Below are positions 1-64,000 of a DNA stretch of 64,000 bases, one piece after another. The stretch's first letter is position 1, and each line of letters opens with the position of its first letter. The position numbers were made by a program, and so were the translations under genes. The DNA is from Megalobrama amblycephala. Lineage: Eukaryota; Chordata; Actinopteri; Cypriniformes; Xenocyprididae. The DNA is taken from assembly GCF_018812025.1 (NCBI RefSeq), contig NC_063062.1, forward strand, positions 2,392,754 to 2,456,753, read 5' to 3'. The notes under the pieces are model-generated. The model was given only the letters and a program-made list of their open reading frames with translations. It was not told the origin of the DNA and searched no databases.

Positions 1-10
1 TTTATTGTAG

Positions 11-1005
11 GATGATAAATCACTTCCTCCAGATGACGTCCGGCCAGCAGAGAAACCGCCACAGTTACCCAGTAAGCAATTTCTGTGCTTGTTTGAGATC
101 AGTTAGGATGGTTAAACGGGTGTGTTTGTGTCTTTATGTATATTTAAGTGTGTAATTCTATATGTTTGTGATGTGTGTTGCAGGAGGTCTGGGCGGCATC
201 GGTATGGGTTTGGGTCCCGGCGGGCAGCCAATCAATGCCAACCGTCTCAGTGGAGGGGGCGTGGCCTCCATGGGACCTGGAGGTGTGTTCATGTTTGCTT
301 AATTATTTATGTAACGTTATTCAGCACATGATGCGATTGATGATGTAATGAAGGACTGATTGATCCCGCAGGGATGGACGGGCCGGGATGCAGCAGCATG
401 AACCGCATGAGTGGTGAGACGTCATGTCCATCTGAAGCAGATTGTGATCATCTGTGAGGACGCTCATCTGTGTGTGTGTGTGTGTGTGTAGGGATGGGCG
501 GAGGGTTTTCCAGCATGGACTGCATGGGCGGAATGGGAGGATTTGGTGGCAGAGACATGGGACCCATGGGCCGAATGGGAGGTAAAACATCATTGCGTCG
601 AACTGTTCATCTGTTAGAGCTGCACGATATTGGGAAAAATTGACGTTGCGATAGTTTTCGTTAATATATATTGAGATTTGAAGAATACAGGAATGTTCAG
701 CAGATGATATGAATGGCTGTATTGAGTGGAAGTGATTCTGTCTGCAGAAATAAAATAATTTAATAACTTATTTATAGGCACCTTTCAAGGCACTCAAGGA
801 CACACAACAGCATAAAGAACTAGATCAGTAATATATAAAGTAACGCAAAACACATAGTATTTCAAAATATAATCATAAAACAAATTGTGTATAATATTTG
901 TTTGAGGAGTTTAAACACATTTCTCTCCACTTGAGTTTGCATAGGCCACATTCCCACTCTTTATGACCAGTTCAATATGAAATTGTGTATTTGTATCATT
1001 TTCTT

Positions 1006-1049
<44 letters not shown>

Positions 1050-1231
1050 CACTGCATCATGGGATGCATGTGTGTGGCTTGTTGATATATCGTGCAGCCC
1101 TGCTCTCTGTCTCACGCTCGAGTTTGTGCAGATATGTATCGCTCTGGAATGGCAGGGATGGACAGAGACTTCGGCAGAAGTGACCTGGGAATGAGCCGCC
1201 CATTCGGAGACTCGTTTGGAGGTGAACTCTG

Positions 1232-1280
<49 letters not shown>

Positions 1281-1725
1281 GTGTGTGTGTGTGTGTGTGA
1301 GTTCACACTTGAGCTGATGGTGACGCTGACGGCCTGTTCTCCTTTCCATCAGGTGGAGGATATGCAGGAATGGGGAATGCTGGGATGGGACCCATGGGCT
1401 CCGGATTAGGTTACTCATCTCACGCTCTCACACAGAATTAAATTAACATAAAATTCATTTTGATTGACAAACCAAATTAACACTGGTTCACTGCATTAAT
1501 AAATGCTGTAGAAGTGTCTTTCATTGTTAATCTTAATTCATATTTAACTTTTAGTTATAAATTATTAAAATCAAAAGTTGCATCTGTTAATATTATTTAA
1601 TGGACCTGTGGCCGGTTGAATGAACTGCATAGACTAGTTTTAAAAGTTAGCCACCTTTAATTAATGATCTTGCATTTTATTAGCACTTGAACTTTGTGTT
1701 GTTTTAATCAGAATTAACCTGAGAG

Positions 1726-1761
<36 letters not shown>

Positions 1762-2799
1762 CAGGAGGAGGAGGAATGATGAATATGGGAATGGACCGCA
1801 TGAATTCTGGCTTTGACCGAATGGCCGGAAACATGGACATGGGGCGTGGCTTCGGCCAGTACGGAGGAGGCTCGGGTCACATGGGTGGAATGAGTGACAG
1901 GGGGGCGGGGTCAAAGGGCGGATGCCAGATCTTTGTGAGAAACGTATGTATGAACATGACGGAGTGTGTGTGTGTGTGTGTCACTGACGTGTGTTTGATG
2001 AGATTCATTTTGTCCGCAGCTCTCGTATGATCTGACCTGGCAGAAGCTCAAGGAGAAGTTCGGCCACTGCGGTACGTGTGTTCCTCACTGCTGTAAATCT
2101 CACTGCTTTTCGCTTTTATTGAATTGAATGTTGATTAGGTTTAAGAGGAAATAAAATATGCAAAAATATACATCAATATTATAAGGGGAAAAAAGCAGGA
2201 GTGTGAAAAGTGATGTTAAACAGCAGCTCACAGCAGAGAGAATTGAGAACAAAACAGCTGGAAAAAAATAATAAAATAAATAAATACAAAAATTATAATA
2301 TAAATAAGATATATAAATAAAAAAACGAAATTACCCCCATAAATATTATTTATTAAATTTATTATAATTGTATTATATACTTTACATATATTATAATGAT
2401 ACAAATTAAATTATAATACTTTTAAATTATTTGTATTATAATTTGTGTGTGTGTGTGTATATATAGTGCATCACAAATTTATATAATATATTAAAAAATG
2501 TATTTAAATATATAAAATAGACAAATAAAATTAATTTAAAAATATAAAAATCAGTCCATAATTTTGTTTCTGGTACAGCATTTTATTTAAATTCATTACA
2601 AACATAAGAATGTAACATGACACTGTCGTCTTCAGGTCAGGTGATGTATGCTGAAATAAAGATGGAGAACGGTAAATCCAAAGGATGCGGGACAGTGCGC
2701 TTCGACTCTCCCGAGAGCGCTGAGAAAGCCTGCAGAATGATGAACGGAACCAAGATCAACGGACGAGAGGTTGATGTTCGCATCGACCGCAACGCCTAA
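11..2799 (+). CDS. myef2: Myelin expression factor 2 / hnRNP M-like RNA-binding protein, 3' part (9 exons)
   Basis: Exons by GT-AG sites and frame: 11-71, 184-282, 372-413, 492-581, 1132-1221, 1353-1409, 1765-1943, 2020-2071, 2636-2799 (TAA at 2797). The nine exons add to 834 nt, 277 residues, with no frame break. The product starts mid-protein: a Gly/Met-rich linker with repeated GMDRM/GMGPM-like motifs, then a C-terminal RRM with RNP2-like CQIFVRNLSYDL and RNP1-like KGCGTVRF, ending DVRIDRNA. This is the architecture of the nuclear pre-mRNA-binding proteins hnRNP M and MYEF2. The RRM wording (KLKEKF, SPESAEKACRMMNG) and the convergent slc24a5 neighbour favour MYEF2. The 5' exons with the first two RRMs lie left of the window. 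hnrnpm is the alternative; its RRM3 is similar. Confidence 0.88.
1009..1047. repeat. (TA)n microsatellite in myef2 intron
   Basis: About 19 uninterrupted AT dinucleotides in the intron between exons 492-581 and 1132-1221. Confidence 0.9.
1235..1299. repeat. Compound (GT)n(GA)n(GT)n microsatellite in myef2 intron
   Basis: GT run, then GA run, then GT run, starting 14 bases after the splice donor at 1222. A simple (GT)n run at about 1728-1759 sits just before the acceptor of exon 1765-1943. Confidence 0.9.
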
Positions 2800-3000
2800 C
2801 TCACTCTCACACGTCACCGCCCACCTCTGTTTTGTTTTAAAAACATCATGACTCATATCTGAACAATCTCAGCAGCCACTTCAACCTTTTAATGTGCTAG
2901 TGCCCACTTTTTTCTTTTCTTTTCTTTTTTTTTTGTAATCATTAGTGGGGCGTTTGTCTCTTACTAAATTTTAAAAAATAAAAAGCTGGCTGTTGTAAAT
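2800..3000 (+). other. myef2: myef2 3' UTR with poly(A) signal
   Basis: Non-coding sequence after the myef2 stop, with a T-rich stretch and AATAAA at 2977-2982, suggesting cleavage near 3000. The short 3' UTR is an inference from the first good poly(A) signal. Confidence 0.55.
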
Positions 3001-4212
3001 TGTCTGGCTCTGAGTTTGTCTGCTGCAGAGATCTCAGTTCTCAGTCCAGTAAAATTCTTAACTTCTGTCTTCCAAATCTTCTGTTTTCCCAAAAGTACTT
3101 CTTAGGAATGTTCTTGAGAAAAAACGTGTTGAAAATCTTGAGGAAAAAAAATCTTTCAGGTCGTTTCGAACCGAAACGTTTTGAAGACACATCAGTAAAT
3201 CACATTAATAAGAAATGTAATGAAGAAATGCCACCAATTATTTTAAAATGAAAATTTTGACCTCTCAAATCCTCACTTCTGTACTTAAAAAGAGTGTTTT
3301 ATGCATCATAGTATTTTTTTTTTTTTTATTGTAATACAGCGTTACAGTAATAAGAATCTGTTAACAAAAAGCCAAGTGTCTGGATGAATGATCTGAGGTA
3401 GATGATGAATGTCAGAGTGTTGAAGCTCATGACCGAGACGAGTGATTCTGTAACGACAAACATAATTAAACCAACATACTGAGGAAATAAATTAGGTACA
3501 ATCAACAATCTTTGGCATTTAGATTTCTAAATTAAGTAATTTTAAGCAATTTACTATCGTAAGTCTTATTACAATGGTAAACAGATTTTTCCAAATAACT
3601 AATTTTATTACAACGTTGACCAAAATCCCTGAGCAAAAAAGTTTTAGAAACTAAATCAACTCGCAACATGGAAATAAACTGGAAAACAAGAAACATTTGT
3701 TCATTACAAGATCGAGCTGTTCAGTGATTTGCTCCAGTTGAAAACATTAATGTAACGATGAAATTTACTACTGCACTGCAGAAAATGTTTTTCTTAGTAT
3801 TTTTGTCTTTTCCATGTAAAAAATTCTTAAATCAAGATGCATTAACTTGAGAAGCAAAATTAAAGACCCCCTTTGATTTTTAATGATGCGACTCATGATT
3901 AAAATGATTGCATATGAAGTAAAATTTGAAAAAAGTCAATTTTAAAGAGCGTTAGAACACATTTTATGTGAATATGTTCATTAATATAAACATTTGATAC
4001 TTTGAGGTCAAAAGCATCCCTTGTTACAGAATCACTTTTCTAAACGGACCATCGTTTGACTTTTGTTCTAAATCAATCAACCAATGGAAATAAGTAACGC
4101 TTTAAAAAAAAAAAAAAAAAAAAACCCACAACCTTATTTTTGTCCATGCACTGCAAAAAATGATTTTCATCCTCATATCAGATGCTTCACTGATCGCGAC
4201 TCCAGCAGAACG
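3001..4212. other. AT-rich interval between convergent myef2 and slc24a5
   Basis: No open frame resembles a known protein. It should contain the slc24a5 3' UTR on -. A TTTATT at 3325-3330, inside a T-run, would read AATAAA on - and is a candidate poly(A) signal. An A20-like run lies at about 4106-4125. Confidence 0.5.
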
Positions 4213-7200
4213 TTAGTCACTGCAGGCTCTGATTGGGTTGTTCCCGATGATCCCGAGCTCATACAAGATAGACAGCGTGGCGAAGAGGATGTAGCACACC
4301 AGAGACACCACGCCCAATTTCCAGTCCAACTTCCATCCGTTAATGTGAACAGCCAAGAAGAGGAAGACGATGGAGAGCAGCAGTGTACAGGACATGAAGA
4401 CCAAACCAGTGCTGTTGACCTCCACTGGAGATCCAGTGTCCACAAACACCGTCTTGATGAACCATGGCAGACCGAGACACAGCATGTCGAAGACGTTGGA
4501 GCCCACGATGTTGGACATGGCCATGTCAGCCTTACCTGTGAGAGACACACAAGAACTTCACGTATGAACGGTTCACGTGATGTTTGGATACGTGAGGACG
4601 GTTCTTTACCTTCACGAGCCACCATCACACTGGCCACGGTGTCAGGAATGCTGGTTCCTGCTGCCAGGAGCGTCATTCCCATGACTGTATCCGGGATTCC
4701 CAGCGTCTCACCTGAACAAAACAACAAGGCAGAACTTTACACTCTTAGAAAAAAGGTTTAGTGGGTTCTGTATAGAACACTAGGGTTCTTGACTAAATTT
4801 TAAAGAATTATGTATAATTCGCTTCATATGTAAAAATTTAACATATGAAGAGCCCGACGGAACCCTTTAAGGATTAGTTCACTTTTAAATGAACTTTTGC
4901 TGATAATTTACTCTCCTCCATGTCATCCAAGATGTCCATGTCTTTCTTTCTTCAGTCGAAAAGAAATTAAGGTTTTTGATGAAAACATTACTGGATTATT
5001 CTCCATATAGTGGACTTCAATGGGCACCAAACGGTTCAAGGTCCAAATGACAGTTTCAGTGCAGCTTCAAAGGGCTTTAAACGATACCAGATGATGAATA
5101 AAGGTCTTATCTAGCGAAACGATCGGTCATATAAAAAAAAAAAAAAAGTTTACGTTTTATAAGCACAAATGCATGGACATCTTGGATGACATGGGGGGAG
5201 TAAATTATTGGCAAATGTTTATTTAAAAGTGGACGAACCCTTTAAGGTTCTATATATGAAGCGTCTGACGGAACCCTTTAAGGTTCTACATATGAAGCGT
5301 CTGACGGAACCCTTTAAGGTTCTACATATGAAGCGTCTGACGGAACCCTTTAAGGTTCTACATATGAAGCGTCTGACGGAACCCTTTAAGGTTCTACATA
5401 TGAAGCGTCTGACGGAACCCTTTAAGGTTCTACATATGAAGCGTCTGACGAACCCTTTAAGGTTCTACATATGAAGCGCCTGACGAACCCTTTAAGGTTC
5501 TACATATGAAGCGTCTGACGGAACCCTTTAAGGTTCTACATATGAAGCGTCTGACGGAACCCTTTAAGGTTCTACATATGAAGCGTCTGACGGAACCCTT
5601 TAAGGTTCTACATATGAAGCGTCTGACGGAACCCTTTAAGGTTCTACATATGAAGCGTCTGACGGAACCCTTTAAGGTTCTACATATGAAGCGTCTGACG
5701 GAACCCTTTAAGGTTCTACATATGAAGCGTCTGACGGAACCCTTTAAGGTTCTACATATGAAGCGTCTGACGAACCCTTTAAGGTTCTACATATGAAGCG
5801 CCTGACGAACCCTTTAAGGTTCTACATATGAAGCGTCTGACGGAACCCTTTAAGGTTCTACATATGAAGCGTCTGACGGAACCCTTTAAGGTTCTACATA
5901 TGAAGCGTCTGACGGAACCCTTTAAGGTTCTACATATGAAGCGTCTGACGGAACCCTTTAAGGTTCTACATATGAAGCGTCTGACGAACCCTTTAAGGTT
6001 CTACATATGAAGCGTCTGACGGAACCCTTTAAGGTTCTACATATGAAGCGTCTGACGGAACCCTTTAAGGTTCTACATATGAAGCGTCTGACGGAACCCT
6101 TTAAGGTTCTACATATGAAGCGTCTGACGGAACCCTTTAAGGTTCTACATATGAAGCGTCTGACGGAACCCTTTAAGGTTCTACATATGAAGCGTCTGAC
6201 GGAACCCTTTAAGGTTCTACATATGAAGCGTCTGACGAACCCTTTAAGGTTCTACATATGAAGCGTCTGACGGAACCCTTTAAGGTTCTACATATGAAGC
6301 GTCTGACGGAACCCTTTAAGGTTCTACATATGAAGCGTCTGACGGAACCCTTTAAGGTTCTACATATGAAGCGTCTGACGGAACCCTTTAAGGTTCTACA
6401 TATGAAGCGCCTGACGGAACCCTTTAAGGTTCTACATATGAAGCGCCTGACGGAACCCTTTTAAGGTTCTACATATGAAGCGTCTGACGGAACCCTTTAA
6501 GGTTCTACATATGAAGCGCCTGACGGAACCCTTTAAGGTTCTACATATGAAGCGCCTAACGAACCCTTTAAGGTTCTACATATGAAGCGCCCGACGGAAC
6601 CCTTTAAGGTTCGACGTTTTTTTCCTATGCTACTTAAGATTTTCAAAATAAACCTTGAATTTAAATTCAAATAATATGACTTAATTATGATGTTTTCTTG
6701 GGGTTTCACCATTTGACAACTGTCATAAATTATTAGAAATTATCTGATGTTTAAATATCAGACCAAAGTCCTCTCTCTGATGTAATTTCCTGGCGTCCTG
6801 CATGTTACACTGGAGTAATGGAGTAATGATGCTGAAAATTCAGCTTTGATTACAGGAATAAATTACACTTTACTGTATGTTTGATCAAATAAATGCAGCC
6901 TTGGTGAGCAAAAGAGACTCAAAAACTTTTATATATGAAAAAAAAAATTCTATTATTCCAAACATCTGACTGGTAGTGTAAATATAAAGCAAAAGATAGA
7001 ATAAAAAGTGTTCAGTGCATTTTGAAAAAAAGTTTTTTTTTTTGCTGAGCTGAGCATGTGACTGCATCACAGGCTTCTCGAGCTCAAAAGTTCAAAACTC
7101 CCCGAGTGGGTGACGTCCTGAGGGTCGGACCGCAGTGCTTTCTCTCCCAGTACCTGCTCATTAGTGTCGGGCTCCAAAGCTCCGCTGGTGCTCATGTGAA

Positions 7201-10200
7201 TCTGTGACCGTGTGCAGGATAATAATCCTATTATATGCGGCTGCATCACATGGTTTCTCACGGGCCCCATGGGGTTCAGCCGGACGGACCGGAGAACGTC
7301 GAGCCGACAGCATCATAATCCTTCAGGATACAGCGCTGGCATTTCAGGAATGGAATCAGGGAGCATGTGACTCGCCTGTGTGTGACCCATTCAAACGCCG
7401 AACGTCTGCAGCACAACTAGATGACGACTGTGGCTGGGAACAAAAATCCACAACACTGCAATAATAATAATAATAATACTACCTGTGACAGAGCGGGACA
7501 AACAACAGCTGTTTCTTTCTCTGTCAATTTCATACCATCATGTAAATATGAAAGACTCCACACTAGATCCAGTCCATCACTAGCTCCAATGCATATTTAT
7601 CGCAAACGATAACAAGACGACAAAACCAACTATATTTAAATTCTCTTAATCAAACAAAATGACAATATTTAAATCTCTTAATAGAACAAAATTGACGATA
7701 TTTAAATATCTTAACTGAACAAAACCAACAATATTTAAATCTCTTAATCAAACAAAATGACAATATTTAAATCTCTTAATCGATCAAAACCGACAATATT
7801 TAAATCTCTTAATCAAACAAAATGACAATATTTAAATCTCCTAATCGAACAAAATGACAATATTTAAATCTCTTAATCAAACGAAACTGACAATATTTAA
7901 ATCTCTTAATCAAACAAAACGACAATATTTAAATTTCCTAATAAAACAAAACTGACAATATTTAAATCACTTAATCAAACAAAATGACAATATTTAAATC
8001 TCTTAATCAAACGAAACTGACAATTTTTAAATCACTTAATCGAACAAAACTGGCAATATTTAAATCACTTAATCAAACAAAACGACAATATTTAAATCTC
8101 TTAATCAAACGAAACTGACAATTTTTAAATCACTTAATCAAACAAAATGACAATATTTAAATCACTTAATCAAACAAAACTGACAATATTTAAATCACTT
8201 AATCAAACAAAACGACAATATTTAAATCTCTTAATCAAACGAAACTGACAATTTTTAAATCACTTAATCGAACAAAACTGACAATATTTAAATCACTTAA
8301 TCAAACAAAACGACAATATTTAAATCTCTTAATCAAACGAAACTGACAATTTTTAAATCACTTAATCGAACAAAACTGACAATTTTTAAATCACTTAATC
8401 AAACAAAACTGACAATATTTAAATCACTTAATCAAACAAAACGACAATATTTAAATCTCTTAATCAAACGAAACTGACAATTTTTAAATCACTTAATCGA
8501 ACAAAACTGACAATATTTAAATCACTTAATCAAACAAAACGACAATATTTAAATCTCTTAATCAAACGAAACTGACAACTTTTAAATCACTTAATCAAAC
8601 AAAATGACAATATTTAAATCACTTAATCAAACAAAACTGACAATATTTAAATCACTTAATCAAACAAAACAACATTTAAATCTCTTAATCAAACGAAACT
8701 GACAATTTTTAAATCACTTAATCGAACAAAACTGACAATATTTAAATCACTTAATCAAACAAAACGACAATATTTAAATCTCTTAATCAAACGAAACTGA
8801 CAATTTTTAAATCACTTAATCGAACAAAACTGACAATTTTTAAATCACTTAATCAAACAAAACGACAATATTTAAATCTCTTAATCAAACGAAACTGACA
8901 ATTTTTAAATCACTTAATCGAACAAAACTGACAATATTTAAATCTCTTAATCAAGCGAAACTGACAATTTTTAAATCACTTAATCGAACAAAACTGACAA
9001 TATTTAAATCTCTTAATCGAACAAAACTGACAATATTTAAATCTCTTAATCAAACGAAACTGACAATTTTTAAATCACTTAATCGAACAAAACTGACAAT
9101 ATTTAAATCTCTTAATCGAACAAAACTGACAATATTTAAATCTCTTAATCAAACGAAACTGACAATTTTTAAATCACTTAATCGAACAAAACTGACAATA
9201 TTTAAATCTCTTAATCAATGAAACTGACAATTTTTAAATTACTTAATCAAACAAAACTGACAATATTTAAATCTCTTAATCAAACAAAACTGACAATATT
9301 TAAATCACTTAATCAAACAAAATGACAATATTTAAATCACTTAATCAAACAAAACTGACAATATTTAAATCACTTAATCAAACAAAATGACAATATTTAA
9401 ATCTCTTAATCAAACGAAACTGACAATTTTTAAATCACTTAATCGAACAAAACTGACAATATTTAAATATCTTAATCAAACAAAATCGACAATATTTAAA
9501 TCTCTTAATCAAACGAAACTGACAATTTTTAAATCACTTAATCAAACAAAACGACAATATTTAAATCTCTTAATCAAACGAAACTGACAATTTTTAAATC
9601 ACTTAATCGAACAAAACTGACAATATTTAAATCACTTAATCAAACAAAACGACAATATTTAAATCTCTTAATCAAACGAAAACTGACAATTTTTAAATCA
9701 CTTAATCGAACAAAACTGACAATATTTAAATCTCTTAATCAAACAAAATCGACAATATTTAAATCTCTTAATCAAACGAAACTGACCATTTTTAAATCAC
9801 TTAATCGAACAAAACTGACAATATTTAAATATCTTAATCAAACGAAACTGACAATTTTTAAATCACTTAAACAAAACTGACAATATTTAAATCTCTTAAT
9901 CGAACAAAACTGACAATATTTAAATCTCTTAATCAATGAAACTGACAATTTTTAAATTACTTAATCAAACAAAACTGACAATATTTAAATCTCTTAATCG
10001 AACAAAACTGACAATATTTAAAGTCTTGATCACTCAGTCGTGTTTGAGTCACTGCTGCACTGATATTGTTCATTGTATCATATTGTATCACGCAAGTATA
10101 TCTAGATGTAAATCCAGAAGATCACTCGTATCATCATTATATATCATCACTATATATCAAATCACCCAGCTTGACTTGACTTGTAGATCCTAAAGCTCAT

Positions 10201-10982
10201 CTGGTTGATCGTGACGCATGCAGTGCAAAGGTTGCGGGTTTGATTCCCAGCACTCACACCATCAGTGCACTGCAGGTCCACCAGATGAACATCAACAGAA
10301 AGAAAGAAAAGCATGCTCACCAACGACAGTGACCATCCACACCAGGACGTATGTGAAGCCGGAGATCCAGACTGCAGACATCAGGAAGGTGATCATGTAC
10401 CATTTCTTCCAGAAGCGTCTCCTGCAGTCGGGAATGGTCAGGAACAACAACACGATGGCCGGAAGCGACAAAACCCAAAGGATCCGCTTCAGGTCATGTT
10501 CGGGCATCGTGAACACGCTCTTCTGCTCTGAGAGAGGAAACGTGTGCAAACACAGATTGAGACATTTTTTAATGGTTCAAATGGCTTTTTTATGGCATCG
10601 CTGCAAGAAAAAAAAATATTTTTAAGAGTGTAGGTATCACCAAAATTATTTAAAAAAATGCAGCCAGTGGAACGCAAGGATGTGACATCATCACATACCT
10701 TCGCCGATCTCGTTCAAGCCGTGCAGACTGAGCGAGAGGTGGGAATATCCGGAGTCGTCCTGGAAGATGCCGCTGTCGGCTCGAGAGCGGCGGTGAAGTC
10801 TCAGGCTGGTGTCGTCGCTCCATCCCACCAGAGGCTGCTGCTTCTCGCGCTCTCGAGAGCTCTTGCTGAGACACATGCAGCACGGGCTGAAGCGCTGCAT
10901 CACGTACTCGCTGATCTTCAGATCGAAACACAGCACCACCACATACACGCCGTACACCAGCAGAAGACACGCGCCGTCGTAC
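4213..10982 (-). CDS. slc24a5: Sodium/potassium/calcium exchanger 5 (NCKX5), C-terminal four exons
   Basis: Exons on -: 10982-10699, 10527-10321, 4711-4610, 4535-4213 (TAA at 4215-4213). All junctions are GT-AG in matching phase; together they encode the last ~304 residues. The first exon holds a membrane segment and then the cytoplasmic loop with CCMCL and [14 protein letters not shown]. The second has transmembrane helices after [15 protein letters not shown]. The third carries the conserved exchanger (alpha-2) repeat [18 protein letters not shown]. The last continues [18 protein letters not shown] and ends [15 protein letters not shown]. These match NCKX5, a K+-dependent Na+/Ca2+ exchanger of melanosome or trans-Golgi membranes needed for pigmentation (zebrafish golden). 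The family is about 500 residues; the N-terminal exons were not found. The 5.6-kb intron is filled with minisatellites. Confidence 0.93.
4867..5245. mobile_element. Non-autonomous DNA transposon (MITE) flanked by TTAA
   Basis: Terminal inverted repeats of roughly 75 bp: the left end (TTCACTTTTAAATGAAC, then ATGTCATCCAAGATGTCCATG) is mirrored at the right end near 5173-5240. TTAA stands at both edges (4867-4870 and 5242-5245), as expected for piggyBac-type insertion. No coding capacity. It lies in the large slc24a5 intron, at the edge of the 36-bp minisatellite. Confidence 0.75.
5246..6615. repeat. Minisatellite, 36-bp unit, about 38 copies, in slc24a5 intron
   Basis: The unit begins ATGAAGCGTCTGACGGAACC and continues CTTTAAGGTTCTACAT. 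A 35-bp variant lacks one G (CTGACGAACCC), and a T-to-C variant reads GCGCCTGAC. The paired 35-bp variants at 5441 and 5763 are 322 bp apart (seven 36-mers plus two 35-mers), showing block duplication inside the array. Because 36 is a multiple of three the array reads as open frames on +; it is not a gene. Confidence 0.97.
6616..7621. other. Spacer between slc24a5 intronic minisatellites, with a dispersed repeat
   Basis: About 6780-6980 resembles a repeat common in fish non-coding DNA (TGATCAAATAAATGCAGCCT followed by TGGTGAGC, ending near a GGTAGTGTA motif). Its class is uncertain. A short (AAT)n tract lies at 7462-7479. Nothing else recognised. Confidence 0.45.
7622..10021. repeat. Minisatellite, ~33-bp AT-rich unit, about 73 copies, in slc24a5 intron
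   Basis: The unit is 31-33 bp, built on GACAATATTTAAATCACTTA then ATCAAACAAAACT. Variants include CAATTTTT for CAATATTT, CGAAC for CAAAC, ACGAC for ACTGAC, and TCTCTT for TCACTT. Between about 8070 and 8900 the variants recur in a fixed order of three units (~98 bp), a higher-order repeat. Open frames through it are a by-product of the 33-bp unit. Confidence 0.97.
10185..10258 (+). repeat. tRNA-derived SINE fragment
   Basis: AAAGCTCATCTGGTTGATCG resembles a pol III A box region, and GGTTGCGGGTTTGATTCCCA contains a B box, at tRNA-like spacing. No tRNA fold or anticodon arm was confirmed, so it is called a SINE or tRNA-derived fragment. It lies about 60 bp from an slc24a5 splice donor. Confidence 0.5.
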
Positions 10983-11314
10983 CTGCCAACACACAAGAGC
11001 TTCGTTTGTGTCAGCAAACCAATGTGCCGAAGTGTAAAGACACGTGTAAAGTGCTGTAATTTTGTACGCAAACTTGATTTGAAATAATAGAGTGCTGCAG
11101 GAATAAGTCTGAAAAGCCAGAAAGAGAACAAAAGCATCACTTCCTACGAAACTGGTGCAAAATATCAGTAATAAAAGTCAGACTTTTGTTGGTAAAAGAC
11201 ACTATAAAAGAACAAAAGATACATAACTAAAACTATATCTAATAAACTACAGTCCAATGTGTTTGTAGAACAAAAGTTTAAAGACCAAATAGTCTAAAAA
11301 AGATAGTATAAAAA
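10983..11314. other. Intronic sequence upstream of the first slc24a5 exon seen
   Basis: AT-rich sequence with the splice acceptor of exon 10982-10699 at its left edge. No further slc24a5 exon was recognised here. Confidence 0.4.
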
Positions 11315-12594
11315 ACTAGAATGTACATTTCCTGAAGAAAATGTGAATGGTGCTTGCAGTGGCAAAATTCGGCACCGGTTGCTAGGGTGCTGTAATTGGT
11401 TGCTAGGGCGTGGCTATGAAGTTGCTGTGCCACTACTTATTGGCTGGCCGAATGAAAAGAGCCCAGCCCCAAGTCTCTATGACCTTCTGATCCAAAGATA
11501 TGATCTCACAGATTTTGACCCAATGTTAAGTCTATGGGAGTTTTTTCAGCCAATTTTTTCGTATGCTGTGCGAACATCGTACACCCGATCGCTTAGAAAA
11601 GTCATAGCACACCTCTTCTCAATAAGCCGGTCTATTTGACACCTCATTCGTGGGTCTACGACAAACGGTGCGGGACGAGTTACGCGCCAAAGTTTTGTCT
11701 AGGTGAATAGTAATTACAATACTAGAATGTACATTTCCTGAAGAAAATGTGAATGGTGCTTGCAGTGGCAAAATTCGGCACCGGTTGCTAGGGTGCTGTA
11801 ATTGGTTGCTAGGACGTGGCTATGAAGTCACTACTTATTGGTGGCTTGATAGGCCGAGTCAAAAGAGCCCAGCCCCAAGTCTCTATGACCTTTTAAACCA
11901 AAGATATGATCTCACAGATTTGTTCCCCATGTTAAGTCTATGGGAGTTTTTTCAGCCCTTGTTTCGTACGCTGCGCGAACATCGTACACCCGATCGCTTA
12001 GAAAAGTCATAGCACACCTCTCCTCAATAAGCCGGTCGATTTGACACCTCATTCATGGGTCTACGACAAACGGTGCAGGACGAGTTACGCGCCAAAGTTT
12101 TGTTCAGGTGAATAGTAATTACAATACTAGAATGTACATTTCCTGAAGAAAATGTGAATGGTGCTTGCAGTGGCAAAATTCGCCACTCGGTTGCTAGGGT
12201 GCTGTAATTGGTTGCTAGGGCGTGGCTATAAAGTTGCTATGAAGTCACTACTTATTGTCTGCTTGATAGGCCGAGTCAAAAGAACCCATCCTCAAGTCTC
12301 TATGACCTTTTAAACCAAAGATATGATTTCACAGATTTTGTCCCAATGTTAAGTCTATGGGACTTTTTTCAGACGATATTTCATCCTCTGTGCGAACATC
12401 GTACACCCGATCGCTTAGAAAAGTCATAGCACACCTCTCCTCAATGAGCCGGTCGATTTGACACCTCATTCATGGGGGTACGACAAACGGTGCGGGACGA
12501 GTTACGTGCCAAAGTTTTGTTCAGGTGAATAGTAATTACAATACTAGAATGTACATTTCCTGAAGAAAATGTGAATGGTGCTTGCAGTGGCAAA
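11315..12594. repeat. Tandem array of a ~410-bp unit (three copies plus start of a fourth)
   Basis: CTAGAATGTACATTTCCTGA recurs at 11315, 11722, 12127 and 12544 (spacing 407, 405, 417 bp). Each unit continues with AATGGTGCTTGCAGTGGCAAA, GTTGCTAGG motifs, and a tail containing CACCCGATCGCTTAGAAAAG and CCGGTC(T/G)ATTTGACACCTCA. The fourth start runs into the minisatellite at 12595. No protein is supported. Confidence 0.93.
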
Positions 12595-13325
12595 ATTCAC
12601 CACTCGGTTGCTAGGCGGTTGCTAAGGTACTTGGGGTGGTTGCTAGTGTGTTCTGGGTGGTTGCTAGGCGGTTGCTATGGTAACCAGGGTGGTTGCTAGG
12701 GTGTTGCTAGGCAGTTGCTAAGGTACCTGGGGTGGTCACTATGGTGTTGCTAGGCGGTTGCTAGGGTGTTCTGGGTGGTTGCTAGGCGGTTGCTATGGTA
12801 ACCTGGGTGGTTGCTAGGGTGTTGCTAGGCAGTTGCTAAGGTACCTGGGGTGGTCACTACGGTGTTGCTAGGCGGTTGCTAGGGTGTTCTGGGTGGTTGC
12901 TAGGCGGTTGCTATGGTAACCCAAGTGGTTGCTAGGGTGTTGCTAGGTAGTTGCTAAGGTACTTGGGGTGGTTGCTAAGGTGTTGCTAGGCGGTTGCTAG
13001 GGTGTTCTGGGTGGTTGCTAGGCTGTTGCTAGGCGGTTGCTATGGTAACCAGGGTGGTTGCTAGGGTGTTGCTAGGCAGTTGCTAAGGTACTTTGGGTGG
13101 TTGCTAAGGTGTTGCTAGGCGGTTGCTAGGGTGTTCTAGGTGGTTGCTAGGCGGTTGCTATGGTAACCTGGGTGGTTGCTAAGGTGTTGCTAGGCAGTTG
13201 TTAAGGTACCTGGAGTGGTCACTATGGTGTTGCTAGGCGGTTGCTAGGGTGTTCTGGGCAGTTGCTATGGTAACCTGGGTGGTTGCTATGGTGTTACTAG
13301 GTGGTTGGTAGTTGGCACAGATAGT
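12595..13325. repeat. GTTGCTAGG minisatellite with GTTGCTATGGTAAC palindromes
   Basis: Many copies of GGTTGCTAGG(C/G) interspersed with GGTGTTCTGGGTGG and GGTACCTGGGGTGG in a loose ~118-bp higher-order period. The palindromic GGTTGCTATGGTAACC recurs about once per period (near 12671, 12789, 12906, 13036, 13153, 13261). Confidence 0.93.
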
Positions 13326-15320
13326 TACTATGGAGTTTCTATAGAGTTCTTAGCATGTTCTCAGCCCACTTTAGCACTTAGCTAATCACTATTAGCATGT
13401 AGCTATTAACTGCTAGCATGTGTAGCATGTTGCAAGTACAGTTTGCTAGCATGAGTCAAAAAAGCCAACCCCCATGTGTCTACGATGTTCTGATGCAGAG
13501 ATATAGGCATCGCTAAATGGTTGCTAGGGTACTCTGTTTGGTTGCTAGGGAGTGGCTTGACAGTTGCCAATGATGATACTCCAAAGGCTGCTTGACAATA
13601 TAAACCAACCCCCATGTCTTTATGATGTTCTGATGCAGAGATATGGATCTTGAAAAACGGTTGCTAGGGTAATCTGGTTGGTTGCTAGGGAGTGGCCTGG
13701 CAGCTACCAATGATGATACTCCAAAGGCTGCTTGACAATATAAACCAACCCCCATGTCTTTACGATGTTCTGATGCAGAGATATAGATCTTGCTAAACGG
13801 TTGCTAGGGTACTCTGTTTGGTTGCTAGGGAGTGGCTTGGCAGCTGCCAGTAATGATAAACCAAAGGCTGCTTGCCAGTATGAATGATATAAACCAACCC
13901 CCATGCCTCTATGATATTCAGATTTGAAGATATCCCTCTATTCTTTGGGTTGCTAGGGTGCTCTTAATGGTTGCTAGGGCGTGGCTAGGAGGTCTTGAAG
14001 GTGATTCGTGATTGGCCGTTTGCTGCCCCGAGACAAATGAGCCCACCCTCATGTTTCTATGACACTTCTATCCAAAGATATTCCTTTGATCTTTTTCAAT
14101 GGAAGTCTATGGAACTTGTTGCTATGGTGCTCTATATGGTTGCTAGGGCGTGGCTTGATAGCTTCACAATGATCCTGGGAGACTGATTGGTCACCTGAGT
14201 GAAATGAGCCCACCCCCTTGTCTCTATGTCATTGTGATCCAGAGTTATGTTAAATACAAAATCCCTATGTAATTTCCCATAGTAGGAAAAACACAGTACT
14301 TCCTGGTTCATGGGCACGGCTTCACCATAGTATGTCTANGCATGTAGCTATTAACTGCTAGCATGTGTAGCATGTTGCAAGTACAGTTTGCTAGCATGAG
14401 TCAAAAAAGCCAACCCCCATGTCTCTACGATGTTCTGATGCAGAGATATAGGCATCGCTAAATGGTTGCTAGGGTACTCTGTTTGGTTGCTAGGGAGTGT
14501 CTTGGCAGTTGCCAATGATGATACTCCAAAGGCTGCTTGACAATATAAACCAACCGCCATGTCTTTATGATGTTCTGATGCAGAGATATGGATCTTGAAA
14601 AACGGTTGCTAGGGTAATCTGGTTGGTTGCTAGGGAGTGGCCTGGCAGCTACCAATGATGATACTCCAAAGGCTGCTTGACAATATAAACCAACCCACAT
14701 GTCTTTACGATGTTCTGATGCAGAGATATAGATCTTGCTAAACGGTTGCTAGGGTACTCTGTTTGGTTGCTAGGGAGTGGCTTGGCAGCTACCAATGATG
14801 AAACTCCAAACGCTGCTTGACAATATAAACCAACCCCCATGTCTGTATGATGCTCTGATGCAGAGATATAGGTCTCGCTACACGGTTGCTAGGGTACTCT
14901 GTTTGGTTGCTAGGGAGTGGCCTGGCAGCTGCCACTGATGATACACCAAAGGATGTTTGCCAGTATGAATGATATAAACCAACCCCCATGCCACTATGAT
15001 ATTCAAATTTGAAGATATCCCTCTATGCTTTGGGTTGCTAGGGTGCTCTAAATGGTTGCTAGGGCGTGGCTATGAAGTGTTCAAGGTGATTTGTGATTGG
15101 CCGTTTGTTACCCCGAGTCAAATGAGCCCACCCTCATGTTTCTATGACACTTTTATCCAAAGATATTCCTTTGATCTTTTTTAATGGAAGTCTATGGAAC
15201 TTGTTGCTATGCTGCTCAATATGGTTGCTAGGGCGTGGCTTGATAGCTTAACAGTGATCCTGAGACACTGATTGGTTGTCTGAGTGAAATGAGCCCACCC
15301 CCTTGTCTCTATGACACTGT
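13326..15320. repeat. Duplicated ~0.95-kb repeat block spanning a single-N assembly join
   Basis: 13395-14338 and 14340-15308 are near-copies at an offset of 945 bp. Each contains smaller units with CCAACCCCCATGTCT, CTGATGCAGAGATAT and GGTTGCTAGGGTACTCTG at ~140-bp spacing. The first copy stops at an N (14339) in the middle of TATGTCTA; the copy at 16600 continues there with TGGGGCAACTTTGG. Open frames on either strand are repeat artefacts. Confidence 0.9.
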
Positions 15321-15963
15321 GATCAATAGTGAGTGAGTGACAGAAAGGTTTCTGAGGGCCTGCGTGTGTGAGTGTGTGTGAGAAAGTGACAGTTGAAATT
15401 CAAATTTCTGAAGATTCCGCCATTGAAAGTCAATGGGACTTTTTTGGCCGCTTTTTCGTCCCCTGTGCGAACATCGTTGGTCCGATCGCTTATAAAAGTC
15501 ATAGCACACCTCTCCTCAATGAGCCGGTCGATTTGACACCTCATTCATGGGTCTAGGACAAACGCTGCGGGAGGAGTAGCGCGCAGAAATAAAAGTGGAA
15601 GAAAATGAGTGTCTGTGTCTGAGAGAGAAAGGCTTCTAAGGGCCTGCGTGTGTGAGTGTGTGTGAGAAAGTGACAGTTGAGAGAGACGGAATGTTCGTGA
15701 ATTTGAATTTTTCAATGTAAGTCAATGGGACTTTTTTGACCGCTTTTTCGTCCGCTGTGTGAACATCGTTGGTCCGATCGCTTATAAAAGTCATAGCACA
15801 CCTGTCCTCAATGAGCCGGTCGATTTGACACCTCATTCATGGGTCTAGGACAAAAACTGCGGGAGGAGTAGCGCGCAGAAATTGTGTCCAGAAGAAGAAG
15901 AAGAAGAATAATAAGTATGAGCAATAATAAGAATGGAGCTTTGCCTTTGGCAAGCACCATTAA
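15321..15963. repeat. Diverged copies of the ~410-bp unit tail with GAA tract
   Basis: Two successive copies of GTGAGAAAGTGACAGTTGA followed by the CCGGTCGATTTGACACCTCA tail (near 15370-15590 and 15660-15880). Then comes a GAA/AAT-rich tract and GGCAAGCACCATTA at about 15948, which is the inverse of the AATGGTGCTTGC start motif. Confidence 0.85.
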
Positions 15964-16570
15964 CTAGAATGTACATTTCCTGAAGAAAATGTGAATGGTG
16001 CTTGCAGTGGCAAAACTCGGCACTCTTGATTAGCATGATGCTAACATAATTACCGTCCTGCTAGGATGTTTTTAGCAAAATGCTAACATGATTAGCATGT
16101 TGCTAGCATGATGCTAAAACCCTTAGCATGCTGCTAGCATGTTTTAAACAAGATGCTAATCATGTTAGCATAATGCTAGCAAACATGCTAACATGATTAG
16201 CATAATGCTAGCATGATGCTAGCATGATTACATGTTGCTAGCATGATTTTAACAAGATGCTAATCATGTTAGCATAACGCTACCAAAATGCTAACATGAT
16301 TAGCATAATGCTAGCATTATGCTAACATGATTACCATGTTGCTAGCATGATTTTAACAAGATGCTAATCATGTTAGCATAATGCTAACAAAATGCTAACA
16401 TGATTAGCATAATGCTAGCATGATTACCATGTTGCTAGCATGTTTTTAACAAGATGCTAACATGATTAGCATGTTTGCTAGCATGATGCTAACATGATTA
16501 GCATGCTACTACCATGATGCTAACACTATTAGCATGCTACCAGCATGATGCTAACACATTTTTACTAGTT
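15964..16570. repeat. GCTAGCAT/ATGCTAACATGATTAGCAT palindromic minisatellite
   Basis: Starts with another CTAGAATGTACATTTCCTGA at 15964, then from about 16025 consists of short palindromic words (GCTAGCATGATGCTAACATG, ATTAGCAT, TTTTAACAAGATGCTAATCA) able to form hairpins. A loose unit of roughly 110 bp recurs. Confidence 0.9.
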
Positions 16571-17873
16571 TGTGTCATGTTTAAACCCTAAGCTAATCAC
16601 TATTAGCATGTAGCTATTCACTGCTAGCATTTGTAGCATGTTGTAAGTCCAGTTTGCTAGCATGAGTCAAAAGAGCCAACCGCCATGTCTCTATGATGCT
16701 CTGATGCAGAGATATAGATCTTGCTAAATGGTTGCTAGGGTACTCTGTTTGGTTGCTAGGGAGTGGCTTGGCAGCTACCAATGATGATACTCCAAAGGCT
16801 GCTTGACAATATAAACCAACACCCATGTCTTTACGATGTTCTGATGCAGAGATATAGATCTTGCAAAACGGTTGCTAGGGTACTCTGTTTGGTTGCTAGG
16901 GAGTGGCTTGGCAGCTGCCAGTAATGATAAACCAAAGGCTGCTTGCCAGTATGAATGATATAAACCAACCCCCATGCCTCTATGATATTCAGATTTGAAG
17001 ATATCTGCCTATGCTTTGGGTTGCTAGGGTGCTCTAAATGGTTGCTAAGGCGTGGCTATGATGTCTTTAAGGTGATTTGTGATTGGCGGTTTGCTGCCTC
17101 GAGTCAAATGAGCCCACCCTCATGTTTGTATGACACTCCTATCCAAAGATATTCATTTGATCTTTTTCAATGGAAGTCTATGGAGCTTGTTACTAAGGTG
17201 CTCTATATGGTTGCTAGGGCGTGGCTTGATAGTTTCACAATGATCCTGAGAGACTGATTGGTTGCCTGAGTAAAATGAGCCCACCCCCTTGTCTCTATGA
17301 CATTGTAATCCAGAGTTATGTTCAATACAAAATCCCTATGTAATTTCCCATAGTAGGAAAAACACAGTACTTCCTGGTTCATGGGCACGGCTTCACCATA
17401 GTATGTCTATGGGGCAACTTTGGGCAGCTCTTGCGCCCCAGGGGTACAACTTACACCCCATTTTGAGCTATGGTCTGACAGAGCCTGTCAACCCCTTCAA
17501 TCGTGGTGATCCACATGTTTCTACGAAATTCTCGTTAGGAGCTATGACTCGTCAAAGTTTGTCACAATGCAAAGTCTATGGGATTTTTTTCGCTACTTTT
17601 TCGCCCGCAGAACGAACATCGTAAACTCGATCGCTTATAAAAGTCATAGCACACCTCTCCTCAATGAGCCGGTCGATTTGACACCTCATTCATGGGTCTA
17701 GGACAAAAACTGCGGGAGGAGTAGCGCGCAGAAAAAAAAGTGGAAGAAGAAGAAGAAGAAGAAGAATAATAAGTATGCAGAAGATTAAGAATGGAGCTTT
17801 GCCTTTGGCAAGCACCATTAATAAGTATGCAGGAGAATAAGAATGGAGCTTTGCCAGAGGCAAGCACCATTAA
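16571..17873. repeat. Third copy of the ~0.95-kb block plus unit tail
   Basis: About 16590-17420 matches the copies at 13395 and 14340, without the N. It runs on through GGCTTCACCATAGTATGTCT into a region shared with no other copy here, then into the unit tail with GAAGAA tract. GGCAAGCACCATTAA closes it twice (near 17806 and 17860). Confidence 0.9.
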
Positions 17874-18925
17874 CTAGAATGTACATTTCCTGAAGAAAAT
17901 GTGAATGGTGCTTGGAGTGGCAAAATCGCCACTCGGTTGCTAGGCGGTTGCTAAGGTACTTGGGGTGGTTGCTAAGGTGTTGCTAGGCGGTTGCTATGGT
18001 AACCTGGGTGGTTGCTAGGGTGTTGCTAGGCAGTTGCTAAGGTACTTGGGGTGGTTGCTAAGGTGTTGCTAGGATGTTCTGGGTGGTTGCTAGGCAGTTG
18101 CTAGGCGGTTGCTATGGTAACCAGGGTGGTTGCTAGGGTTTTTCTAGGCAGTTGCTAAGGTACTTGGGGTGGTTGCTAAGGTGTTGCTAGGCGGGTTGCT
18201 AGGATGTTCTGGGTGGTTGCTAGGCGGTTGCTAGGCGGTTGCTATGGTAACCAGGGTGGTTGCTAGGGTGTTGCTAGGCAGTTGCTAAGGTACTTGGGGT
18301 GGTTGCTAAGGCGTTGCTAGGCGGTTGCTATGGTGTTCTGGGTGGTTGCTATGCGGTTGCTATGGTAACCAGGGTGGTTGCTAGGGTGTTGCTAGGCAGT
18401 TGCTAAGGTACTTGGGGTGGTTGCTAAGGATTTTGCTAGGCGGTTGTTATGGTAACCTGGGTGGTTGCTAAGGTGTTGCTAGGCAGTTGTTAAGGTACCT
18501 GGAGTGGTCACTATGGTGTTGCTAGGCGGTTGCTAGGGTGTTCTGGGCGGTTGCTATGGTAACCTGGGTGGTTGCTATGGTGTTACTAGGTGGTTGGTAG
18601 TTGGCACAGATAGTTACTATGGAGTTTCTATAGAGTTCTTAGCATGTTCTCAGCCCACTTTAGCATTTAGCTAATCACTATTAGCATGTAGCTATTAACT
18701 GCTAGCATGTGTAGCATGTTGCAAGTACAGTTTGCTAGCATGAGTCAAAAAAGCCAACCCCCATGTCTCTACGATGTTCTGATGCAGAGATATAGGCATC
18801 GCTAAATGGTTGCTAGGGTACTCTGTTTGGTTGCTAGGGAGTGGCTTGGCAGTTGCCAATGATGATACTCCAAAGGCTGCTTGACAATATAAACCAACCC
18901 CCATGTCTTTATGATGTCTGGATTT
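17874..18925. repeat. Second GTTGCTAGG minisatellite and fourth partial block copy
   Basis: CTAGAATGTACATTTCCTGA at 17874 leads into GTTGCTAGG repeats (about 17935-18600) with further GGTTGCTATGGTAACC palindromes, then a truncated copy of the 0.95-kb block (about 18670-18917). The array ends abruptly at about 18918 (TTTATGATGT then TGGATTTTG). Confidence 0.9.
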
Positions 18926-19266
18926 TGAGTCACCCCTCCCTTGCCTCACAGTGGGTTTGGTCCACCGCGCAAGTCACACTTGCTTGTGTGTAGATTCTAG
19001 GCTTGTTTGAGATGAGCAAATTCTGCGCAGAACCGATCACCGGTGATCACCGCAAGATGCATGCCGGTTAGAAATGTGTCCGAGGGTGGGCCGCCTTGCT
19101 CTGATGTCATGCCGACGTGTGTCAAAAACCTCTCGCGAGTGCGAGGCGGACGTGTCGGATTCTGCAGTCGAGCGCAGTTGACTGCGCTGACCAAAAGCAC
19201 GATGGGAAATGACTTGCTGACGACACAGCTTAAAGCTTATTGGTTTAAACAACCGTGATGTATTGA
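18926..19266. other. Low-repeat flank left of the hAT insertion
   Basis: GC-richer sequence with no recognised gene. GGCTTGTTTGAGATG at 19000-19014 occurs inverted at 22692-22706. The last eight bases, TGTATTGA (19259-19266), are the hAT target duplication. Confidence 0.4.
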
Positions 19267-21047
19267 CAGTGGTGGACAGTAACGAAGTAAATGTAATTCG
19301 TTACTGTACTTAAGTAGCTTTTTTGCGTATCTGTACTTTACTGAAGTATTTCAATTTGGGGAGACTTTTACTTTAACTCCACTACATTTCAAGGTCAAAT
19401 ATCTTACTTTTTACTCTATTACATTTTCAAAATCAGTCGTTCCTTTTTATTTATGAGTGGATAAAAACTTAACTGGTCAAACGAGCCACCAATCACAGCA
19501 CGCGTTTAGTTTTGAACTTGTTTTACTTGCCCCTGTTGTCTCCTTGGCAACAGCGCGAATATAGGGTTCAACGTGAGTGACGTGACATCACGTCAATGCA
19601 ACAGGCATAACATTGAGCGCCAGTATCCTGATAAATGATGGAAGAAACTAACGTTACTGACTCTAACATGCCACAACACCCATGGCCTTATTTACACACT
19701 TTTTTTGAAATTATTGAAAAGAAGAACGAGTCCTTCATTTTTAAGTGCCTTCTCTGCCTGCCTCGGCCCTGTACAATTTCGTCATACAAGAATTCTCCTT
19801 CCAATCTAAGGAAACACGTAGAGGTAAGCCATTTTCATTTCACAATTTTTTTTTAACGAGAAATCTAACAATAGCTTGCAGAAAACTGTTTTATTGTGTA
19901 TGTTAAAATATAGACTATGTGACGTCACCATGGACATTGTACACGTCGTCAGCTAAGTTAGCTGTTTCACCATATTTCATAGTATTTGTTTTTGAAACTT
20001 TTCAAGCTGAGGGCTCTGATATTGTGAAATTCGATGTTAACATGTTATGTTGGAATATAAATTCTATTTTGAATAGTTTTACATGCAGCGTATTCAATTC
20101 CATTTAGCATTTTTCACAATACATATAGTTTCAAAGTACCTTTACAGAAAGTTTGTCTACATTACAATTTAAAGTGATCTGTTATCAGAGGTGACTGTGT
20201 CCAAGTTATCTATGTCAGAAATTTACAGTTCTAAGATAATAAAAATCATGCTGTTATTAGCTAACATCTTATTTTAATTTAAAGTAAACAATGAGCTAAT
20301 TAAAGTAGTTATTACAAGTTGGAAACATAATGAATGGACAGCAAGATGAGAACAATAACTCTGCTTCAGGTGAGGCTGAAGATGATGAGATCAGTGACGA
20401 GATGTGTGGTGATGATGTGGACGTGGATGTGGATGGTGTTGAGGTGGACTTTGTAGAGGTCACAGCTGTTTTAGATGAAGATGATGGCTTACAATTCCAA
20501 CTTCCGAAACATCATCGATGTGCCTGCCATTTATTAAACTTGGTTTCCACAGTGGATGCAGCAAAAGCCTGTTCAAATGAAGCCTACAAGAAGCTGTCCC
20601 GATCAGCATTCGCTAAGTGTCATGCACTATGGAATAAGTGTGGCAGATCTGCTGCTGCTGCAGAGATTATAGAAGACACTTGCAAAATTCAGCTGATCCG
20701 CCCCAACGCAACAAGGTGGAATTCCTTATTTCTCGCCATTGAGAGATTTTTCGTATAATTAAAGATCAGGGAGAGGGGGCTATCAGAACCGTCTGCACTT
20801 CATTCAAGTTGCCAATGTAAGTGCTGTTTTTTTTTTTTGTTTGTTTTTTTTTTTCCTTCCATTTCTTTAAATTCATGTTCCAGTAAAGATAATGGTAAAC
20901 ACCATGTTTTTTTTGTTTTTTAACTCATTACTTTGAATAGTTGTTTGACTACTCCATGCTCAGTAAGGATTGGATAGGAGTAGATACTGGGAGAAGTACA
21001 AGAATTTATGACTCTTGAGGGCCTAGTAATTCCACTGTTTGTAAAAT

Positions 21048-21102
<55 letters not shown>

Positions 21103-22239
21103 AAAATTGTAATGACATGAAATTATGAATTGTTGTTGTTTCAATGTGTGATAGGCTGAGTCCAGTTGAAATTGCCTTTCTGGAGGAGTATGCCAGGACC
21201 ATGAGCCCCGTTGCCAAAGCCCTCAACATTCTTCAGGCTGAAATCGATGTTCAGATGGGATGGCTTCTGCCTACTCTGACCCTCCTCATCTCGAAACTTG
21301 ACCGAATTGGCATTACCTCCAGGTACTGCAAACCTCTGGTTGGTGCCCTACAAGAAGGCCTGCAGCAGCGGTTTGGAAACATGCTGGTAGAGCCAGAGTT
21401 AGATGGCTACCTATGGCTAACCTACAGGTTATGTAATTTGTTTTGAGATTTTCACACTATGCTGAGGTCACCTTAGTTGATATATTTTATTTATTTATTT
21501 AATTTAATTTTTTTTACCAAGTATCACCAGGTTTCATGTGAAGCAGTATAGAGTTAATAATACACAAATACTGACAATTACATGTAAAAGCATTACTAAA
21601 TATTGTTCCTGACTGTGTGGGGAAATTCATAACTGAAATAGTATTATATACACTACTATATGCAGTTGTGACTGGCAAGTGCATTTCTTCTGATCACAAA
21701 CACTAGTTCCTATTACAGTGAATCTCATATGGCCAGTTTATATTTATACACAGAGACATTCAGATATGATATAGTAAAGGAAAACTCATGTTAACCTGTG
21801 TTTTGCAAGTTTAAGTTTAAATAAAAACTTGGATAACTGTTACAAATAAATGTTAAACTGAAACTACCTGCTCTCAAGTCCTGTTATTTCATTTAGTTCT
21901 AAAGGAATTTTTTGTGCTTATGAAATTTTTTTATAGACATCAGTGTCTGACTAATTAATGTCATTTTATTAATAGATTGGTGTGCCAAGAGTGACATTAG
22001 AGTCTTTATGTAGACTGAGTTAAGCAAGAGTCTTGTGACAAAAATGATAATAGGACATTATAGCCATAAAAAAAAGCACTGTACTTTGATACTTAAGTAC
22101 ATTTGAAGGCAAGTACTTTTGTACTTTTACTCAAGTGAATGTTTAAAGGCAGCACTTCTACTTTTACTTGAGTAATATTTTACCTTGGGTATCTATACTT
22201 TAACTCAAGTACATGGTATGTGTACTTCGTCCACCACTG
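19267..22239 (+). mobile_element. hAT-family DNA transposon, 2973 bp, with perfect 8-bp TSD
   Basis: The left end CAGTGGTGGAC and right end GTCCACCACTG are exact inverted repeats. TGTATTGA flanks both sides (19259-19266 and 22240-22247), the 8-bp duplication typical of hAT. The subterminal regions are rich in TACTT/AAGTA words. It carries a broken transposase gene on + and an uninterrupted (CA)n tract at about 21051-21101. Confidence 0.95.
19635..21446 (+). pseudogene. hAT transposase, BED-finger type, fragmented
   Basis: Three coding pieces. 19635-19823 has a BED zinc-finger start (FKCLLCLP, then SNLRKHVE) and ends at a good donor (GAG|GTAAGCC). 20330-20755 has an acidic stretch, then the CACHLLNLV and RPNATRWNSLFLAIERF motifs of hAT transposases. 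21144-21446 continues with LSPVEIAFLEEYARTMSPVAK and stops after DGYLWLTYR. The C-terminal hAT dimerisation region is not seen before the element ends, so the gene is probably inactive. Exon joins after the first are uncertain. The enzyme family performs cut-and-paste transposition in the nucleus. Confidence 0.8.
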
Positions 22240-22247
22240 TGTATTGA

Positions 22248-23280
22248 TCTGATTTAAAATGTTTCATTTTAAAACTCTAATATCATGTTTTTATGTGTAA
22301 AAATAATGTGTGAATATTCCCAAACTCTCTGACACAGTGATCTCTCTATGGGTTATGCAAACGTTGTCATTTATAAAAAAATATATAAAAACATGTCTAT
22401 AATTAAAGTAAAAATGATTGATACACACATCTTTCGAATGGAAATAAATAACAAGTACTTTGGGTGTATTGTTCATTATGTTTATTTTCATATAAAAGCA
22501 ACAGAATTTAAATTACATCCAGTTTATTAACAACACAGCGCACGAGTGTGAATCCCGCGATATCCGCCTTTGATCTCGTAGGTTCTGATCCACTACGAGA
22601 ACAGAGAACTGTTCGTCTTGCCTGCACTTTTTTCACTCCTCCCTTAACTGCAGCCGCTTACTCTCGGCTGAACTTCAGGCGAGGCTAGGCGCATCTCAAA
22701 CAAGCCTTCTGTAGAAGTCCGGCGGCGCCGGCGGGAGAGAACAGTTCTACAGACAGATGAGTTCCAGTAAGTTGGCTGTCAAGGCTATTTTATTCAAAAA
22801 CATCGGATGAAGTGATTATTTTCTCTTTAATGCCGACGGTGCTGAGTAATTAGTCATAACAACAACAACAACAACAACAAAAAGATGATAACTGATGATT
22901 TTTTTCCCGTGAGTCCGCTATTTTAGCGATTATAATGTTACCTAGCTTTTTTACCATAGCTTGTTGGATATAAGTCACCCACACCAACAACAATTAACAT
23001 TGTGATAAGAATATGTAAACTGTAATAAGGCTAATAGATTTACTGTTGTGTGTTGGGTTATGCTCAGTGTGTATTCATCGTATTTTGGTGACTTGGTTGT
23101 AAACAACTTAAATAAAAAAATAAATAAAATAAATTTTATATATAATATAATATATAATGCCAGGGCCGATTTTGGTCCCAGTCCATCCCTGCCCACCGGG
23201 GATAAAAATTTCAGCAGAGGGAGGGATACATAGACCAGAAGGGGGGAAATTCCCCCCATCCCCTCCTACAAATCGCACCC

Positions 23281-23334
<54 letters not shown>

Positions 23335-24032
23335 CTAAATACGACCTCACGTTTTATACGTTTGGTTCGATTTTCTGCATTTTTCGCATCCGTAGCAAAT
23401 ATTTTGAGGTTTTTTTGACAATTGATCCACCAAATGATGAATATGAAAAAACGAATACGACAGTTTCGGACTCAGTCAGGGTGCAAGGGCCTTAAACTTT
23501 TGAGGCTTGCGCAGCTTCTCGAGGAGAAATCAAACAAATGAGCGCCATTTTCTAAAGTCTATGAACGCAGCACACACAAATAAACTAAATTGACATACTG
23601 CAGTTAAATTTCAAAATGTGGTGTTTTTATATTTATAACATTTGAATACAGTTCAGCAACATACATCACACGACCTGACGACCAAGAGAGCTGACAATTG
23701 ACCATCACTTAATTGACCATCACCTTGCGATTGAAAATGTGACACTGATATGACAGTTCAACAAACAAGTTAATAATATTAAGTCACTTACATTTTAGAC
23801 GAAATAATGACTGTTTTGGTCTATTTTAGCAGCGAAAATAGATCCGATGAATCCAAACAAAGATCACAACATAGTGCATCTCACAGCAACACTCAACCGT
23901 GTTTTGAATGATTCAGTTTTTTGAACAAATCGTTTGAGTCAAAGATTCAATGACCCATTCACAAACATCTGTCTCATTCTTGATGAATCGGCCATTTGAA
24001 AGAATCGTGAATGAACGACTCAATGATTCGCT
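22248..24032. other. Mixed non-coding interval right of the hAT element
   Basis: AT-rich up to 22530, then a GC-rich patch (about 22540-22760) with CpGs and the inverted partner of the 19000 motif. An (AAC)n tract lies at 22860-22880. About 23155-23280 resembles a dispersed fish repeat ending AAATCGCACCCTG, followed by a (TA)n tract at 23289-23330. No gene is supported. Confidence 0.4.
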
Positions 24033-24480
24033 TACAGATTTTCTCGATTGCTAAGACACATTTCTTGAAAGCTGCTCTCCTTTTCTCTAAACTTTGAACA
24101 CAAAACACAATTTTCAAGCTACATTCACAAAACCTTAGACTCTTCTTGCAAAACCAAACTTTCACCTCAAAACAGTTCAATCTGTGCTCAAAACTGAACT
24201 ATGTTGTCAAATCGTGCCCCGAGTCAATCAAAATTAAAAACACCACTGAACAGTCACTAAACACTACGTAGAAAAATAGAAAACACAATGCTCAGGACAT
24301 GAAGCTGGAGAAATACATGTTTATTGTTCACTGTAGGCTAAATGCATGTTGCAAAAAAAAAAAAAAAACCTGTGCATTTAGCACTTGTACAAAAAGACAA
24401 AACAGAAATCTTATGCATTTGCCAATTGTGTACAGTAAGCCCATGTAAAAATAAAGTACAAAAATATACAAATAAGTGCA

Positions 24481-25688
24481 TTACTCAGCCACAGCATCAT
24501 GTCTCCGTACTGGGTCAGGCCACAGGACTTCATCCACATCACAGGCCACATTTTGTCTGGCCAGGCAACGGGGGAAAAAACCTTGGCATGCCGTATCCAG
24601 GCTTGGCATGCCTCCACACCTATGTCACCACAGGCAAGTCCCATGGCTTGCACCAAACCTAATCCATGGATATTGACATACAGCCAGGAGTCGTGTTTCC
24701 TGACATTTATATGTGCCTGATTTCGACGCCGGGGAAATACATAAAGCAAATCTACCTGTGAATATTTTATATAACTACAATATAGGTAGATTAAATCCGC
24801 GTAATCACTTATATCAATGTTATATATGTCGTCATATTATCCAGCTCTAAAATATATATAGTTTTATAGTATAGTTTTTGTCAGTGTTTATTTTAAAACA
24901 CACAATTATGCAGAATATAAGATGGAAAATATTTAATTGATGATTTGTCAACATAATATATAACAATACAATATATATGGAATGATTTTACCTCAAAATC
25001 CAACAATTTGACACAAAATGATAAATGCAAATCCATGTCTCTGCCTGGAGTCCAGCTGTTTCTGTGAATTGCACTGATCCATTTGCTTTTTTCTGTAGCT
25101 TTCAGCAGTTTTTAAATATATACCTCAGGAATACCTCATGATGTATCTGTAGCCTACTTAGTCATTTTGATAGTAGGCTAATATAGCTAATATACACTTA
25201 CAGCCTGTGTTGCCTTCATATAAGGGTTATATAAGGCTTTTAATTTTTTTGCGGCTCCAGACAGATTTGTTTTTTATTTTTTTGGTCCAATATGGCTCTT
25301 TGAACATTTTGGGTTGCCGACCCCTGAGTTAGACCAACCCTCCATTACAATACTACAGTATATTGGTACAGTGATGTACTGAAACATATATTTACTTACA
25401 ATATAAAGTATGTCATACAGTAATTGCTGTCAACATTTACATACTGTACTATAATGTCAAAAAAGGTAATTACCTGTTCTCTTCTCTAAATCTTCGCATT
25501 ATGGTGGACACAGTGAATCTACTGATGTTTGGTTGTACCCTTTGTCCAGCCTCCCTCATGCTCATACCATGGACAAGAACATGGTCAATCACAGTAGCTC
25601 TGATTTCATCAGATATTACTGTTCTTGGTCTTCGCTGACCACCTCGACCTCCTCTCACATGAACTCTTCCTCTCAGATTTCTATCCAT
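24481..25688 (-). pseudogene. IS630/Tc1-type transposase remnant
   Basis: The start at 25688 gives MDRNLRGRVHVRGGRGGQ and then a helix-turn-helix-like DNA-binding segment (RTVISDEIRATVIDHV, SMREAGQRVQPNISRFTV), open to 25470. The other end, terminating with TAA at 24483-24481, encodes a typical C-terminal tail (ACDVDEVLWPDP) in a frame shifted from the adjoining open stretch. The catalytic middle is missing: about 24800-25440 is AT-rich filler, including a hAT-like terminus (GGGTTGCCGACCCCTG, near 25312). The gene cannot make an active enzyme. Confidence 0.75.
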
Positions 25689-25930
25689 TGTAGGGCCTCA
25701 CAAACCAGTGCTCTCTGAACTGGCTTACTTTATATGTTCCCTCACATCATTAGACACAAGTGTGATCAATTTTGAGTTGTTGTGTTCAAGTGGTGACATC
25801 TGTGCTTTAATTGTGTTTGACTTTTGTCACCTGTGCTCACCATTATGCAGCACGGGTGCATCACAATGAAAATGTGTTGGCAAGTTGTGTCTAAACAAGT
25901 GAAAAGTGCTTATGGTTTTGCCAAAAGAGT

Positions 25931-28900
25931 CAAGTCAAGTCAAGTCAAATTTATTTATATAGCGCTTTTTACAATTGGTAATTGTTTCAAAGCAGCTTTA
26001 CATATTAGAAGCACAGAAAAAAGAGAAGTGGTTAAAAATAAGCTGTACAAGCAAGCGTGGTAATATGTAACATATACAAGATGGTGCTACATTAAGCCAA
26101 TGTCGGCTGACTCCCAGGGGTGGAAAAAACCCCCTAGGAGAAAAACCCAGCATGCTAACACTGGGAAAAAAGTCCTAGGAGGGAAAAAACCCCTTGGAAG
26201 ATATATATATAACATATGTAAATGGATATGGAGATCAAAATCTGAATTATACATTTTTATTATAGAGATTAAAAATAGATTATATATAGATATATGTAAG
26301 CGGATACACAGATTAAAAATCTGAATTATAGATGCAGCCAGAACTGGATCTGTAGGCCCATTGTCTCCTGGGCTACGTTGTAGTCAGGTCCAGACACAGG
26401 TTCTCCATCTGATCTGGATACGGCCTGGATCCAGCACCCGGCAAACCTCGGGATAAGCAGAGAGACTGATATTAGCGTAGATGCCATTCTTATTCTGATG
26501 TACAGGTATATCTAGTGTTATAGGAAATGTTCTCGGTTCCGGTCGACCTAATTATTGCAGCGTAACAATCCTTTAACGGATTTGAAAAATGTTAATGTAT
26601 TGATAATGTGTTATGTGTATGCAAGAGCAAAGAGATGTGTTTTTAGTCTAGATTTAAACTGACAGAATGTGTCTGCTTCCCGAACAATGCTAGGAAGATT
26701 GTTCCAGAGTTTAGGTGCTAAATAGGAAAAGGATCTGCCGCCTTCAGTTGATTTTGATATTCTGGGTATTATCAACTGGCCTGAATTCTGAGATCGCAAT
26801 AGACGTGAAGGACTGTAATGCACCAAGAGCTCGCTTAGATACTGGGGAGCTAAACCATTTAGAGCTTTATAAGTAAGTAGCAAGATTTTAAAATCTATAC
26901 GATGTTTAATAGGGAGCCAATGTAATGTTGACAGAACTGGGCTAATATGGTCATACTTTCTGGTTCTAGTAAGAACTCTAGCTGCCGCATTTTGGACCAA
27001 CTGTAGTCTGTTTAAAAGCCGAGCAGAACAACCACCCAGTAGAGCGTTACAGTAATCTAGTCTTGAGGTCATGAATGCATGAACCAACTGTTCCGCATTT
27101 GTCATTGAGAGCATATGTCGTAATTTAGATATATTTTTTTAGATGGAAGAAGGCGGTTTTACAGATACTAGAAACATGACTTTCAAATGAAAGATTGGTA
27201 TCAAAGAGCACACCCAGGTTCCTAACTGAGGACGAAGATTTAATGGAGCACCCGTCAAGTGTTAGAGAGTATTCAAGGTTTTTTCGTGAGGAAGTTTTTG
27301 GTCCAAAGATTAGGATATCAGTTTTTTCTGAGTTTAATAATAAGAAATTTCTTGTCATCCAGTTTTTAATGTCAGCTATGAATTCTGTTAGTTTTGTGAA
27401 TTTGTAGGTTTCGTCAGGGCGCGAGGAAATATAGAGCTGAGTATCATCAGCGTAGCAGTGAAAACTAACACCATGCTTCCTAATTATCTCTCCTAAGGGC
27501 AGCATGTACAGAGTGAAAAGCAATGGTCCTAGTACTGAGCCTTGTGGTACTCCATATTGAACTTGTGATCGATACGACATCTCTTCATTAACTACTACAG
27601 ACTGATAACGGTCAGATAAGTATGATTTGAACCATGCCAAAGCAATTCCACTAATGCCAATATAGTTTTCAAGTCTTTTTAAAAGAATGTTGTGATCGAT
27701 AGTGTCAAAAGCAGCACTGAGATCTAATAACACTAATAGAGAAATACAGCCACGATCGGATGATAAGAGTAGATCGTTTGTAACTCTAACGAGAGCAGTC
27801 TCAGTACTATGGTATGGTCTAAATCCTGACTGGAAATCCTCGTAGATTCCATTTCTTTCTAAAAAGGAGCACAGTTGTGTTGAAACTGCCTTTTCTAGTA
27901 TCTTTGACAGAAAAGGTAGATTCGAGATTGGCCTGTAATTTACTAAATCTCTTGGATCTAGTTGAGGTTTTTTAATAAGAGGTTTAATAATAGCCTGCTT
28001 AAAAGTTTTTGGCACGTATCCTAGTGTTAAAGATGAATTAATTATATCAAAAAGTGGACCTACGACCTCTGGAAGCATTTCTTTCAGTAGTTTAGTCGGC
28101 ATTGGGTCTAACATACATGTTGTTGATTTTGATGATTTGATAAGTTTAGATAATTCTTCCTCTCCTATAGCGGCGAATGATTCTAGTTTTACCTCAGGGA
28201 CACTACAGTGCACTGTCTGAAGCGAAACTGTAGACGGTTGCATGTTTATAATTTTCTCTCTAATATTGTCAATCTTGCAAGTAAAGAAGTTCATAAAGTC
28301 ATTACTGCTGTGCTCTTTGGAAACGTCAGCAGTTGAATCTCTGTTTCTAGTTAATTTAGCCACTGTGTCAAATAAATACCTAGGATTATGTTTGTTTTCT
28401 ATTAAGAGATTTGAAAAATAAGTAGATCTAGCATTTCTTATAGCCGTTCTGTACTCAATCATTTTTTCTTTCCACGAAAGGCGAAAAACTTCTAGTTTTG
28501 TTTTCTTCCAACTACGTTCAGCTTTTCTCACAGCTCGTTTTAGAGCCCGAGTGTGCTCATCATACCACGGCGTTGGATTAGTTTCCTTAATCTTCTTTAG
28601 ACGTAAAGGAGCGACTGCATCTAATGTGCTGGAAAAGAGAGATCCAACAGTTTCTGTTGCAGCATCGAGTTCTTCTAAGTTGTCAGGTATACTAAGGCGA
28701 TGAAACTGCTCGGGGAGATTATTTATAAAGCAATCTTTAGTGGTAGAAGTGATGGTTCTACCATATTTATGGCTGGGTGGTGGTTTTGTAGCCTTGGCTA
28801 ACTGTATTATACACGAGACTAAATAATGATCTGATATATCATCGCTCTGCTGTAGAATTTCAACAGCATCAATATCAATTCCATGCGACAGTATTAGATC

Positions 28901-29664
28901 TAAGGTATGATTACGACAATGAGTGGGTCCTGACACGTGTTGTCTAACTCCAATAGAGTTTAAAATGTCTGCAAATGCCAATCCAAATGCGTCTTTATTA
29001 TTATCTACATGGATATTAATATCACCAACAACAAGGACTTTATCCGCAGCCAGTACTAACTCTGATAGAAAATCAGCAAATTCTTTGATAAAGTCAGTAT
29101 GGTGCCCTGGTGGCCTGTATACAGTAGCCAGCACAAATGTCAACTTACATAATGTTACATAAAGCACCATCACTTCGAAGGAATTATATTTGAAATTCTT
29201 TTGAATGATTCTGAATATATTACTATAAATTACAGCAACACCTCTCCCTTTGCCTTTCTGTCGAGGATTGTGTCGATAGTCATAACCTTGAGGACTAGAC
29301 TCGTTTAAAGTAACGTAATCGTCCGGTTTTAGCCAGGTTTCTGTCAAACACAGCAAGTCTAGTTTATTGTCTGTGATAATTTCATTTACAATAAGTGCTT
29401 TTGAAAAAATAGATCTAATATTCAGTAACCCAAGCTTTATCATTTGTTTATCTGATTTATCTGTGATTTTCATTTTTTGAACATCAATTAAATTTTTACC
29501 CTTAAAAGGTTTCGGAAGTTTTTTGTATTTACTAGTTCAAGGTACAGACACAGTCTCTATGTGAATAATATCTAGGTGAAAGAGTTTCTATGTGCTGTGA
29601 ATTATCTGAGTTCTGTGACGTGAGGCGGGTAGCAGACGGTCGGTTTAGCCAGTTTGTCTGCGTC
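25931..29664 (-). mobile_element. L2-type non-LTR retrotransposon (LINE)
   Basis: 3734 bp inserted in the Tc1-like element, flanked by AAAGAGT at 25924-25930 and 29665-29671 (7-bp target duplication). The 3' end on - finishes in a short TTGACTTGACTTGACTTG tandem repeat at 25931, typical of L2/CR1-like LINEs, which lack poly(A) tails. It carries one endonuclease-RT gene with a single frame break; no ORF1 was seen. Confidence 0.88.
26611..29473 (-). pseudogene. LINE endonuclease-reverse transcriptase, one frameshift
   Basis: ATG at 29473 opens 782 codons to 27125. Residues ~15-230 are an apurinic-type endonuclease ([33 protein letters not shown]). Residues ~455-730 are a reverse transcriptase ([55 protein letters not shown], catalytic YADD). 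The frame ends at a T7 run on + (27134-27140). From 27114 to 26611 the C-terminal domain continues (LDYCNALLGGCSARL, HWLPIKHRIDFKILLLTYKA, APKLWNNLP) in another frame. One inserted base in the homopolymer explains the break. The protein nicks target DNA and copies the LINE RNA into it. The copy looks young. Confidence 0.88.
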
Positions 29665-29756
29665 AAAGAGTGATTGATTCAATCAGTGGGTTCAGGCAAC
29701 TGAGCATTTGGTTCAGACAATAGGGTTTAGTGTTTTAGCAATTGAGAAAAACTGTA

Positions 29757-31089
29757 ATAAAACCGCTTATCACCTGCATTTGCGCTCACTATCGACAAAC
29801 CAACCAATTTGTTCAAAACATTTTTTTTTTAATCATTCCAAACACTTTTTAATTTTTATTCAGGAGTTATGTATATACAAAACTATAACTTTTTATGACA
29901 GTAGTTTGGTGATATTTAAAAAATTTAGCAAATTTCTTTTGTTTTCAGGTTTTTTCCCTCCCATCCTGTAGCCACTGGGGTGCGCCCCACCAGTTGAGAA
30001 CCACTGATATAAAAAATCCTATGTCGTTGATATACTGTATTTAACAACATACCACAGTTATTATGGATTGCAAATTTTAACCACATACAGTAATCTTTCT
30101 ACAATGGGAATGGTCAGACTGGCATACTATGCTATTACGAGGGCTGCAACTACTGATTATTTTGATAATCAATTAATCTGTTGATTATTTTTTCGATTAA
30201 TTGATTAGTCGGATAAAAAAAAATCTAAAAATTATTATACATTAAAAATGATTTTTTAATTAAAAATTAACTATGCTGTACATTTAAAGCAAAAAAGGGT
30301 TAAAATACAAACATTACATTCTAAACCTAAAAACATCTGATTGCCTACTATTTTAAAGCAGAAATTAAAACGACTAAATTAAAAATTATGATAAACAAAA
30401 ACAAAAGCACAAAATGTTAGTGTCACACTGCTGTGTAGATGATCCAACACAAACACGATGATGAAGGCAAAATACAATCTTTAATTAATCCAAAGGCATA
30501 AATCCAAACGTGAAGGGCATACACGCGCATAAAACTGACGAGACCGGGACAAAGAACAACAGAAAGGCAGGAACTTAAGTAGTGAGGATAACAAGGTGAT
30601 AAATGAGACACAGCTGACAAGCATGAAATAAGAATGACTGTGACCATTGAAACCGAGTGGTAGGTGTAGGAACCGTGGACGAACCAGACAAATTAATCAT
30701 TCAGATGATTCTTTACAAACATAATTACAGAAACCCAAACTTAGAGAATCTAATTTTCGGCTCCAGTCCGTCTACAGAAGAAACTCCTGCTAGGTAACTT
30801 TTATAGCACCATGCTTCCTGACCAAAGGAGAGGTGACAAACCAAATGGTCAAAAAGAAGATAAAGAGTCTTTGATCTCCAGATCAAAAGAGACAGAGACA
30901 ATGCAGGCCTGTGACCTAACTTTACAGAAAAACTCACAGAGACTGTTTCTACAACTAAAAATGCAGTGAATTGTTCCAAACAATTTGAAATGGACTTATC
31001 AAAAATCTTTTAACTGTATAAATTTGATATCATGTCTACACATGCTACATGTGACCAGTTATTTTTTAAACACCCACAACTCATGGAAC
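29757..31089. repeat. Fragments of dispersed fish repeats
   Basis: GTGCGCCCCACCAGTTGAGAACCACTG-like sequence near 29980-30007 resembles a hAT terminus. About 30140-30215 is a self-complementary GATTATTTTGAT/ATCAATTAAT/TTGATTAGTC patch common in fish hAT-type repeats. About 30420-30660 resembles a dispersed repeat with TTTAATTAATCCAAAGGCA. The true start of the ERV1 5' LTR may lie in the right part of this interval. Confidence 0.4.
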
Positions 31090-32028
31090 TGTGTGACGAT
31101 TGAATGGCTGAATGAAAGTATTTAGTGTCAGATAGGTTTCTAATTCTCTTCCTCTTCTCTAAATCATGGCTTGAATTAAATCTGTGTAAAATGTATCATA
31201 TTCCATTTAATAGAAATTATGTCCAAAATGGTACTCTCTGCCAAAGCCAGCAATTTCAGCAACCGGAGGTAACACTTATGATTGGGGCGGAGAAAAGCCA
31301 CCTTTTGAAACAGGACGATATCTGATTCCTCTCAGAGGTGGGACAAACACCTAAGTTTAAATAGTCATATCACAAGACAAAGAACTAGTGAAAAGTAAGT
31401 AGTGACCAGAGTAAGCAGAGTAATGTAACGAGTAACCATGGAGTAACAAGAAGAACAGACAAGCAGCTCATTCAAGCCATCCAACTTTCACTCACTTTTC
31501 TTTCCTTTTACTTAATTTTCTTTTCCGCTGAGTCTCGTGTTCTAAGTTTACCGCAAAGTTTAGCCAACGACTTTTACCGCTTCAACTTTAACTCCAGCCA
31601 CGACAAAGAGACTTCCCTTCACTTTGCCAGTACGCTCAAACGTGATTGGTTTTTACCTAACTACAATCCGGACCTGAAAAGGTTCTGCAGCAGATCATTG
31701 ACTTGGAAAACCCTTCTCTGCACGCCGACGAGGAGATTCACATTTAAGTCGACTCAAGCAAGTACCTCCAGATTTTAAAGCTGAACTGGTGCATTGAATT
31801 AATGATTCATGGTTCGTTCAGGTCAGGTCTTTTGAAGTGCATATTTTGAATCCTGTTCATCATAGCACTCTCTCTTAAAACTCTTTCTCTCTCATTTCCT
31901 TTCTTACTGCAATGCATATGAATGTGTGTGTGTGTTTGTATTAGATTAGTTTGTGTTAGAATAAATAAAGTCTCTTGTGGATTTTAAAAGAAAGTGTCTT
32001 GTATTATGTGCTTGTAAAATTTTATGTC

Positions 32029-34947
32029 TTAAAGGTGCTACAGAGGATGTTTTCGACGACTGAGAAACCAAAGACTGTTAGTGAGTTTTTGAAATGAGCG
32101 CATGCATAAGAAAAACCCCCCTCCTTCACAGCTCATTTCGAGGGAACGCCTCCCAAAACTCGTGCACGAGGGCTCTCAAGTGTCACGCATTGAGCGTGAC
32201 AGTAACTCATTTCGGTCTTTTGTCACGCACTCCCGCCACACATTGTATTTCTCACACAGAAAAACTATTTATCATATATTTAATATTCCGCAGTGCCCAA
32301 AATGTATCTGGCCACGCCAGCGTGTCTCCCCTGGAGTTCTTAGTCGAGCTTGCCACTTATCAGCCAATCTAAAAAAAGAAAGAGGCTACACAATAGCCAA
32401 TAAGAAAATAGCACTATTGTGTCTGGGTAAGATTTAATGCAACAACCAATAAAAAAAAAGCATATCCTGGAATTGTTCACCATCATCCTCGTTCACCATC
32501 ATCCTCGTTCACCCACAGAGGAAACCACTGGAGCTCTGAGCATCACTTTGAGCACAGAGTAAGTCATGATCTCCTGTTTTAATGTTACAACAAATTCACA
32601 ACTTGTTTGACACAAACAATGACAACTTGACTGCTGTTAGATAATGTTTTCCAGATAATCAGCATCAGTTTTTCATGAGTGTCTGAACTTAGCCAACAGT
32701 TTTACAGCCTGTTCACTGACAACACCTGCTCAGAATAAGTAGTCTAGGCCTAGTTATATTTTCGTTATCACACGATGACTGACATTTTGTCACATTAAAC
32801 ATCTCTCTCTCCAAATAGGCTCAATAATTTTATTAGCACTATATAAATTAAAGTGTATTGCATCGTCAAGGTTATAGGTCACTTTTAAAATCATGTCATA
32901 TTTCATATCCTGGCCATGGATGCATTAATCATTGCATCTGTCTTTCAAAGATGTTTAGCTCCAACCCTGAAAAAAACCCTTCAGCTGCCTATAGCCTTAG
33001 TAATCCTGAAGAGCTTGATTAGCTTGTTCAGGTGTGTTTGATTAAGGTTGGAGCTAAACTCAGCAGGACAGCGGCTCTCTAGAACCGAACCTGCCTACCC
33101 CTCTGTTAGTGGATTCATTATGTCGGACTGACCGCAGGTAACTCATAATCTGCAGTTGTTACTCCTGACAAAAACATTGCATGTGGCACCTGTGGAAAGT
33201 TACTGGAGCGTGCATGTCTCTCACAAGGAACGTAATGGCAGTGATTGACAAGCCAGAGGGCCAATCGATTGGCTGATGTTTTTAAGGCCCTACCTCGTGC
33301 ACAGATGATGTATTAACCCTCTGCAGTCTGAGGCTGATTTGGGGCCTGGAGAAGTTTTGACATGCCCTGACATTTGTGCTTTTTTCAGTTGTTCATAAAC
33401 ATATAAATGACAAAAGTGTCATTACACTGTATTCAGCACAAACTAGGCTACAATAATATATGAGGAACATGTATGTACATGTTTGTGTTTTTGAAGGAAT
33501 AATGTTTATGCGTGGTTATTGAAAAAACAAAAAACTTAAGTCACTGAAATAAGGCCAAAAAAAAGTATAGTAAATCTGTGTTCACAAGACTTCTGGGTAT
33601 TGGAGGTTGTAAACTAGAGTTTTTGCTTCAAAATTATGTAAAAATTATGCTGCCTACTCCTTCATATAAAACAATATATTGATTTAGTTTTTGTAAGACA
33701 CTTTTTGCCAAGAAACACAGTATGCATGGAGGCGTGAATCACCACTGAAAATGGGCCATTCTGAACTGAGAAGACAAAAGAATTGGATAGTAATGAGCTG
33801 AAATGACTTGCATATTAATGAGGCATTTCAGTCAGGTAGGCTGTGAAAAAAACCTTCTGTGATGTCTCAAGCTCATCATGATATATGAAACATACAGAAA
33901 AATATTATTACAATATAAAGTAATGGTTTTATATTATATTTTAAAATATAATGTATTTCTGTAATGCAAAGAGTCTGAATATAGGCTTTTAGTTTAAAAG
34001 CATGCACATTTGGAGAAATATTGGATTCTCATATGCTTATGTCAATTTTCTATACAGAGTAGTTATATTTTTTTAATATTCATTGTCATTACTATGAGCG
34101 CTGGTGTTTTCAATTCATCTTTGAAGTCGGAGGGCGCTGTCTGTGCATTTTTAGTCCACAAATTCATCTAAAAGAAGAAGAGGCTATTCCATGAATGGAG
34201 TTTCCAATTCATACTGCAGCCGGAGGGCGCTAAAGAAACAAAAACTCATCTAAAATTCATCTATAGAAGAAAAGAAAACAGGAACTACCTGCATGTCTTC
34301 TAGAGCTCCCTAACCATGATTTTTACATCCAGATAAACACTTTTCAAGACAATAAATACATGATTGAGACGATGAATGCATGTATTGCCTCTGAATTTGC
34401 GTCTGAATAGCGCTGGCTCCGTGGGCGTGGCCGCATTAGCAGATAATGAGCTGAATCACGGACTTCTGACATGGCTCTCTTTTCATACAGATTACATAAA
34501 CACAGAAGGTTTGTTTTCGATTTGACTTACATGATTTAAAACCTGACATCTTAACGTTTTTTAGACATAAGTTTAATTTTTCTGTGATTAGTATTCACTA
34601 AGTTACAGTTCATTTTCTGAGAACTATCAGATTGGACTTCGTTCAGAGGGAGAGGAGAAATCACGCATCATGTTAGTTTACTTTATTTTACAAAAAGCAC
34701 AACATTGTGTTTTTACTCTGAGTGTATACAAATAAAAGAAGATATTCTATAGTTTCAATTGATATATTACTTATGTCTCTATGACAAAAAATGACTGCAA
34801 AACGCGCCGGCGCGTTTTCAGACCTCAGAGTGTTAATATTATTCCTTTCAGTGCACATAATAAATAGTCTTTTATCAGTTAGTAAAGACAGTTTCAAGTA
34901 ATATTGCAAAAATGTATAAAACAAAACATCCTCTGTAGCACCTTTAA
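32029..34947. mobile_element. TTAA-flanked DNA transposon (piggyBac-like) in the ERV1 LTR
   Basis: The left end TTAAAGGTGCTACAGAGGAT and its exact inverse at the right (ATCCTCTGTAGCACCTTTAA) give a 25-bp inverted repeat including TTAA at both edges (32029-32032, 34944-34947). No transposase is recognisable. It contains another TTAA element (33313-34836), and a possible hAT-like fragment near 32950-33090 (TTTAGCTCCAACCCT with its inverse AGGTTGGAGCTAAAC). Confidence 0.85.
33313..34836. mobile_element. TTAA-flanked element nested in the previous one
   Basis: The left end TTAACCCTCTGCAGTCTGAG matches the inverse of the right end TTTTCAGACCTCAGAGTGTTAA with mismatches; TTAA edges are at 33313-33316 and 34833-34836. 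The first ~320 bp are nearly identical to the element entering at 63678. Non-coding. Confidence 0.8.
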
Positions 34948-34996
34948 ACTATCGATCTTAAAGTTACCGGGCTCTAATCAGTGTTTTCATGATAGC

Positions 34997-36383
34997 TGTA
35001 GCGAATTATCTCAAATGGGAAATATTAATAATTATTCATAGCTCATTATGATTACTAATTATGATTAATTATATGTAAATCCGTTAATCAGATTAACTGG
35101 ATGTAGCTACATTAAGATTAATATTACAATCAATTAACCTGTTCGTCCAGTGAACACTCAGTGTTGATTGTTTATTAATTCTAAGAAATGTTAATTTCCA
35201 GGTTATGGAAAAATAACATTCTTTTTGTACTGTAATACTCAGAGCACGTAGTCAGGATCAAAATCACTTTAAGAGGCAATTTATTAGCAAACAGAGTCAG
35301 AACCAAACATGTATTGTGCACAATCCTTTATTAACTAACTCAAAAACACATAGCTAAACTAACAAACACATAACATACACAAAGGTCACACACATACATA
35401 GGTAAGAATGAGTAATGATCAAGTTGAACCGAAAGGGGAATTGTTAATGGAGCTATAGGAAAAAGTCAAAGGCAATCTGGAAAAGAATCATCAGTTTTCT
35501 CAGTAATAAAACACCTTTGCTGACAAAGGTAAGTTTTACAAATCAATACTAAATCACTGTTTAGTGTTCAAATGTACGATACGATACATCTGATGAGAGA
35601 TCTTGAGGATTCAGTCCGAAGTTGTTGCCAGTATCTTCTGCATTGGATGAAGTAATATGAAATGACTTATAGATGAGCACATAGCTGGGTTGTTGGCCTG
35701 GAGAGGCCTGCAGCAAGGAGGTCCGTTTGGTCGTCCAAGAAGCAAGGAAAGAGAGGGAGTGGCATTGTTCTCTAGCTTTTAACCTCTGGTCAAAGTCCAA
35801 CCTCTTAAAGTTGATGTAGCCAATGAAGGTGTTGTATTTCCGGGCGACAACACACCTCCTGCCAGGGCTTTTACGATCAAGAAAGATTAACAAGCTGAGT
35901 TTTTGAATAAGAACTATAAAAGATTCTTGTAATACTGATGTGTTGCACAGGTATGGACATACCGCATACACAAGCATTTAAATCTTTTCGATACGAACCC
36001 ATAGACACTAAACATGGCATGATTGAAGTTACCTTAAATGTATCATAAAACATACACATACATACGTGAATACAATGATTGTAATACAGTGATGGTAATA
36101 ATGGATACCATTTCCTGGGAATGTGCATGTTCATTTATAGAACAGTCTGTCTATACATTAATGCAAGAGAGTCTGTGTTATTTGTGGATAATGCAGGAAA
36201 GATGCACGTTTTTGTGTGTCTCTTCTTTGCTCTCAATGCGGCAGCCACATTCTTTGGTGCAATAAAACTTCTCGGGGGATGGAAGCCAGACCCCAGAGTG
36301 AGCTTAAAACTATTGGTTAACTAACAAATAATTGTGTCTGATTTGTCTCAGTCATTACATAGTGGATATTCATATCCGCTACA
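34997..36383. mobile_element. Solo LTR nested in the ERV1 LTR
   Basis: 1387 bp beginning TGTAGCG and ending CGCTACA, a perfect 7-bp inverted LTR edge with TG...CA. The flanking 4-mers TAGC and GAGC differ by one base, probably a decayed duplication. A reversed poly(A)-signal region (CTTTATTAACTAACTC near 35330) suggests - orientation and a distant relationship to the ERV2 LTR. No coding. Confidence 0.6.
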
Positions 36384-36514
36384 GAGCTTATTATGGCACG
36401 AGCAGATGAACGCTGGACGATTCAGTTGCTCAGTTGTAAACTAAATGACTCTTTATAATTCCCTATAAATAAATTATTTCATTTGAGCTAATTTTGCTCC
36501 TTTCCTTACATTAT

Positions 36515-36532
36515 TGGTGGAGAATGAGGGCA
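36515..36532 (+). promoter_or_regulatory. ERV1 primer-binding site, tRNA-Ala type
   Basis: TGGTGGAGAATGAGGGCA starts four bases after the LTR end. Vertebrate tRNA-Ala 3' ends (CCCGCATTCTCCA plus CCA) would pair with all but one position. The match is from knowledge of tRNA-Ala, not a search. Confidence 0.65.
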
Positions 36533-37508
36533 GTTTAATCTAAATTTGGAGCACATATCAAGTCATTTATCTTTTTATTGATCAGATTATTAAAACACTC
36601 AGTGTGTGTGTGACGTACGCAGCGCGGCCCATTTGAACAAGTGCTTGAATGAGTTAGAGCTGTAACCTGAGTCTGCCGTCTTGTCTGCAGTAAATTTCAG
36701 ATCTGTGATATCATACTATACGATAAGGTAAGAATTAACCGTGTTCCTTAAATTCTAGAATGCCTTGTTCATAGCTATCCTGATTTCTGCGTGTTCCAGC
36801 GTCATTCAAATAACTATAACATTATGTGTGTATCAGAGAGCTGAATAAAACGAAACTGTATAAGGACGAATACTCTCCTCACAGTGCGGCAAGATTGAGT
36901 GTGTTCCTCAATCTTTTTCTAAAACCATTTATTTATTTATAGCTAAATTTATTAGTGCGTGTTCCACTGTACTCAATCTGCTATTTTTACCTTTGCTAAA
37001 CAGTACTGCTATATGCTTGCCTGTTTTATATTTATTTATTTATAGCTAAATTATTTGAAGTGCGTGTTCCACTGCTTTCAGTGTGCTATATTCTCCCGTT
37101 TGTTAAACAGTAGCTATACGCTTGCTTGTTTGAGCTTGTGTAACACTGTGTGTGTCCGAGTGCAATTAGAATTGGAAGTGATTTGAAATTAAGTTAAGTT
37201 AAACTGTTATATTTTGCGTGCATATAAAGACCCGCCGAGGTCGCTATTGTTCCATCTATTACAGCAGAAAGCTATCACTTAACCTTTAAGCCCCACGTCA
37301 TAAAACAGCTACGAGTGGTATCTCTTATTTATAGTGTTGAAATGCACCGACATTTCACATAATATACTTGATTGTACGTGCATGTGTCTTTCTTTTGTAC
37401 AGTTGCCTGTATTTGATGTAATTCACATTCGCCGCTATCATTTGTTTGGTCGCCATAGTTACAGTCGTGGCACGGAAGTCAACCAACGTTTACGGGTGAA
37501 AGTCATAT

Positions 37509-39317
37509 GTGACCTGATCCAGCAAAATGAGTCACAGTGACCCAAATTTCAAAATTGAGATTTTGGTATCAATGGAAAGATGAGACAATAAGCTTTAAAA
37601 TGATATCCTAGTCAAAGTCATACCTTGAATGGTTTTAAAGATATACCCATTTTAATTATGGTCGTCTGCCCTCTTTTTCAAATTGAAAACCTGAGAAAAT
37701 CGCTTTTAAAGTTTTTTGCCTGTTTTTTTGTTGATATCTTTCAAAATCCATTGCATTTAAAGGGATAAACTATTTATTTTACAGCTTAATTTGACCAAAG
37801 ACATTTTTATATATATATATATAAATGCTATTAAACCAGGCTGAAGCTCAAATTATTTTAAAGTATTTATTTGAATTAACCCTTTAAGTCAGACCTGAAG
37901 GCTTTTTTAGAGTTCCTTTTTTTTTTTTTTTTTTTTCTCTGAGCGACACACACAAAAGTAAAGACTCATAACTCCAAAACTCTAGCAAGGAGAGTCAAAA
38001 GGTAGGTATCATTTGATACAAAACATTTTAAATTTTAAGAAAATATAAATTACATTACATTTGGACATTTTCTTGCCGAGAAACAGCTGATAAAAGACAA
38101 AAAAAATATATAATTTTTTAAAAATAATTTTTCTTTTTTTATTTGACATGGAATAACTCAGGACCACAATAAGATCGCTAAAAAAAACTTTTTTGGTGAT
38201 GTTCTCCTATATGTGAGCTGCATCTGGTTCAAATTTCGTGGTGATATTATAAAGAATAGTTTGAAAAATTGTTGTTCATTTTTTCCGCCGCCAGGTGGCG
38301 ACAACGGGAGGTAAACTCCGGTTTAGAGGTGCTTCTCAGCACTCGTTAGGAGTTTTTCAAAATGGTTAGATGCATTAAAAAGATAAGATTCTAAGCTTTA
38401 AAATGATATCTATTTTGTGTTATTCCACGTTGGAAAACAAACATGGATGGGTCCGGGATCATTGGATACACACTGCATCCAGGAGAGATGATAGACATGT
38501 TTTTAGCCAAGTATGTTAAATCATTTCGTGAGTAATATCTTGTGATCAACGCAATATATTATATTGATTTTGGATTCATTTTAATCTTGAGAATCTGCTT
38601 TAAATATTGATGTGCGATTTTTATGATCTGTGCATTTTTCATGAAGTTATGAGCACGTGAGATACATACTTGTATTCAGTTAGCTGCTGTGCTATTTTTG
38701 TTGTAAACGCATATTTCTCAGACTCATTAGAGGGTGAAAATAACGCAACAGAAGCATGTTGGAGGCTTGATATGAAAGTTTAACGTCTTTGGTTTTGTAT
38801 GCAAAAAGAATTTTTGTGCTACCTATATGGATTCATTTTTTATTGGCTTTTAAAGAGAGACACGCAAATGGGAGTTTTATTTTATAAGGCGCGCTAGTCT
38901 GACAGGAGGATGGCTGGACCGATCGCGTGCCTGTCAGTCGAAACCGGGCTTCCCATTGTTAAAAATCAGCGTTTAGGTCAGCTTTTTGATTGGTTCTATA
39001 CAACGTGTAACACCATATTTGTAGAGCAGAGATAATGACGTTTCAGGGGATACTGGGAAATGCTCATAAGTGACGAGAGGAGTTGAGAAGTTCATTTCCA
39101 GCTAATTTAGTGAAACCATGTCAAATTTAATAGCCATTTAAATACCTTTACTCGATTATCTGGACTACGAAACTTTGGGAGATTATTTTTGAAAGTCTGT
39201 TCTTTGAAATTAGCTTAAAAAAAAAAAATCGATTTTTTCATTGCTTTTCCACATTATCGGCCCATATCTTAAAATAGAACGTTGCGACTTCCGACTCATT
39301 TCGCCAGATCGGGTCAC
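37509..39317. mobile_element. Non-autonomous DNA transposon in ERV1 leader
   Basis: The left end GTGACCTGATCCAGCAAAAT and right end (inverse) GTGACCCGATCTGGCGAAAT form a ~25-bp inverted repeat; the core ends are GTGACC/GGTCAC. ATAT lies on both sides (37505-37508, 39318-39321), a possible target duplication. 1.8 kb, without a recognisable transposase. Superfamily not assigned. Confidence 0.75.
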
Positions 39318-39518
39318 ATATTGTAAACAAACCGCACAGTGTTTCTAAGCTAACCTCTGTAGTTGTTTACATTGAAGTTCATATGCTAAAGCCTTTAGCC
39401 TCAAAGCTAAGCTATTTAACATTATTGTGTGAATGCAGTGTCTGTTTGAGCAACTATAAAGTGATTTAAACACTTCATCTTTATGTACACTTGTTGGTCT
39501 TTCCTTCTTATTTTCCCC

Positions 39519-40202
39519 TTAAAGGTCCCGTTCTTCGTGATCCCATGTTTCAAACTTTAGTTAGTGTGTAATGTTGTTGTTAGAGTATAAATAAAATCTG
39601 TAAAATTTTAAAGCTCAAAGTTCAATGCCAAGCGAGATATTTTATTTAACAGAAGTCGCCTACATCGAACGGCCAGTTTGGACTACATCCCTCTACTTCC
39701 TTCTTTAATGACGTCACTAAAAGAGTTTTTTGACTAACCTCCGCCCACAGGAATACACAAGAGTTGCGTTTGTAGAGTGTGTCTGTCGCCATGTCGTCTA
39801 AACGCTGTTATTTTCATCCCGCAGTCCAATCACCGGGTCTGATTCCGGCTCAAATTGATAGGGTAAAATTAAAGACATGTTTACAATAACACTGAGCGCA
39901 TGCATCTCCACGTTATGGTAAGAGGCGTGACCTTTCCGGGCAAGATGCGCTAAACTGCTGTCGAATCACAACACAGGAACCGCTGGCACAATCAGAACTC
40001 GTTACGTATTTCTGAAGGAGGGACTTCATAGAACAAGGAAGTCATCAGCCCGTTTTTATGACAGTGGAAACAGCGGTATACAGATAAGTAAATTATGTAA
40101 AAATTACTGTGTTTTTTTACACGCGAAACATGAACACATGTTATATTGCACACTATAAACACAATCAAAGCTTCAAAAAACCACGAAAAACGGGACCTTT
40201 AA
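39519..40202. mobile_element. TTAA-flanked MITE in ERV1 leader
   Basis: TTAAAGGTCCCGTTCTTCGT on the left is mirrored by ACGAAAAACGGGACCTTTAA on the right; TTAA edges at 39519-39522 and 40199-40202. 684 bp including both, non-coding. Confidence 0.85.
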
Positions 40203-40316
40203 CTTTCTCACTTATTACTTTACCTATATTTTACTTGAAAGGGAAAATATTGGTTTACAATTATTAATTGCTTTACCTGCATTTGACTTGGAAAAGAAAT
40301 AACGGTTTACAATTGT

Positions 40317-42314
40317 TGTGAACACCAGTCAAGATGGCATTCCAGGGACCAGTTTACGACAGGGCCCCTCTCTAACTGCTTGTGTGTAGGAAGATGTGCC
40401 ACACCGTGATTGGATCTTTGGTGAATGAACATTAATAAATATTCAGCAACATCAGATAAGATGTTGGGACAACTACCAGACACCCCTTCCAGAACAGGAA
40501 GGGGGACCTTCTGCACCCACCAAAACCAAGGAGAAGACTTCTCATTGGACGACACATTGACTCTAACCACCAAACTCATTCCTAAGGTTTAGGCAAGGAC
40601 TGCCATAAAAATTCCTTCAGGACCTCCTGGTTGGAGCAGCGGTGACTGAAATAAAGAAAGGCCACAGATATCTATCTAAATCCATTCATACCTATGTTTG
40701 GAGGCCTTAATTTGATCTAAACTGCATCACATCCACTCCATCTTCATGCAAAAGCACAGTTTATGTTAATGGTTACTGACTGCTAAACCAACAGGTCATG
40801 GGACAGACCTGGTAACAGATAAACAAATGCATGGACAATGATTTAACCATTTCATATCATGTTTGGTGTCTATCTGTTCCCTACGATGCCTTTAATAATT
40901 TGAAAGAGGTTTGGTAAAGAAATAATGCATGGGTAAAATGTTAAAGACACTATTTTAACACTGTACTTTACGCTATGCAAATGAGTTCCACACCAGGGTG
41001 GGCAACACCGGGGCTGCTTCAGATAACAGTAGCCAATCACACTCCAGGATCGGCAAAGCGCCACATTTCAATCTCCTCCTCATCAGAAAGGGATAAATAT
41101 GTCCCCCGGGTAGACACACCCTTGTTCTGCGTTTCCAGCTCGACGGGGAAGGAGACATTAACAGACACTCCATGTCCTGAGTTTCTGACCTGACGAGGAA
41201 AGAGACTACAAGACGGTTAAGGTGAAGCTTTTGCGAGCAAAACCTTTTACATTGCTTTCAGCTGCACTCTAGCTGCAAAAAGGGCCCCAGCATTGAGGGA
41301 CTTCATCTGACCCTTACAGCTCCTACAGCAGCGCAGCCTAGTCCGCAAAGGACCTCTGCATCGGCAGACATTGCTTGTACCACACGGCTCCTCAGTGACG
41401 CAGCCAGCCTGCAAAGGAACCTGTGAAGATTCATCTGACCCAGCTGCCCAGTCCATCCTAAAGGACCCTCTTGGCGCAACCGAAGTTCAGCATCCTCCAG
41501 CCCAACGTGGCACGACTACTGGATTGCAACTCTGCGCCCTCCCACTGCACGCAGCCTGCATTATCAGTGGAAGACATCTCCGCTACCGGACTGATCACCC
41601 GACTGTGGAACGTAAATATAGACTTACCAAACCTCTTTTCTAGAGACCTTGGCATTAGTTTATACATGCAGCATATGTTTTTCTAACCTGTTTAGATAAC
41701 AGTTATTTGAGGTCAGTTTGTTACAAATAATAGGGATATTATTTGTTGAATGATAAATAAGCAGTTATTTATCACCATTTTACCAGAGCCATTAGGTGGC
41801 TCCCATAAGCATTCCCATACGATTCTCTTCCATTCTACATTCAGTTCAACAGCATTGCATTTATCCATTCTGTGTTCACTTCATTTATTTGTTTCTTTGA
41901 TTTAATTCAGTATTCTCCTTTGATTATTATTTTACTATCTTTTAGAAGTGCATATTCATTATTTCATTATTAAGTGTTGTGGTATTTACTCTTGCATGTC
42001 TATTGTTAATAAATTTCATTGATTTTATTATAACTGTGTCTTCCTTGTGTTGATGACCAAAGACTCTACTAGTTGACCGGACTCTCACAAATCCTTCAGA
42101 TAAATCAGTTGACCGACTCCCTCCATTTTATATTAATTCTGAATTACTGAACAGCTCTTTTGGAGTGTTCTTAAATTGTTAAGATAGTATTCTTAACTGG
42201 TGCCCCGTATTACAAAAGGAGGGAGGGGTCATCTGATACACTCATAACCACGCCTTAAGTGACACATGATCAAAAATCACTACGTCACAGGTGAATGGAG
42301 TAAAAATCACTACA
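40317..42314 (+). mobile_element. Solo LTR (or collapsed LTR element), 1998 bp, TSD TTGT
   Basis: Begins TGTGAACACC and ends ATCACTACA, flanked by TTGT at 40313-40316 and 42315-42318. AATAAA in TTAATAAATTTC (about 42007) indicates + orientation. Near the right end, TGGTGCCCCGTATTAC is followed directly by AAAAGGAGGGAGGGG, which resemble a primer-binding site and a polypurine tract side by side; this may be a collapsed internal region. No coding. Confidence 0.65.
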
Positions 42315-42889
42315 TTGTGGTGCCCCGTGTGAGGCCAGCTAAGATTGAAATTGAGTCTTTGATTTATCAACACAACAAATTCACTTAAAAGGTTGCAAGA
42401 GTAATTACTTTAACGGGAAGCTAAAATTCTCAGTTTGGTCAGTTACCGTTTGCTTAGCAGGTGGTCCCTCCCAAGCCTGATTCATAGTTTCCTCACTTAG
42501 CTCTGTAGTGCTATTTATGAATGGGATTTGTTGCAGTTGAATTGTTTGCAGTAAATAGAATTGTTGTTTGAGCTTTGGACCATTGTACAGTGGCATACTT
42601 CTGGTAAAGCGTTTCCTCATTCAGGAAACTATAGTGTTAGCAGAGGTTGTAATCACTAATTATAACTAATTGCTACTACTAAGCATAGCAAAGGGCTCAG
42701 ATACCTTGTAAGTCTATCAAAAAGTTCTGTGTGAACTTAGATAAGTGTCAGATAAGGGCAGTTCCCTCTGACCACTCATAGCCAAGGGCTAAAATCCTCA
42801 TCACTAGTCAGTGTGAGACAGTGTCCCAGTGACACCAATCTATCAACACTTTTGTGTTAAGTACTGAGATTAGCTAGTCGCTAGGTGCA

Positions 42890-45010
42890 GTGCAGTATCT
42901 GTCAAAAATTGCAGAATTAACTCTACCTGAACAGCTGGTTGTAGACCTGACCAGTGCTGTGAATCCAGGTTACATAGAGACAATTAAGGGCTTAAATTAT
43001 GATGAAATCAGCCTCAAAACAACACAGCTAACAGCTGAAGCAGCAGGCCAGGCCTTAAAGGGTGCCTCGCTAATCAAACTCCTCTCTAGCTTAGCACTAA
43101 ATTGGGCTGCTCAGTTAACCCAAGCAATAGACAGAGTATCCCTTGCTAATGGACAGATAAAAGATAGGGATATGACGATCCAACGGCTAAAGAGTGAGCT
43201 GGCTGATCTGCGTCATGCAAATGACCATTTGAAGGTTGAAGCCAATAGGTTGTCTGCAGAGAAAGAAGACTTGCAGTATATTACAGACAGCCAAGGAGCA
43301 GAAATCAATAGGCTAAAAGATGAAAATCTAGACCTAGAAACTGAGCTTGAACAGCTCAGGAAAGAACACTCAAGTTCAGTCACTGTACCCAGTAGCCAGG
43401 ATACAGCCGCTCTGCAAACAGAGCTTGCTCAGGCTCAAAATGATTTGTCGGCACAGGCAGACAAATTAAGGATAGTGAGTATCAGTGAGAAGCAGGCCAA
43501 AGATGACTTAAAGTCAGCCTTGTCTAAAATTTCTAGTTTGAAAATGGACTTAGAAATGGAACATAAACTGTGTATTGATGCCCGCGAGCAGTCAGAGTTG
43601 TTTAAACGACAACTGTACGATTCAAAACAGGCTCAGGTCCAACTCAGGGAGGACTTGGCTAGGGCAGACAATAAATTATTGGAAGTACAAAACAGTCATG
43701 ATAAAATTGCTTCCAGAGCCCGAGAGTGGGCAGATAAAGCTGATATGGCAGAGCAGAGGCTAGAGGAAATAGGGAAGAGAATGGAGCAGTTAGACATAAA
43801 TATGGACACACCCCATGAACCTGAACCACCAAGTGTGCGCTTCAGCTCATTTGGCCCACAGGTGAAAGATTCCCTACTTGATAGCCCCTCACAGAGACAG
43901 CGCTATCAGACCCATGGTGATGCAGTAGCTGCCAGTGGCCCAACCCCCACTGCTAGTCCCAGCCATCCTTATGGAGTAGATTCTGATTCACCTGTGTGGG
44001 GAAAAACTAGTCGCTCCATCCCGAATTACCATAGTATAGCACAGTCCAGAGACAGTAGGCTGCGTCATCTTAGGGAATTAGCACGTGACATTGAAGTGTT
44101 TAATCCTGACACCCCTGGTAGTAACATAGAGTTGTACCTTAAGGATGTAAACTATGCATTGTCATACATCCCTGAGGCCACTATGGCAGATAAGCTACTC
44201 CTTCTGAGGAAAACAACCGTGCGAACTGTCCATGGTTTCATGGAGAGACAAAGTCCTTCCATTGCTGGTAATTACAATGAACTGTGTAGGGCCTTGAGAG
44301 CAGAATACACAATATATCAAAACCCGTCGGTCTCCAGGCTTTCTGCCTTGCAAACCAAGCAAAATCGCTACGAATCACCCAGAGAATATTATGAACGCTT
44401 ACGCAGAGTGTATTTTGCTGGTGCTGATTCTCCTAGGGCAGAAGAGGATGTGATGTTTAAAAGTCTGTTTGTGAGTAATTTGCATCCAACAATTAGGAAG
44501 TCTCTTTCACTGCTGGTAGATGTTGACCACATGACTGCAGCAGAGTTAAGACAGCTGGCAATGCGAGCCTGGGAGAGTGAGAAGTTACACCCAGACAAGA
44601 AGGACAGGGACCCAGGCACTCATGTGTTTGAACTCCGACATGACAGGGAACCTCCCCTTGAACTAGAAGGTTCAGAGCTTCCCCAAAGCGGACCAGCTCG
44701 TCCTAGTCGCCCCTCACAGCCAAAGTCCAGTGAGTTCCAACAGGACACGCAGGGCCATAAATCCTCAAGAAATGGAGGATACAAGAGTGGCAGACATACA
44801 CACAGAGAGGATAGGCACAGGAGGTTCAGAGATAGATCAAATGACAGTCACAAACAGAGCAGTCAGAAGAAAAAGGAGTCCAAAGGGACTGAAGGAAGGG
44901 ATCGTGATAATTTGAAGCAAATTCAGAAAATACTTGCGAAAGCTCTCAAAGACCTTAAGTCAGAGGAGCACACATCCCCAGAAGAGAAAGACCCTCCTTC
45001 AAAGCAATGA
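42890..45010 (+). pseudogene. gag: ERV1 gag
   Basis: An open frame of 706 codons ends with TGA at 45008-45010. It starts at GTG directly after an in-frame TAG, and no ATG is present near the expected N-terminus, so initiation looks lost. Order: N-terminal helical region, long coiled coil (about residues 85-300), Pro/Ser-rich linker, a capsid-like helical domain (about 395-585; aligns with ERV2 Gag around RELARDIEVFNPDTPGS), and an Arg/Lys/Ser-rich tail without CCHC knuckles. Gag assembles the particle and packages RNA. pol follows in the same frame after TGA CTAG. Confidence 0.85.
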
Positions 45011-45014
45011 CTAG
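45008..45014 (+). promoter_or_regulatory. ERV1 gag-pol stop with readthrough context TGACTAG
   Basis: gag ends TGA and is followed immediately by CTAG, then an open frame in the same phase into protease. UGA-CUAG is the best-known leaky stop context in vertebrates and is used by some RNA viruses. ERV2 has the same seven bases at the same place. Confidence 0.7.
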
Positions 45015-45348
45015 GCCGGCACCCCTCCCCTCCCCCACCTAAAGTGTATTTGATAGGGTGGGGGGAAGAACCGGGGGAAGGGGGAACCATGCAACAGATT
45101 GTAAGGCCTAACCAATCAGATGTCAGTAGACCAAATCTCAGTCTCTGTCAGTTCCTTGGTGACTTGACGCAGAGAGGTAGAGCCAGAAGGATTTACATTT
45201 CTGTGTCCATTGAAGGTGTATTAACATGTGACGCACTGCTAGACACTGGCTCAGAAATCTCTTTGGTGTCACCTGGGTTGTTTAAAAAACTCACCCAAGT
45301 AACTAACTCACTTGGTAAGTGGCTCAAGATTGAGAGTTGTCAGATCAA
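45011..45348 (+). pseudogene. pol: ERV1 protease, 5' part of pol, cut by ERV2
   Basis: In frame with gag past its stop. A Pro-rich start leads to FLGDLTQRGRARRIYISVSI and the aspartic protease active site LLDTGSEISL. The frame is interrupted at 45348/45349 by the nested ERV2; the target duplication TCAA is 45345-45348. Pol resumes in phase at 60579. Retroviral protease matures Gag and Pol. Confidence 0.85.
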
Positions 45349-47147
45349 TGTAAGGACTTAGCCTATTTATTAGCTCAATTTAATTGTTACAGGGAATAAG
45401 AATTGAATCAACTGTAAATGATTCACTGTAAATGATTCAGAATTAATATTTAACACTTCATCAATTATTCGTCCAGCGAAAATTGAGGTTAGAGTATTTT
45501 ACCAATTCTGGATAAAATATTATTCTGCGGCCAACAGTAACAATATTTTATTATGATTATTGTTATTATTGTAATTATTATATTATAAGCAAGAGGTAAC
45601 TTGATCTTTGAGTTTAAGACAGTAATTTGATACACAGCACAAGAAACTCGTATATGTGAAAATCAAAACAAGATTTATTGACTACTTCTAATGATTACAG
45701 GAAACTAAGGCTAAACACACACACACACACACACACATACATACATGCACACACATTCGCGGAGTTGATGAGTTATGAAAAGTCCCAAGTTCAGTGCTAA
45801 CTTAACTCATAACCTGAGGAAAATCACAAAAGCAGAGCTTTGGCTTGATTCTTTAGGTTTAAAGGAGTTTCACCAGTTTCCAGCAAGAGAGAGAGAAGTT
45901 TGCTTGTACCTGCGTTTACTGTGACAGCTGAGGTACACAGCGGAGGTGTACAGCGGAATCCTGTTCTGGATTGGCTGTCTTTCAGGTGACGTCTTCTCGG
46001 GAAAGCCCTGTGGGTTGCGCGGAAGCTTTGAAGGATGCTGCTGGCTGAGCGTCTGGCTTGAGCGGCTCTCTTCTTGGGAGACTTTGGTCAGATATTTCAC
46101 GAAGTGTTTTGGAGTCTGGATGTGACGGCTGTTGAATGATCAGCGGCGCGGCTCGTGGTTGAAGTCGGGTGTTCGATGGAAAATCAGCCCCGGTCAATCA
46201 GTTATCAATGACCCATGCGACTTTTCCGCCGTGGTCAAAGTAGCGGTGCTTCAGTCCGGCTTCTGACCGATTTCGAGCGATTTCTGACCGACTTCGGACT
46301 GACTTCGGACTTCCAGCTTCTGACATTAGCTTGTTCGGACAGCATAGTTTTAAGGGAGCGATCCTCCAATGAGACGTTGCTACGGAGATTAGACACGCCT
46401 CGTCTATTGTCTATTGATCACATCGCGTGATATCTGCAGAACATTCTCCTGTTTTATTAACAACTTTATAAAGTTTCTTAATATTTTCCTGATACTGAAT
46501 TTCAATGTTTCATTCACACAGAATTACACAGAATTATAAATTCTGCATTTAGAACTCAAACATGACACACTTCTTACACACATATTACTAGACTGACCTA
46601 ATTAAAACAATGATTACAATAATGCATTTGAAGAAAACCCACATATTGAATACATTGAATAGACATGTTAGTAATTACATCATGGCATGTATTATTCTGT
46701 ATATAGTTAATACTTTAAGTAATCGACAATTGTCCCTTTTGAGATTCAAGATTGAGTCCTTAAGCATAGTTTAAACTTTGACCGGAGTCACGAGTGACCG
46801 GGTCACGATGGACGGTCAACACAAGGGAGGTATTGATAGGACAGATTCGTCTTTAAATCCGTTGATGGGTATTTTCCTGTTCCGTCCGATAATACAAGAG
46901 GGTTTTGTGAAAGAATCAATAGATTTAATGTGATCAAATCCACGTGATGGGTTCTGATTAGTTTATTGCTGATGAGCTAAGAAGTCCTTTAGACAGAGTC
47001 CTTTGTTAAAAGAAGTCACGTCATCACTTCTGTTAAGGCTAGGCGTTTCCTGTCAGGAAATGGATCTTTTGGACCAAATGAAGCTTTGTTCAATCATGTT
47101 GTTCATTGATAAAGTCATTGGTAAGTTCTGTCGAGCAATGCCCTACA
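45349..47147 (-). repeat. ERV2 3' LTR (1799 bp)
   Basis: On its strand it begins TGTAGGGCATTGC and ends CTAAGTCCTTACA. TTTATT at 45674-45679 reads AATAAA on -, giving a poly(A) signal about 330 bp before the LTR end. A (CA)n tract lies at 45716-45735. Confidence 0.95.
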
Positions 47148-47148
47148 G

Positions 47149-47158
47149 TCCCCCTTTT
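47149..47158 (-). promoter_or_regulatory. ERV2 polypurine tract
   Basis: On - reads CAAAAGGGGGA, one base before the 3' LTR start TGTAGGG. This is the standard place for plus-strand DNA priming. Confidence 0.85.
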
Positions 47159-47368
47159 GCTTGGCGAGGTTCCTGGTGCGAACGTCGGCAGGCACTGGAA
47201 CAAGAGGCAGAGAGAGAACAGACACACACAAGACACAAACAACATCTCCATCACTGACTGAATTCTGGGGAAGGACTTGGGTATCTTGGAATAAACGGGT
47301 TCGGAACACTTCAGCTAACGTAGGGTCGTACTGTTTAAGATCAGTTGTAATTGGTGGTTTCGACTAAT

Positions 47369-49150
47369 CTAATTGTCAGTGGTTCGACGAGGAGGTAGAG
47401 GCGTAATTTCAATCAGGTTGGTTGAGTTCTCGCGTTCAGGTTCTTGGTCAGTTCTATCACGTCGGAAAATGCGCGGGACGCCTGACGTGCATCTATCGAA
47501 AGATTCTTGCACGGCGTTCATTCGCTTGTGCAGGATGAAGGCCAGTGTCAAGGTCACAATATATCCTACAACAGTAGAGATGCAAAGTGCTGTGTCAGCA
47601 GCAGACCAAGACCGAATGAATGACACGCCAGCGGGCGGAAGGCGAGCTATAGCTTCTAAGGCTGTATCAACAGGAGTCAGATCAATAAGTTGTGTTCCTT
47701 CCTCCCTGATCCTTTCTTCCAATTCCGGATCGAGGACGAAGAAATGCTGTTTGAAGAACGGTGAGATTTCAAGTTCCGCCTGGTACTCATCGTCGCCAAG
47801 GTGATACAATGCAAGATCGTCTATGTGGAGGATCGAGCCCTTAGGGACACTGATCCAGAGGGTTTGGTTAGGCAGAATGATGCGCGTGGCAGTATCGTGT
47901 TGATCATAGGTAAGGGTAGCGGTACGTGCAGGGGTGTTGACTAACCATCGGTTTCCTATGATTTCGGCTTGCGTTGCCTCGACTTGAGACCATGGTGTAG
48001 CTTCAGCGGGGCAGCTAGTGTCGGGTCTAATTGATTCTAGGCCGCAGATGCCCTCGGTATTGTCGCGGACGAATGGTTTACTTGGGCAAAGGTAATGAAT
48101 GTCTTTAGTGAGCGTACACATTTTTAGGTTTGGGGCTAGATACAACTGTTCGTTGTTATCATGGTACGCCACGACCTCAGGGGTGTGTATTTTTACATAG
48201 GTGTTCCCTTGCCAAAATCCGACGTTAACAACGTCTTTGAGCCGGTAAATATTGTTTGAGTCGATAATGGGCAAACTGAGGAGGAAGGCCAAGTCGCCGG
48301 TTTCTGGGCTTACATATAGGGGAATAGCGCTACCCAGGGAAAAAGTGAGATGGGTTTGCACAGGGTTAACAGGGCCCGGAGTGGCCGAGGCTAGAATGTT
48401 TTGGACCAAGCTAAGGGGTATCAAATAGTAGGGGATCCTCCCCATGGCTAAGTTATCGATTGAGGAACTTATTTCCCTTAGCATATCGGTCATGAGTGTA
48501 GTTAGGAGTTGTATTTGGGCTAAATCGCATTGCACGACCGAAAATAGGGTGTTGATGGATTTTATCGTTTGATTGAGAAGGGTGCTATGGGTGTTTAAGA
48601 TTGTGATAGTCCCGTTCAAGGATTTCCTGAAGGTTTGCAAGGCCTGGCTCTGCACTGAGAGCTGTTGTCGTATTACAGGCATTTCGGCCTGTATTTCGCC
48701 CACGTGCCGTCTAACGGTGGCCAAATTTACAGCATTAGCAGTGCTCACGCCAATGTTAAACAGAGTTCCTACAGCCGCCGCAGCCCCAAGTAGGGTGCCC
48801 AAAAATCGTTTGGGACGCCGGTTGTACCCGCTTAAATCAGCCTGGGTTACAGTCATTTTCTGCAGTTGTTGCAGCATGTGGTTCACATCTGCCTGGGCAT
48901 GGCCAAGGATCTCCCTAGTCCAACGGCTTCCGGCCCAGGTGGTTTGAGCGGCTGTGGGGGTGTAGTGAGCTCTGACAACATCACGGGGGTTGAGTCTGAC
49001 ATAAACCCTTTGAGTGTAGGTTTTGCAGTTCGTTATCAATAACCCCGGTTGTTCACGGAGTACTATCCCTGACGCTGGTCCAGGTGACGCAACTTCTGGC
49101 TGGGGCATGACCCCAAGTATGCAGAGACACAAGGCAGCGAATTTGAGCAT
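47369..49150 (-). CDS. env: ERV2 envelope glycoprotein, class I fusion-protein-like
   Basis: ATG at 49150, four bases after a strong splice acceptor (CTCTATTACCAG|GGAG), gives 593 residues. Residues 1-22 are a signal peptide (LKFAALCLCILGVM). A short ectodomain leads to a furin-type site RRPKR (111-115), followed at once by a hydrophobic, Gly/Ala-rich fusion peptide (FLGTLLGAAAAVGTLFNIG). A long helical region and a large C-terminal ectodomain with N-glycosylation sites (NGT, NQT) follow. The membrane anchor is about 520-540 (CISTVVGYIVTLTLAFIL), with a ~50-residue tail. Subunit proportions (short N-part, long fusion part) differ from typical retroviral Env and resemble F-type fusion proteins. 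No CX6CC motif seen. No disruption. Confidence 0.85.
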   Translation of the reverse strand: MLKFAALCLCILGVMPQPEVASPGPASGIVLREQPGLLITNCKTYTQRVYVRLNPRDVVRAHYTPTAAQTTWAGSRWTREILGHAQADVNHMLQQLQKMTVTQADLSGYNRRPKRFLGTLLGAAAAVGTLFNIGVSTANAVNLATVRRHVGEIQAEMPVIRQQLSVQSQALQTFRKSLNGTITILNTHSTLLNQTIKSINTLFSVVQCDLAQIQLLTTLMTDMLREISSSIDNLAMGRIPYYLIPLSLVQNILASATPGPVNPVQTHLTFSLGSAIPLYVSPETGDLAFLLSLPIIDSNNIYRLKDVVNVGFWQGNTYVKIHTPEVVAYHDNNEQLYLAPNLKMCTLTKDIHYLCPSKPFVRDNTEGICGLESIRPDTSCPAEATPWSQVEATQAEIIGNRWLVNTPARTATLTYDQHDTATRIILPNQTLWISVPKGSILHIDDLALYHLGDDEYQAELEISPFFKQHFFVLDPELEERIREEGTQLIDLTPVDTALEAIARLPPAGVSFIRSWSAADTALCISTVVGYIVTLTLAFILHKRMNAVQESFDRCTSGVPRIFRRDRTDQEPERENSTNLIEITPLPPRRTTDN

Positions 49151-49591
49151 CTCCCTGGTAATAGAGCAGAGAAGAGGAACAATTAGCACCGAAGATCATG
49201 ATTTGGTAGGCTCACCTTCATTAGTTGGCAACGGGTTTTACGACAAACTCTAACGCTTTTGGTGAAGAGTAGTCAATCCTATTTTGGGATCTGAATCAGT
49301 TACGGGATTTTCCTGATGAGGGGAAGAGGGCAATGATAGTGAAAGAGGAGAAAGAAAGCATGAGGAGAGAGACAAGAAAACACAAAGAGACACAAGGACA
49401 CTGAGTTTACGAGAGCAAAGTGAGTGTCACATGTGTGAGGCAACTCCTTTCTACTAGAGGTTGTCACTAGCAGTGCTGTGGAGGAGCGTGTGTAAGTGTT
49501 GTGTAAAACAAAACCAGAAAAATAAAAGCAAAACTTTCCCTAAAATGACAAGTCATTAGTGTGGTGTAGAGTATGGGATTGTCGGTCTGTG
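49151..49591 (-). other. ERV2 pol-env spacer with env splice acceptor
   Basis: The pol stop (49592) and env ATG (49150) are about 440 bp apart, whereas many retroviruses overlap them. The right half is purine-rich on + (GAAAGAGGAG, GAGACAAG). The acceptor at 49155/49154 follows a pyrimidine tract on - (TCCTCTTCTCTGCTCTATT). Confidence 0.6.
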
Positions 49592-52500
49592 TCAGTGGGT
49601 TTGAACCTCCCCCTTTTCCTGTCGGTTGGAACCTTGGTGCCTCTTTATCTGGTTTCGATGGACCCATCGAAGGACAGGCTCGTTGCGGCCTTGTCTGATT
49701 TTGATTCGGTAGGCGACAGGCGAGAGCTTGTCCACAATCTCATGTGGTCCTGTCCAATGAGGTAGGAATTTCTTTGACAGGCGATGGGGAGCTTTCTGCC
49801 TTGGCTGGGCAAAGCTGTAGTACCACACTTTGTCTCCGACATTGAGTTCTTGGTAAGAGGCCTTTTTGTCGTAGTAGGCTTTACGACCTTCCGCGCTTCT
49901 CTGGAGGTTTTGTTGGGCGAAGGCGAAAGTCGCTCTCAGGTGCTGATGCAACTCTTCCAGATACTGGGGAGTGGTGTAGGCGGTGACGAGGTTCATGTCA
50001 CCAGGTTGGTACAGCAGGTGTAGCGGTAGTGTCATTTGTCGCCCTGTCATCATTTCGAATGGGGCTACTCCGGTAGACCGGTGAGGGGTGGCCCTGATGG
50101 CCATCAGTACCAGAGGGAGCTTGATATCCCAATCCTTTTGGTTGGCGGACACATACTTCTTCAACATGCTTGCCACTGTCTTGTTGGCCCGTTCGACCTG
50201 CCCTGAGGAGATTGGATGATGGCTTATGTGAAGCTTGGCCTGTATGCCCAGGAGTTTCCATACATCCTGCATAACCTCAGTGGTGAAGTGGGTTCCTCGG
50301 TCAGAATTGACTCTTAGAGGCAGTCCAAGTCTTGAGAAGATGTGGTTCATTAACAGGCAGGCTGTTGTTTCTGCTGTATCGTTGGGAGCTGGGAGACACT
50401 CTACCCACTTTGTGAATTCGCAAACCACGGTGAGGAAGTATTTGTTACCCCGTGTTGACCGTGGCAGGGGTCCTACCCAATCTATTTGGAGGTCTGACCA
50501 TGGGAAGGTCATTCCTTTCCGTTGTAGTGGTGCTCTGTGGTTTGGGTTTGCCGGTTGGAACTGGCAACACACCAGGCATCCTTTTACGTATTCCGTCACA
50601 TCTTGCTTCATGCCAGGCCAATATGCTACTTGTTTGAGCGTTTCATAGGTGGCCTTGGCGCCATGGTGTCCAGCGCATGGTGCATTGTGGGCGTGTGTCA
50701 GCATTATCCCCCTTTGGCTCTGAGGAACTACAAGCTTTGGCGCAGTTAGGGGCTCAGGGACATATGTGAGAATGCCGTCCTTGAGATGCAGCATGTGCTT
50801 GATTGAGTGAAGGTGGCGGAGATCAGAGGAATTGGATAGGTCGGAGGTGGAAATGGGATGAGTTATTGGGTCGGAAATGTGAGCGATAATGGTTTGCAGC
50901 GTTGGATCCGACGCTTGGAGGGTGAGGAGATCATCCGCAGTGAACTGAGGTGAGAGTTCAACATGGGAGGAGGCGGGGGTTTGCTCGCCAATGGCGTGCT
51001 GGCGGCGGGTTATGGCTGCAACTGAAGGGTTGGGTGGGAGGGATGGGAATTTCCAAGGCTCTCCATGTGATGCACCTGCTTTGGCAAGGGCATCGGTTTG
51101 GTCATTGAGATCTTTGTCTTGCCCTGGTTGGCGTGAATGACCGCAGACCTTTTTCCAGTAGATGATCATGTCATGTGTGGTGACAATGGTATCGCATGCT
51201 TGGAAAAGTTCCTGATGTTTGACAGGCTTGTTGTTAGCTGTCTTAAATCCGTTCTGTTTCCATCCGGCTAGATGGCATGTGAAACTTAGACGGGCATAGT
51301 TCAAGTCAGTACATATCAGGAGTTCTTTGATGTTGTGGGAGGCGGCCAGTTGTAGGGTGATGAGGACGGCTGCTATCTCTGCATATTGCGATGAGTGAGG
51401 GCCTAACTTGAACTGTTGTGGTGGGTAAGGGTCATTGTTGAGCCAGACCACGCCTGCTCCCGCTTTCAAGTTGCCTTGTTGATTGTAGGAGCAGCCATCG
51501 ACATATGCTGTGGGCATGCCTTCACACACATTCTCCTCGAAGTACATATAGTTTGTCAGTTGCGGTGGTGCTGGTTCTTTGGCTTCTGCTGAGGTATTCA
51601 GCGTGTCTGTTGAACAGCTCTGATAGGCTGCTAGCCCGTTTCCCAGTGAGGATTTGTGGTTTTGGGCATATCTTGCCTCGACGTCTCGTCCTTGGAGCGT
51701 CATTAACCATGTAGCTATGCGGGCGTTGGTTACCACGCCATCCCTGATTCGTTGGCTGTTGAGGAAGGTCACTGGTTGGTGACACGTTTCAATGATAACC
51801 TTCTGAGATCCAATGTAGTTGGAGAAACGCTGAATGGCCCATACAGTGCAAAGCCGGGCTTTTTCACAGTCTGAGTATTTGCATTCTGGGGGAAGCAAGG
51901 TTTTGCTGGCATAAGCGACCACCCGTTTGTCTTTGTCGTGGAGCTGGTACAGACCTGCACTGAGGCAATGATTGGAGAATCCAGCTTCCAGATAGAATTC
52001 TTTTCCTGGGTAGGGGTAGGTGCTGTTGCAGGGTCGGATGACCCCCTTTTGTAGCATGGAGTCAATGATATCTTGCACTGATTCGTATGATGCTATCGGA
52101 ATCTTGTACTGCCGCACAAATGTCGGTGGCGCATTTGGGTGAGTTGGGATGCGCACCATGTGGATATCAGTCAGGCCACAGTCCAGGGAATCCTTTGCGA
52201 AGGAGTCCTTATATTTGCACAGAACTTCTTTAAGTCCTTGGCGATCCATTTCACTGTGGAGGGCATCCGCCTCGCTCAGGATTTGTTGGACTTGTGCATT
52301 GAACCCAGCGTAGGGTTCCTCTGAGTCATTTGAGGGACTGTGGGCCTTGACAGTCAGTTCTACAGGTGACTCTGTTGCAGTCTGTGTTGACACAGCGTAG
52401 ACAGCGAGGTGAGTGTCATCTGTAAGTTCTGATCGGCAGACACTTTCTTTAGGCACCGGCAGAATAGAAGTGATGGTGATGATCTCATGGGGCTTTGTGC

Positions 52501-54157
52501 AAGTTACGGTGTTGTGGCATTCATCTGACATTAGTTCAACTGGTATGTGGCCGATGACAGGAACTGTCAGTTCAAAGTCGTGGAACGCCTGGTTGATGAG
52601 CCATCCCAGGTGACTGGCTTTTGGCACATTGATGTCTTTGGCCGTACAGTTGTTGAACAACACATACACAGCACGAGATGACACTTCTATGAGAGGTGTG
52701 GCTTCCAAGGTCAGTCCTAGTTTTAGGCAGGTCCTGGAAGGTTGGAAGAAGCCTAGCTTACTGTTAAGGGTCTGGCCAGGTCGCATGTTGAGGCGGACAC
52801 TGACACTCTTGCTGTAAGCGGGGATTGTGGCTTCTTGCTCGTTGATCATGGCGCATGCATCTGGTATTGTTTGCCCAGATCGAAGATTCTTGAGGTTGAC
52901 TGAAGATGTCAATTGGTGTGACAAGGGAGCCCATATGATGTCATTCACGGTGTCAACGCAGGCGTTGAGACGGACCATGATGTCTGCTCCTATGTAGATG
53001 TCATGAGGCAGGTTGGGGACAACCAGGAAGTAGTGACTCAAGAGTCTGTCATTCCATCGTATGTCTGCAGCACAGACGATCTTTGAGGTAGCCATATTTG
53101 TTGAACATGGATTGAGAGGGAAGCGGCTATGCTTCGAGACGTGTGGTATGCTCTGATTTGTCTGCTTCAATGTTCTGAAGAACTTCAGGCTGATAGCGGA
53201 GTTTTCAGCCCACAGGGCTAATGCTGCATCAGGCACTGATGTGTCTTGGACATTTATGGCAGTCATGATTCGGAGGGAACCTGAGTCTGACGCTTGCAGT
53301 GAGCAGAGGAATGGGTCTTGGTTCTTGTTGCTTGAAGTGGAACTTGCTCTTGACTTTGAACTTGCATCGTCAGTCAGTGGATGGGGGGCGGTGTCTGTGG
53401 CTTGACACTGCAATTCGTTCAGGTTTACTGACTGGAGGGGCAGAGGCTCACGGACTTGTGTCCATATCTTCAGGTGTTTGAAGTCTATTAAGGGTTCAAA
53501 GCGGTTAAGCAGGTCTTTCCCAATGAGGAGAGGATATGTGTTGAGTGGTGAGACGTATACTGGGTGAACAAGGTTCATTGGTCCCACTGTTAGGTGAATT
53601 GGGGCCACATGTTTTAGTTGTAGGCCTGTGTGGGAATATGCTTGGAGGTTCAGCTCACACCTTTGAAGTTTGAAGGTTCCGTTAGACCTCTTTGTTCTGT
53701 TTTGGAATTCTTCAAGGAGTTCTGTTGACATTAGGGTGATGTCAGCTCCAGTGTCGAGGAGGGCTTCGACCTTGATGTGTTGTTCGATGATAATGGAGAG
53801 GTAAAACTTTCTTGCGATACCTTTCTCAATGAGATCACCCAGGAGTTGGGGGACTGGAGTTTGGGATGATAGAGGTAGGATGTCAGCATTTATTTCATTT
53901 TCTTCGGAGGAGTGGCAGATGACCAAGACAGCACTTTCAGGAACTGGAGTGGTTTCCACAGCAGGTGTTTGTTGGATGCTGCTGTGATCTGACCCATCAG
54001 GTGTTGGATCAGTTTCTGACTGTTTTGTGGGATGTTCAGGTGGGACTTCTTGTCCGTTTGGAGTTATGGTGCTTGTGGTTCTCTGGGCGAGAGGTGAGGT
54101 GCTATTCTCTGGGGTCTGTTGAGTCAGGTGGTCGCTGCCATCTCGTCCGGCCACTAG
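49592..54157 (-). CDS. pol: ERV2 pol (protease, RNase H, integrase; RT core deleted)
   Basis: About 1521 codons, in phase with gag and opening directly after its TGA. There is no ATG at the start (GTG at 54154, counted as residue 1), so a Gag-Pol fusion is implied. Protease LLDTGADITL (DTG at 134-136); a ~500-residue region before RT (also in ERV1); RT fingers up to about residue 713; then connection and RNase H (VDG ~885, AEIAA, CTDLNY, NDQTDALA). Integrase has an HHCC finger and D(~1223)-D(~1286)-35-E catalytic triad (IDWVG, NSDRG, QVERANK), then a C-terminal domain. At 52010-52018 the fingers join straight to the segment before the connection: ~210 residues including the catalytic YVDD, kept by ERV1, are absent without frame loss. 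It cannot reverse transcribe unaided. Confidence 0.93.
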   Translation of the reverse strand, partial: LVAGRDGSDHLTQQTPENSTSPLAQRTTSTITPNGQEVPPEHPTKQSETDPTPDGSDHSSIQQTPAVETTPVPESAVLVICHSSEENEINADILPLSSQTPVPQLLGDLIEKGIARKFYLSIIIEQHIKVEALLDTGADITLMSTELLEEFQNRTKRSNGTFKLQRCELNLQAYSHTGLQLKHVAPIHLTVGPMNLVHPVYVSPLNTYPLLIGKDLLNRFEPLIDFKHLKIWTQVREPLPLQSVNLNELQCQATDTAPHPLTDDASSKSRASSTSSNKNQDPFLCSLQASDSGSLRIMTAINVQDTSVPDAALALWAENSAISLKFFRTLKQTNQSIPHVSKHSRFPLNPCSTNMATSKIVCAADIRWNDRLLSHYFLVVPNLPHDIYIGADIMVRLNACVDTVNDIIWAPLSHQLTSSVNLKNLRSGQTIPDACAMINEQEATIPAYSKSVSVRLNMRPGQTLNSKLGFFQPSRTCLKLGLTLEATPLIEVSSRAVYVLFNNCTAKDINVPKASHLGWLINQAFHDFELTVPVIGHIPVELMSDECHNTVTCTKPHEIITITSILPVPKESVCRSELTDDTHLAVYAVSTQTATESPVELTVKAHSPSNDSEEPYAGFNAQVQQILSEADALHSEMDRQGLKEVLCKYKDSFAKDSLDCGLTDIHMVRIPTHPNAPPTFVRQYKIPIASYESVQDIIDSMLQKGVIRPCNSTYPYPGKEFYLEAGFSNHCLSAGLYQLHDKDKRVVAYASKTLLPPECKYSDCEKARLCTVWAIQRFSNYIGSQKVIIETCHQPVTFLNSQRIRDGVVTNARIATWLMTLQGRDVEARYAQNHKSSLGNGLAAYQSCSTDTLNTSAEAKEPAPPQLTNYMYFEENVCEGMPTAYVDGCSYNQQGNLKAGAGVVWLNNDPYPPQQFKLGPHSSQYAEIAAVLITLQLAASHNIKELLICTDLNYARLSFTCHLAGWKQNGFKTANNKPVKHQELFQACDTIVTTHDMIIYWKKVCGHSRQPGQDKDLNDQTDALAKAGASHGEPWKFPSLPPNPSVAAITRRQHAIGEQTPASSHVELSPQFTADDLLTLQASDPTLQTIIAHISDPITHPISTSDLSNSSDLRHLHSIKHMLHLKDGILTYVPEPLTAPKLVVPQSQRGIMLTHAHNAPCAGHHGAKATYETLKQVAYWPGMKQDVTEYVKGCLVCCQFQPANPNHRAPLQRKGMTFPWSDLQIDWVGPLPRSTRGNKYFLTVVCEFTKWVECLPAPNDTAETTACLLMNHIFSRLGLPLRVNSDRGTHFTTEVMQDVWKLLGIQAKLHISHHPISSGQVERANKTVASMLKKYVSANQKDWDIKLPLVLMAIRATPHRSTGVAPFEMMTGRQMTLPLHLLYQPGDMNLVTAYTTPQYLEELHQHLRATFAFAQQNLQRSAEGRKAYYDKKASYQELNVGDKVWYYSFAQPRQKAPHRLSKKFLPHWTGPHEIVDKLSPVAYRIKIRQGRNEPVLRWVHRNQIKRHQGSNRQEKGEVQTH

Positions 54158-54160
54158 TCA
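54154..54160 (-). promoter_or_regulatory. ERV2 gag-pol stop with readthrough context TGACTAG
   Basis: On -, gag ends TCC TCC TGA and continues CTA GTG GCC in the same phase, open for 1520 further codons. It has the same TGACTAG heptamer as ERV1 at 45008. Confidence 0.75.
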
Positions 54161-56083
54161 GGAGGAATCTGGTTTCTCTTTCTTTTCCCACTTCCGGTCA
54201 TCCTCCTTTCGTTGGAAGAACTCTTTCATCATCATTTTCATCAGTTCTTGAGAGTCGAAACAAGGTGAAGTCTTTTGTTCTGGTATGGATTCATTTTGAG
54301 CTCTGTCAGCTTGGAATCTTTGTGAGTTTTTTCGTTGATTCCTTGGGCTGGTTGCTCCAGGGTGTGTTTGTCGTTTTCCCTTGGATTCCCATGAGCCTTT
54401 TCCTCTGGTGTTTCCAAATGAGCTTGGGTGATTCCAGGTTTTCTCCCAATGACTCTCATGAGGTCTTGATTGGTTCCATGAATTTTCCCAGTGACGTCCA
54501 GGTGAGCGTTGTCGTCCACGTGGTCCATCCCAGCGGTTGTCTCTCTGTTTAGGTCGAGTACCAGTGTGGGAGTCCCACTCTCTGTTGGACGAAGATGCAT
54601 TCCACTCTTTGGGTGTCGGCTTGGCAAGGTCTTGATGCTGGGTGCCCTCTAGGGCCAGCCCTTGATTCTGGGTGTTGAAGTCAAGAACTGTGGTGGTTTT
54701 GGTGCCCTTTTCTAAGGCCATCTTCTGTTTACAGTAGGCTTTGTGCGCCAAGTCTCTTAACTGTTGAGCACTCATTGTGCGTGGACAGGCAAGGACGCCA
54801 AGATGGTGGCTCACCCCAGGATGGAGGTTTCTCAGGAAGAGAGTTTTGAAGTTCAATTCCTCCTCCATGTTCTGTTCGTTGTGAGACCCGAAGTACGCTA
54901 GCCTTAGTCGGCTATAGAAGACTTGAGGAGTTTCGTGACGACCTTGTTTTGTTTCCAGGGCAGCCACTAGTCCTCGTTCTGACTCGGGGTCGGCAAACTC
55001 TTTGATGAGAGCTTCTTGGAGCAGGTGGTAATCAGTCTTTGTGTGGGCAGGCTGCCGGTCCAGGAAGCTGCGCACTTCAGAGCTGGATGTGGCTCTGAGC
55101 AAATAAAGTCTATCTTTGTCAGTGACATTGGGTCTCATCTCCAGATGGAAGTCAATATCTTGCAGATAACTCTGAACATTTGGACTACCTGGCACATTTG
55201 GAGTGAATTTGCCAATGTTTCTAGCAAGCTTGTCAAGGTCTCTGAGGTCCAAGCCATGAGATGATCTGTGGCTGGCTGGAGCACGTTCTTTTAGCTTAGT
55301 GGGGAGGTAGGATTCTTCGGAGGGAGCTGGTGACTGTTTTGGCACTGCCCCCTTCTGATCATGTGCCAGTCCAGGAACAGGGGAGCCGGTCCTGCTTGGC
55401 AAAGGTGACGTCGGTGTCCGACGTGTTCTTGACGGCTCACAGCGCAATTCATATGCATGCTTGAGTTCCTCTTTAATACTGTCAGACTCTTCTTTGATGT
55501 AGTCAAGCTGTTGTTTTAGGCGGCTGACCTCATTTCTTGACTCATTCAGGTGAGTTTCGAGAGCTTTAATTCGGCTGTTCTTGTCTCTGAAGTCAGCCTT
55601 TGCTTTTTCCAGTAGCTGTTCTGCGTATTGTAGCTTGTCGGAGAGGTCAGCGTAGTCTGCTCTGCCTCGTTCCATTTCTTGCGTAGTAGCTGCTAGGGTC
55701 TCTTTTAGCCTGTTGATCTCCTCTTTTGCGCCTTGTTCCACTTCATCAGGCCCTTCTCGTCGTTCCTGAGCCTCCAGCTCCAGCTGTTCGATGCGTCGTT
55801 GTGCATGTGTCAGCTCCTGCTGGCGATGGGCGGCTTGCCTGTTGCTCAGTTTGAGGGTGGCGATGAGTGTGTGGCTTAAGGAGCCGGTGATCTTGGCTAG
55901 TTCTTTGTGACTGTAGCTCTGGCTTGGGTCCTGTTTCATGAGGCTTGCTATGTTGTCATCCAGCTGGTCCTGTGTCTGATGCTTTAGTGTTTCAGCGGCC
56001 TGAGATAAGAGGCTGTCTGTTACAACACTTAGCCAGGTCTCCAGATCCTTCCAGTGTCCAGCAGGGTCTGTTGTGCGAGACAT
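54158..56083 (-). CDS. gag: ERV2 Gag polyprotein, coiled coil, no zinc knuckles
   Basis: ATG at 56083 (a GTG three codons upstream is also in frame) gives 641 residues. Order: N-terminal helical region, coiled coil (about 85-215, heptads such as LKQQLDYIKEESDSIKEEL), Pro/Ser/Arg linker, capsid-like domain (about 285-470; LDKLARNIGKFTPNVPGS, FLRNLHPGVSHHLGVL), then an Arg/Trp/Gly-rich tail (RGRQRSPGRHWENSW). No CX2CX4HX4C motif. Loss of knuckles in favour of basic boxes and an N-terminal coiled coil recalls foamy virus Gag, but gag and pol here share one frame, unlike foamy viruses. No disruption. ERV1 Gag has the same plan. Confidence 0.9.
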   Translation of the reverse strand: MSRTTDPAGHWKDLETWLSVVTDSLLSQAAETLKHQTQDQLDDNIASLMKQDPSQSYSHKELAKITGSLSHTLIATLKLSNRQAAHRQQELTHAQRRIEQLELEAQERREGPDEVEQGAKEEINRLKETLAATTQEMERGRADYADLSDKLQYAEQLLEKAKADFRDKNSRIKALETHLNESRNEVSRLKQQLDYIKEESDSIKEELKHAYELRCEPSRTRRTPTSPLPSRTGSPVPGLAHDQKGAVPKQSPAPSEESYLPTKLKERAPASHRSSHGLDLRDLDKLARNIGKFTPNVPGSPNVQSYLQDIDFHLEMRPNVTDKDRLYLLRATSSSEVRSFLDRQPAHTKTDYHLLQEALIKEFADPESERGLVAALETKQGRHETPQVFYSRLRLAYFGSHNEQNMEEELNFKTLFLRNLHPGVSHHLGVLACPRTMSAQQLRDLAHKAYCKQKMALEKGTKTTTVLDFNTQNQGLALEGTQHQDLAKPTPKEWNASSSNREWDSHTGTRPKQRDNRWDGPRGRQRSPGRHWENSWNQSRPHESHWEKTWNHPSSFGNTRGKGSWESKGKRQTHPGATSPRNQRKNSQRFQADRAQNESIPEQKTSPCFDSQELMKMMMKEFFQRKEDDRKWEKKEKPDSS

Positions 56084-56881
56084 GTTTGGCACTGCGAGGG
56101 AGGTCTAAACCTGAAACTGACACAGACCTTGAAGAAAAGAACAAAACAAAACAAAACAAAGCAGGGCAAATCAAAGGTGTAAGTATGCAATGTCAACTGT
56201 GAGTTAATGGGAATGAGTAATGAGTGTGTAAATGTGCAGGTAAGACTGGTTCTCGACTGTGGTCCTCTCGTGGATGTGCTTCTAACTCGGAGTCTCTGTG
56301 AAAAGAATCAATAAGCACACACAGATAGCACAGCTAGAGAACAGCAGAAGAAAAGAAGAGCACGAAACAAACAAGATAGCATTTAGCAAAGAGCAGAGTA
56401 ATAATGGGGTGCTTCCAGATTCCCTATAAGATGAAGTTTCTGTCTTTAACACTATTTGCAGAATGAGTTTTGTAAAATTTTTATTTTAGAAGGATGGTTC
56501 TAGACAGGGGTTTTGAAAAGGATTTCAAAGTACCAGGACTGTGATTGTTATTAAAATTCCCTTCGGGGCGAAAGAAAAACAATAACAATGACAGTATTGG
56601 TTTCTCAGCTAGTAGGATTGACAACCATGCACCACTTAAAGCGCTTCTAGACGCGTGCTCAGGGTTTATGGACGCCTACCAGTCTCCTCGTCGACCTGCT
56701 CGAGCCTAGGCTGGGTAGGATAACAGGATGAGGAGGGAAGGTAAAGTGAGTGTCATACTATTTTAAAAGAAGTGTTCCGTTTCCCAAATATTTGTTAAAT
56801 ATTTCTCAAACACTCTGCTTTTATGACTTTCACAGGTACAAATCCAAAAACCAGCAGAAGTAGTCAAACCAGAAGAGGACA

Positions 56882-56915
<34 letters not shown>

Positions 56916-58779
56916 AGAAGAAAGAGAGTGAAGTTTTGCTCCCAAAATTTGGAAAAATTACAGGGTTGACAGAGTGGTGGCACTAGGGAGTCGCTACACC
57001 TAGGGGGTTGGCTTACTGCGCCAGCAGGAGAAGTCAACTGACCCAAGTATTGAGGGAGACCCCAAAATTTTCCTTTAAATAAATGAATTAAATCAAAGAC
57101 TGAGGGAGTGAAAGTCTGAGACTAAACTTTATTTTAAATGAAATTTTGAATTCAAATTTGGAAGTTGTGAATTAAAATTGTAATGGGTTCAGCATTAAAC
57201 ATTGAGAGCAATTATAATCAAATTAATTAATCAAGTATCATCTGAATTAGGGAAGCCCACATCCTTATTAATGACTAATGAAATTAAAATTTCAAAGCCA
57301 TAATTATTAGTTAATGATTACAATTGACAGATGTTGGTAAGGAACTACCATTAAATTAATCCACAAATATCCCTACCATATGAAATTGATTTACAATTAA
57401 AATTGAAATCGAATTAAAATTCCCAATCAAAAATTCATATTCCCAGATGTCATTAAAATCAATAAGAGCAATTACAAATAACATAAAATGTCATTAAAAG
57501 TAATTAGGACGATTGCTACTAAAACAAAACAGTGTTTAACTGACAAGAGTAAATTTAGGAGAGAGAACTCTCAAACAAATGGTATTAAAAACCAGGTTTA
57601 TTAATTTAACATTTGTTAAGTTCTTTCAAATGGGAGGAGATGAGAAAAGATAAGATGTGTAAGTTAGACAGAGAGAGAGAGAGAGGTGGAAGCACTAGAG
57701 TGAATTAAAGTTCAGTAAGAAAGACGTCATTCCAACATTGCAACATTGCATTCAGACCACAAAATGCTATGCTAGCCACTAGCCCTTTAGCAATGCTACT
57801 AGCTTTACATAGACTGTAATGCAACCGCGCTAGTTTTAGCTAGCTCAGCTTGTGCTAAGCTTTGTTTACACACAGTTGAATATGGCGCTGGCAGACTGCG
57901 TATGCGCACTTAAAGGTTATCCCGGGAAAGGTTTCTTAGGGCTTCCGGGTTACAGCTGTCACTGTCGTGGTGACCGTGACGCACCACAAAGAATACCCTT
58001 GTTCTATACTCTTTGCACACAGATAACAAACATACAAAATCACATTAATCATTGAACTGACGGCGCAGTTCTCAATGACAATGAACCATTCAGCTTCTCA
58101 TGTTTCCGAGCTGAACAACCCCCACACGTTAGAGTGAGGCACATTAATCCACAGATTTTTCTGCAATTAATAATAGTAACATTACTGAGATCTCGGCGAT
58201 CTGAATCGTTCGTGTCAGTTTCTGGACACGCAACAACATGCAGGATTTACTGCAACAATACTTGATCAAGAATTTTCAAAATAATCCCATTCAAATCAAA
58301 CTCAGACACGTATAGTGTTTAGAGTATTAATATCTCATCTCACGAATGAGCGGATATAGGCGGCACATTAGGTAGCTACTCTCTAATGTGACCATGCAGG
58401 GATTTTAGCTTAGTTGAAATAACATTGGAACACGCAATATTATCCACTATAGCTAAGGCCTTAAAGGAACCAAAAGCAAGGAACACGCTTACTCTGTCCT
58501 GGTGCGCTCTCAGGCGACTTTCCTTTTGTCTTGGCAGACAATCTTAGATTCATTTACTGCAGTTTTAACAACAACAACAACAACAAAACGTACAGACAAA
58601 CAACTCGAGTTCAGATTTCATTCATCCACAGCGCCTTATGTGCAATCATTGTTATGACAATCAAAAAGCCTCGTTTCTGTTTCTAATCTATCTTCCGGAT
58701 CAAGAAAAGATACAATCACACAAGTTACTTGTTTTGTGTACAAATTAGATTAAACTGCACAAATTTTTCTCCACCATTA
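56084..58779 (-). other. ERV2 5' leader, about 2.7 kb
   Basis: Non-coding, very long for a retroviral leader. On -, after the primer-binding site, a likely splice donor CAGA|GTAAGC lies at about 58492, ~290 nt from the LTR, matching the ERV1 donor. A (GA)n tract is at 56883-56912. TTTATT at about 57129 reads AATAAA on -, which could cause premature polyadenylation. A GC-richer patch at 57850-57990 contains CpGs. Shared structure with the ERV1 leader shows it belongs to the virus family rather than being a local insert. Confidence 0.7.
58759..58777 (-). promoter_or_regulatory. ERV2 primer-binding site, diverged
   Basis: Downstream of the LTR edge ...CCTTACA on - comes TAA then TGGTGGAGAAAAATTTGTGC. 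The first ten bases equal the ERV1 tRNA-Ala site (TGGTGGAGAA) but the rest does not pair with tRNA-Ala. Surrounding bases (GCAGTTTAATC) again match ERV1. Confidence 0.55.
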
Positions 58780-60574
58780 TGTAAGGACTTAGCCTATTTA
58801 TTAGCTCAATTTAATTGTTACAGGGAATAAGAATTGAATCAACTGTAAATGATTCACTGTAAATGATTCAGAATTAATATTTAACACTTCATCAATTATT
58901 CGTCCAGCGAAAATTGAGGTTAGAGTATTTTACCAATTCTGGATAAAATATTATTCTGCGGCCAACAGTAACAATATTTTATTATGATTATTGTTATTAT
59001 TGTAATTATTATATTATAAGCAAGAGGTAACTTGATCTTTGAGTTTAAGACAGTAATTTGATACACAGCACAAGAAACTCGTATATGTGAAAATCAAAAC
59101 AAGATTTATTGACTACTTCTAATGATTACAGGAAACTAAGGCTAAACACACACACACACACACATACATACATGCACACACATTCGCGGAGTTGATGAGT
59201 TATGAAAAGTCCCAAGTTCAGTGCTAACTTAACTCATAACCTGAGGAAAATCACAAAAGCAGAGCTTTGGCTTGATTCTTTAGGTTTAAAGGAGTTTCAC
59301 CAGTTTCCAGCAAGAGAGAGAGAAGTTTGCTTGTACCTGCGTTTGCTGTGACAGCTGAGGTACACAGCGGAGGTGTACAGCGGAATCCTGTTCTGGATTG
59401 GCTGTCTTTCAGGTGACGTCTTCTCGGGAAAGCCCTGTGGGTTGCGCGGAAGCTTTGAAGGATGCTGCTGGCTGATCGTCTGGCTTGAGCGGCTCTCTTC
59501 TTGGGAGACTTTGGTCAGATATTTCACGAAGTGTTTTGGAGTCTGGATGTGACGGCTGTTGAATGATCAGCGGCGCGGCTCGTGGTTGAAGTCGGGTGTT
59601 CGATGGAAAATCAGCCCCGGTCAATCAGTTATCAATGACCCATGCGACTTTTCCGCCGTGGTCAAAGTAGCGGTGCTTCAGTCCGGCTTCTGACCGATTT
59701 CGAGCGATTTCTGACCGACTTCGGACTGACTTCGGACTTCCAGCTTCTGACATTAGCTTGTTCGGACAGCATAGTTTTAAGGGAGCGATCCTCCAATGAG
59801 ACGTTGCTACGGAGATTAGACACGCCTCGTCTATTGTCTATTGATCACATCGCGTGATATCTGCAGAACATTCTCCTGTTTTATTAACAACTTTATAAAG
59901 TTTCTTAATATTTTCCTGATACTGAATTTCAATGTTTCATTCACACAGAATTACACAGAATTATAAATTCTGCATTTAGAACTCAAACATGACACACTTC
60001 TTACACACATATTACTAGACTGACCTAATTAAAACAATGATTACAATAATGCATTTGAAGAAAACCCACATATTGAATACATTGAATAGACATGTTAGTA
60101 ATTACATCATGGCATGTATTATTCTGTATATAGTTAATACTTTAAGTAATCGACAATTGTCCCTTTTGAGATTCAAGATTGAGTCCTTAAGCATAGTTTA
60201 AACTTTGACCGGAGTCACGAGTGACCGGGTCACGATGGACGGTCAACACAAGGGATGTATTGATAGGACAGATTCGTCTTTAAATCCGTTGATGGGTATT
60301 TTCCTGTTCCGTCCGATAATACAAGAGGGTTTTGTGAGAGAATCAATAGATTTAATGTGATCAAATCCACGTGATGGGTTCTGATTAGTTTATTGCTGAT
60401 GAGCTAAGAAGTCCTTTAGACAGAGTCCTTTGTTAAAAGAAGTCACGTCATCACTTCTGTTAAGGCTAGGCGTTTCCTGTCAGGAAATGGATCTTTTGGA
60501 CCAAATGAAGCTTTGTTCAATCATGTTGTTCATTGATAAAGTCATTGGTAAGTTCTGTCGAGCAATGCCCTACA
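58780..60574 (-). repeat. ERV2 5' LTR (1795 bp)
   Basis: Nearly identical to 45349-47147. Differences seen by eye include A/G at 45913 versus 59345, G/T in GCTGAGCGTC versus GCTGATCGTC, GGGAGGT versus GGGATGT, GTGAAAG versus GTGAGAG, and a CA tract shorter by two units. Confidence 0.95.
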
Positions 60575-63500
60575 TCAAGATAACCAGCTACACACAGGAT
60601 CAGGCCCCGATTAACCAGCGGGTGTGGGTGGAGTTAACCTTTGGTGAAATGAAGATAGTTCACCCTCTCTATGTTGTTGGTTTTGACACAGAACAACTTC
60701 TTATTGGCCAGGATTTGTTGAATAGGCTCACACCACTAATTGACTATCACAGCTGTCAATTGTGGGCATAAGCTAGAATCCCACGACCCATTGAGGAGAC
60801 TAGTTCTGGTCAGAAGCTATGCAATGCAGTGGAGGTAGAAAGGACATGTGACTCTAGACAGCTGACAGTGAAGGAAGCCCACCTGAATGAAGAGGCACCC
60901 GCTGTGAGGGAAATGCAAATCATTAGCCCCCAGTCAGCAGACATGGCTCATGAGAACAAGATCCCCCTAGAGCTGTTAGAGAAGAAACATGCATTTCTGT
61001 GTGCCCTGGAACCTCTTAACACCCAGTTGTATAATCCACAGGTGGTGGGGGGCATACATGTTAATGAAGTACTGGTTGAGGATGCTGTAATCGCACTCTG
61101 GTCAGAGAATTCAGCCATAAATCAGGAACTGTATCAACTGTTACAGGAAAAGCCTTGCAAAATTCCTATGGTTGAAAAGAAGCAAAAATTCTGGCTTGCT
61201 GGTGGCTCCCAGAAAACAGTTAAAAGTGTTGGAGTTTGCTCTGTCTCCCTTGAGATTGGCCACAAAAATTTCAAGCACTATATGCTTGTGTTACCTGACC
61301 TGACACACTCAGTATACATTGGTTCTGATGTGTTAGTGAGACTAGGGGTGCAGTTAGACACAGTCCACAATGTGCTGTGGTCCAGAGCAGATATTGGCTT
61401 TAACATATTATCTTGTGATGCTAATAACATGCGTTCTGGCCAGACAGTTCCCCAAGCATGTCAGGTTATGAATGAGTTTGACACAGTGGTCCCTGCCCAA
61501 ACTGCAGAGGTCCCAGTCAGACTAGTCATAAAAAGGGGTCAAGAAATGAACCAGACAGTACTAGCCTTTTTCCAGCCCTCTGCTCAGTTTTGCAGTTTGG
61601 GACTTACAATATGTGGTAACCCACAGCTTGAATTGTACAACCGCTCAACTTACCTACTTGTACAAAATTTCACCAGAGGAAGTATTCGCATTCCTCCACA
61701 TACTCCTCTAGGATACCTGATTGATAGCTCCTTTCATGATTTTGAATTAACTATTCCTGTCATAGGAGAGCTTCCCGACTTGCCTATAGAGAGAGACAAC
61801 TGTGAGCAAGTGTATCTCACCTACCCTACCAAGATGATTTCCATCATAACCCTCCCAGGTGTGTCTGAGGAAGTCATCTGTAGAATACAGAGATTCAGCG
61901 TCAGGAATTAAGACAGGTGTTTTATGAGCACAAGGAAATCTTTTCTAAGGATTCCTATGATTGTGGAGTTACAGATGTCCATACTGTCCATATTCCCACA
62001 GATCCAAATGCACCGCCTACCTTTGTGCGGCAATACAGAATTCCACTCACTGCTTTTGACTCCATTCAGGAAATTATTGATTCCCTGTTAGAGAAAAAGA
62101 TCATACGTGAATGCAATTCCACCTACAATTCTCCAGTTTGGCCTGTTTTAAAGCCAAGTGGAAAGTGGCGTTTAACTGTTGATTACCGGCAACTCAACAA
62201 ACAGGTTCCCCTGTCACGTTGGCCTATGATACATCTTGACCAAGAGTTAGCAAAGGTTACTACAGCTAAATATTTCTCCACAGTTGACGTTGCAAATGGA
62301 TTCTGGACAATGAAGGTAGACCCAGCAGATCAGTATAAGCTAGCATTTTCTTTTGGAGGTAGACAGTTCACCTGGAACAGGTGCCCATTTGGCTATTCAA
62401 ACTCTCCTGCAGAGTTTAATATATTTCTACACAAGGCAATGGGTGATGCAGCTACGTGTGGAAACCTGATCTATGTTGATGATATCCTTATGCGTAGCCA
62501 GACATGGTCAGACCATCTAACTGAGATACGACATGTTCTCACCCAGCTCATTGAGGCAGGTGCTAAATTGTCATTATCCAAAGGACAGTGGTGTAGAACA
62601 AAAGTGGAGTACGTAGGACTGACTGTTGGTCCTGAAGGTATTCAACCTCAGTCTAGTAGAATAGAAGCAGTAAAGAATATTAAACCTCCCACAAATATCT
62701 CTGAACTGCGTAGCTTCCTGGGAGTATGCAATTATTCCCGTCAGTTTATAGAAGATTATGCAGATATCGCCAGACCACTGCATGAACTGCTACAGAAAGG
62801 TAGAGAATTTAGCTGGGAGGAAAGTCAGGCACAGGCTATGAAAGAACTGAAGGACAGGTTGTGCACGGCCCCATGCCTAGCCTATCCTGACAAAGACAAA
62901 GAGTTTTTCCTTCAGGCTGATTTTTCAGAGCACTGCCTCAGTGCAGCACTCTCCCAAAAGCACGACCAGGATAAGCGGGTTGTAGCCTATGCTAGTAGGG
63001 CACTGAGTAGTGTAGAGATTAAGTTCTCAGACTGTGAGAAAGCCTTACTTTCTACAGTGTGGGCAATTGAACACTTTTGTAGCTATATTGGGGGTCAGAA
63101 AGTCATTGTTGAGACATGTCATCAACCTGTCCAGTTCCTCAATAGCCAAAGACTCAGGGAAGGTAGAGTTTCAAACAGTCGCATTGCCACATGGATGATG
63201 GCCTTGCAAGGATATGAGGTGGAGGTGAGATATGCACAGAACAATAAAATGGCATTAGGCCATGGACTAGCTATGTGCCAGCATTGCGTTGATGGAGAAT
63301 ACACTCAAGAAGCCAACACAGTAATCACCACACCCTCACTGACATCAAGCCATCACTACTATGATGAAAATGTCTGTGCAGGCCTTCCTAAGGCCTACAT
63401 TGCATTGATGGGTATCACCATGAACAACACATACAGGCTGGAGTAGGATTAGTCTGGGAGGCTGACACCCCCTGTGGTGCACAGCAGTTCTGTTTAGGCC

Positions 63501-63681
63501 CTAAATCTAGTCAGTATGCAGAAATCGCCGCTGCACTCATAACTTTGCAACAAGCAGCAAAGTATGGGATCAGAGATTTGGTAATCTGTTCTGATTCAAA
63601 CTATGCCAGGCACAGCTTTGTTTCTAACCTCCCTCATTGGAAACAGAATAGCATGAAAAATGCCAGAGGAAAGGAAGTTAA
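60575..63681 (+). pseudogene. pol: ERV1 pol, remainder (protease end, RT, RNase H start), broken
   Basis: Resumes the ERV1 pol frame after ERV2. Breaks: in-frame TAA at 60769-60771; frameshift at about 61875-61895; frameshift at about 63400-63410; then truncation by a DNA element at 63678. Segments: protease C-terminus (EQLLIGQDLLNRL), the ~350-residue pre-RT region (60772-61880), RT with fingers, RLTVDYRQLNK, FSTVDVANGFW, and catalytic YVDD at 62472-62483, the connection (GVCNYSRQFI, FSDCEKALLSTVWAIE) and the start of RNase H ([19 protein letters not shown]). The RT core is complete here, unlike ERV2. Integrase and env, if present, lie outside the window. Confidence 0.9.
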
Positions 63682-64000
63682 CCCTCTGGAGTCTGAGGCT
63701 GATTTGGGGCCTGGAGAAGTTTTGACATGCCCTGACATTTGTGCTTTTTTCAGTTGTTCATAAACATATTAATGACACAAGTGTCATTACACTGTATTCA
63801 GCACAAACTAGGCTACCATAATATGTGAGGAACATGTGTGTACATGTTTGTGTTTTTGAAGGAATAACGTTTATGCGTGGTTACTGAAAAAACAAAAAAC
63901 TTAAGTCACTGATATAAGGCCAATAAAAGTATATTAAATCTGTGTTCACAAGACTTTTGGGTATTGAAGGTTGTAGACTAGAGTTTTTGCTTCAAAATTA
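63678..64000. mobile_element. TTAA-flanked element entering ERV1 RNase H, runs off window
   Basis: TTAACCCTCTGGAGTCTGAG at 63678 begins a stretch nearly identical to 33313-33640 (same family). It interrupts the RNase H reading frame. The other end is outside the window. Confidence 0.85.

What the first reader, a model, noticed from the sequence alone, without database searches (positions are those of the whole stretch)
52005..52025. ERV2: otherwise intact provirus with a clean in-frame deletion of the RT catalytic core
Seen: pol stays open for 1520 codons, yet at residues 713/714 it jumps from the RT fingers (CNSTY) to the segment before the connection (PYPGK). ERV1 has about 210 residues between these points, including YVDD. 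CCTAC/CCCTAC at the join suggests microhomology. Gag, protease, RNase H, integrase and Env are open and the LTRs are nearly identical. Inference: either a very recent post-insertion deletion, or a non-autonomous lineage mobilised in trans by a relative with RT.
Basis: partly seen in the sequence, partly recalled or inferred. Interest (0 to 1): 0.8.

Follow-up and report, generated by a model that had tools for sequence, protein, structure and literature searches.

The report
Retrovirus copies that spread without RT
A fish endogenous retrovirus has lost the core of its copying enzyme, yet the same deleted form sits at many separate places in the genome, so it was most likely copied with the enzyme of intact relatives.

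Summary
ERV2 (45349-60574, minus strand) has an open pol frame without the RT core. The loss is 759 nt (253 codons, not ~210) at a 5-nt CCTAC microhomology, read off full sister copies. It is not private: a genome scan finds the same join in 13 copies, against 42 copies with the intact 5' breakpoint. The eight deleted copies with readable 5' flanks all have different ones; of five with compared LTR pairs, four have their own 4-bp target duplication. So the RT-less form integrated repeatedly, most likely with RT supplied in trans. Deleted and full copies mix on trees, which suggests template switching. A second, in-frame, RT-killing deletion (1215 nt) is in 11 further copies: 24 of 55 copies carry one or the other. 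The element looks like a lokiretrovirus. New variant of a known kind (IAP I-delta-1, HML-2 type 1, zebrafish Bik-1). Not shown: mobilisation itself, a cis role of RT-less Pol, or single origin against gene conversion.

The parts
52016..52019 (-). Join A: RT fingers (CNSTY) fused to the segment before the tether (PYPGK); 759 nt missing at CCTAC microhomology
58780..60574 (-). 5' LTR of ERV2 (TG..CA)
45349..47147 (-). 3' LTR of ERV2; 1792/1800 identical to the 5' LTR
45345..45348 (.). target-site duplication TCAA, left copy
60575..60578 (.). target-site duplication TCAA, right copy
58759..58776 (-). likely primer-binding site (TGGTGGAG..., 3 nt after the LTR); tRNA not identified
   Evidence: read by eye
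47149..47158 (-). polypurine tract next to the 3' LTR
   Evidence: read by eye
54158..56092 (-). gag, 644 codons (mechanical GTG start; first ATG at codon 4)
54158..54160 (-). in-frame TGA between gag and pol, followed by CTAG; candidate readthrough stop
   Evidence: the readthrough reading is recalled, not tested
49592..54154 (-). pol, 1520 codons, without RT core
53501..53791 (-). aspartic protease domain
51692..52009 (-). RNase H-like tether (RT_RNaseH)
51071..51511 (-). RNase H (second RNase H domain)
50552..50728 (-). integrase zinc-binding domain
50213..50491 (-). integrase core
51265..51265 (-). 3' end point of the second shared deletion (type B), present in other copies and not in ERV2
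47369..49189 (-). env, 606 codons, weakly similar to paramyxovirus fusion glycoprotein (PF00523)

Best explanation
ERV2 belongs to a non-autonomous, RT-less form of a young, high-copy lokiretrovirus-like family, probably in a fish. At some time one genome lost 759 nt in frame between two CCTAC copies, probably when RT jumped template during DNA synthesis (inferred). ERV2 keeps LTRs, primer and polypurine sites and open Gag, protease, RNase H, integrase and Env frames. Packaged in particles that carry RT from full-length relatives, the deleted RNA was copied and integrated again and again (shown: same join, different sites, own target duplications; inferred: helper RT). Co-packaging with full genomes reshuffled the sequence around the deletion (inferred from conflicting trees). 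ERV2 has the fewest LTR differences of the five copies whose LTR pairs were compared.
For: 13 copies with the join genome-wide, 8 without mismatch and 5 with one, control 0; 42 copies with the intact 5' breakpoint, control 0. 5' flanks differ in 8 of 8 readable, of 13. LTR pairs compared in 5 of 13, mismatches per aligned columns: ERV2 4/1796, L033 14/1517, L034 11/1694, L036 6/1857 (about 10 columns run past the LTR), L041 15/1746; target duplications TCAA, CCAG, AGCT, TTTG readable in 4 of these 5. 12 of 18 sampled full copies have the RT stretch without stop or frameshift. Deleted copies are scattered among the others and their positions differ between the two sides of the join; one clade is rejected at p 0.033 on 1000 nt around the join (12 deleted and 19 other rows). 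Variants at -112 and -55 from the join occur in five deleted copies each and in none of the 26 other sampled loci. A second in-frame RT deletion is shared by 11 copies.
Against: No mobilisation was observed. Single origin is not proven: monophyly is rejected on the 5' side (p 0.006) and not on the 3' side (p 0.13); I read this as recombination, but gene conversion after insertion or repeated deletion would also scatter the copies. For 10 of the 13 deleted copies the nearest sampled copy is a non-deleted one; only ERV2, L034 and L036 have a deleted copy as nearest. The other copies sampled were those closest to ERV2, which biases the association test. Eight of 13 deleted copies have no LTR-pair comparison. 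L034 has a truncated 3' LTR and no readable target duplication.
Confidence: 0.85

Rival explanations
1. Gene conversion: the deletion arose once in one provirus and was copied onto other inserted proviruses by conversion in the germ line, without being mobilised.
For: Scattered tree positions and short shared tracts fit local conversion patches; the copies are about 95-99% alike.
Against: 13 of 55 copies, on eight contigs, carry it; conversion at that rate between dispersed sites would be high (inference). In HML-2, recombination during reverse transcription was judged likelier than conversion (PMC3228705 passages). ERV2 and L034 are each other's nearest relatives among the sampled copies (0.8% apart).
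Confidence: 0.08
2. Recurrent deletion: the same CCTAC repeats caused the same 759-nt loss many times, in each case within one reverse transcription or after insertion.
For: True 5-nt microhomology; RT-region losses with other end points occur (type B; 35-nt loss in L010 and L025; P0088 from an unnamed source).
Against: Type B, with one shared nucleotide at its ends, is also in 11 copies, so spread and not microhomology explains repeated joins there. Among the 26 non-A loci sampled, the one RT-region loss of more than 100 nt with known end points is type B, in 6 of them; L010 also runs into a stretch of N.
Confidence: 0.05
3. Assembly error at this locus.
For: High-copy family, the 40 scored matches 97-100% alike, a setting in which collapses happen.
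Against: Five nt is too short to mislead an assembler (inference); the same join is at 13 loci, most on contigs of 36 to 63 Mb.
Confidence: 0.01

Closest known systems
Mouse IAP I-delta-1 subtype
   Same: One deletion shared by many insertions leaves an open Gag-Pol fusion; needs proteins in trans; the deleted form causes most new insertions (PMC6466679 passage).
   Different: I-delta-1 loses 1.9 kb of gag and pol and IAPs lack env; here only the RT core is lost and in ERV2 the gag, protease, RNase H, integrase and env frames stay open. Trans-mobilisation and a cis effect are reported for IAP, not shown here.
HERV-K(HML-2) type 1 proviruses
   Same: A deletion carried by about a quarter of classifiable copies (20 of 75 there; 13 of 55 here), polyphyletic, explained by rescue and recombination (PMC3228705 passages).
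   Different: The 292-bp deletion there is at the pol-env border and spares RT; virus group and host differ.
Zebrafish BHIKHARI-1 (Bik-1)
   Same: Lokiretrovirus relative, recently active; none of its reference copies encodes pol, so the authors infer complementation (PMC10996621 section 5).
   Different: Bik-1 encodes only Gag; here only RT is missing. Sequence kinship with Bik-1 was not tested.
Lokiretroviruses
   Same: Tether plus second RNase H, and an Env like Mononegavirales fusion proteins (PMC9040795 passages).
   Different: The passages I saw describe elements with RT; no RT-less subfamily of this kind turned up in my library searches.

Membership tests
Lokiretroviruses | dual RNase H (tether plus new RNase H) | tested here: met
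   RT_RNaseH 4.7e-19 and RNase_H 1.4e-18 in tandem
Lokiretroviruses | Env similar to Mononegavirales fusion glycoprotein | tested here: met
   PF00523 E 1.1e-6, 27.8 bits, under Pfam's cut-off of 29.8; PF00523 precomputed in 28 of 96 Env homologues, not in the closest one (only the 7998 best candidates scored); solved structures gave nothing significant
Lokiretroviruses | RT phylogeny: with Odin elements, sister to canonical retroviruses | not tested
   ERV2 has no RT; reference sequences were not at hand. The integrase part matches Ty3 (2e-37) better than PFV (5e-25), which is no phylogeny
Lokiretroviruses | vertebrate host | tested here: inconclusive
   genome unnamed; the organisms named in the three homologue lists are fishes, the closest ones cyprinids (that these genera are fishes is recalled)
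Non-autonomous ERV subfamily mobilised in trans (as IAP I-delta-1) | identical internal deletion in many insertions | tested here: met
   13 copies, control 0
Non-autonomous ERV subfamily mobilised in trans (as IAP I-delta-1) | separate integrations with own target duplications | tested here: met
   5' flanks differ in 8 of 8 readable, of 13; 4-bp duplications in 4 of 5
Non-autonomous ERV subfamily mobilised in trans (as IAP I-delta-1) | relatives able to supply the lost function | tested here: inconclusive
   12 of 18 sampled full copies have an RT stretch without stop or frameshift; activity not testable
Non-autonomous ERV subfamily mobilised in trans (as IAP I-delta-1) | mobilisation in trans shown by experiment | not testable with these tools
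   none
HML-2 type 1-like recombining deletion | deleted copies not one clade | tested here: inconclusive
   AU p 0.033 (1000 nt), 0.006 (5' 500 nt), 0.13 (3' 500 nt)

The most novel reading that the evidence does not exclude
Losing RT in frame is favoured in this family. Two unrelated in-frame RT deletions (253 and 405 codons) together make up 24 of 55 copies, while the one shared frame-shifting loss that I saw is in two sampled loci. This fits a division of labour in which RT-less genomes still translate a Gag-protease-integrase polyprotein that helps their own RNA in cis and parasitise RT from full-length relatives, a retroviral counterpart of defective interfering genomes.
Probability: 0.3. 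Interest if true: 0.75.

Novelty: new variant of a known kind. Interest (0 to 1): 0.58.

Why it matters
It shows a retroviral family in which the enzyme that defines retroviruses is dispensable in cis: RT-deleted forms make up 24 of the 55 copies with this site, and in ERV2 the rest of the coding sequence stays open. With two in-frame deletions plus full-length sisters in one genome, it is a natural test case for trans-mobilisation, template switching and the spread of defective genomes in the little-studied lokiretroviruses.

Tried and rejected
Exact 30-mer across the join: one hit only, which alone would have suggested a private deletion. Rejected after the 400-nt search and the 24-mer scan: ERV2 merely has a private base next to the join.

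Protein databases: 76 and 110 homologues. With both flanks aligned, 38 of 61 and 5 of 15 have exactly 253 residues at the join (46 of the 61 lie within 245-255) and none has the same join. Xyrichtys gene models that appear to lack RT (P0056, P0064, P0174) may be gene-model introns; not used. Viral contigs gave nothing.

Openness of the frames as evidence of function: rejected. With the measured LTR divergence about 0.37 nonsense changes are expected in gag, pol and env together (P none 0.69; 0.39 at the upper bound). In frame by itself is a 1 in 3 chance.

Association of the deletion with nearby variants: 14 of 54 sites at p<0.05; 0 of 300 label shuffles reach that count, 2% reach the smallest p. 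The comparison loci were chosen by closeness to ERV2, so this is no proof of one origin. Mean distance is larger among type A copies (2.5%) than among full ones (1.2%), with the same bias. dN/dS 0.37 among 11 deleted copies against 0.31 among 17 others cannot separate selection on deleted copies from inheritance by recombination. In some searches the group labelled 'full' is the 26 non-A loci: 18 full, 6 type B and 2 with the 35-nt loss, recognised only later.

A census of the intact 3' breakpoint never ran, so the number of full copies is known only as the 18 sampled of the 31 that have the 5' site and neither deletion.

Full report
What is there. The window lies at G000:C19:2392754-2456753 of a 1.11-Gb genome in 243 contigs. 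ERV2 runs on the minus strand from a 5' LTR (58780-60574) to a 3' LTR (45349-47147). The LTRs are 1792/1800 identical: four substitutions and one 4-nt gap in a CA repeat. It is flanked by the duplication TCAA. A polypurine tract abuts the 3' LTR and a TGG-type primer site follows the 5' LTR. gag (54158-56092) and pol (49592-54154) share a frame and are parted by TGA CTAG; env is 47369-49189. Pfam finds protease, tether, RNase H, integrase zinc and core domains but no RVT_1 in pol, and a weak paramyxovirus-F match in env. ERV2 sits inside a related element on the plus strand: pieces of that element's pol match ERV2 pol at 45149-45346 and, from 60628 to 63679, in several pieces.

The deletion. 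pol passes from CNSTY to PYPGK. ERV1 and 38 of 61 protein homologues with both flanks aligned (of 76) have exactly 253 residues in between; none has zero. In a second set, of shorter proteins, it is 5 of 15 with both flanks, of 110. Sister copies in the same genome give the DNA...AGCA CCTAC TCC... on the 5' side and ...TGG CCTAC CCC... on the 3' side; the deleted form reads ...AGCA CCTAC CCC.... So 759 nt were lost between two CCTAC repeats. In one sister copy this stretch has no stop and contains YVDD, and its region matches RVT_1 at E 7e-27; the ERV2 region does not.

It is shared. A 500-nt query upstream of the join gave 131 candidates; the 40 scored are 97-100% alike. A 400-nt query across the join gave 186 candidates, 40 scored; in 13 of the 30 loci held from it the two sides are directly adjacent, ERV2 included. 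A pattern scan of the whole genome (24-mer, up to 2 mismatches) gives the same 13 and no control hit. The matching scan for the intact 5' breakpoint gives 42, control 0. ERV2's exact 30-mer is unique because ERV2 alone of the 13 has a T in the codon next to the join.

Separate insertions. For the eight type A copies whose 5' LTR boundary I could read, no two 150-nt flanks match at E 0.001. LTR pairs were compared in five of 13: 4/1796, 14/1517, 11/1694, 6/1857 and 15/1746 mismatches per aligned columns. Target duplications are readable in four of the five: TCAA, CCAG, AGCT, TTTG; L034 has a truncated 3' LTR. A form without RT was therefore, most simply, integrated by the retroviral route at several places and times.

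Recombination. Trees from the 5' 870 nt, the 630 nt next to the join and the 740 nt after it place deleted copies among the others, and differently in each. Holding 12 deleted copies together against 19 other rows is rejected for 1000 nt around the join (p 0.033) and for the 5' 500 nt (p 0.006), not for the 3' 500 nt (p 0.13). For 10 of 13 deleted copies the nearest sampled copy is not a deleted one; ERV2 and L034 are each other's nearest. Twenty-nine variants are shared by at least two deleted copies and none of the 26 other sampled loci, including two at 112 and 55 nt before the join seen in five copies each. I read this as one deletion passed around by template switching between co-packaged genomes. 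The caveat is that the other loci were sampled by closeness to ERV2.

A second deletion. In six of the 26 non-A loci sampled, the sequence runs into RT for 295 nt and then jumps to the position of window 51265. That is 1215 nt, 405 codons, in frame, with one shared base at the ends. It removes YVDD and, by position, the rest of RT, the tether and just over half of the RNase H match. The genome holds 11 copies, none with a mismatch in 29 nt, control 0; by coordinates all 11 are among the 42 with an intact 5' breakpoint. So 55 copies have the site: 13 type A, 11 type B, 31 neither. Eighteen of those 31 were sampled and span the RT stretch; in 12 of the 18 it has no stop or frameshift. A 35-nt frame-shifting loss is shared by two more loci, which the 42 do not include.

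Mechanism. Best reading: particles with RT from full-length relatives package, copy and integrate the RT-less RNA. Around the join 7 of 13 deleted copies have no stop or frameshift in more than 2200 nt, against 7 of 26 non-A loci; 7 of those 26 lack the 3' part and could not qualify, so the comparison is loose. That two abundant deletions are both in frame hints that translation of the shortened Gag-Pol matters in cis, as reported for IAP I-delta-1 (PMC6466679 passage). With two events chance is 1 in 9, so this stays a conjecture.

Against known systems. IAP I-delta-1 works the same way in outline. HML-2 type 1 has a similar frequency and a polyphyly for which its authors favour recombination (PMC3228705 passages). 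Bik-1 of zebrafish is a pol-less lokiretrovirus relative whose authors infer complementation (PMC10996621 section 5 read). Lokiretroviruses are marked by tether plus RNase H, F-like Env and RT phylogeny (PMC9040795 passages); the first two are met, the third was not tested. Library searches that named lokiretroviruses (PMC12440569 passages) turned up no RT-less subfamily of this kind; most subscription journals are not in that library.

Noticed in passing
54140-54175 (-): gag and pol are separated by TGA followed by CTAG, a context known (recalled) to favour readthrough. Four relatives (P0010, P0067, P0008, P0011) show W at this place, which could be a sense codon or TGA read by another table.
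   Followed up: partly
42890-45346 and 60575-63679 (+): A related element (ERV1) is split by ERV2: its pol homology stops at 45346 and resumes at 60628.
   Followed up: partly
G000:C1:25439138 and ten other places: Second shared in-frame RT deletion (1215 nt) in 11 copies, identical over 29 nt.
   Followed up: yes
L010, L025: Two loci share a 35-nt frame-shifting deletion at the start of RT and are 99.5% alike over 2643 nt; L010 then runs into a stretch of N.
   Followed up: partly
L016; window 28889-29489: In this type B copy the sequence passes into one 98% like window 28889-29489, next to the window's LINE-like frames (26611-29473; RVT_1 and endonuclease).
   Followed up: no
L008, L009 (C7:35434602 and 35422908): Two near-identical full-form loci 11.7 kb apart, possibly a tandem or segmental duplication.
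   Followed up: no
L078 (C9:20653100-20656100): A second LTR in opposite orientation lies just outside the 5' LTR of a deleted copy.
   Followed up: no
8001-10000: GC 0.23 with GC skew -0.56, far from the rest of the window.
   Followed up: no
P0088: A relative from an unnamed source carries another in-frame loss over RT, joining ..IIRP to VTFLN.. in the tether.
   Followed up: partly
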